In this document: positions 1 through 37,879 of the stretch, piece after piece
Layout of the letters: each line of letters opens with the position of its first letter
Numbering within the stretch: the first letter of the stretch is position 1
The notes under the pieces: generated by a model
The model's database searches: none
Told to the model about the DNA's origin: nothing
What the model saw: the letters and a program-made list of their open reading frames with translations, nothing else
Origin: Solidesulfovibrio sp.
Lineage (GTDB): Bacteria; Desulfobacterota; Desulfovibrionia; Desulfovibrionales; Desulfovibrionaceae
Assembly: GCF_029978005.1 (NCBI RefSeq)
Contig: NZ_JARKOZ010000120.1
Coordinates: 1-37,879 of the forward strand
DNA: 37,879 nucleotides
Direction: 5' to 3'
Position numbers and translations under genes: made by a program

Positions 1-90
1 CTCGATGGCCACTTCCTTGCCGAGTTCTCCGGAGCCGAGCAGCATGATCCTGGTGGCGGACGGGGTGAGCGGCGTGCCGATGGTCGCCAT
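1..90 (-). CDS. purT: Phosphoribosylglycinamide formyltransferase 2, N-terminal fragment (window edge)
   Basis: The complement strand reads 30 residues from an ATG whose complement ends at base 90 and runs off the window. They include [19 protein letters not shown], which matches the start of PurT almost residue for residue. PurT is the ATP-grasp enzyme that makes formyl-GAR from GAR, formate and ATP in purine synthesis. The segment seen is the first strand and glycine loop (LGSGELG) of the pre-ATP-grasp domain; the ATP-binding part lies outside the window. The gene is on the same strand as the aminotransferase that ends at base 175, with an 84-base gap in which I see no clear promoter. Confidence 0.85.
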
Positions 91-174
91 GGCGGGCCTC
101 CTGGTGAATGTTGTGCGGGCGCGGGGAAATTACAGGGAAGAAGCGGCGAAAACAAGCCGGCCGGGCCGGTCGCC

Positions 175-1377
175 TCAGCCCGCCAGCGGCAGCGTCTCCC
201 GCAGCCAGTCGATCATCAGGTCGATCTCCTGGCGCGACACGGTCAGCGCCGGCATGAAGCGCAGGACGTCGGGCCTCGGAGCGTTGAGCAAAAGCCCCTC
301 CGGCCCCCGGTCGCGGGCCAGTTCCACGCACCGGGCCGCGCGGCCGTCGGGCAGCAGGAGCGCGCGCAAAAGCCCCCTCCCCCGCTCGCCGGCCAGGCCG
401 AGCGCGTCCGAGAGTTCCCGAAGCCGCGCCCCCAGGTGTTCGCCCACGGCCCGGACCTCCTCCAGGAAGCCCGGCGCGAGCAGGACGTCCAGCACGGCCG
501 TCCCGACGGCGGTCATGAGGGGATTGCCGTTGTAGGTCCCGCCCTGGTCGCCGGCCTCGAAGCAGCACGCCGACTCCCGCGCCAGCAGGGCCGAAAGCGG
601 CACGCCGCCGCCGATGCCCTTGCCCAGGGTCATGACGTCCGGCGCGACGCCGGCCTGCTCATGGGCGAAAAGCGTTCCGGTGCGGCCCATGCCCGTCTGC
701 ACCTCGTCCACGATGAGCAGGATTCCCTCCTGCTCGGTGAACCGCCGCAGGTCGCGCAGGAACGCGTCCGTGGCCGGGATGACCCCGGCCTCGCCCTGGA
801 TCGGCTCCAGCATGACGGCCACGGTCGTCGGGCCCACAAGGGCCCGGACCGAATCCAGGTCGTTGAGGCGCGCCTTGGGAAAGCCCGGCACCTGGGGCGC
901 GTAGAGCGTGTCCCAGCCGGGCTTGCCGGAGGCCGACATGGCGGCCAGGGTGCGGCCGTGGAAGGAGTTCTCGAAGGTGACGATCTCGTAGGCCCCTCGC
1001 CGGTGCTTCCTGCCCCACTTGCGCGCCAGCTTGATGGCCCCTTCGTTGGCTTCCGCGCCGGAATTGGCGAAAAAGACCCGGTCGAAGGCCGAATGGGCCA
1101 CGAGGCCCTCGGCCAATTCCATGGCCGGCCGGTTGTAGAAGGCCGGGCTCGGGTTGACCAGCCGGGAGGCCTGTTCGGCCAGGGCGTGCGTGACGGCCGG
1201 GTGGCAATGCCCCAGGCAGTTGACCGCCCAGCCCTGCACGAAATCCAGGTAGCGCTTCCCCGCTTCGTCCGTGAGCCACGAGCCTTCTCCGGAGGCGAAG
1301 ACGATCTCCGGCCGGGGCGTGATCCACATGAGGCATTGGGCCTGGGCCGCCGGAAAGGCGGAATCGTTTTCCGACAT
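175..1377 (-). CDS. argD: Acetylornithine/succinyldiaminopimelate-type aminotransferase (class III, PLP)
   Basis: This 400-residue class III PLP aminotransferase has the usual length for ArgD. Visible motifs are [15 protein letters not shown] (105-119, phosphate-binding loop), NSFHGRT (137-143), [11 protein letters not shown] (224-234, with the Asp that contacts the PLP ring nitrogen) and LGKGIGGG, where K253 is the expected Schiff-base lysine. ArgD transfers an amino group between glutamate and N-acetylglutamate semialdehyde in arginine synthesis, and many bacterial forms also serve lysine synthesis. I place the start at the ATG ending at 1377 because GGGGAGGT lies just upstream. A longer reading from 1443 adds 22 residues unlike the family. 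Other omega-aminotransferases of this class cannot be fully excluded, and no other arginine gene is visible nearby. Confidence 0.85.
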
Positions 1378-1503
1378 GTCGGCACCTCCCCGCCGGGCCT
1401 CGGCCTGGCGGCTTTCGGGGCCGGCGCGCTTCGTCGGCTCCACGGGGGTCCATGGGTATAGCCTTGCGCCGCCAAGCTCAAGAGCGGCGTTCGCGCGGGG
1501 GCG

Positions 1504-4500
1504 CTAGCGGGTGGCCCAGGCCTCGCGCACGGGCAGGGGCTCCCCGGAGAGCCACAGGCGCATGGCTCCGCCGACCTGGGAGTCCTGGCGCAGGGTCGTG
1601 GGAGTTGCGCCCAGGGAAACGGCGGGCAGGGCCGAGGCGTCGAGCAGCACCTCGATGCGCATGGGGTATTTGGGGTCGGAGCGGATGGAGGCCCCGGGCC
1701 CGGACAGCTCGCAGCCCACGAAGAGGATGTTGACGGGCTTGTCGAAGAGGACTTCCCGCACCACGCCCTCGTAGGTGGACGACACGTCCAGGGGGCCGCG
1801 CTCGGAGAAATCCAGGAACACCTTGCGGGCGTCGATGTCGTTCACGCCGTAGAACACCCTGGCGTAATTGGGCTTGTCCGTCTGCAGGACGGGATGGATC
1901 ATGGCCCGCACGCCCTTTATGGGGATCTCCGAGGCGAAGACGTACTCGGCCAGGCAGGGCCGGTCCTTCAGGCAGGTCAGGGACTTGCGCAGGATGTTGA
2001 GGTTGTCGCGGCGCACCATGTTGTAGAGGTCGAAGCCCTCGGGCGTGAACAGGGGAGAAAGGCTCACCAGGCCCTCGCCGCCGAGGTTGAGCGTGACGAG
2101 CGAGCCCTCGGGCACGGCCAGGGGAATGGGGAGGCTTTCCCGGCCAAGGCGGAGCACGGGCCGGGAGACGCCGCCCGTGAAGGAGAGGCCCCGCACCGTC
2201 CAGGGGAGCTCCGCGTCCACGGCCACCTTCTCCCCCCGGCCGTCGGGCAGGGCCACGGTCGAGTCGGCGAGCCTGGGGTCGTAGAGGTAAAAGACCGGCT
2301 CGCCGTCCGCTCCGCCCACGACCGCCACCGGCGGCAGGCCCGGATGGGCCGCCCGGAACCGGGCCAGGTCGGCGGCCGGCTGCCAGGCCGCCGCGCCGGA
2401 CCGGCCGGGGCAGCGGGCGTCGGCGGCGCAGAAGGCGTGCAGGACGTCGGGCCCCAGCGGCGCGACATCCGGCGTCCAGGGCGCGAGGGCGGCGTTGGCC
2501 GCGATGTTGTCGAGCACGGCCAGGGGAGTCCGTGCCGCGGCGTCGCCCGGTTCGCCCGCCGCCTCGAAGCGCAGCCGCTCCAGGTCGATGTAGGCCGAAT
2601 ACCGGCCGGTGAGGAATTCCAGGCGCACGTAGAGCGGCTTGCCGGGGTCGGCCCAGGCCAGGTTCGCGGCCACGGGCAGGGTGGACTCGCCGGTGGCCCC
2701 GGCCTGGCCGTAGCCGGGGTCGGCCGCGACGAAGCGATCGTAGTCGATGTCCTCGACCAGGGCCAGGCGGTCCGGGTCCTGGCCGGCGTAGAGCCGCAGC
2801 CGGGCTTCGGGGCGCATGACGCGGATCTTGGCGCGCATGACCGCGTCGAAGCGCACGGCCACGGACCGGCAGGTCGCCCCGGGGGCGGCGACGAGCTTCC
2901 AGGTGGCCTGCCCCGGCGCGTCCAGGCTGTACAGGGACAGGGCGTGGAGGCGGTAGTCCGGGGCGACGTTATGCGCCTGCCAGACCGTCTCGTAGAAGCG
3001 CAGGGTGGTGAAATCGTCCGTATAGACCGGCGCGCCGCCGGGCCCGGGCGAAACCACCAGCGGGGCCTGACTGACCACGCCCCCTCGCGAGAAAAGCACG
3101 GTCTCGTCCTCCTGCGGCATGTCCATGACCCGCACGAGCCCGGCCGGCTCGAAGCCGCCCTGCTGCGTCACATAATAGAACTTCCGGTAGCCGCGCGCGT
3201 CCACGTCGCCGAAATACCGGTAGGCGTCGCGAAGCTCGCGCGTCAGCACGACCTTTTTCGGCCGGTTGTATTCGAACATGACGTAGCCGACGTCTTCCTT
3301 GTGCAGGAGCAGATACCGGGCCCAGCGCTGCACGTTGTGGTGCCAGCCGCGGTACAGGGCTTCGTACTGGAAGTTCGGCCCGCTGATCCACAGGATGCCG
3401 GCGAAGCCGAGAGCCAGGCAGGCCGCGGCGTGGCGGCCGGAACCGGGGGCGAGCCGCCGGCCCAGGAGCCAGCGGGCCAGGGCCGCGGACCCGGCTCCGG
3501 CGAAAAGCAGCACGGCGAAGAAAAGCCCCACCAGGTACTTGGCCGTGACCTGCGTCTGCACGTTGACGGCGAAGGCGGCCAGGGTCGGCAGCCCGCACCA
3601 GAGCACAAGCAGCGCCAGGTCGCGGCCCCGCCGGTTTCGCAGACTCCAGACCGCGCCGAGGAGCATGAACAGCGCCACGATGCCCGTGCCCGTGAAGTCC
3701 GAGTCCCGGAAATAAAGCGTGATCTCCCGAAACGCCTTGCCCAGGCGGTACGGGTCGAAGGCGTGGCCGCCGCCCTGGTAGAAGGTGTGGAAAGCCACGA
3801 ATTGCCCCGGGACCTGGGGCAGGTAGAGCAGCCCGGCCAGGCACAGTCCCAGGCCGTGGACCAGGGCCAGGCGCAGGGCTGCCGGCCGGTCGGCGGCGCG
3901 CCAGACGGCCGGGAGGCACAGGCAACAGGTGAAAAGCGCCTGGGCCAGGACGAAGGGCGCGGCGATGTAGGAGCTGTAGAGCATAAGCGTCGTGGCCAGG
4001 CCGTAGCCGAGGGCCGACCGCCAGGTCCGGTCGTCGAGGAGGCGCTTGTAGCAGTAAAGGGACAGGAGCGAAAACGTGTAGAAGACCACGTACCAGCGCA
4101 TGTACCTGGAATAGGCGACGTGGAACTGCAGCAGCGCTCCGTAAAGCGCGCTGCACAAGGCGGCCTGCTCGTCGAAGAACCGCCTAGCCACCAGAAACAG
4201 CATGGCCAGCGAGGCCAGGCCGAAAAGGACGAACGGCAGACGGACGGTGAAGTCGTCGTCCTTGAGCAGACGAAAACAATGGATCAGCAAGTGGTGCAGC
4301 GGCGGGGACGTGTCGAGGGCGACGTCCGAGGCCGCCTGTCCGTTGAGGCTCTTCAACATCTCGGCCACGGGAAGGGATGCCCGGTGGAGGGCAAGGTGCT
4401 CGTCCCACTGCAGTTCCGGCACGCCAAGATCATGCAGCCTGATGCAGGCGGCGACGATGAGAACGACGCCAAGCACGACCAGACTCCATCGCGTATTTCG

Positions 4501-4575
4501 CCCGTATCCGTGCACCACGACGCAGCATCCCCATCGGCCTGCGGCGTCGTCCGCCGTCAGCAGGCCCCTTGGCAT
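1504..4575 (-). CDS. Large membrane GT-C-type glycosyltransferase-like protein with long C-terminal soluble region
   Basis: The protein has 1023 residues. The first ~430 carry about ten hydrophobic segments, beginning with WSLVVLGVVLIVAACI (30-45). An acidic pair in the first external loop (LQWDEH, D58-E59) fits the catalytic loop of GT-C enzymes (PMT/ArnT, PMT_2 family) that transfer sugars from polyprenyl-phosphate donors outside the membrane. The remaining ~590 residues are soluble and beta-rich by eye, without a motif I recognise, and would lie in the periplasm. The 1023-residue length is about twice that of a simple ArnT-type enzyme. The first 28 residues are polar and lack a good ribosome site, so the true start may be an internal codon. 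The donor and acceptor cannot be told; a role in cell-surface glycans or protein glycosylation is inference. Confidence 0.6.
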   Translation of the reverse strand: MPRGLLTADDAAGRWGCCVVVHGYGRNTRWSLVVLGVVLIVAACIRLHDLGVPELQWDEHLALHRASLPVAEMLKSLNGQAASDVALDTSPPLHHLLIHCFRLLKDDDFTVRLPFVLFGLASLAMLFLVARRFFDEQAALCSALYGALLQFHVAYSRYMRWYVVFYTFSLLSLYCYKRLLDDRTWRSALGYGLATTLMLYSSYIAAPFVLAQALFTCCLCLPAVWRAADRPAALRLALVHGLGLCLAGLLYLPQVPGQFVAFHTFYQGGGHAFDPYRLGKAFREITLYFRDSDFTGTGIVALFMLLGAVWSLRNRRGRDLALLVLWCGLPTLAAFAVNVQTQVTAKYLVGLFFAVLLFAGAGSAALARWLLGRRLAPGSGRHAAACLALGFAGILWISGPNFQYEALYRGWHHNVQRWARYLLLHKEDVGYVMFEYNRPKKVVLTRELRDAYRYFGDVDARGYRKFYYVTQQGGFEPAGLVRVMDMPQEDETVLFSRGGVVSQAPLVVSPGPGGAPVYTDDFTTLRFYETVWQAHNVAPDYRLHALSLYSLDAPGQATWKLVAAPGATCRSVAVRFDAVMRAKIRVMRPEARLRLYAGQDPDRLALVEDIDYDRFVAADPGYGQAGATGESTLPVAANLAWADPGKPLYVRLEFLTGRYSAYIDLERLRFEAAGEPGDAAARTPLAVLDNIAANAALAPWTPDVAPLGPDVLHAFCAADARCPGRSGAAAWQPAADLARFRAAHPGLPPVAVVGGADGEPVFYLYDPRLADSTVALPDGRGEKVAVDAELPWTVRGLSFTGGVSRPVLRLGRESLPIPLAVPEGSLVTLNLGGEGLVSLSPLFTPEGFDLYNMVRRDNLNILRKSLTCLKDRPCLAEYVFASEIPIKGVRAMIHPVLQTDKPNYARVFYGVNDIDARKVFLDFSERGPLDVSSTYEGVVREVLFDKPVNILFVGCELSGPGASIRSDPKYPMRIEVLLDASALPAVSLGATPTTLRQDSQVGGAMRLWLSGEPLPVREAWATR

Positions 4576-4606
4576 TCGATAAATCGAGGTGAGACTGGAA
4601 AATCGG

Positions 4607-4636
4607 AAGCTATTCCACTCTGTCGCGTCGCGTCAA
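4607..4636 (-). promoter_or_regulatory. Possible sigma70 promoter for the glycosyltransferase-like gene
   Basis: On the minus strand TTGACG (complement of 4631-4636) and TAGCTT (complement of 4607-4612) are 18 bases apart. This would start transcription about 25 bases before the ATG at 4575. The -35 is good (5/6) and the -10 is weak, so the call is tentative. Confidence 0.3.
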
Positions 4637-4936
4637 GGCGTATCGACTTTTTCTCTCGGCCGTCAAAAGGTCTTTCTCTCACGACGCGTGCCGGCGTTGC
4701 GTCACGTATTGCGAAGCGTCGGAGACGTCGCCAGGCGACGAAGCGCCCTCCCGGGAAACCGCATGGCGGAGACGAGTTCCGCCATGCCCGCTCCCCCGAC
4801 CCGGCCCGTGCGCCGCCCTCCCGGACGTCGTCGCCGCAATCGGATGCCGCGCCGCCCCATCGACCAATATCATGACGATGTGTTGGCAAGGGGTGTACCT
4901 TTCTGCTAGGCTTGCGATAAGCTTGGGAGTGGTGCC
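4637..4936. other. Divergent intergenic stretch without a supported gene
   Basis: About 300 bases separate the minus-strand glycosyltransferase from the plus-strand response regulator. Open frames here are short and GC-driven, with no family signal. On the plus strand TTGGCA (4884-4889) and TAGGCT (4908-4913) are 18 bases apart and could be the promoter of the downstream signalling operon. I see no other structure. Confidence 0.4.
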
Positions 4937-5386
4937 ATGTCCAGTGCAGTCAAATCCGTGGTGATCCTGTTGGCCGACGACGACGAGGACGATGTGATCC
5001 TCATCAGGGATTCCTTCATGAGATCTAAACTTTCCAACGATCTGCGCGTCGCGGAGGACGGCGTGGAGCTCCTGGACTACCTCCGGCGCCAGGGCCGCTT
5101 CGCCGATCCGGAACTTTCCCCCCGCCCGGACATCATTCTCCTTGACCTCAACATGCCGCGCATGGACGGCCGCGAGGCCCTCAAGGAGATAAAAAACGAT
5201 CCGAAATTCAAGGACATTCCCGTCATCATCCTCACCACCTCCCAAACCCATGCGGACATCCTGCGCAGCTACCAGGACGGGGCCAACTGCTTCATCACCA
5301 AGCCCGTCACCTTCCAGAGCATGTGCGAAGTGGTGAGCAAATTCGGGGAGTACTGGTTCCAGATCGTCAAGTTGCCCGAACGGTGA
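4937..5386 (+). CDS. Single-domain response regulator, Rcp1-like
   Basis: This 149-residue receiver domain has no output domain. It has the acidic pocket ADDDEDD (13-19), the phosphoacceptor aspartate in LLDLNMPRMDG (D70), a Thr/Ser pair in ILTTS, and the conserved lysine in FITKPV. The insertion between beta-2 and beta-3 (LRRQGRFADPELSPRPD) is typical of the Rcp1 group, which pairs with phytochrome-like or bacteriophytochrome-like kinases. The ATG at 4937 follows GGGAGTGG. It lies 55 bases before a GAF/PAS kinase, so it probably receives phosphate from one or both of the SHDLQEPL-type kinases that follow. With no output domain it would act by protein contact or phosphotransfer. Confidence 0.88.
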   Translation: MSSAVKSVVILLADDDEDDVILIRDSFMRSKLSNDLRVAEDGVELLDYLRRQGRFADPELSPRPDIILLDLNMPRMDGREALKEIKNDPKFKDIPVIILTTSQTHADILRSYQDGANCFITKPVTFQSMCEVVSKFGEYWFQIVKLPER

Positions 5387-5441
5387 ACGGCCAGGCCCCG
5401 GGAAAAGCGACGCCCCTGCGGCGGCACGCAGGCGGGAGAAT

Positions 5442-8042
5442 ATGAACGAGGCCCAATCCAGCTCCGAAACGCTCGCCCGGGAAGTCGAGAGGCTGCGCCG
5501 GGAACTGGCGCAGCGCGAGCGCCTGGACGTCCTGACCGCCGCCGCCCTCGGCTGCATCCGCTCGGAAACGGCCACGCCCGAGCTGCTGCGCGAAATCGTG
5601 ACCCTGCTCGCCCGGGAAACGGGCTTCGACGCCGTCGGGTTGCGCCTGCGGGAAGGGGACGACTTCCCCTACTTCCAGACGCGGGGACTTTCCGAGGAAT
5701 TCATCCGGCTGGAAAACAACCTCTGCCCCAAGGGCAGCCACGGCCAGCCGGCCCTCGACGCGGACGGCGCCCCCCTGCTCGAATGCGCCTGCGGCATGGT
5801 CTTGCAAGGCAGGCTCGACCGCAACGAGCCTTTTGTCACCGAGTACGGCAGTTTCTGGAGCAACGCCAACACCGAACTGGTGCGGCGGCGTCCCGAACTG
5901 CTCGACCGGATACGGGGCAATTGCATCGCCTCGGGTTACGAATCCTCGGCCCTGGTGCCGCTGCGCTGCGACGACACGACCTACGGCCTACTCCAGTTCG
6001 AGGACAAGCGCCGGGACATGTTCACCCCGCAACTGGTGCGCGGCCTGGAGCTGATCGCCCGCCACCTGGCCCTGGCGCTTTCCCTGCGCCAGGCCATCGA
6101 AGAACTGCGCACGGCCGGCCGGGACCTGGCCCAACGCATCACGGAGCGCACCAGGGAGCTCGGCGAAAGCGAAAAAAAATTCCGGATGCTGGCCAACGCC
6201 ATCCCGCAACTCGCCTGGATCGCCCGGGCCGACGGCCATCTCATCTGGTACAACGACCGCTGGTACGCCTATACCGGGACCACCCCGGAGCAGATGGAAG
6301 GCTGGGGCTGGAAGTCCGTGCACGACCCGGCCGTGCTTCCGGCGGTGATGGAAAAATGGCGGGACTCCATCGCCACGGGCGAACCCTTCGACATGGTCTT
6401 TCCGCTGCTCGGGGCCGACGGCCGGTTCCGCCCCTTCCTGACCCGGGTAAACCCCCAGCGCGACGCCTCGGGCCGGGTGCTCCAGTGGTTCGGCACCAAT
6501 ACCGACATCTCGGAACAAAAGCGCATGGAAGAGGAGCTGCGCGAGCGGGAAGAGCTGCTGCGCCTTTTCATCGAGCACGCGCCGGCGGCCATCGCCATGT
6601 TCGACCGGCGGATGCGCTACATGGCCGTCAGCCGGCGCTGGCTCGCCGACTACGGCCTGGCCGGGCGCGAACTCGTCGGGCGCAGCCATTACGACATCTT
6701 TCCCGAGATCTCCCAGCGGTGGAAGGACATCCACCAGCGCTGCCTGGCCGGGGCCGTGGAACGGGCCGAAGAGGACCCCTTCACGCGCGCCGACGGCTCC
6801 ACCCAATGGGTGCGCTGGGAGGTGCGGCCCTGGTACACGACCCAGGACGTCGTCGGCGGGATCGTGGTGTGCAGCGAGGACATCAGCGAGCGCAAACAGG
6901 CGCAGCAGGCGTTGCGGGAACGCGAAACCCAGTTCACGACGGTCTTCCAGGCCAGCCCCGCGCCCATGGCCATCGTGACCTACGAGGATTCCCGCTACCT
7001 GCACGTCAACGAAGCCTATCTCCGGCTTACCGGATACGCCGGCGAGGAGATCATCGGCAAGAACTCGCTGGAGCTCGGCATCTGGCGCGACCTGGACGTG
7101 CGCGAAAACATCAGGGCCCGGTTCGCGGCCGGAGAGCGGATCACCGACGCCGAGGCGGCGTTGCGGACCAAATCCGGCGCCGCCGTCAGCGTGCTGCTGT
7201 CCATCGAGCGCATGGAGATCGACGGCAAAAGCCACATGCTCTCCGTGGCCACGGACATCACCGAGCACAAGCGGGCCGAGGAGCTGCTGCGCCATTCCCG
7301 GGACGCCCTGGAGGTCAGGGTCAGGGAGCGCACGCGCGAACTCGAGGCCAGGAACGCCGAATTGGAGAACTTCAGCTACATCACTTCCCACGACCTGCAG
7401 GAACCCTTGCGCAAGGTGCGGGTCTTCGGGGAGCGCCTGCGCCTGGAATACGCCGCCGTGCTGGAGGAAGACGGCCGGGATTACCTGCTCCGCATGGAAA
7501 ACGCGGCCGCCCGGATGCAGTCCCTGATCAGCGATCTGCTCGAATATTCCCAGGTGTCCATGGGAGAGCATGCCTTCGCCGCGTCCGACCTCGGGGAGCT
7601 CGCCCGCCAGGCGGCCCAGGACTTCGACCATGCGCTGGCGCAGGCCGGCGGCGAAATCGAGATCGGCGACCTGCCCAGGGCGGAAGTCGACGGCGCGCTC
7701 ATGCGCCAGGTTTTCGCCAACCTCATCTCCAACGCGCTCAAGTACCACGGGCGCAACCCGCCCAAGGTGCGCATCGGCGGCGAAGTCGTCACCGACGCCG
7801 GCCGGGCGATGGCCAGGATCTCCATCGAGGACAACGGCATCGGTTTCGCCGAGCAGTACAAGGAGAAGATCTTCCAGCCCTTCCAGCGTCTGCACGGGAA
7901 GAAGGCTTACGAAGGCACGGGCATCGGCCTGGCCATCGTGCGCAAGGTCCTCGAACGGCACAAGGGAACGATCACGGTCGCAAGCGAACCGGACAAGGGT
8001 TCGTGCTTCATCATGACGCTGCCCGTGGAGCAGCGCGCATAA
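5442..8042 (+). CDS. Soluble GAF/PAS sensor histidine kinase
   Basis: This 866-residue kinase has no membrane segment. A short coiled coil (8-30) is followed by a GAF domain (~35-215) with cysteines C95, C115, C117 and C161 in the arrangement LCP...ECACG...GNC, and the motif GSFWSN. Three PAS domains follow (about 245-360, 370-485, 495-610); the FG.NTDIS and ATDITEHK endings are PAC-like. A coiled coil leads to HisKA with [10 protein letters not shown] (H649 is the phosphorylation site) and an HATPase domain with N, G1 and G2 boxes ([22 protein letters not shown]). The SHDLQEPL form is the phytochrome-type kinase core and fits the Rcp1-like regulator just upstream. Phytochrome domains are absent, so the signal is not bilin-based light sensing. 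The start follows GGGAG; the next gene begins 9 bases after the stop. Confidence 0.9.
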   Translation: MNEAQSSSETLAREVERLRRELAQRERLDVLTAAALGCIRSETATPELLREIVTLLARETGFDAVGLRLREGDDFPYFQTRGLSEEFIRLENNLCPKGSHGQPALDADGAPLLECACGMVLQGRLDRNEPFVTEYGSFWSNANTELVRRRPELLDRIRGNCIASGYESSALVPLRCDDTTYGLLQFEDKRRDMFTPQLVRGLELIARHLALALSLRQAIEELRTAGRDLAQRITERTRELGESEKKFRMLANAIPQLAWIARADGHLIWYNDRWYAYTGTTPEQMEGWGWKSVHDPAVLPAVMEKWRDSIATGEPFDMVFPLLGADGRFRPFLTRVNPQRDASGRVLQWFGTNTDISEQKRMEEELREREELLRLFIEHAPAAIAMFDRRMRYMAVSRRWLADYGLAGRELVGRSHYDIFPEISQRWKDIHQRCLAGAVERAEEDPFTRADGSTQWVRWEVRPWYTTQDVVGGIVVCSEDISERKQAQQALRERETQFTTVFQASPAPMAIVTYEDSRYLHVNEAYLRLTGYAGEEIIGKNSLELGIWRDLDVRENIRARFAAGERITDAEAALRTKSGAAVSVLLSIERMEIDGKSHMLSVATDITEHKRAEELLRHSRDALEVRVRERTRELEARNAELENFSYITSHDLQEPLRKVRVFGERLRLEYAAVLEEDGRDYLLRMENAAARMQSLISDLLEYSQVSMGEHAFAASDLGELARQAAQDFDHALAQAGGEIEIGDLPRAEVDGALMRQVFANLISNALKYHGRNPPKVRIGGEVVTDAGRAMARISIEDNGIGFAEQYKEKIFQPFQRLHGKKAYEGTGIGLAIVRKVLERHKGTITVASEPDKGSCFIMTLPVEQRA

Positions 8043-8051
8043 GAGGACGGA

Positions 8052-9821
8052 ATGCTCCTGGCGAACATCTGGAACTGGCGCTCCGTGCGCTACAGGCTGG
8101 CCTGTCTGGTGCTGGTTTGCGTGACGCCCGTGTGGCTGGCCGCCGGCTCCCTGGTCTATTTCGCCTACCAGGACAAGACGCGCAGCGTCGATGCGCGGCT
8201 GCTGGACACCGCCCAGACCCTGATGCAGGCCATTGACCAGGAGATCGACATCATCGAGGCCGCTCTCGGCGCGCTGGCGACCTCGCCCTCGCTGGACACC
8301 GGGGATTTCTCCGCCTTCCACCGGCAGGCCAAGCTGTTCCTCCAGGCCTATCCCGAGTCCGACCTCCTCGTGGCCGACGCGACGGGCCAGCAACTCTACA
8401 ATTCCTTCCGCCCCCCGGGCACGCCCCTGCCCAAGCGCAACAACAGCGCCTTGGTGCGCCGCGTGTTCGAGGAAGGCAAACCCGTGGTCAGCGACCTTTT
8501 CCGGGGCGCCCTCACCGGACGTGCGCTCATCAGCGTGGACGTGCCCGTCGTCCGGGACGGCAACATCCTCTTCGACCTGGGCCTGACCCTGCCCACCAAC
8601 CGCATCGTGGCCATCATGGAACGCTACCCCCTGCCCTCGGGCTGGGTGGGGCTCATCATGGACAGCAAGCGTACGGCGGTCTACCGCACCCTGAACCCCG
8701 GGGCGTTCGTGGGAAAACAGGTGCCGCCCCTGTTCGGAAACCCGGGCGCGGGAGATTACGTCAAGGAGTTCAAAAATCTGGAAGGCATTTCCTCCCTGGC
8801 CTGCTTGAGCCGGTCCGCCGAGTCCGGCTGGTCGGTGGTCGTGCACATGCCCAAGGCCCTGGTGTGGGAGCAGTTGCGGGAATGGCTCCTCTGGACCGTG
8901 GCGGGCACGGTTCTCCTGTCCGTGGCCGGCATCATCCTGGCCGGGCATATCGCGGGCGGCATCTCCCGCTCCATCCGAGCCCTGATCCCGCCGGCCCGGG
9001 AGCTGGCCGCCGGCAACGCCGTGGCTCCCGGCGCGTTCGGCCTCGAGGAGACGGACGCGGTGGGCAAGGCCCTGGCCGAGGCTTCGCTCCTGCTCATGGA
9101 GCGCACGGCCAACCTGGAGCGCAGCAACCGTGAACTGGAGGAGTTCGCTGCCGTGGCCTCCCACGACCTCCAGGAACCCTTGCGCAAGATCAAGGCCTTC
9201 GGCGAGCGGCTGCGCGAGAACAACGCGGAAAATCTCGACGCCACGGGGCACGACTACCTGCGCCGGATGGAAAACGCCGTGGACCGGATGAACACCCTCA
9301 TCCAGGACCTGCTGGAATATTCCCGCATCACCACCCGTCCCAACCCGTTCGTCGCGACCGATCTCGGCCGGCTCGCCCGGGAGGCCGCTTCCGACATCGA
9401 GACGGCCGTCAAGGAGACGGGCGGACAGATCACGATCGACCTGATGCCCTGGGCCGAGGTCGATGCGTTGCAGATGCGCCGCGCCTTCCAGAACCTGTTT
9501 TCCAACGCCCTCAAGTTTCACGGCGAAACGCCGCCGCGCATCATGGTGACCAGCGCGACCGAAGCCAGGGACGGCCGGGAATACGCCCGCATCGCCGTGA
9601 CGGACAACGGCATCGGCTTCGACGTCCAATACCTGGAAAAGATCTTCCAGCCCTTTCAGAGGCTCCACGGCCGGGGCAAGTTTCCCGGCACGGGCATCGG
9701 GTTGGCCATCGTCAAAAAAAGCGTGGAACGCCACGGAGGCACGATCACGGCCGAGAGCCGGCCAGGCAGCGGAGCGACGTTTTTCCTGACCATCCCCTTG
9801 CGGCAGCAACCCAACGAGTAA
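8052..9821 (+). CDS. Membrane sensor histidine kinase with periplasmic dCACHE-like sensor
   Basis: This is a 589-residue kinase. The first membrane segment is at about 14-37 and the second at about 279-300, enclosing a periplasmic region of ~240 residues. Its pattern ([35 protein letters not shown]) fits a double-Cache sensor for small ligands. A weak HAMP-like linker (302-350) and coiled coil lead to His[21 protein letters not shown] (H371), closely like H649 of the kinase before it, then HATPase boxes [14 protein letters not shown] and GTGIGLAI. It is co-transcribed by position: 9 bases after the preceding stop, 11 before the next start. The near-identical phosphorylation segments suggest that both kinases address the same regulator. 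The ligand is unknown. Confidence 0.88.
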
Positions 9822-9832
9822 GGAAAACGACC

Positions 9833-11458
9833 ATGGCTGATCCCCTCAAGGTCCTGATCATCGACGACGACGAGGAAGATTTCCTTCTCGCTTCCGCGCA
9901 CTTCGCCAAGATCCCGGGGCAGACCTATCAGATCACATGGTCTGCCGGTTACGACGAGGCCCTGGCCACCCTGGAGGCGCAGCGTTTCGACGTCTGCTTC
10001 GTGGATTACCAGCTCGGCGCGCGCTCGGGCCTCGAACTGCTGGAGGAATTCGCCCGGCGAGGCCTGCCGACGCCGGCCATCCTCCTGACCGGCCAGGGCG
10101 ACCGCGAGATCGACATCAAGGCCATGAAAGCGGGAGCCACCGATTTCCTGTCCAAATCCAGGCTCGACGCCAACCTGCTCGAACGCTCCATCCGCTACTC
10201 CATCCACAACAAGCAGGCGGAAAGGGAACTGGAGGATCGCGTCCGGGAGCGCACGGCCCAGTTGCAGGAGGCCATGGAGGAAGCCAAGGCCGCCAGCAGG
10301 GCCAAGAGCGAATTCCTGGCCAACATGAGCCACGAGATACGCACGCCCTTAAACGGCATCCTCGGCATGCTCCAGCTGCTGCAGGGCACCGGCACCGACG
10401 AGGAGCAGAACGAATACATCACCAACGCCGTGAAGGCGTCCAAGCGGCTGACGCGCCTGCTCTCCGACATCCTCGACCTGTCCCAGGTCGAGGCGGGAAA
10501 GCTGCCCCTGGTGGAAACGCCCTTCGAGATCAAGAGCCAGAAGGACGCCGTCATCGACACCTTTTCCCCGCTCGCCGTGGAAAAGGGGCTGGCCCTCGAG
10601 TTTGACGTCGACGACCGGATGCCGCCGCTGCTCGTCGGCGACGAGGCGCGGCTGCGTCAGATCCTTTTCAACCTGGTGGGCAACGCCTTGAAGTTCACCG
10701 AGCACGGCCGGGTGACCGTCACCGCCGCGCCTCTGCACGTCCGGGACGACGGCAGCCTGCGCGCGCTCTTCACGGTCAGCGACACCGGCATCGGCATCGC
10801 CCCCCACCTGTTCAAGGACATCTTCGAACCGTTCGTCCAGGCCGAGGCCGCCTATACCCGACGTTTCCAGGGAGCGGGCCTGGGACTGGCCATCGTACGC
10901 CGGCTCGTGCCCCTGCTCGGCGCGGCGCTGGACATCGACAGCGTCGAAGGCGAGGGAACGACCGTCTACCTCAGCCTGCCCTTGCGCCGTCCGCTGCCGG
11001 CAAACGCCTCCCAGACCCCGGAGGCCGCCGCGGTCCCGTTAAAAAGCCGCCCGGTAAAGGTTCTGCTTGCCGAGGACGACGAGGAGAACCTGTTTTACGG
11101 GATGGCGGTGCTCCGAAAGGCCGGCTGCCAGGTGAAGCCCGCGAGAAACGGCCGGGAGGCGTTGCGCTTGCTTGCCGCCGAACCCTTCGACGTGATCCTC
11201 ATGGACGTGCAGATGCCCGTCATGGACGGCGTGGCCGCGACCAGGGCCATCCGTGGCGGCGCCTGCGGCGAGGCGAGCAGGCGCATCCCCATCATCGCCA
11301 TGACGGCCTACGCCATGCCGGAAGACAAAGCCAAGTTTCTCGCCGCCGGCATGGACGCCTATCTCGCCAAACCCATGGACATGCACGCCCTCAGGGACGC
11401 CATCCGGCGGATGGTTCCGACGCTGGAGGCGTCGCCGCCGGCGGCCGCTCCGGCCTGA
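9833..11458 (+). CDS. Hybrid REC-histidine kinase-REC protein
   Basis: The protein has 541 residues and no membrane segment. The N-terminal receiver (5-125) has IIDDDEED and phosphoacceptor D58 in [12 protein letters not shown] coiled coil leads to HisKA with [12 protein letters not shown] (H167). The HATPase domain has NALKFTE (284-290), DTGIGI (317-322) and GAGLGLAI (347-354). The C-terminal receiver (408-535) has LAEDDEEN and D458 in [10 protein letters not shown]. The kinase core is of the common SHEIRTPLN type, unlike the two phytochrome-type kinases upstream. It may receive phosphate on the first REC from them and pass it on, giving a branched relay. The second receiver has no DNA-binding domain, so the final target lies outside the window. 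Confidence 0.9.
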
Positions 11459-11762
11459 GCGGGTCCGCCCCGGCCCGCCAGGGAGCCTTTCGCCCCGCCC
11501 CCGCAAGCCTGCAAGACCTTGTCTCGTCCCCTTTCCTCGACAAGCGCCGCCGTTTCGACATGCCTGGCCGCGATGCGCCCCGAAGGACGGCAGCCGTCCC
11601 CGAGAGGGGCGGCGGCGGGCACGATGTGGCCCGGGCGCGCGGTCTTCACGGACGCTGCGCCGTCGGCATGCGTCTTCGACTGCATGGAGCCTGACGCTCA
11701 CGCCCGGGCTAAGCGGCGGCATGCCGCAGACGCATCAGGCCGGAAATCGTTGCAAACAAATA
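11459..11762. other. GC-rich stretch without a supported gene
   Basis: Between the hybrid kinase stop and the next promoter no frame shows family resemblance or a good ribosome site. It contains short GC-rich inverted repeats (for example around GGACGGCAGCCGTCC at 11584-11598), but no hairpin followed by a T run. The last 30 bases turn sharply AT-rich. Confidence 0.5.
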
Positions 11763-11791
11763 TTGTGGTAATATTTATTTTTTCATATCAT
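11763..11791 (+). promoter_or_regulatory. Probable sigma70 promoter for the YkgJ-type gene
   Basis: TTGTGG (11763-11768) and TATCAT (11786-11791) are separated by 17 bases, inside a short AT-rich island. The -10 matches 5 of 6 consensus positions and transcription would begin about 28 bases before the ATG at 11826. Confidence 0.5.
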
Positions 11792-11825
11792 AGGAGGCGA
11801 TTTCAAGCGTACGGAGCAAAAGGCA

Positions 11826-12632
11826 ATGTCCGGCGTCATAACAGCAGAAATTCGTTGCGATACGCCTCCGAATGAGCATCATGCGGTTTTTTCACTCTAC
11901 TCTGCCGGAATACAGTTCTTCATAACGGCATCACCCCAGGAATTCTCGCGCACGATCGCACGCTTCGTGAAGGACCGTGGCGACATCCTTCCCACGACGC
12001 ATGTAATCCATGGGTCCCATACCTTTTTCGATTCGATACACACCTTGCTGACCGAGCAGATCGCCAGCTCCGGACGAAGCATCTATTGCACGACGGGATG
12101 TTCGGCCTGCTGCAAGCAGGTCATCTTGTCGAATCCGTTCGAAGCCGCATTGATCGGGTTCAACCTGGCCAGGGACAAGGAGAAGCTCGAGCGTTTCCTC
12201 GAACGGTACGCCGGCTGGGACGCGGAAACAAAAGCCATGCGGTCCCGATTTCCGGGCTGGGCGGCGCGTCGGGCCCTTCATGGGGTGGACGACGGCAGTT
12301 TCGACCAGATGGAGTTCACGGCCCACTGCCCCTTTCTCGCGGACGACCTGTGTCAGATCTACCCGTGGCGTCCCTATGGTTGCAGGAGCTACCTGGCGCT
12401 TTCGGAGTCCTGCATCCGTCCGAGGGAACCGGGGCAACGACCGGGTCGCCAAGGCATGGGAATCGGCATGTCCACGTCCTTCCATCAGCGCAGGCAGCAG
12501 CTTCTGGGCCTGCTCTGGCAGGCTTTCGGCGTCGATCCGGCAAAGACGCGGGGGCACTTCCTGCCCGATCTGGTGAAGCACTTTCTCGACGGCGACATCG
12601 CCGGTCTTCTGGCACGGTGCCGCCTGCCCTGA
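11826..12632 (+). CDS. YkgJ-family cysteine-cluster protein (putative Zn/Fe-chelating)
   Basis: This protein has 268 residues. The core CTTGCSACCKQ (C88, C92, C95, C96), then CPFL (C168), LCQIYPWRPYGCR (C176, C186) and C196, is the signature of the YkgJ family (PF03692), thought to bind zinc or an iron-sulfur cluster. The biochemical role of the family is poorly known. The first ~80 residues are not typical and have no motif I recognise. The gene has its own AT-rich promoter and lower GC in its first 200 bases than its neighbours, which could mean it was acquired. It is convergent with the metal-efflux operon; whether it is linked to metal handling is open. The ATG follows AAAGGC. Confidence 0.75.
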   Translation: MSGVITAEIRCDTPPNEHHAVFSLYSAGIQFFITASPQEFSRTIARFVKDRGDILPTTHVIHGSHTFFDSIHTLLTEQIASSGRSIYCTTGCSACCKQVILSNPFEAALIGFNLARDKEKLERFLERYAGWDAETKAMRSRFPGWAARRALHGVDDGSFDQMEFTAHCPFLADDLCQIYPWRPYGCRSYLALSESCIRPREPGQRPGRQGMGIGMSTSFHQRRQQLLGLLWQAFGVDPAKTRGHFLPDLVKHFLDGDIAGLLARCRLP

Positions 12633-12832
12633 TCTCCCGGCCGAAGCAGTTCCTCGTCCGGCTCGCCAACGCGACTTGGCGGATCCGCCGCGCACGATGA
12701 CGGCGGCGATGTCCTGGGGCGGCGCTTCGCCGCGGGGAAAGCCTGCCTAGCACCAAGCCCTGCGCGCGTTTTCGAAAACGCAGCCCCCTGCGCAGTTGCG
12801 CCAGCCTCGCCCGCTCGTCCAAACCAAACGGA

Positions 12833-15800
12833 CTACTTTCTCCCTGGCGGCAAGCCGTGTCCTTTCCACAGGGCGTAGATGGCCGGATAGAGCAGCAATT
12901 CCAGAATGGTCGAGGTGACCACGCCGCCGATCATGGGCGCGGCGATGCGCTTCATGATGTCCGAGCCGGCCCCTTGGCTCCACATGATGGGGAGCAGACC
13001 GGCCAGGATGACCGTCACGGTCATGATCTTCGGCCGGATGCGTTTGACCGCGCCGTGGAAGATGGCGTCGTTTAGGTCGTCCCGGGTACGGAGCCGCCCT
13101 TCCCTCTGCCATTGGGCATGCGCCAGCTCCAGGTAAAGGAGCATGACCACGCCGGTCTCGGCATCGAGGCCGGCCAGGGCGATCAGTCCGATCCAGACGG
13201 CGATGCTCATGTTGTAGCCGAGCAGGTAGAGAAACCAGAACGAACCGACCAGGGAAAAGGGCACGGCCAGAAGCACCACGCAGGTGCTCGCCACCGATCC
13301 GGTGTTGATGTAGAGCAGCACGAAAATCAGGGCCACGGTCAGCGGAATGACGAGCTTGAGGCGCTCGTGGGTGGCCAGCAGGTATTCGTATTCGCCGCTC
13401 CAGACCAGCCGCACGCCCTTGGGCAGGGACAGGCCGGCCACGGCCTGTCTGGCCCGCTCCACGTACGAGCCGACGTCCGGACCGGTGAAGTCCACGTAGA
13501 CGTAGGAAACGAGCAGCCCCTCCTCGCTTTTGATCACCGTGGGCCCCTTGACCACCTTGATGTCGGCCAGCTCGCCCAGGGGAATCTGGGCCGTGCCGGC
13601 GGCGGCCGCCACACCCAACGGCGGCGGCAGCGCGGAAGGCCAAGCCCCCATCTTCCGCCCTTCGCCTGGCTCCTGCCGGGACATGACCGGCACCAGCACG
13701 CGGCGCAGCTTGTCCAGACTGTCGCGCAATTCCCTGGGGTAGCGCACGTTGACCGGATAGCGCTCGCGGCCTTCCACCGTCGTGGTCAGGTTCATGCCGC
13801 CCACGGCCGATTGCACGATGTCCTGCACCTCGCCCACGGAGAGCCCGTAACGGGCCGCCTCCTGCCGCTTGACCGCGATGTCCAGGAAATAGCCGGTGCC
13901 CACCCGCTCCGCGAAGACGCTGCGCGTGCCGGGAACGCCGCGAATGGCGTTTTCTATGGCTTCGCCGGCGGCCTCGATGGTGGACAGGTCCGGCCCGAGC
14001 ACCTTCACGCCGACCGGCGTGCGGATGCCCGTGGCCAGCATGTCGATGCGGGCCTTGATCGGCATGGTGAACGCGTTGACCACCCCGGGCATCGCCAGCT
14101 TGGCGTCCATCTCGGCCTTGAGCTTTTCCACGGTCATGCCCGCCCGCCATTCGGACTCGGGCTTGAGGTTGATCGTGGTCTCGAACATCTCCAGCGGGGC
14201 CGGGTCGGTGGCGGTTTCGGCCCGGCCCGCCTTGCCGAAGACTTGCTCCACCTCCGGAATGGTCATGAGGACCGCGTCCTGGTATTGCAACAGCTTTTGC
14301 GCCTGGCCGATAGAGGCCCCGGGCATGGTGACCGGCATGTAAAAAAGCGTTCCCTCGTAGAGCGGCGGCATGAATTCCGAACCCAGCCGCGAAAACGGGA
14401 TGACCGTCACGGCCAGGACCGCCACGGCCAGGACCAACAACGTCTTTTTAAAGCGCAGGGCGAGATGGGCGAACGGCGTATAGAGCAGACGCAGCAGGCG
14501 GCTGATCGGATTATGGTCCTCGGAGCGCACCGTGCCTCTGATGAAAATGGTCATCAGCACCGGGGTCAAAGTCACGGCCAGAAGCGAGGCGAACAGCATG
14601 GCGAAGGTCTTGGTGTAGGCCAAGGGCGTAAAAAGCCGGCCGGCTTGGGACTGGAGCGTGAAGACCGGCAGGAATCCGAGGGTGATGACGAGCAGGGAGA
14701 AAAAGAGCGACGGCCCCACCTCCACGGCCGCATCCACGATCACGGCCGTGCGGCTGCCCGGCCGGCCCTCCTGCTCCCATTCCTCGAGACGTTTGTGGGC
14801 GTTTTCCACCATGATGATGGACGCGTCGACCATGGCGCCGATGGCGATGGCGATGCCGGAAAGACTCATGATGTTGGAGGAGACGCCCAGGGCGTGCATG
14901 CAGACGAACGCCATGAGGATGGCCACGGGCAACGTCAGGATGACCACGAGCGCGCTTGGCAGGTGGAACAGGAACACCACGCACACGACCGAGACGGCCA
15001 CGGTCAGCTTGACGATCTCCTCGGTCAGGGTGTGGACCGAGCGCGTGATGAGGTCGGAGCGGTCGTAGGTCGGCACGATGCGCACGCCCTCGGGCAGGGT
15101 CGGGGCGATGTCGCGCGCGATCTTTTCCTTGACCCGCTCGATGACGGACAGGACGTTTTCGCCGAAACGCACCACCACCACGCCGCCCACCGCCTCGCCC
15201 CGGCCGTCGAGGTCGGCGACGCCGCGCCGGATTTCCGGCCCGATGCGCACCTCGGCAACATCCTTGAGTAAGATCGGTGCGCCTCGGGCGTTGCGCCCCA
15301 GGGAAATCTGCTCCAGATCGGCCGCCCCGGTCAGGTAGCCCCGGCCGCGCACCATGTATTCGATGCCGGAAAATTCCAGCACCCGGCCTTCCACCTCGGT
15401 ATTGCTCTGCTTGACGGCCTCCAGGACCCGGGAGAGCGGGATGTCCTGGCTTTGCAGTTTCCCCGGGTCGACCGTGATCTGGTACTGTTTGACGTAGCCG
15501 CCGAGGCTCGCCACCTGGGCCACGCCGGGCACGCTCTCCAGGGACAGTTTGAGCGTGTAGTCCTGAAGCGAGCGCAGCTTGCCGAGATCGTAGCGGTTCC
15601 CGTCATCGACCAGGGCATAGGAAAAGCCCCAGCCGAGGCTGGTGGCGTCCGGACCGAGCTGGGGCGTGACCCCGGCCGGCATCTTGCTCGTCACCGACTG
15701 CAGGTATTCGAGAATGCGGCTGCGCGCCCAGTAGATGTCCGTGCCTTCCTCGAAGATCACGTAGACGAACGAGCTGCCGAAAAAGGAGAATCCGCGCACG

Positions 15801-16045
15801 GCCCGCACCTTGGGCGCGGCGAGCAGGCTCGTCACGATGGGGTAGGTCACCTGGTCCTCGACCAGGTTGGGGCTGCGTCCGGCCCAGTCGGTATAGATGA
15901 TGACCTGCGGGTCCGAGAGGTCCGGTATGGCGTCCAGGGGCGTCTGTCGCAGGGCCCATGCACCCCACAGGACGCACAGGGCCGTGGCCAGGATGACCAG
16001 GAACCGGTTGCGGGCGCTGGCCGCGATGACGGCGCGGATGGGCAT
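12833..16045 (-). CDS. cusA: Heavy-metal efflux RND pump, Cu(I)/Ag(I) type
   Basis: This 1070-residue RND inner-membrane pump is the usual size for CusA/CzcA. It shows an N-terminal membrane helix (~14-33), two large periplasmic loops, and the proton-relay segment GAMVDASIIMVENAHK with D407 in the fourth helix. The three methionines that bind Cu(I)/Ag(I) in E. coli CusA (M573, M623, M672) have counterparts M570 (FYMP), M620 (APLEM) and M669 (RIDML), with similar flanking sequence. Copper or silver rather than zinc/cobalt export is therefore likely. It works as a trimer with the fusion protein and outer-membrane factor encoded upstream. I chose the ATG ending at 16045 (AGGA upstream), because the 21 residues from the earlier ATG at 16108 are not family-like. 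It is last in its operon. Confidence 0.92.
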   Translation of the reverse strand: MPIRAVIAASARNRFLVILATALCVLWGAWALRQTPLDAIPDLSDPQVIIYTDWAGRSPNLVEDQVTYPIVTSLLAAPKVRAVRGFSFFGSSFVYVIFEEGTDIYWARSRILEYLQSVTSKMPAGVTPQLGPDATSLGWGFSYALVDDGNRYDLGKLRSLQDYTLKLSLESVPGVAQVASLGGYVKQYQITVDPGKLQSQDIPLSRVLEAVKQSNTEVEGRVLEFSGIEYMVRGRGYLTGAADLEQISLGRNARGAPILLKDVAEVRIGPEIRRGVADLDGRGEAVGGVVVVRFGENVLSVIERVKEKIARDIAPTLPEGVRIVPTYDRSDLITRSVHTLTEEIVKLTVAVSVVCVVFLFHLPSALVVILTLPVAILMAFVCMHALGVSSNIMSLSGIAIAIGAMVDASIIMVENAHKRLEEWEQEGRPGSRTAVIVDAAVEVGPSLFFSLLVITLGFLPVFTLQSQAGRLFTPLAYTKTFAMLFASLLAVTLTPVLMTIFIRGTVRSEDHNPISRLLRLLYTPFAHLALRFKKTLLVLAVAVLAVTVIPFSRLGSEFMPPLYEGTLFYMPVTMPGASIGQAQKLLQYQDAVLMTIPEVEQVFGKAGRAETATDPAPLEMFETTINLKPESEWRAGMTVEKLKAEMDAKLAMPGVVNAFTMPIKARIDMLATGIRTPVGVKVLGPDLSTIEAAGEAIENAIRGVPGTRSVFAERVGTGYFLDIAVKRQEAARYGLSVGEVQDIVQSAVGGMNLTTTVEGRERYPVNVRYPRELRDSLDKLRRVLVPVMSRQEPGEGRKMGAWPSALPPPLGVAAAAGTAQIPLGELADIKVVKGPTVIKSEEGLLVSYVYVDFTGPDVGSYVERARQAVAGLSLPKGVRLVWSGEYEYLLATHERLKLVIPLTVALIFVLLYINTGSVASTCVVLLAVPFSLVGSFWFLYLLGYNMSIAVWIGLIALAGLDAETGVVMLLYLELAHAQWQREGRLRTRDDLNDAIFHGAVKRIRPKIMTVTVILAGLLPIMWSQGAGSDIMKRIAAPMIGGVVTSTILELLLYPAIYALWKGHGLPPGRK

Positions 16046-16097
16046 GGCGGACGATCCTTTGGAAGCCTTCGGCGACCAGGGCTCCGCCCTGGACCCG

Positions 16098-16121
16098 CCG
16101 GGGGGCATGATGCCCCCCCGG
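16098..16121. repeat. GC-rich intercistronic hairpin between the EF-hand gene and cusA
   Basis: CCGGGGGGCAT pairs with ATGCCCCCC(C)CGG around a one-base centre. It is one of three similar CCGGGGG-armed hairpins in this window. There is no T run, so mRNA stability or processing is more likely than termination. Confidence 0.6.
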
Positions 16122-16160
16122 CCCCCTCTCTGGGTTCATGGGTCCTTTCCGGCAGGACGG

Positions 16161-16400
16161 CTATTTGACCTTGGCCGCTTCGACGGCGTCGAACTCTTCC
16201 CGGCTGACTTTGCCGTCGCCGTCCTTGTCGTATTTGGCGAAGTCGTTTTGCATGCCGTGGGCGGCGAACTCGTCCTTGGTCAGCACGCCGTCCTTGTTGG
16301 CATCCATGGCTTTGAACATGTCCTCGTCCGCCGCGGCGACGCCGGCCAAACCCAGGGCCAGACCGCCGGCCAGCATGGCCGTCATCAGGATCTTGCGCAT
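16161..16400 (-). CDS. Small exported EF-hand calcium-binding protein inside the efflux operon
   Basis: The protein has 79 residues. A signal peptide (about 1-24, MRKILMTAMLAGG..., cleavage after AAA) precedes two EF-hand loops: DANKDGVLTKDE (33-44) and DKDGDGKVSREE (58-69). Both have Asp/Asn at positions 1, 3 and 5, Gly at 6 and Glu at 12, so both should bind Ca2+. It would act in the periplasm. GGAGG stands just before the ATG. It lies between cusB and cusA, about where E. coli has the copper chaperone CusF between cusC and cusB, but it has none of CusF's Met/His/Trp copper site. Other secreted EF-hand proteins are known in Desulfovibrio-like genomes, but a function in metal efflux is only inferred from position. 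Confidence 0.85.
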   Translation of the reverse strand: MRKILMTAMLAGGLALGLAGVAAADEDMFKAMDANKDGVLTKDEFAAHGMQNDFAKYDKDGDGKVSREEFDAVEAAKVK

Positions 16401-16446
16401 AGTTCCTCCATGGTTTCTGTTTGTGGACTCCCCCTTTGCAGGGGTG

Positions 16447-16465
16447 CCGGGGGACGTTCCCCCGG
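16447..16465. repeat. GC-rich intercistronic hairpin between cusB and the EF-hand gene
   Basis: CCGGGGGA and TCCCCCGG are perfect 8-base arms around a 3-base loop. More paired GC blocks follow up to about 16500. The arms resemble those at 16098 and 36649. Confidence 0.6.
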
Positions 16466-16515
16466 GGGTGGGGCCAGGGAGGGGCGACGCCTCTCCCGGG
16501 CCTGCGGTGGCTCAC

Positions 16516-17823
16516 TTAATGATGATGCCCGCCGCCGCCGCTGCCGCCGCGCAAGCGTGTTTCGGAATCGATGAGGAAGGCGGCGGCCGCGGCCACCTTG
16601 TCTCCGGCAGCCAGCCCGGAAACGACCTCCACGTCTTCGCCGGCCTCGACGCCGGTCGTGACGTGGCGCATCTCGAAGACGCCCTCGGACTTGGCCACGT
16701 AGGCCACCTGCCGCTCGCCCGTGTCGATGACGGCTTCGCGGGGCACGACCAACCGCTGCCCCAGGTTTATGGCGATTTCGGCCTGGGCGTACTGACCGGG
16801 CCGCAGAACGTTTTTGGGGTTGGCGAGCACGAAGCGGACCTTGGCCGTGCGCGTTTCGTCGGCCAGGGTCGGGTAGATGTAATCCACGGTGGCCGGGAAG
16901 GCGTCGGGCAGACCGGCCAGGCGCAGGGTGGCCTTGGTCCCGGGGCCGACCCAGGGGAGTTCCTGGGGGTAGACGTCGGCGACGACCCAGACTTTCGAAA
17001 GGTCGGCCAGTTCGAGGAGCGTTTCGCCGGGCATGACCCTGCCGCCTTGGATGACGGCCTTGCGCACCACGAAGCCGTCGACGGGACTGGCGAGGGCAAA
17101 GGTGCGCACCGGCCGGCGGGTCCGCTCCAGGGCGGCGGCCAGTCCTTGGCCGACGTCGTAGAGCCGCAGCCGGTCCCTGGCCGCGCCGAGCAGCGCCCTG
17201 GCGTCCCGGTTGCCGAGGGAAAGATTCGGATCGGCGCCGACGGTCGGGGCCGGAGTCGAGTCGGCCCAGGATAAAAGGCGCAGGTATTCCATCTCCACGG
17301 CCATGACTTCCGGGCTGTAGATGGCGGCGAGGGTCTCGCCTTTCCTGACCGGTTTGCCCGTGGAATCGGCGTAGAGCTTTTCCACCCAGCCTTCGACCTT
17401 GGTCGTCACGGCCACAAGGGTGCTTTCGTCCAGCTCCACGCGGCCGGTGGCGCGCAGGGCGCGCTGGAGCGGCTTTTTCGCGGCGACGACGGTGGAGACG
17501 CCCATGGCCCGCATGATGTCCGGGCCCATGGTGACGGTGGGCGGCGGCGCGACATGGCCGGCATGACCGCCGGAATCGCCCCCTCCGGCCTGGCCCTGGG
17601 AGCCGGTCGGGACTGGAGCCGGGGGTGCCGGTTGCCTGGAAGAAGCGTCCGGGGGCATCGGCATGTTGTGGCCGGCATGGGGAGACGCCGCAGCGGCCGG
17701 CGCTTCGGTCCCCTGCCCGGCCTGGGGCATGGCATGCCCGGCGTGCTCCGTTTGAGCCGGGACGCGTCCCGGCACGGACAGTGCGGCAACGAGGAGAAAG
17801 AGGGAAAAATACGAGCGCGGCAT
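16516..17823 (-). CDS. cusB: RND efflux membrane fusion protein, CusB-type, with His/Met-rich ends
   Basis: This 435-residue periplasmic adaptor has a signal peptide (1-23). A low-complexity linker (25-95) holds three HAGH motifs (27-30, 49-52, 87-90), two of them followed by methionine pairs (AMP, NMPMP). The adaptor body follows: barrel-sandwich halves around VEGWVEKLY (~148-156) and SPVDGFVVRKAV (~242-253), a short helical hairpin, and the beta-barrel and membrane-proximal domain (VWVVADVYPQELP). The protein ends in HHH. In CusB the N-terminal methionines take Cu(I) from the chaperone; the richer His/Met linker here may do the same or replace a separate chaperone. It starts 22 bases after the outer-membrane factor gene, with GGAG before the ATG. 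Confidence 0.9.
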   Translation of the reverse strand: MPRSYFSLFLLVAALSVPGRVPAQTEHAGHAMPQAGQGTEAPAAAASPHAGHNMPMPPDASSRQPAPPAPVPTGSQGQAGGGDSGGHAGHVAPPPTVTMGPDIMRAMGVSTVVAAKKPLQRALRATGRVELDESTLVAVTTKVEGWVEKLYADSTGKPVRKGETLAAIYSPEVMAVEMEYLRLLSWADSTPAPTVGADPNLSLGNRDARALLGAARDRLRLYDVGQGLAAALERTRRPVRTFALASPVDGFVVRKAVIQGGRVMPGETLLELADLSKVWVVADVYPQELPWVGPGTKATLRLAGLPDAFPATVDYIYPTLADETRTAKVRFVLANPKNVLRPGQYAQAEIAINLGQRLVVPREAVIDTGERQVAYVAKSEGVFEMRHVTTGVEAGEDVEVVSGLAAGDKVAAAAAFLIDSETRLRGGSGGGGHHH

Positions 17824-17845
17824 GGGCGTCTCCGTGGCGCGGCGG

Positions 17846-19237
17846 TTATTGGGCCTGGCCGGCGTGCGCGAGGTTTTGCCCGGCGTCCCGGGCCAGACCG
17901 AGCAGGGCTTCCAGCTTGGCCACGGCTTTTTGTTGCTCCACGGCCCTGCCCCAGTATTCGGTTTCGTAGTCGAAGAGATTTTTGAGGCGCGACAAGACGG
18001 TCAACGCGTCCCCGCCGCCGGCGGCGTAGCGGGCCATGGACAATTCGAAATCCTGGCGGCTGCGCGGTCCCAGCGAATGGACATACAAGGCCATGGTGGC
18101 CTCGGCGGCCTTGATGGCGGCGTAATTGTCGCGGACGATGGCGGCGATCTGGTTTCTGGCCGCTTCCAGTTCCTGCCTGGCCGTTTCCAGGTTGTGCCGG
18201 GACTCTTTGAGGCCTTCCGCCTGCTTGGACCAGAAATAGAGCGGTATGGTGACCGAGACGCCGAGCGTCCACATGTCGACGAATTTCTGCGTCCGGCCGG
18301 TATACGTCGTATTGCTCACGGGGTCGGTGAGTTCCCGTTCCGTCTTGAACCCCTTGCTGGCGTAGGCGGTGTTGAGGGTCACGTCCGGGACGAATTCGCC
18401 CTTGGCCACACGGACCTTGGCGTCGGCCGTCTCCACCATCTTCTCCCTGGACCTGGCTTCGGGAGCTTTGGGAGCGAACTGCCCGAGGAGTTCGTCCAGG
18501 GACCGGGAGTAGGCCTCCTTCGGGGGCTCGGCCGGCGGCGGGATCGTCCCGGGATCACGGCGCCCCAGAACCTCCGCCAGCATGGCTTCCTGGGTTTTCA
18601 GCCGTTGCTTCAAGCTCTCGCGGCGTTCGAGGAGCTGGTATTTTTCGGATTGGGCCATGAGCACATCCTGGGTGGAGCCGGTTCCGGCGCCATACCGGGC
18701 CAGGGCGGTCTGCTCCATGCCGGCCAGCAGCTTCTCCTTGCGTTCGAGGAGTTCCAGGCTTTTGTGGGCCAGGAACAGTTCGTAATAGAGCTCCCGAACC
18801 CGGGCCTCGGTTTTGAAGCGGGTGATTTCCGCCTGGATGCTCAAGGCGTCGGCTTCGCTGGCAGCGGCGTCGCCCTTGGCGAGGAGCTTCCCGGGATAGG
18901 GGATGGTCTGGGAAAAGCCGGCCATCCATTGGGCGTCGTCGGAATTGCTGTACGTGTACCAACGCAGGCCGTCGTTCTGGTATCCTACGGAGATCGAAGG
19001 ATCGGGCAGGCTTTTCGCCGGTCCCACCCGGCGTCTGCCGGCGGCGGCCCGCTCCCTGGCCGCCTTGATGTCGGGATTTTGGGCCAGGGCCTCGGCGACG
19101 TAGGCTTCGACGCCGGAAGGCTCCGCCGCGGCCACGGCCGGGACCGATGCCGCCAACAGGCCGACGATGGGAGCCATGAGCACAATACGTTGCCAGATGC
19201 TCCTGGCCGAACGCGTTTCCAGGAAGTTCCCGATCAT
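17846..19237 (-). CDS. Outer-membrane efflux factor, TolC/CusC family
   Basis: This 463-residue protein has a signal peptide (to about AAA, residue 38) and two TolC repeats rich in long helices. Family signs are ALAQNPDIKAARERAAAGR near the N-terminus, the conserved LPDPSISVGYQ strand, and the second repeat beginning near FVPDVTLNTAY. TolC trimers form the outer-membrane channel for RND pumps. The start is best placed at the ATG ending at 19237, because AGGAGG lies 6 bases upstream. A GTG at 19243 would leave no spacing. No lipobox cysteine is seen, unlike E. coli CusC. It is the first gene of the operon OMF, MFP, EF-hand, RND. Confidence 0.88.
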   Translation of the reverse strand: MIGNFLETRSARSIWQRIVLMAPIVGLLAASVPAVAAAEPSGVEAYVAEALAQNPDIKAARERAAAGRRRVGPAKSLPDPSISVGYQNDGLRWYTYSNSDDAQWMAGFSQTIPYPGKLLAKGDAAASEADALSIQAEITRFKTEARVRELYYELFLAHKSLELLERKEKLLAGMEQTALARYGAGTGSTQDVLMAQSEKYQLLERRESLKQRLKTQEAMLAEVLGRRDPGTIPPPAEPPKEAYSRSLDELLGQFAPKAPEARSREKMVETADAKVRVAKGEFVPDVTLNTAYASKGFKTERELTDPVSNTTYTGRTQKFVDMWTLGVSVTIPLYFWSKQAEGLKESRHNLETARQELEAARNQIAAIVRDNYAAIKAAEATMALYVHSLGPRSRQDFELSMARYAAGGGDALTVLSRLKNLFDYETEYWGRAVEQQKAVAKLEALLGLARDAGQNLAHAGQAQ

Positions 19238-19362
19238 CCTCACCCTCCTGTCCTCCGCCCGTTGGTCATGGGGGATGGCATCGTCCAGCGGCTATGGCGA
19301 GTATGGAGCGCATGCCTTTCCCCGGATCATGCGGCCAGGTCCGGGAGAAGGCGGACACGTGC

Positions 19363-19391
19363 ACCATAATATCATACTGATTTGGTATCAA
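19363..19391 (-). promoter_or_regulatory. Probable sigma70 promoter of the cus-type operon
   Basis: On the minus strand TTGATA (complement of 19386-19391, 5/6 match) and TATGGT (complement of 19363-19368, 4/6) are exactly 17 bases apart. The mRNA leader would be about 120 bases. The -35 lies inside the palindrome at 19383-19397. Confidence 0.55.
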
Positions 19392-19397
19392 ATACCA
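19383..19397. promoter_or_regulatory. Palindromic operator candidate overlapping the -35 of the cus-type promoter
   Basis: TGGTAT-CAA-ATACCA is a perfect 6-base inverted repeat with a 3-base centre covering the -35 region. A metal-responsive repressor is the natural guess. No regulator gene is adjacent, so its identity is unknown. Confidence 0.45.
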
Positions 19398-19613
19398 TGC
19401 CAAACGGTCTTCAAAGACAATTCATTGAATTTAATAGGTCTTTATTCGTTTCTCCGCCGTAAGGTTGCGGCGATGTCTTTTTTATGAACAGCCTACGGAT
19501 AAAAATCATACACGCCAAGTGAAGTTGAGGGAAATTGGAAAGAGCCGGGTGGAGTTCCCCCGATTTCGTGGCCGTTTTTGATTTGAACCCTGGGGAAGCG
19601 AGACCATGCATCC

Positions 19614-19964
19614 TTACGTAAGCCAAGGGCGACATGGTGTCGATGACCTGCCCGGGATTTTCGGACCATCAGTCCATATCCGTTTCAACGGGAGCTCTGC
19701 CTTCAAATCTTCATCAAGTTTTTCAAAGGTCGAGAATAGCTGCTCGAACAATTCCCGCTGCGACCAAAGTCTTACTCGAAACAATCTTGCAGCAAGCTCC
19801 TTTTGTGCATTTGGCTCGAAACCTCCCCCGGATACGAAAAGCCCTTCGGCGGCTGCGAACGTGCTGACAGCTCCAAGCAGCTTGTCGCCGGTCGGGCGAT
19901 CGACAGGCGTCACGCCGCTGATTCCCGACGAGCCCGTGACAGACATTTTTGTTACCGAACACAC
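19614..19964 (-). pseudogene. Remnant of an Mrr-type restriction endonuclease (C-terminal part)
   Basis: The complement reads PVDRPTGDKLLGAVSTF, GLFVSGGGF and RVRLWSQRELFEQL, then LDEDLKAELPLKRIWT. This is the end of the Mrr-like restriction endonuclease group, whose members cut modified or foreign DNA. The upstream part that should hold the catalytic D...QxK residues is missing, the reading has no ribosome site, and the tail after KRIWT is not family-like. It is a decayed fragment of about 115 codons. The surrounding 19360-20240 is unusually AT-rich for this window, consistent with acquired DNA. Bases 19530-19575 resemble the GATTTCGTGG-type ends seen in some insertion sequences, but this is too weak to call. 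Confidence 0.65.
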
Positions 19965-20061
19965 GGGGAAAGCTTTTCGTCCCTCCTGCCAGGCCGTGCC
20001 GCAATGTACGCTTCGCCGCTGCGCAACATGACGCTCTTCAAACTACCCCTATTTTAAAAAC

Positions 20062-20082
20062 ATTTGCTTGGAACACGCAAAT
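20062..20082. promoter_or_regulatory. Inverted repeat in the AT-rich leader of the transporter-CODH operon
   Basis: ATTTGC-N9-GCAAAT is a perfect 6-base inverted repeat 340 bases before the first gene. A second one, CAATTT-TTG-AAATTG, is at 20200-20214. Either may be a regulator site. Neither matches the CooA or FNR consensus as I know them, and no convincing -35/-10 pair stands out in the AT-rich run. Confidence 0.3.
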
Positions 20083-20422
20083 CAATGACAACGAAATTTC
20101 ATAAAAATACATGAAAAATAATTGAAATCAACGAAAAGGCAAAACACGCTCCGGTCACGGTTATTATTACCCGCGAATCGAAAATACTTCAACTATTAAC
20201 AATTTTTGAAATTGCGAACCAGGGCACATTGGTTGCTTTTACCTGCCCTTGAAACGGCGCATGCCTCCACTTTTTTTTCAAGAACGGCCGCGTACCGCAC
20301 ACCAGAGCCGCGACGGTGGATACCGGGGAATGCTTGCTCAAAAACGACGCTTCTCCGTTCGTGAGGCAGGGGGTCATTGTCAGCGCCCATCCTTTTTCAC
20401 CGTAAACACCAGCGAGGGGGTC

Positions 20423-21784
20423 ATGACGGACAAGACCAAGAATTCGGACCGCCCAGCCGCCGGCGGCACGGCCGACAGCGCGGCAACTGGCGAGGAGCGT
20501 GTCCTCGCCGGAACACAGGACCGCGAGACGATCATCGGCCGGGCCGTGGAAGAGGCCGTGCTGCACGGGATCTTCCGCGGCCGGACGGTCACCCGGCGCG
20601 GCTTCATCCGACAGCTTGGCTTGGCCGGAGCCATGGCCGTCATCGCCGACATCTTCCCCATAAACGCGGCCAAGGCCTTGGCGAACGATCCGCCCAAAGA
20701 CCTGGAGAAAACCGCCCTGAAAATCGGGTTCATCCCCATAAACTGCGCCACGCCCATCATCATGGCGCACCCCATGGGCTTTTACGAGAAGCATGGCCTC
20801 AAAGGCACGGAAGTGGTCAAGGGCGCGGGCTGGGCCATGATCCGCGACTGGGCCGTGTCCAAGCAGATCGACTGCGCCCACATGCTGGCCCCCATGCCCC
20901 TGGCGCTGACCACGGGCGTCGGTTCGTCCACCACACCCTTCGTCATACCCGCCCTGGAGAACCTCAACGGCCAGGCCATCGTCCTGCACAAAAAACACAA
21001 GGACCTCACCGAGGCCAGCCAACTCAAGGGCATGACCCTGTGCATCCCCTTCGAGTTCTCCATCCACAACCTGCTGTTGCGCTACTACCTGGCCGAAGGC
21101 GGCGTGGACCCGGACAAGGACGTGAAACTGCGGGTGGTCAATCCGGCCGAGATGGTGGCCAACCTCAAGGCGGAGAACGTGGACGGCTTCATCGGACCCG
21201 AGCCGTTCAACCAGCGGGCCGTCTTCGAGGACGCCGGCTTCATCTTCAAGTTGACCCATGACATCTGGCCCGACCACCCGTGCTGCGCCTTCGCCTGCAG
21301 CCGGGAGTTCGTGACCCAGATGCCCAACACTTTCCAGGCCGCCTTCCAGGCCATCGTGGACGCCACGGTGTTCGCCACGGACCACAAGAACCGCAAGGAC
21401 ATCGCCAAGGCCATCGCTCCGCGCAACTACCTCAACCAGCCCGTGGAGGTCATCGAGCAGGTTCTGACGGGCGATTTCCCTGACGGCCTGGGCAACATGC
21501 GCCACATCCCCGACCGCATCAGCTTCCACCCCTTCCCCTGGAATTCCATGGCGGTCTGGATCCTGACCCAGATGAAGCGCTGGGGCTACCTCCAGGGCGA
21601 CGTGGACTACCGCAAGATCGCCGACGAGGTCTTCTTGTCCGCGGAATGCAAGAACATCATGGAGCAGGAGGGGTATCCCGCGCCGACCGGCTCGCCCTAC
21701 GCCCGGCACGTCATCATGGGCAAGGAATTCGATCCGGCCAACCCCCAGCAATACTTGGACAGCTTCCCCATCCGGCGCGGCTAG
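20423..21784 (+). CDS. NrtA/CmpA-type ABC transporter substrate-binding protein, Tat-exported
   Basis: This is a 453-residue protein with a long polar N-region, then TRRGFIRQLGLAG (57-69), a twin-arginine signal with R58-R59 and cleavage near AAKA-LAND (~84). The mature part (from ~98, LKIGFIPINCATPIIMAHPMGFYEKHGL) is the periplasmic binding fold of the nitrate/bicarbonate (NrtA/CmpA) branch of the NitT/TauT family. SIHNLLLRYYLAEGGVDPDKD (213-233 region) and PAEMVANLKAENVDGF follow the NrtA pattern, including a His (H215) at the position that helps hold the anion in NrtA/CmpA. It would deliver a small anion to the permease encoded next. Start: ATG at 20423 after GAGGGGG; a longer frame from 20249 has no support. 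Nitrate, bicarbonate or another ligand cannot be decided from sequence. Confidence 0.85.
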   Translation: MTDKTKNSDRPAAGGTADSAATGEERVLAGTQDRETIIGRAVEEAVLHGIFRGRTVTRRGFIRQLGLAGAMAVIADIFPINAAKALANDPPKDLEKTALKIGFIPINCATPIIMAHPMGFYEKHGLKGTEVVKGAGWAMIRDWAVSKQIDCAHMLAPMPLALTTGVGSSTTPFVIPALENLNGQAIVLHKKHKDLTEASQLKGMTLCIPFEFSIHNLLLRYYLAEGGVDPDKDVKLRVVNPAEMVANLKAENVDGFIGPEPFNQRAVFEDAGFIFKLTHDIWPDHPCCAFACSREFVTQMPNTFQAAFQAIVDATVFATDHKNRKDIAKAIAPRNYLNQPVEVIEQVLTGDFPDGLGNMRHIPDRISFHPFPWNSMAVWILTQMKRWGYLQGDVDYRKIADEVFLSAECKNIMEQEGYPAPTGSPYARHVIMGKEFDPANPQQYLDSFPIRRG

Positions 21785-21798
21785 CAACCCGGAAGGCT

Positions 21799-21952
21799 TC
21801 CCCCGCCCACGGCGCGAAAGGACCGCGCGCGCCGGCGGGCCGGGCCATGTCCGCCCCTCCCCCGCGCGCCGGCGCGAAAGGGCGGCCAAGGCCTTTCACG
21901 ACAACAACAACAAAGCCCTTTCCCGCCGCGCGGGGCGAAAGGGCGCAGAAGG
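21799..21952 (+). repeat. Three hairpin-forming repeats between binding-protein and permease genes
   Basis: The motif GG(C/G)GCGAAAGG occurs at 21811, 21871 and 21932, about 60 bases apart, each preceded by a C-rich arm. The second sits on the perfect palindrome CGCGCCGGCGCG. The third forms a CCCTTTC...GAAAGGG stem (21916-21943). Such elements after a binding-protein gene often stabilise its mRNA relative to the permease; that role is inferred here. Confidence 0.55.
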
Positions 21953-21962
21953 ATCGTTGCAC

Positions 21963-22742
21963 ATGGCAGTCCCCTCCGACACCGCCAAGGGCTGGATATG
22001 GCTGAGCCTCGTCGTCCTGCTGCTTTTCCTGGGCGTATGGGCGCTTTTCGCCTTGACCTCCAAGACCTTCCCGAGCCCCGCGGCCGTGGCCCGGGAATCC
22101 TGGTTCTTCCTGTCCAGGCCTTTCTACGACGGCGGGCCCAACGACAAGGGCATCGCCATCCTCACCGCCTACAGCCTGGCCCGGCTGTGCACGGGCTTTC
22201 TGGCCGGGTCCGTGGTGGCCATCCTGCTCGGCGTGATCCTCGGCCTCAACCAAACCCTGTTCAAGGCCCTCAACCCCTATATCCAGATGCTCAAGGCCAT
22301 CTCGCCCATCGCCTGGATGCCGCTGCTGCTCTATTCGGTCAAGGACAGCGGCTGGGCCGCCCTGCTGGTGGTGTTCATGGCCAGCCTGTGGCCCACCCTG
22401 GCCAACACCGCCTTCGGCGTCTCCAACATCAAAGCCGACTATCTCAATATCGCCAACATCCTGCAGATGAAGCCTCTGACCAAGGTGTGCAAGGTCATCC
22501 TGCCGGCCGCCGGACCGACCATCGTGGCCGGACTCAAGATCTCCATGGGCAGCGCCTGGGTGGCCATCGTGCCGGCCGAAGCCCTGCTCGGCTCCCTGGG
22601 CCTGGGCTATTTCGTATGGAACGAATGGAACAACCTGTCCCTGGCCAGCGTCATCTTCGCCATCCTGATCATCGGCGTGGTGGGCGTGCTGATCGACAAC
22701 CTGTTCAGCAGGCTCGCCGGAGGGCTGGCCTATGTGGACTAG
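21963..22742 (+). CDS. ABC transporter permease, NrtB/SsuC type
   Basis: This 259-residue inner-membrane permease has about six hydrophobic segments, starting with WIWLSLVVLLLFLGVWALFAL (12-32). The ATPase-contact loop lies near AEALLGSLGLGYFVW (~204-218), matching the EAA-type motif of BPD_transp_1 permeases of the NitT/TauT group. It forms the membrane channel with the ATPase encoded next. I prefer the ATG at 21963; a TTG at 21957 in frame is equally close to AAGGATC. The stop codon overlaps an in-frame ATG of the next reading frame (22732). Confidence 0.85.
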   Translation: MAVPSDTAKGWIWLSLVVLLLFLGVWALFALTSKTFPSPAAVARESWFFLSRPFYDGGPNDKGIAILTAYSLARLCTGFLAGSVVAILLGVILGLNQTLFKALNPYIQMLKAISPIAWMPLLLYSVKDSGWAALLVVFMASLWPTLANTAFGVSNIKADYLNIANILQMKPLTKVCKVILPAAGPTIVAGLKISMGSAWVAIVPAEALLGSLGLGYFVWNEWNNLSLASVIFAILIIGVVGVLIDNLFSRLAGGLAYVD

Positions 22743-22848
22743 AACCGAACCAGAGGACCAGGCGCCTGCGGCGGCGCCGCTCTTCGGACCCGTCGGCGTC
22801 CTGCCGCAGGACGATCGCGGCGGATCGCGCCGCCAAGGGGGAACAACC

Positions 22849-23631
22849 GTGTCCAAGGCCATGTTGGAAGTGGAGAAGATATCGAAGCATTTCACCCTGT
22901 CCGGCCAGAAGGAGCCCTTCTGCGTGTTCCGCGACCTCTCGCTGCAGGTCAGGGAGAAGGAGTATCTGTCGGTGCTCGGGCATTCCGGCTGCGGCAAGTC
23001 GACCCTGCTCAACATCATCGCCGGAATCGACACGGCCAACTCCGGCCACATCATCCTCAACGGGCGCGAGGTCCAGGAGCCGGGTCTGGACCGCATGGTC
23101 GTGTTCCAGAACTTCGCCCTGATGCCCTGGCTGACCGTGTTCGGCAACGTCCGGCTGGCGGTCAGGGCCCGCTACCCGGAATGGTCCAAGCAGCAGGTCG
23201 CCGACTGGGTCGACAAGTACCTGGACATGGTCGGCCTGTCCGGCGCCGCCAACAAGCGCCCCTGGGAACTCTCCGGCGGCATGCGCCAGCGCGCCGGCAT
23301 CGCCCGGGCCTTTTCGGTCAAGCCGAGCATCATGCTCCTCGACGAGCCCTTCGCCCAGATCGACGCCCTGACCCGCGGCGTCATCCAGGACGAACTGGTG
23401 CGCATGTGGGAGGAGACGGGCATCACCATCTTCATGGTCACCCACGACGTGGACGAGGCCATCCTGCTCTCCGACCGCATCATGCTCATGTCGCCGGGGC
23501 CGCAGGCCAAGTTCATGGACGAGATCGAGGTGGACATTCCCCGCCCGCGCAAACGGATAAGCATCATCGAGCATCCCCGTTTTTACGAGATCCGCAACAG
23601 GATCATCAGCTTCCTGTCGCAAAAGGGCTAG
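22849..23631 (+). CDS. ABC transporter ATP-binding protein, NrtD/TauB type
   Basis: The protein has 260 residues. Walker A is GHSGCGKST (45-53), the signature is LSGGMRQRAGIARAF, Walker B is IMLLDEPFAQID, and the switch histidine is in MVTHDVDEA. These are complete, so it should hydrolyse ATP to drive the permease. The preferred start is GTG at 22849 because AGGGGGAA lies 7 bases upstream and the protein then begins as the family does (ML.VEKISKHF). An alternative ATG at 22732 overlaps the permease stop and would add 39 low-complexity residues. The C-terminal IDVPRPR-like segment (VDIPRPRKR) is typical of this group. Confidence 0.88.
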   Translation: MSKAMLEVEKISKHFTLSGQKEPFCVFRDLSLQVREKEYLSVLGHSGCGKSTLLNIIAGIDTANSGHIILNGREVQEPGLDRMVVFQNFALMPWLTVFGNVRLAVRARYPEWSKQQVADWVDKYLDMVGLSGAANKRPWELSGGMRQRAGIARAFSVKPSIMLLDEPFAQIDALTRGVIQDELVRMWEETGITIFMVTHDVDEAILLSDRIMLMSPGPQAKFMDEIEVDIPRPRKRISIIEHPRFYEIRNRIISFLSQKG

Positions 23632-23754
23632 GGCGCATTGGGCGGCGGCCTCACGTCCGGCGGCTGCGGCGTCGGGCGGCGCGGGGCGTTTCGACAACAA
23701 CGGGCGCACGCGGGCGGACGCCCGCCGCGCGCCGGACGCAATGGAGGACCAGAC

Positions 23755-25776
23755 ATGGCAGCGCATTCCCACGACGAGGGGTCGCACCACCATTCCCACG
23801 ATCACGACGGGCACCACCACCATCATCACCATGGCCCGGACGCCTGCAACGACTACGCCACGGCCGTCGCCCAATACCGCAAAACCTTCGCCAGCAAGGC
23901 CGAAGTCATGGCCCAGGCGCCGGATCCGGCGGTGCGCGAGATGGTGGCCTACATGGACCGCCTGGGCTGCGAGAACTGCTTCGACCGCTTCGATCAGCAA
24001 AAGCCCCAATGCACCTTCGGCCTGGCCGGGGTGTGCTGCAAAAACTGCACGCTCGGTCCGTGCAAGATCACGAAGAAATCCCCCCGGGGCGTGTGCGGGG
24101 CCGGAGCCGACCTGATCGTGGCCCGCAATCTCTGCCGGCACGCCGCGGCCGGGGTCTCGGCCCACGGTTCCCGGGCCCGCGAGGTCATGCTGGCCCTGCG
24201 CAAGGCCGCCGCCGGCGAGATCAAGATCCCCATCCTCGGCCGGGAAAAAGTCCTGGCCACGGCCAAGATGTTCGGCCTGGAGGTCGAAGGGCAGTCCGTC
24301 GAAGCCCTGGCGGGGCGCATCGCGGACATCCTGCTCGAAGACATGAGCCGCACCGTGCCGGGTCCCCACCGCACGCTGTCCGCCGTCGCCACGCCCGAGC
24401 GCCGCCAGGTCTGGGAGCAGCTCGGGCTTTTGCCTGTCAGTGCCTACCACGAGGTCTTCGAGGCCCTGCACCAGACCGTCACCGGCAACCAGGGCGACTG
24501 GCGCAAGGTGATGGACCAGTTCCTGCGCTGCGGCATCGCCTTTTCCATGTCGAGCGTGGTCGGCGGCTCCATCGCCAGCGACTGCCTCTACGGCGTGCCC
24601 ACCCGGGCCACGTCCAAGGTCAACCTGGGGGCCCTGGAAAAGGGCTGCGTCAACATCGCCATCCACGGCCACGCCCCTATGCTCGCCATGGAGATCGTCC
24701 GGCTGGCCCGGACCGAAAAGTTCACGGCCATGGCCCGGGCGGCCGGCGCCGGGGGCATCCGCTTCTACGGCATCTGCTGCTCGGGGCTGTCCGCCATGTA
24801 CCGGCTCGGCGGCGTCATTCCCCTGGCCAACGCCAACGGGGCCGAACTGGTGCTGGCCACCGGCGCCCTGGACCTCTGGGTCGCCGACATCCAGGACATT
24901 TTCCCGGCCATCATGGACGTGGCCAACTGCTTCAAAACCGTGGTCGTCACCACCAACGAATCCACCCGTCTGCCCGGCGCCGAGCACTACGGCTACAAAC
25001 GCGACCTGTCCGACCTGGACCGGATCGGCGACCTGGCGGAGAAGATCCTCACCCGGGCCGTCGAGAGCTACACGCAACGCCGCGACGTGCCGGTCCACAT
25101 CCCTCCCTACGAAGTCGAGGCCGAAGTGGGATTTTGCCTGGAGTATCTCAACAAGCGCTACGGCGGCAGCGTCGCGCCCGTGGCCGAGGCCCTGCGCAAC
25201 GGGACCATCCGCGGCGTCATCAACCTGGCCGGCTGCACCAACACGCGCATCGTCTACGAAAAAGCCATCGTGGATATCGTCGACGTCCTGTTGCAAAACG
25301 ACATCCTGGTCCTGGCCAACGGCTGCGCCTCCTTCCCCATGGCCAAACTCGGCTACTGCACGGTCAAGGCGCAGGAGCGTTGCAGCGAGGGTCTCAAACG
25401 TTTCCTGGGCGACGACATGCCACCGGTGTGGCACATGGGCGAATGCATCGACAACGCCCATGCCGCCGTATTTTTCCGCACCGTGGCCGACATGCTGGGG
25501 CATCCCTTCAAGGACCTGCCCTACGCCGAAGTCACGCCGGAGTGGTCCAACGAAAAGGGCGTGGGTGCGGCCCTGAGCTTCCGCATGCTCGGCTTCAATT
25601 CCTACCATTGCGTCCACGCCCCGGTGCAAGGTTCGGACGCCGTCATGGGCTTCATTTACGGCGGCACAGCCGAACTCCTTGGCTCGGCGATGATCGTGGA
25701 CACGGATCCGGTCAATCTGGCAAATCGCATCATCTCGGATTTCAACCAGAAGCGGGAAGATCTCGGCTGGACGTAA
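23755..25776 (+). CDS. cooS: Divergent anaerobic CO dehydrogenase (CooS) homologue with His-rich tail and altered active-site cluster
   Basis: This 673-residue Ni,Fe-CODH-fold protein starts at an ATG after GGAGG. Residues 4-26 hold 14 histidines, a likely nickel/zinc-binding tail. Cysteines C86 and C94 (D cluster) and C95, C98, C103 and C114 (B cluster) are all kept. By my recall of C. hydrogenoformans CODH-II, the C-cluster ligands H261, C295, C446, C476 and C526 and the base K563 correspond to H306, C342, C494, C524, C564 and K601. The position of C333 (DYQCIQP) is here DIQDIFP, with D381. H93 is kept as H137, but the next relay histidines are R140 and E143. CODH interconverts CO and CO2; with this substitution the activity is uncertain. 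It follows an NrtABD-type importer; no cooC, cooF or cooA is seen. Confidence 0.85.
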   Translation: MAAHSHDEGSHHHSHDHDGHHHHHHHGPDACNDYATAVAQYRKTFASKAEVMAQAPDPAVREMVAYMDRLGCENCFDRFDQQKPQCTFGLAGVCCKNCTLGPCKITKKSPRGVCGAGADLIVARNLCRHAAAGVSAHGSRAREVMLALRKAAAGEIKIPILGREKVLATAKMFGLEVEGQSVEALAGRIADILLEDMSRTVPGPHRTLSAVATPERRQVWEQLGLLPVSAYHEVFEALHQTVTGNQGDWRKVMDQFLRCGIAFSMSSVVGGSIASDCLYGVPTRATSKVNLGALEKGCVNIAIHGHAPMLAMEIVRLARTEKFTAMARAAGAGGIRFYGICCSGLSAMYRLGGVIPLANANGAELVLATGALDLWVADIQDIFPAIMDVANCFKTVVVTTNESTRLPGAEHYGYKRDLSDLDRIGDLAEKILTRAVESYTQRRDVPVHIPPYEVEAEVGFCLEYLNKRYGGSVAPVAEALRNGTIRGVINLAGCTNTRIVYEKAIVDIVDVLLQNDILVLANGCASFPMAKLGYCTVKAQERCSEGLKRFLGDDMPPVWHMGECIDNAHAAVFFRTVADMLGHPFKDLPYAEVTPEWSNEKGVGAALSFRMLGFNSYHCVHAPVQGSDAVMGFIYGGTAELLGSAMIVDTDPVNLANRIISDFNQKREDLGWT

Positions 25777-25785
25777 CCTGCGGGG

Positions 25786-25821
25786 GGGACCGGGTCAGGC
25801 GCTTCAGCCTGGCGCGGTCCC
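25786..25821 (+). terminator. Hairpin after the CODH-like gene
   Basis: GGGACCG (25786-25792) pairs with CGGTCCC (25815-25821). Inside is a second stem, CAGGC/GCCTG. It begins 9 bases after the stop codon. No T run follows, so it may end or protect the operon mRNA rather than act as a classical intrinsic terminator. Confidence 0.45.
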
Positions 25822-25861
25822 TGCTTCCAACCTTTGCCCCGGACAGCCCCCAGGTGCCTCG

Positions 25862-26150
25862 CGGATCTACGAGCTGGACATGGCCGTGAGCGACGAAGAC
25901 GAGCTCGACCGGCGGCATGCGTTGTCCGTGCGGCCGTCGCTCACAGCGGTCAAAATCGGCAGCGACGAAGTGGCCAGCCTGGGCAGGCGAGGCGGGCGCA
26001 TCTTCCTCGGCCACCGCTGGCCCGACGCGTACCCCGGGCGGGCGGCCTGTTTCCTGGAGGGCAGCTTCTTTCTGCCCCCTCTACCGCACGACCAAGCTCT
26101 ACGACCCCGACCGCGAAGCGTTCTCCGGGATGCGGCGGTCAAACTATTTT
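25862..26150 (+). pseudogene. Decayed reading frame of unknown identity between cooS and the sigma54 activator
   Basis: A plus-strand frame reads IYELDMAVSDEDELDRR, then VKIGSDEVASLGRRGGRIF and GHRWPDAYPGRAACFLEG to about 26070. A second frame then continues plausibly as CPLYRTTKLYDPDREAF and SGMRRSN. The composition is protein-like in both halves, and a single frameshift near 26070-26080 would join them. I do not recognise the family. There is no good ribosome site and the 3' end runs into the terminal bases of the convergent regulator gene. It may be a gene remnant or chance coding-like sequence. Confidence 0.35.
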
Positions 26151-26158
26151 TGCAACCT

Positions 26159-27532
26159 TCACCGCTGCAACTTTGCTAAAAGTGTCTTCCTCGTGATGCC
26201 GAGCTGTTTGGCCGCTTCGGTCTTATTGCCGCCTGTCACCTCCAATGCGGCCAGGATGGCCTCGCGTTCGACCGCTTCCAAAGGCTGGATCGCCGTCGGC
26301 CCGGCCGGCAGCCCCCCCTGGCCGGGCTCCGGTTCCTGCGGCGCGGATGCCTGGACGACGCCGAGCGGCAGCTCCCTTTCCGTGACGAAATCGCCGGGCA
26401 TGAGCACGACCGCCCGCTCCACCGCGTTTTCCAGTTCGCGCACGTTGCCCGGCCACTGGTGCTTGAGCAGCATGTCCATGGCCAAAGGCGTAAACCCCTT
26501 GGCGACCTTCCGGTTGGCCTCGGCGAATCTGTGCAGGAAATGCATGGCCAAAAGCGGCACATCCTCGCCTCGCTCCCGAAGCGGCGGCACGGCGAGGGCC
26601 ATGACGTTGAGCCGGTAGTACAGGTCTTCCCGGAACCGCCCGGCCGCGACCTCCGCTTTCAGGTCCCGGTTGGTGGCCGCCACGATGCGCACGTCCACAC
26701 GCAGGGTTCGGTCGCTCCCCACCCGCTGGATTTCCCGCTCCTGGATCGCCCGCAGGAGCTTGGCCTGCATGGCGGCGGAGGTCTCGCCGATCTCGTCGAG
26801 GAAAATGGTGCCCTTGTCGGCCTGCATGAAGCGCCCTTCGCGACGCTTGTCCGCGCCGGAAAAGGCTCCCTTCTCGTGGCCGAAAAGCTCGGATTCGAGC
26901 AGTGTTTCGCTTAAGGCCGCGCAGTTGACAGTGACCAGGGGACCGCCCCGGCGGGGGCTGTTGGCATGGATGGCCCGGGCGATGAGTTCCTTGCCCGTGC
27001 CGGATTCCCCGGTCACGAGCACCGTGGCCTCGGAGGGCGCGACCATGGCCACCATGTCCATGAGCCGGCGCATGGCCGGACTGTTGCCGATAATGCTCCG
27101 AGGGTCGAAGGCGCAGACCAGGCGCTCTCGAAGCTCCCTGTTTTCGGCCTTGAGCGAAACGTGCTCCAGGGCCCGCTCCATGGTCAGGCGCAGCACGTCG
27201 AAGTCCAGCGGCTTGGTCAGGTAGTCGTAGGCCCCGGCCTTGATGGCCTCCACCGCCGACTCCACGTTGGAATAGGCGGTCATGATGAGCACCGGGATAG
27301 CGGGATTGTAGGCCTTGATTGCCTTGAGCGCCTCGATGCCGCCCATGACGGCCATGCGCACGTCCATGAGGATGAGGTCAAAGGGCTTTTCCCTGGCCAG
27401 GGTCACGGCCTTGGCTCCGTCGTCGGCGCCGGCGGCCGCGTAGCCCCAGCCGTTGATGAGGGCCAGCAAAATGGTGCGGTGGCTCTGGTCGTCGTCCACC
27501 ACCAGAACGGTGGTCTTGGCTTTGGCGGGCAT
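26159..27532 (-). CDS. zraR: Sigma54-dependent response regulator, ZraR/NtrC type
   Basis: This 457-residue protein begins with a receiver domain with VVDDDQS and phosphoacceptor D57 in LMDVRM. The AAA+ domain has GESGTGKE (175-182, Walker A), the sigma54-contact loop as GAFSGA (222-227), GTIFLDEIGE (241-250, Walker B) and the arginine-finger region RFREDLYYRL. The C-terminal Fis-type helix-turn-helix reads GGNKTEAAKQLGITRKTLLAKL. It opens sigma54 promoters when phosphorylated. It pairs with the kinase whose gene ends 15 bases upstream. Together with the divergent ZraP-like gene and a sigma54 promoter, this matches the zraP-zraSR arrangement. I use the ATG ending at 27532 (GGAG upstream); GTG at 27541 is an alternative. 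Confidence 0.85.
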   Translation of the reverse strand: MPAKAKTTVLVVDDDQSHRTILLALINGWGYAAAGADDGAKAVTLAREKPFDLILMDVRMAVMGGIEALKAIKAYNPAIPVLIMTAYSNVESAVEAIKAGAYDYLTKPLDFDVLRLTMERALEHVSLKAENRELRERLVCAFDPRSIIGNSPAMRRLMDMVAMVAPSEATVLVTGESGTGKELIARAIHANSPRRGGPLVTVNCAALSETLLESELFGHEKGAFSGADKRREGRFMQADKGTIFLDEIGETSAAMQAKLLRAIQEREIQRVGSDRTLRVDVRIVAATNRDLKAEVAAGRFREDLYYRLNVMALAVPPLRERGEDVPLLAMHFLHRFAEANRKVAKGFTPLAMDMLLKHQWPGNVRELENAVERAVVLMPGDFVTERELPLGVVQASAPQEPEPGQGGLPAGPTAIQPLEAVEREAILAALEVTGGNKTEAAKQLGITRKTLLAKLQR

Positions 27533-27547
27533 GACTCTCACTCCGTA

Positions 27548-29308
27548 TCAGGCGCGGGCGGGCAGAAGAATGGAGAAAATGGAACCCCGGCCGGGCGTGC
27601 TTTTGGCCTGGATTTCCCCCTGGTGCGCCTCGATCAGCTTCTGGGCGATGGCCAGGCCCAGGCCCGTGCCCGAGGGTTTGGTCGTAAAATAGGGATTGAA
27701 GATGCTCCCCAGACTTTCGGGCGGGATGCCCTGCCCGGTATCCTCGACGTCGATGCGCACCCGGCCCCGGGCCGCCTCGTGGACGGTCCGGACGGACAGG
27801 ACGCCGCCGCCGTCCATGGCCTGGACGGCGTTGAGGCACAGGTTGAGCAGGACCTGGGCGAAGCGGTCGGGGTCGACGGCGACCTTGGGCAGCTCCCCGT
27901 CATGGGCAAAGGCCACCCGCACCTTGTGGGCGGTCGCGTCCGGCCCGATCAGGCGCAGGGAACGTTCGACGAGTTCCAGGAGGTCCGTCGGCCGCATCTT
28001 GACGTCCGAGGGCCGGGCGAAATCCAAAAGCTCGGTGATGACCCGGTTGAGCCTGTCCACCTCCCGGGCCATGACCTCGGCCAGCACCCGGCCTTCGCTG
28101 CCGGCGGCGAAATGCCCCTCGAAGTATTTGGCCGCGCCCTTGATGGAGGACAGGGGATTTCGGATCTCGTGGGCCACGCCGGCGGCCAGGCCGCCCAGGG
28201 CGGCCAGCTTTTCCCGGCGGCGGACCTCCTCCTGGAGTTGCCGCACCTCGCCGAGATCCCGGAAAATATAGATGTTGCCCAGGTGCGCGCCTTCCTCGTT
28301 GACGATCCTGGAGGCGCTCACACTCAGCGGCAGGCTCTTCCCGCCGTCGAAGGAGCACTCGGTTTCGCGCTCCGTCACCGGCTCCCCGGCCTCGATGACC
28401 TCCTGAAGGCCGCACCATACCGCGGGGAGAACCTCCTGCGGCAGCTTGCCGACGACGTCGGCCGCCTTGAAGCCGGCGATCCGCTCGGCCGCGCCGTTGA
28501 CCACGGCCAGACGGCCGTCGCTGCCCGTGGTGAGGAGCCCCACCGGAAGATTGTTGACGATTTCCGTGGAGAACGCCTGTGTATCCTTGAGCTGCCGTTT
28601 GGAAAGTCGGTAACTTTGCGCCCAGAAGAGGGTCAAGACGCCGCCGACGCCGAGCAGGAAGAGGATGGCCGCCAGCACCACGGAATTGCGCGTGTCCTCG
28701 GCCAGGGCGGCCTCGTACGGGGCAAGGTCGAAGTCGGCGAAGATGACTTGCCGACCGACTCCCGGGGCCGCCTGGGATCCGCTCCAGGGACAGGCATGCC
28801 CCTCCGCTTCCTCGCCGCAGTCGTCGGCCCCGGCGCGGCCCAGCCCGGGTTCGAAGGCGCGGTAGACCTCAAAGGCCTTGCGCCCGCCGGGCAGGGTCGT
28901 CGCCCGCCATTTCTCCCGCGCCGCCACGCGAAGGGCCGCCATGGTTTGCGAATCGTAAAGGCTCTGGCCGATCTTGGTCTTGTCGCTGTGGGCCAGGATG
29001 CGGCCGTCGGCATCCGTCACGGCCAGTTGCAGGACGCCGGGTTGCCTCGCTGTTTCCTCGAGCAGCGCCTGGAATTGCTCTCCCCGCCAATGCATCCCCA
29101 GGCCCAGGCGCGCCCCGGCCTCGAAGGCCCGGATGAACGCCGTGCCTTTTTCAAAAAGCGTCTGCCCGGTCAGGACATTTTCCCGATGGGTGTTGCGCGT
29201 GGTCATCACGGCCATGACCACGGCCAGAATGACCACCGAACCGAGGTAGAGCCAGGGAGGGATATTGGCCAGAAATCGAGGTCCCGGCCTGGATTGTGTC
29301 TGCATCAT
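27548..29308 (-). CDS. zraS: Membrane sensor histidine kinase, ZraS-like
   Basis: The kinase has 586 residues. Membrane segments at about 18-37 and 208-229 enclose a ~170-residue periplasmic sensor. This has a Cache-like part (VLQLAVTDADGRILAHS, 92-109) and an insert with C164, H171 and C173, possible metal ligands. A PAS domain (~245-355) precedes HisKA with GVAHEIRNPLSSIKG (H380) and HATPase boxes ending in GTGLGLAIAQKLIEAH. In E. coli ZraS senses zinc/lead in the periplasm and phosphorylates ZraR. The signal here may differ, since the sensor sequence is not clearly conserved. The start is at tandem ATGs (29308/29305) after GAGGAAGG. Naming rests on architecture and gene order rather than close identity. 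Confidence 0.82.
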   Translation of the reverse strand: MMQTQSRPGPRFLANIPPWLYLGSVVILAVVMAVMTTRNTHRENVLTGQTLFEKGTAFIRAFEAGARLGLGMHWRGEQFQALLEETARQPGVLQLAVTDADGRILAHSDKTKIGQSLYDSQTMAALRVAAREKWRATTLPGGRKAFEVYRAFEPGLGRAGADDCGEEAEGHACPWSGSQAAPGVGRQVIFADFDLAPYEAALAEDTRNSVVLAAILFLLGVGGVLTLFWAQSYRLSKRQLKDTQAFSTEIVNNLPVGLLTTGSDGRLAVVNGAAERIAGFKAADVVGKLPQEVLPAVWCGLQEVIEAGEPVTERETECSFDGGKSLPLSVSASRIVNEEGAHLGNIYIFRDLGEVRQLQEEVRRREKLAALGGLAAGVAHEIRNPLSSIKGAAKYFEGHFAAGSEGRVLAEVMAREVDRLNRVITELLDFARPSDVKMRPTDLLELVERSLRLIGPDATAHKVRVAFAHDGELPKVAVDPDRFAQVLLNLCLNAVQAMDGGGVLSVRTVHEAARGRVRIDVEDTGQGIPPESLGSIFNPYFTTKPSGTGLGLAIAQKLIEAHQGEIQAKSTPGRGSIFSILLPARA

Positions 29309-29406
29309 TGCCTTCCTCTTGTGCGGGCGTGATCTGCCGGCTGCCGCCCTTCGATGGTGAGAACAGGACACCCGCGTAAAAAGTAAACGGGCAAGACATA
29401 GCAGGT

Positions 29407-29423
29407 CGAGTAGAATTTACTCG
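29407..29423. promoter_or_regulatory. Upstream activator palindrome, likely ZraR-type site
   Basis: CGAGTA-GAATT-TACTCG is a perfect inverted repeat. It lies about 100 bases before the expected start of the sigma54 promoter at 29506 and about 100 bases before the divergent kinase gene. This is the typical enhancer distance for NtrC-family activators, and as I recall the GAGT...ACTC arms resemble E. coli ZraR sites. Confidence 0.65.
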
Positions 29424-29505
29424 CTTTGTTCCGCCTCACTTCGCCCGTCTTTTTCCATTACGATTTTACCCTTTTATTTCAATGAATAATCTTTGTTTCC
29501 GACTT

Positions 29506-29520
29506 TGGCACGCCTGTTGC
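29506..29520 (+). promoter_or_regulatory. Sigma54 promoter (-24/-12)
   Basis: TGGCAC-N5-TTGC matches the sigma54 core exactly, with correct spacing. Transcription would start near 29532, about 57 bases before the SHOCT protein start. It should drive the small-protein/zraP run and be opened by the divergent ZraR-like activator. Confidence 0.85.
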
Positions 29521-29588
29521 CTGAGCAGGATTATCCGGCGCGACTCGATGGCCGGACGATCCCACGCCAAACCAGGAGGTCGCAAGCA

Positions 29589-29837
29589 ATGTGGGAATGC
29601 GGAGTCCCCGCCTTCACTCCCTGGGGAGGGGGGCATCTCTTCTGGGGACTGGGAGCGACGCTGCTTCTCGCGGCCGTTCTCGTGGGGGTCTTCTTCCTGC
29701 TCGGCTTAAGAAAAGTCGACAAAACCCGCCGCGCCGACAGGGAGGATTCCCTGGGCATCATCAAGGTCCGGCTGGCCAAGGGAGAGATCAACCAGGAAGA
29801 GTATCTGGCAATGAAGAAGATCCTGGAACAGGCGTAA
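29589..29837 (+). CDS. Small membrane protein with C-terminal SHOCT domain
   Basis: This 82-residue protein has one membrane segment (~18-40, GLGATLLLAAVLVGVFFLLG). A basic cytoplasmic linker leads to the SHOCT motif KVRLAKGEINQEEYLAMKKIL (58-78), a short helical module that promotes oligomerisation. AGGAGGT lies 8 bases before the ATG. It is the first gene after the sigma54 promoter, so it is probably induced with the ZraP-like protein as part of an envelope or metal stress response. Its own function is unknown; SHOCT proteins are often found at the start of such operons. Confidence 0.8.
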   Translation: MWECGVPAFTPWGGGHLFWGLGATLLLAAVLVGVFFLLGLRKVDKTRRADREDSLGIIKVRLAKGEINQEEYLAMKKILEQA

Positions 29838-29877
29838 AACAACGGGCTTAGCCCACAACAACACCAAGGAGTTCAAC

Positions 29878-30216
29878 ATGTTCACGAATATCGCACGTCG
29901 CCTGACCATAGGCCTTGGCATCGCCCTCGTCGTCGGTTCCCTGACCCTCGCCGATGCCGGATCGGCCCGGGCGCAAGCCAACGGCCAGACCGGCGCCGCC
30001 ACCCAAACGGTCGCTGCGGCCACCTACGGCCACATGGGCGGCTACGGAATGACGGGGAGCTACGGTCCCATGGGCGGCCGCGGCATGGGGCCCGGGCATG
30101 GACGCGGCATGATGATGGGCGCTTCCTACGGCCAGGCCGGCCATATGGGCCAGGGCCAGTACCACGGCGGCTCCGGGCACGGCGGTTACGGCGGCCACAA
30201 CGGCGGCTGCTGGTAA
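29878..30216 (+). CDS. Secreted Gly/His/Met-rich small protein
   Basis: The protein has 112 residues. A signal peptide (about 1-32, ending SARA-QA) precedes a mature chain of low complexity rich in Gly, His, Met and Tyr (GHMGGYGMTG, GRGMGPGHGRGMMMG, GHGGYGGHNGG), ending in CW. Such His/Met content could bind copper, zinc or nickel in the periplasm. No folded domain is apparent. AAGGAG stands before the ATG. It lies 40 bases after the SHOCT gene and under the same sigma54 promoter. A metal buffer role is inferred from composition and position only. Confidence 0.75.
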   Translation: MFTNIARRLTIGLGIALVVGSLTLADAGSARAQANGQTGAATQTVAAATYGHMGGYGMTGSYGPMGGRGMGPGHGRGMMMGASYGQAGHMGQGQYHGGSGHGGYGGHNGGCW

Positions 30217-30293
30217 CGGATCGGGAACAACCGGGTCGGGCCGCGCCCGCGGCCCACCCGGCCGACAACCTTCGCGCACAAGGAGCATGACAC

Positions 30294-30593
30294 ATGGCTC
30301 GCATGAGAAAGACTTCGTTCCTGGCGGCGGCCGCCTTGCTCGGCCTGACGCTCCTGGCCGGCGCCCAGGCCAAGGCCCAAGGCTTCGTCGGCTCCGCCTC
30401 GGGCGGCGGGGACCACGGCATGACGGCGTGGACGTCCCCGACGACCACGCCCACGCCGACCGCCGGCTTCGGCATGATGTCCTGGCCGTCCGCGACGACG
30501 AGCGCCGCTCCGGCGGCCGGTTCCGCACCGGCGTCCGGCTTCCAGGAAACGCACGACTCCATGTGGGATTTCATGGAAGCCGTCTGGCATTAG
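30294..30593 (+). CDS. Secreted small protein of unknown function
   Basis: The 99 residues comprise a signal peptide (1-29, ending AKA-QG), then a Thr/Pro/Ala/Ser-rich stretch with scattered methionines (GFGMMSWPS) and an acidic, amphipathic end (ETHDSMWDFMEAVWH). I do not recognise a family. AAGGAG lies 9 bases before the ATG, and the gene sits in the same run as its neighbours, so it is likely expressed and exported in the same response. Confidence 0.65.
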   Translation: MARMRKTSFLAAAALLGLTLLAGAQAKAQGFVGSASGGGDHGMTAWTSPTTTPTPTAGFGMMSWPSATTSAAPAAGSAPASGFQETHDSMWDFMEAVWH

Positions 30594-30656
30594 CCACAAG
30601 CCAACAGACTGAAATCAAAACATTATTACAACACGCTCATCCAAAGGAATTTCCCC

Positions 30657-31103
30657 ATGAAGACCCGTACGCGCCTCGTTTCCCTGGCCCTGGCACTGGC
30701 GGCCCTTCTCGGTCTCGCCGGTTTGGCCAACGCCCAGATGCCGGGCCACGGCATGACGCACGGCTACGCAGGCGTCGCCCTGACTCCGGAAAAGCAGGCC
30801 GCCGTGCACAAGGCCTATGCCGACTTCGACGCCGCAACGGCCTCTCTGCGCCAGCAGCTCGCCGCCAAGCAGTACGAGCTGGAAGCCCAGATCGTGGCCG
30901 CCTCTCCCGACGACAAAAAGGTCCAATCCCTCACCAGGGAGATTGCCGACCTGAACGCCAAGTGCATCACGGCCCAGGTCGCCCTGCAGGGCCAACTGGC
31001 CAAGCTCGGTCTCCCCGCCGGCTCCATGGGCTGCGGCATGGTGGGGGCCGGCATGATGAACGGCAACATGATGGACGGCACGGGCGTGCACCACTCCCTG
31101 TAA
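30657..31103 (+). CDS. zraP: ZraP-like periplasmic metal-resistance protein (Spy/CpxP/ZraP superfamily)
   Basis: The protein has 148 residues with a signal peptide (1-27, ANA-QM). A helical core from LTPEKQAAVHKAYADFDAAT (42-61) to about 118 resembles the LTpEQ...-type hairpin of ZraP/CpxP metal-responsive chaperones. The N-terminal HGMTH (31-35) and the Met-rich, HH-ending tail (123-148, with C126) could bind zinc or copper; C103 is in the helical part. In E. coli ZraP is a zinc-binding periplasmic chaperone made under ZraSR control and represses the system. Here the same regulators are encoded divergently 1.3 kb away. The ATG follows AAAGGAA. Confidence 0.82.
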   Translation: MKTRTRLVSLALALAALLGLAGLANAQMPGHGMTHGYAGVALTPEKQAAVHKAYADFDAATASLRQQLAAKQYELEAQIVAASPDDKKVQSLTREIADLNAKCITAQVALQGQLAKLGLPAGSMGCGMVGAGMMNGNMMDGTGVHHSL

Positions 31104-31123
31104 CCCTGGCTTTAACCCAAGAC

Positions 31124-31156
31124 ACGGAGCGGGGCGGCAAGGCTCCGCTCCGTCTT
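31124..31156 (+). terminator. Stem-loop after the ZraP-like gene
   Basis: ACGGAGCGG (31124-31132) and CCGCTCCGT (31145-31153) are perfect 9-base arms followed by CTTT. The short T run suggests partial termination or attenuation before the zinc-ribbon gene. Confidence 0.5.
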
Positions 31157-31189
31157 TCGAGAAACGTCAAACAGGTACGGAGAACGGCC

Positions 31190-31474
31190 ATGCAATGTCC
31201 CAAATGCGCCATCCCCCTTCACATGGCGGAACGATGCGGCATCGAGATCGATTATTGCCAGCAGTGTCGCGGCGTCTGGCTCGATCGCGGCGAGCTGGAC
31301 AAGATCGTCGAACGTTCCACCTTGCCGCAACAGCAGACAGAGAGGGCCGGACACGTGCCGTACCAGGCCCAAGCCGACCGGAGCATGCCCACATCCCGTC
31401 ACCTCGGCAGCCATGGCGGATATGGCTACAACAAGAAGAAATCCTTCCTCGGCGAACTGTTCGATTTCGACTAG
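31190..31474 (+). CDS. TFIIB-type zinc-ribbon protein
   Basis: This 94-residue protein starts with MQCPKC (C3, C6), followed by IDYCQQCRGVWLDRGEL (C23, C26). This is the zf-TFIIB domain (PF13453), which binds one zinc and has no known general function. The C-terminal half is polar, with a basic-acidic end (KKKSFLGELFDFD) typical of small members of the family. It is cytoplasmic, with no signal peptide. GGAG precedes the ATG. Its place behind a metal-stress operon is common for such proteins. The chemoreceptor gene starts 36 bases later. Confidence 0.8.
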   Translation: MQCPKCAIPLHMAERCGIEIDYCQQCRGVWLDRGELDKIVERSTLPQQQTERAGHVPYQAQADRSMPTSRHLGSHGGYGYNKKKSFLGELFDFD

Positions 31475-31510
31475 GCCACCCGTCCCTGAAAACCCTCCTC
31501 CGGAGAAGGC

Positions 31511-33532
31511 ATGACAAGCACGAGAACGATGAAACTCAGCGCCAAGCTTTCGGCGGCCTTCGGCGTCATGGCGTTGCTCTTTGTTTTCAATGGAACCATC
31601 GGCTTCCTCCTCCTCGGCAAAATCGACCGCACCGTCATGCGCTTCGTGGACGAGTTGCTGCCCAATGCCCAACATGCGGACAAGATGGGTGACAACCTTC
31701 TGCGCACGCAGCAACTCATCAACACCCTGTCGACGCAGCACGACGACAGCGCCGCGGTCGAAGGCGAAATCGCCAAACTCCGGGAGGAATTCGCATCCAG
31801 CGCCGCCCGATTGTCCGCGATGTTCGACCAGGCGGGCAACCAGACCGGCTTGCGGCAGATGCGGGGCATCGAGGACGGCTACCGCTTCTTTGTCGAAGCC
31901 GGACTGGCGGCCGCACGCGCGAGCGGCGACCGGGATGCGGAACAGAACCATGCCGCCATGCTCAAGGTCGACTCGTTGCGGGAAACCCTGGAAGGGCAGA
32001 TCGAAACGCTCAAGGAAACCCAGACCGTCCTTGCCCAGTCGGCCGGCACGGCCTCGGACGACCTCATCGACCTGATGCGCTGGACCATGGCGGCCACCGG
32101 CGGCGTCATCCTGGCCCTTTGTCTGCTCGTCATGTTGCTGGTCAGGCGGGGCGTGGTGCGGCCCCTGGCCGAAATCGCGGCCGTGGCCGGCAGGATCGCC
32201 GACGGAGAACTGCAATTGCGGCTGCGCCGTACCGAAACCGACGAAGTGGGCGAGCTCTCCCGGGCCATCGACCATCTGCTCGACCGCATCGCCGGCAGTC
32301 TGGCCCTCAACGCCGCCGTGCTCGGGGCCGTCCCGGATCCCATATTCATGACCGGCGAAGACGACGTCATCTTGCTGGCCAACGATGCCGCCGCCCATCT
32401 GGCCGGCGTCCCGCGCCGGGAACTTCTGGGCCGGGCCTGCACCCAGGCCGTCAAGCCGGGACTGTGCGGCACGGCGCTGCGTCCGGCACGCCAATGCGGA
32501 CAGGACATCGGGCTCATCGAATACCCGACCCCGGCCGGAACGCTTGTTCTGCAACCCAGCGCCGTCCCCGTCCTGGACGACCAGGGCACGGCCCTGGGCT
32601 ACCTCGAGGTCGCCCGGGACGTCACGGGAATGGCCCGCAAGGAAAGGGAAACCGCCGGACACCTGGAGCGATTGGAACATGTCAATGCCGCCGTGGACCA
32701 GGCCGCCTGGCGCATCGCCGAGGCCACGGACAGCATCGCCTGCCGGATGGAGCAGGTCGCGGCCGGGGCCGTCGCCCAGACCGAACGCGTCGGCGAGGCC
32801 GTGGTTTCCATAGGCCAGGTCAGCGCCAGCGTGGAGGAGGTCGCGGCCAATGCCGCCAAGGCCGCCCGGCTGGCCGAGGACGCCCGGGAAAAGGCCCGCG
32901 ACGGCGCGGCGGTGGTTTCGGATTCCGTGGCCGCCATCGGCGCGGTTCAGGAGCTGTCCGAAGCGCTCAAGCAGAGCCTGGCCAGCCTGGGCGGCCAGGC
33001 CGAGGCCATTGGCCGGATCATGGGCGTCATCTCCGACATCGCCGACCAGACCAACCTGCTGGCCTTAAACGCCGCCATCGAGGCGGCTCGGGCCGGCGAG
33101 GCCGGGCGCGGCTTCGCCGTGGTCGCCGACGAGGTCAGGAAGCTCGCCGAAAAGACCATGGCCGCGACCAAAGAGGTCGGCCAGGCCGTGGAACGTATCC
33201 AGTCGGGCGTGGGCACGAGCATCAGCGGCATGGACGAGGCGGCCTGCGCCGTCCGCCATGCCGCCGGCCTGGCCACGCTGTCCGGTCAGGCCCTGGAGGG
33301 CATCGTCCCCCTGGTCGAGGAAACCTCCCGTCAGGTCGAACGCATCGCCCTTGCCGCCGAGGAGCAAAGCGCGGCCAACGCGGCCATCAACGACCACATC
33401 CGCGAAGTGGACGCCGTGTCGCGCGAAACGGCCTCGGGCGTGGAAGACTCGAAACAGGCTTCGGCCGCCCTGGCGGCCATGGCCCACGATCTCAAGGAAC
33501 TGGCCCAGGCGGGCGTCCCGGCCGCCGCATAG
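31511..33532 (+). CDS. Methyl-accepting chemotaxis protein with HAMP and PAS domains
   Basis: The protein has 673 residues. Membrane segments at ~14-36 and 192-212 enclose a helical periplasmic domain of ~150 residues. A HAMP domain (~213-265) is followed by a PAS domain (~265-380) with cysteines C310, C319 and C329, which may bind a cofactor as in other Desulfovibrio-type receptors (not proven). The cytoplasmic signalling hairpin has the conserved tip [21 protein letters not shown] and [18 protein letters not shown]. There is no C-terminal CheR-docking pentapeptide. GGAGAAGG stands before the ATG. It steers motility in response to a periplasmic or redox signal that is unknown. It follows the zinc-ribbon gene closely, so read-through from the sigma54 promoter is possible. 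Confidence 0.9.
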
Positions 33533-33558
33533 CAAACCCTCGTCGTTTTGGAGGAATG

Positions 33559-35465
<1,907 letters not shown>

Positions 35466-35469
<4 letters not shown>

Positions 35470-36041
35470 CGCCCAAGTCCGCGAGCGCCGCGCTCGAGCA
35501 TCCCCTGCGCAAGCCCATCCTGGCCCTCATGGCCACGGCCCTGGCCGCCCTGTTTCTGACCTCGTTTCTCGACCGCGCCATGGTCCAGGGGACCAGGACG
35601 GCCCGGACCCAGGTTAAGGCCAAGGGTCCCATGGCCGCCGTGCCGGAGCTCATGACCAAGCTCCAGCAGAATCCCAACGACGAGGAAACCATCCTGCAAC
35701 TGGCCGACGCCTTCATGCGCGGCAAGGACTGGCAGCGGGCCGAACACTTCTACGGCGAGGCCCTCAAGATCGATCCCAAGAATGTGGGGGCCTTGTTCCA
35801 CCGCGCCATCGTCAACCTGGAGCAACGGCACTTCCCCGAGGCCGTCGAGGATTTCAAGGCCGTGCTCGCCATAAAGCCCGACGTGGCCGAAGCCCATTAC
35901 TACATCGGCATGGTCAATAAATACGAACTCAAAGTCCCCCAAGCCGCCAAGGAGCATTTGGAAAAGGCGCTGGCCCTCGCGCCCAAGGACAAGGAGCTGG
36001 CCGCGGAGACGAAAAAGGAACTGGAAAACCTGCAACCGTGA
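35466..36041 (+). CDS. Membrane-anchored TPR protein, probable cytochrome c maturation partner
   Basis: The protein has 191 residues. One N-terminal membrane segment (~17-31, PILALMATALAALFL) is followed by about three TPR repeats in 60-170 (NPNDEETILQLADAFMRG, RAEHFYGEALKIDPKN, AVEDFKAVLAIKPDVAEAHYYIG). This fits the TPR part of CcmH/CcmI-type proteins, which hold apocytochrome next to CcmF. Its start overlaps the ccmF-like stop (ATGA), a sign of translational coupling. Function in cytochrome assembly is inferred from this link. Confidence 0.78.
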
Positions 36042-36054
36042 GTCAAAAGGAGGC

Positions 36055-36597
36055 ATGATGCGGCGAGGAGAGCGGAAACGTTCGGGCCTGTCCAGGACCT
36101 TGAGGCAGTGCGCCTTTGGCCTGTGCCTGGCGGCGCTGGCCGTGGGTCTGTCCGCCCCAGCCGAGGCCGGCAAGGCCGTCAAAGCCAAGAAACCGCATAA
36201 GCGCGTTTCCTCGGGCTTCGGCACGCGAAGCGATCCCTTGGGCAAATCCAAAAGATTCCACAAGGGACTGGACATCACCGGCCCGGCCGGCCTGCCCGTG
36301 CTTGCCTACCGGGAAGGGACCGTGGTGTTCGCCGGCTGGAAGGGAGCCTATGGCCGCGTGGTGGACATCGACCATGGCAATGGCGTCAAGTCGCGCTACG
36401 CCCACCTGCAGGCCATTGCCGTCAAACGGGGAGAGCGTGTCGGGAAGGGCCACATCGTCGGCCGGTTGGGGCGGACCGGACGCACCACGGGCAACAACCT
36501 GCACTTTGAGATGCGGGTCAACGGCAAGCCGGTCGACCCCGACAGCCACCTCACCGATGCCGGGGCCTTGCTGCGTAGGGGAATCCGGGGCGGCTAA
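36055..36597 (+). CDS. Exported M23 (LytM/NlpD-type) peptidase-like protein with an altered HxH motif
   Basis: The protein has 180 residues. A signal peptide (ending PAEA, ~39) is followed by one M23 domain: SGFGTRSDP, FHKGLDITGP (zinc ligands His and Asp), SRYAHLQ (catalytic-type His) and NNLHFEMR. In active LytM-type enzymes the last motif is HxH; here the first His is Asn (NLH) while the zinc-binding second His is kept. The protein may thus be weak or inactive and act like EnvC-type activators, or use another base. AAGGAGG precedes tandem ATGs. It starts 13 bases after the TPR gene and closes the plus-strand run. Confidence 0.82.
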   Translation: MMRRGERKRSGLSRTLRQCAFGLCLAALAVGLSAPAEAGKAVKAKKPHKRVSSGFGTRSDPLGKSKRFHKGLDITGPAGLPVLAYREGTVVFAGWKGAYGRVVDIDHGNGVKSRYAHLQAIAVKRGERVGKGHIVGRLGRTGRTTGNNLHFEMRVNGKPVDPDSHLTDAGALLRRGIRGG

Positions 36598-36648
36598 ACG
36601 ACACGCACTCTGGTGTCCGCAGTCCTTACTCCACGCTGAGGGATTGAT

Positions 36649-36678
36649 TCCGGGGGGGACTCCCCTAGCCCCCCCGGA
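36649..36678. repeat. GC-rich hairpin after the M23 gene
   Basis: TCCGGGGGGG and CCCCCCCGGA are perfect 10-base arms around a 10-base loop. It resembles the hairpins at 16098 and 16447 and may be a dispersed repeat; no T run follows. Confidence 0.6.
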
Positions 36679-36810
36679 CAGCCCCAGGCTCGCGTCCTCC
36701 TCCCCCTCTGGGCCGTTCCCAAGGGACCAGGGCCTGATCCCCGCCCGTTCCCCCAAATCCCAGGAAGCCCCCGCCCCGCCCCAAAGCCTGTTTTCTCCAG
36801 CCGCCCCGGG

Positions 36811-36978
36811 GAGTGTCCCAAAAACTGTGTAAACGCCCTGGTTGATGGCTCAGCAGAGATAGCCCTTGAGCCTTTCCTGGAAAAAGATCGAAAGCTGGGC
36901 CATGATCTCCGACCAGTTCCTCGTTTGCATTGTCCAGCGCTTCTCGGCTTCGGCCACCGCCAGATACAGTGCCTTGCC
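36811..36978 (-). mobile_element. End of an IS256-family element with transposase C-terminus
   Basis: On the minus strand 36850-36978 encodes KALYLAVAEAEKRWTM, then NWSEIMAQLSIFFQERL and GYLC before a TGA. This is the end of a mutator-type (IS256) transposase. About 15-40 bases beyond the stop lies GTGTCCCAAAAACTGTGTAA (36813-36832), the usual terminal sequence of this family. Everything upstream (at least 350 codons and the other end) is missing; the fragment joins hsdR sequence directly near 36974. It is an immobile remnant that probably truncated the restriction gene. Confidence 0.75.
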
Positions 36979-37245
36979 CCAGCCGGCGCATGAGGTCTCC
37001 GCCGCTGGTGGTGCGCGTTATGGCCTCACCCGCCTCCGTGAAGACGCGCTCGATCTGCTTGTCCAGTTCGTCACGGTCGGTGATGACGACAACCCGGGCA
37101 TGGGGGTTGTTTTCCAGAATCCACTTGGCCAGGAGCACCATGACGATGCTCTTGCCGCTGCCCTTAGTATGCCAGATGATGCCGCCTTTGTGCCGGCGGA
37201 CACCCGATCCTGGGTGGCTCGTTCCGGCTTCCCGATGCCGATCAT
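36974..37245 (-). pseudogene. hsdR: Type I restriction endonuclease subunit R, internally deleted and truncated
   Basis: From an ATG ending at 37245, after GGGGTGA, the frame reads MIGIGKPERATQDRV, the normal HsdR N-terminus. Near 37200 it jumps, with a frame change, to RRHKGGIIWHTKGSGKS, then VVVITDRDELDKQIERVF and TRTTSGGDLMRRLGQ. That is the helicase Walker A region and following strand, normally some 250-300 residues later. Thus the nuclease domain is deleted, and the rest of the helicase is replaced by the IS256 end at 36974. It cannot encode a working translocase/nuclease. Its ATG lies 2 bases after the stop of the ATP-binding protein, as in type I operons with an accessory gene. Confidence 0.8.
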
Positions 37246-37247
37246 GT

Positions 37248-37664
37248 TCACCCCGATTTGTTGGCAAGGTTTTCCCGAAGCGCACTGCCAAGGGCCGTCA
37301 GTCTGTAACGCTGTTTGCTGCTTCTGGGCTTGTCCGGGATGGTCATTTCCATCACCCCGGCGTCCAGAGCGGGAAGGAGGTAGACCTTGCGGAAACTGTC
37401 CTCGTCGCTGAGCCCCAGAGCTTCCTGGATTTCAATGCGTTTCATCTCGCCACGCATGGCCTCGACTACCCGGGCGACTTCCCGGGTCACTTCAGGGGGG
37501 CACTTCGGGAGTGACTCCGGGGGTGGACACAACAGGCTTGCGCCAGAGCGTCGTCGTGAAGCCGTCGGAGACCGAAAACGCCGGTTCCGTCAGCCCCGCC
37601 TCGCGGCAGCGCCGGATCATGTCGCCCGTGCCGGTGCCCAACCGGTTCATCCGGGACCATGCCT
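37248..37664 (-). pseudogene. AlbA_2-type ATP-binding/regulatory protein, 5'-truncated and frameshifted
   Basis: Reading the minus strand, MNRLGTGTGDMIRRCREAGL and TEPAFSVSDGFTTTLWR match the end of the ATP-binding part of AlbA_2/HATPase_c_4 proteins common in type I restriction loci. The frame then stops at a six-base C run (G run 37495-37500). The neighbouring frame carries on with EVTREVARVVEAMRGEMKR, EIQEALGLSDEDSF and IPDKPRSSKQRYRLTALG, the usual winged-helix end. Losing one base of the run restores a single frame. The 5' part ends at a stop near 37664 next to an ISL3-type end. A sequencing error or reversible slippage could also explain the frameshift. Confidence 0.7.
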
Positions 37665-37685
37665 AAGGACTTATCCATAAATAAT

Positions 37686-37879
37686 GGTCCTTCCGGGTTT
37701 TCCGTGGGTAATGGCACTCAGGCCGGTTTGGGATAGAAGTCCAATCCACCGCAGAAGAAGTAGATGGCGGTCTTGAAGTGCTCCCGATTCCGGTAACCGC
37801 ACGCCCTGCGCTTGATGGCCATGATCTTGCTGTTGAGGCCTTCGGCCGCGCCGTTGGTGATCCGATGCCGGCAAAAGGT
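37686..37879 (-). mobile_element. ISL3-family insertion sequence, end and transposase C-terminus (window edge)
   Basis: The minus strand reads HRITNGAAEGLNSKIMAIK, then RRACGYRNREHFKTAIYFF and CGGLDFYPKPA, with the stop at 37718-37720. This is the C-terminus of an ISL3-type DDE transposase (NGxxEGxNxKIKxIKR-type motif). The gene continues beyond the window. The sequence GGTCCTTCCGGGTTTTCCG (37686-37704) just outside the gene is the likely terminal inverted repeat. The element abuts the truncated ATP-binding protein. Whether the IS is complete cannot be seen. Confidence 0.8.

Follow-up and report, generated by a model that had tools for sequence, protein, structure and literature searches.

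The closest described systems to the enzyme analysed here are CODH-II of Carboxydothermus hydrogenoformans, CooS-V, the hybrid-cluster proteins (HCPs), the catalogued clade B CooS proteins, and the operon that joins a cyanate transporter to cyanase. CooS-V, a member of clade D (PMC13056359), has Glu in place of Cys295 and forms an Fe/S/O hybrid cluster (PMC9311411), and the same Glu, together with Tyr in place of the acid-base His and a type III D-cluster, characterises group D-1, which is of the CooS-V type (PMC6344411). The same survey defines structural group B-1 by a His-rich region at the N-terminus, a second C-cluster Cys replaced by Asp or Glu, a type II D-cluster, and the acid-base His and Lys, and its Table 2 gives Asp/Glu or Asp at the Cys333 site in groups B-1, B-2 and B-3. 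In every clade B group it finds ABC transporters of the NitT/TauT type encoded nearby; it also remarks on the homology of the clade B substrate-binding protein (SBP) to 3UN6, and puts forward the hypothesis that the transporter brings in Ni2+, which the His-rich tail inserts (PMC6344411). A second account, in its treatment of clade B, finds ABC-transporter genes in 64% of the operons and states that function cannot be deduced and that biochemical characterisation is awaited (PMC13056359). Since the replacement of C333 by Asp or Glu is already catalogued in the survey, the substitution itself is not new. In the open-licence PMC literature, searched through the titles and abstract openings of the top matches, we did not find clade B tied to sulfur, cyanate or thiocyanate; as far as this search shows, the operon context and the sulfur context described below are new.

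We analysed a stretch of 37,879 nucleotides from Solidesulfovibrio sp. (contig NZ_JARKOZ010000120.1), hereafter the window. It contains a CooS-like gene (23755..25776, + strand) with GGAGG seven bases upstream of its ATG, and the product of 673 amino acids, which we call CODH-B, was placed by profiles, alignments and a tree. Its score lies above the Pfam cut-off for the Prismane family (441 bits versus 27) and marginally below the TIGR01702 cut-off for CO dehydrogenases (CODHs; 473.8 versus 478). An AlphaFold model (pLDDT 83, pTM 0.84) served for a fold search, and Foldseek matched it to CODH-II (1su6) with TM values of 0.86/0.92. CODH-B has the fold of CODH-II and all of its ligands but one. 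Alignment places the D/B-cluster cysteines at C86, C94, C95, C98, C103 and C114, five of the six C-cluster ligands at H304, C342, C494, C524 and C564, and the acid-base groups at H137 and K601. The sixth C-cluster ligand, C333 of CODH-II, corresponds to D381 (codon 24895..24897, + strand, calculated from the ORF start), so that the set of one His and five Cys is incomplete. Phmmer alignment to solved structures is gap-free here, with conserved flanks on both sides; the segment reads DIQDIFP in CODH-B versus DYQCIQP, DYQCIMP and DVQCIMP in three solved CODHs, CODH-II among them, and MAFFT alignments likewise put D381 in the C333 column. The initial annotation had proposed both the Asp and the retention of all B/D-cluster cysteines and most C-cluster ligands; its alignment proved to be correct, with no cysteine at the position.

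The D-cluster of CODH-B is of type II, C-(X)7-13-C-C, in the form C86-X7-C94-C95, and residues 4-26 of the ORF translation (23764..23832, + strand) make up the His-rich N-terminal stretch by which group B-1 is defined (PMC6344411). On its sequence, CODH-B fits clade B, structural group B-1. Relative to CODH-II it has C333D, D219F, I567A, S525E, T474N and H99E, the codon of A605, where CODH-II has I567, being at 25567..25569 (+ strand, calculated). We take I567 and D219 to be active-site positions; structure titles among the Foldseek matches name CODH-II mutants of I567, H93, H96 and K563.

The initial annotation had also pointed to altered relay histidines after H137. Residues R140, E143 and L146 do stand at the positions of H96, H99 and H102, but loss of His at the last two is common in ordinary CODHs. 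None of the 18 ordinary CODHs compared besides CODH-II has His at either position (15 have Asp in the H99 column and 15 have Asp or Glu in the H102 column), and E143 and L146 are therefore not distinctive of CODH-B. The H96 column has Arg in 26 and His in 30 of the 56 aligned clade B proteins. A parallel with CODH-V and HCPs had been drawn as well, and this part of the interpretation did not hold. CooS-V resembles CODH-B in that a CODH scaffold has exchanged one cluster cysteine for a carboxylate, but the exchange is of Cys295 for Glu (PMC9311411) and not of C333 for Asp, and CODH-B keeps C342 and H137 and has a type II D-cluster. HCPs share the Prismane superfamily with CODH-B but retain the C333 cysteine and have Glu at position 561, the corresponding residues of CODH-B being D381 and N599; the HCP-type protein that the window's genome encodes on C201 also aligns with Cys in the C333 column. 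Because clade B keeps C295 and changes C333, and the HCP-type protein keeps the C333 cysteine, clade B has an altered site of its own. The part of the earlier interpretation that a reaction other than ordinary CO oxidation is carried out is probably right.

Residues were compared between 57 clade B proteins, CODH-B included, and 19 other CODHs, namely CODH-II, another CooS of the same genome and 17 CODHs from relatives of the window. The C333 column has Asp in 44, Glu in 12 and Gly in one of the clade B proteins and Cys in 19/19 of the others, and D381 is consequently no sequencing accident. Phe replaces D219 in 57/57 and Ala replaces I567 in 56/57 clade B proteins, the latter position being Ile in all 19 others. 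Further fixed or nearly fixed changes include S525 to Glu, adjoining a cluster cysteine, T474 to Asn, two residues ahead of a cluster cysteine, L521 to Trp and V572 to Arg; in all, 25 columns carry clade-B-specific differences of this kind. C295 is kept in 57/57, and Asn stands two residues ahead of the Lys (N599 in CODH-B). In a tree that included no author-labelled clade B sequence, CODH-B grouped with its 56 relatives apart from the 19 other CODHs with a support of 0.939. Judged by these sequences, clade B is a coherent, conserved family rather than noise. Could these proteins nevertheless be relics of degenerating CODHs that have no defined reaction? Some copies are frame-broken (through sequencing error or decay, the reading frames of L025, L052 and L053 are broken in two, and the genome of L053 has a TAA inside the frame), and a Pseudodesulfovibrio protein (L031:5032-7053) has lost C294, the Asp/Glu at C333, C446 and C526. 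The latter shows what decay looks like. None of its B/D cysteines is lost, its His-rich tail is retained, and it is apparently a clade B member without a C cluster. The mean column identity of 67% and the more than 100 invariant columns in 29 clade B proteins, together with the recurrence of the SBP and permease families in 39 of the 56 loci, make a relic a most improbable account. Genome G026 has two neighbouring clade B genes (L056:7793-9784 and 11318-13357), both with Glu at C333. The gene between them resembles a DUF169 gene of L031, and a gene for a GAF/sigma-54-type activator lies close by; the idea that the pair forms a heterodimer was dropped, both copies having Glu at C333 and keeping the other ligands.

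In the window, CODH-B is preceded on the + strand by genes for the three parts of an ABC transporter. The SBP (20423..21784) is of the CmpA/NrtA type (PF13379, 259.7 bits) and finds its solved relatives in NrtA (2g29, E 2.6e-53) and CmpA (2i48, 4.9e-47); its leader contains TRRGF, which by eye is twin-arginine-like. The permease (21957..22742, with TTG at 21957 and ATG at 21963) matches clade B permeases in tblastn at up to 34-35% identity and falls in the same family in the locus map. The ATPase (22732..23631; TIGR01184 ntrCD, 308.5 bits, cut-off 291.8) probably starts further inside its ORF, where the ABC domain begins. Its stop codon lies 123 bases ahead of the CODH-B start, and no terminator-like site was found on the + strand between them. 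Upstream of the operon there is a weak sigma-54-like -24/-12 site (20222..20237, + strand; GGGCACATTGGTTGCT, one mismatch), one of two such sites in the window versus 1.14 expected by chance. A sigma-54-dependent response regulator (26159..27541, - strand) is a possible regulator of the operon, and a PAS/cache histidine kinase (27548..29371, - strand) is its likely partner, both genes being recognised by profile matches. No Rfam family matched the window at gathering thresholds, and no cysteine or methionine gene was recognised adjoining CODH-B there. As reported for group B-1 (PMC6344411), the neighbour is a NitT/TauT-type ABC transporter, but it belongs to the CmpA/NrtA branch, that of cyanate operons, and its SBP shares about 29% identity with the clostridial clade B SBP, which is of the SsuA/3UN6 type.

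The transporter type and the gene order are those of the cyanate transporter-cyanase operon (SBP-permease-ATPase-cynS), in which cynS has the place that CODH-B occupies in the window. Among the matches listed for the window SBP on plasmids, nine relatives had 45-57% identity. Of the eight that were inspected (H2-H6, H8-H10), seven have cynS behind the transporter genes (annotated in six and found by tblastn in H6), H2 having one extra gene between SBP and permease; cynS is absent from H8. It follows the transporter in none of three more distant relatives (H11, H13 and H15; 41-43% identity). In the window CODH-B and not cynS stands behind the transporter genes, no cynS match was found in the window, and TIGR00673 matched nothing in the genome to which it belongs, which is 96% complete. 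Both the SBP, found in one of 59 genomes (the window's own and 58 relatives), and CODH-B, found at high identity in three of them (its own, G018 and G026) and in 0/13 other genomes of the genus, look recently acquired. The position of CODH-B behind a cyanate-type importer suggests that clade B handles imported S- or N-containing anions rather than CO. Note that the association of a CmpA/NrtA-type transporter with CODH-B is a single case, which counts against a pseudohalide substrate. The nearest relative, L059 (78%), has its start at the edge of a contig, and the 10 kb upstream of the clade B gene of L025 (74%) showed nothing homologous to the window transporter.

Transporters of the same general kind recur around clade B. 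Since the ATPase family also takes in other ABC ATPases, the SBP and permease families were counted instead, and each is present in 39 of 56 loci, the window included; in GC-rich loci, where naive ORF calls include wrong-strand ORFs, statements on context come from homology families. Both lie within 4 kb of the clade B gene in 37/56 loci. The 19/56 loci without such a pair within 4 kb, two of which (L040 and L090) have it further away, count against the pseudohalide substrate. The clostridial SBP is closest among solved structures to 3UN6 and then to SsuA, and for the two tested the best model was TIGR01728, at 151-155 bits, below the cut-off of 163.5. It thus belongs to a different, SsuA-like branch, and one common substrate across clade B is an assumption.

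A nickel-dependent CO dehydrogenase after all, with Ni2+ delivered by the transporter and inserted by the His-rich tail, is the published hypothesis (PMC6344411). It accords with the His-rich N-terminus, with the retention of the acid-base residues H137 and K601, with a C-cluster site that has lost one of its six ligands, and with the SBP homology to 3UN6 noted in that survey and recovered here as the best solved relative of the clostridial SBP. CbiM/CbiQ-type metal transporter genes, however, adjoin the clade B gene in L040, L090 and L091, which form two clusters (models were matched for L090). L040 and L090 also have the NitT/TauT transporter, and L091 is without its SBP. These separate genes suggest that the enzyme contains nickel (or cobalt) and that the NitT/TauT-type transporter carries something else. 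Furthermore, the window SBP matches the anion binders NrtA and CmpA, and D219F is fully and I567A nearly fully fixed in clade B. An ordinary CooS that keeps C333 is already encoded in the window's genome (G000:C6:40732-42552), adjoined by a CooC-like ATPase gene (L057:7868-8671, recognised by eye). We consider CO oxidation by CODH-B very unlikely on these grounds.

A third kind of transporter appears beside Glu-type clade B genes in Desulfosporosinus (L026-L029) and in L056 of G026, where an HPP membrane protein adjoins (Pfam matches were obtained for L026 and L028); no HPP relatives were found on plasmids at E <= 1e-25. An HPP protein is described as a nitrite transporter in cyanobacteria and chloroplasts (PMC7438415). 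Several unrelated transporter types known for small anions or sulfonates (SsuA-like, CmpA/NrtA and HPP) therefore accompany the clade B enzyme. The HPP neighbours, the nitrate transporters that also belong to the CmpA/NrtA branch, and the superfamily shared with HCPs would suit the initial annotation's idea of an HCP- or CooS-V-like N-oxide reductase, whose hybrid-type cluster would act on hydroxylamine, NO or nitrite. The substituted ligand is unlike that of either model, CooS-V having lost C295 (PMC9311411) and HCP keeping C333, clade B keeps C295 and has Asn instead of Glu at the HCP Glu position, and the sulfur genes described next would be left unexplained. N-oxide reduction is accordingly a distinctly unlikely function.

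The second strand of context, sulfur nutrition, comes mainly from Firmicutes. A positional test covered 45 clade B genomes (43 assigned to Firmicutes by title or by sampled group, and the genomes of L043 and L050). Weak matches (PF01053 beyond about 1e-90, cysK below about 270 bits) were left out of it, as were Prismane fragments and, in three cases, the second copy of a tandem pair. Among the matches listed, a Cys_Met_Meta_PP or cysK gene lay within 10 kb of the clade B gene in 10/45 genomes versus 1.17 expected, with P = 1.6e-7 on the assumption that genomes are independent, which they are not. Within 15 kb the count was 11/45 versus 1.64 expected among the matches listed, which counts against the association. 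For the remaining Prismane genes of these genomes the 10 kb count was 6/86 among the matches listed, a figure that has no calculated expectation; that some of them also have sulfur genes nearby counts against the association. In the context map, cysteine/methionine genes or SAM riboswitches lie near 13 of the 56 loci (L030, L033-L035, L095, L096, L098-L101, L105, L106 and L108), few enough to be counted against a sulfur role. These loci were chosen by family and by eye, with the 45-genome test as control, and clustering at 80% identity reduces them to 5 of the 29 clusters, with gene order differing among them. All of Rfam was scanned in the window and 24 others of the 56 loci, and RF00162 alone in the 45 genomes. 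A SAM riboswitch lies about 200 bases upstream of the clade B gene in L033 and L035, and RF00162 is directly upstream in one of the 45 genomes (G064, the genome of L033, with 30 SAM riboswitches in total). Riboswitch support is thus confined to two species, and the SAM riboswitch was rejected as a general clade B feature. We take the family of the window to be sulfate-reducing; sulfide should not be scarce there, and this counts against a sulfur role in the window. Overall, the genomic context, unseen in the initial annotation, speaks for a small anion that is taken up by the cell and, among Firmicutes, for a role in sulfur nutrition.

The same neighbourhood could be read as that of an anaerobic organosulfur or sulfonate enzyme, for which a sulfonate or thioether would enter through an SsuA-like importer and have its C-S bond cleaved by CODH-B, yielding sulfite or sulfide for cysteine and methionine synthesis. 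The clostridial SBPs have TIGR01728 as their best model (151-155 bits in the two tested), a siroheme-pathway gene lies near the clade B gene in L100 and one for a sulfite-reductase-type protein in L101, and the space near the metal, to which we take residues 567 and 570 to be close, may be larger owing to I567A and a small residue at 570. In L105, cysK is followed in turn by two nitrogenase-like genes, a NifX-like gene, the transporter and the clade B gene, and among the matches listed cysK and the nitrogenase-like D/K genes form one island in L105/G647 with matching places in G614; these genes recall methylthio-alkane reductase, a nitrogenase-like enzyme of sulfur salvage (PMC12552129). Against sulfonates stand the sulfonate cut-off of 163.5, under which the SBPs remain, and the window transporter, which is of the cyanate/nitrate type rather than SsuA. 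CODH active sites are, moreover, buried and reached by narrow gas channels. We regard this function as unlikely, although less so than CO oxidation or N-oxide reduction. The D/K pair and the NifX-like gene lie at L105:11912-15246, between cysK and the clade B transporter, and the cysK and nitrogenase-like island also counts as sulfur context in favour of the pseudohalide reading. LysR neighbours in L105 were dropped as sulfur evidence, no CysB-type model having matched above its cut-off.

A cyanate-type importer in the cyanase position of the window and a sulfur role elsewhere make OCN-/SCN- the simplest substrate class that fits both. The group B-1 features, residue changes, operon layout, position of cyanase in relatives of the operon, lack of a cynS match in this genome and sulfur neighbourhood of part of the Firmicutes members are observations; the substrate, chemistry, metal content and regulation of CODH-B are inferred. 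Tentatively, and at somewhat less than an even chance, we favour the view that CODH-B is not a CODH in vivo and that it is an enzyme whose modified C cluster acts on a small anion brought in from outside, most likely of the cyanate/thiocyanate type, and which would serve cysteine and methionine supply in Firmicutes and stand in for cyanase here. It is possible, though we would stop short of calling it probable, that clade B CODHs in general are Ni/Fe-S enzymes with one carboxylate ligand that degrade imported linear pseudohalides, replacing cyanase here and providing an anaerobic route to thiocyanate sulfur in Firmicutes. The ABC transporter encoded ahead of CODH-B would deliver the anion to the cytoplasmic enzyme, where OCN- or SCN-, linear like CO2, would bind at the C cluster and be reduced or hydrolysed. 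The CO2/CO half-reaction of the C cluster might in this way be turned on these anions to yield ammonia and/or sulfide, with K601 and H137 acting as acid-base groups and, in the case of a reductive reaction, electrons coming from the D/B clusters; the carboxylate in place of the C333 thiolate would change the potential or the metal content of the cluster. Cyanate binding and COS turnover are known for CODHs. If SCN- were reduced in the way that CO2 is, cyanide, a CODH poison, would be set free, and this counts against the pseudohalide reading.

The operon with its enzyme in the cyanase position and the cysteine/methionine neighbourhood make the orphan clade B directly testable with named substrates. 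If the pseudohalide reading is true, the natural substrates of CODH-type clusters would include pseudohalides, and the sulfur sources of anaerobes would be extended by one that we did not find discussed for them in the literature searched.

Mobile elements gave a few further observations. A pattern-based search found no clade B relative on viral contigs, and one plasmid-borne relative was found at E <= 1e-100, on pRUMAL02 of Ruminococcus albus 7. This clade B operon (L117; NC_014825.1 60210-64948) lies on a plasmid typed as conjugative, and a methionine-synthase activation-domain gene is found about 7 kb downstream of it. Elsewhere in the window, positions 12833-17823 (- strand) encode a CusA/CzcA-type RND pump and a CusB/HlyD-type adaptor.
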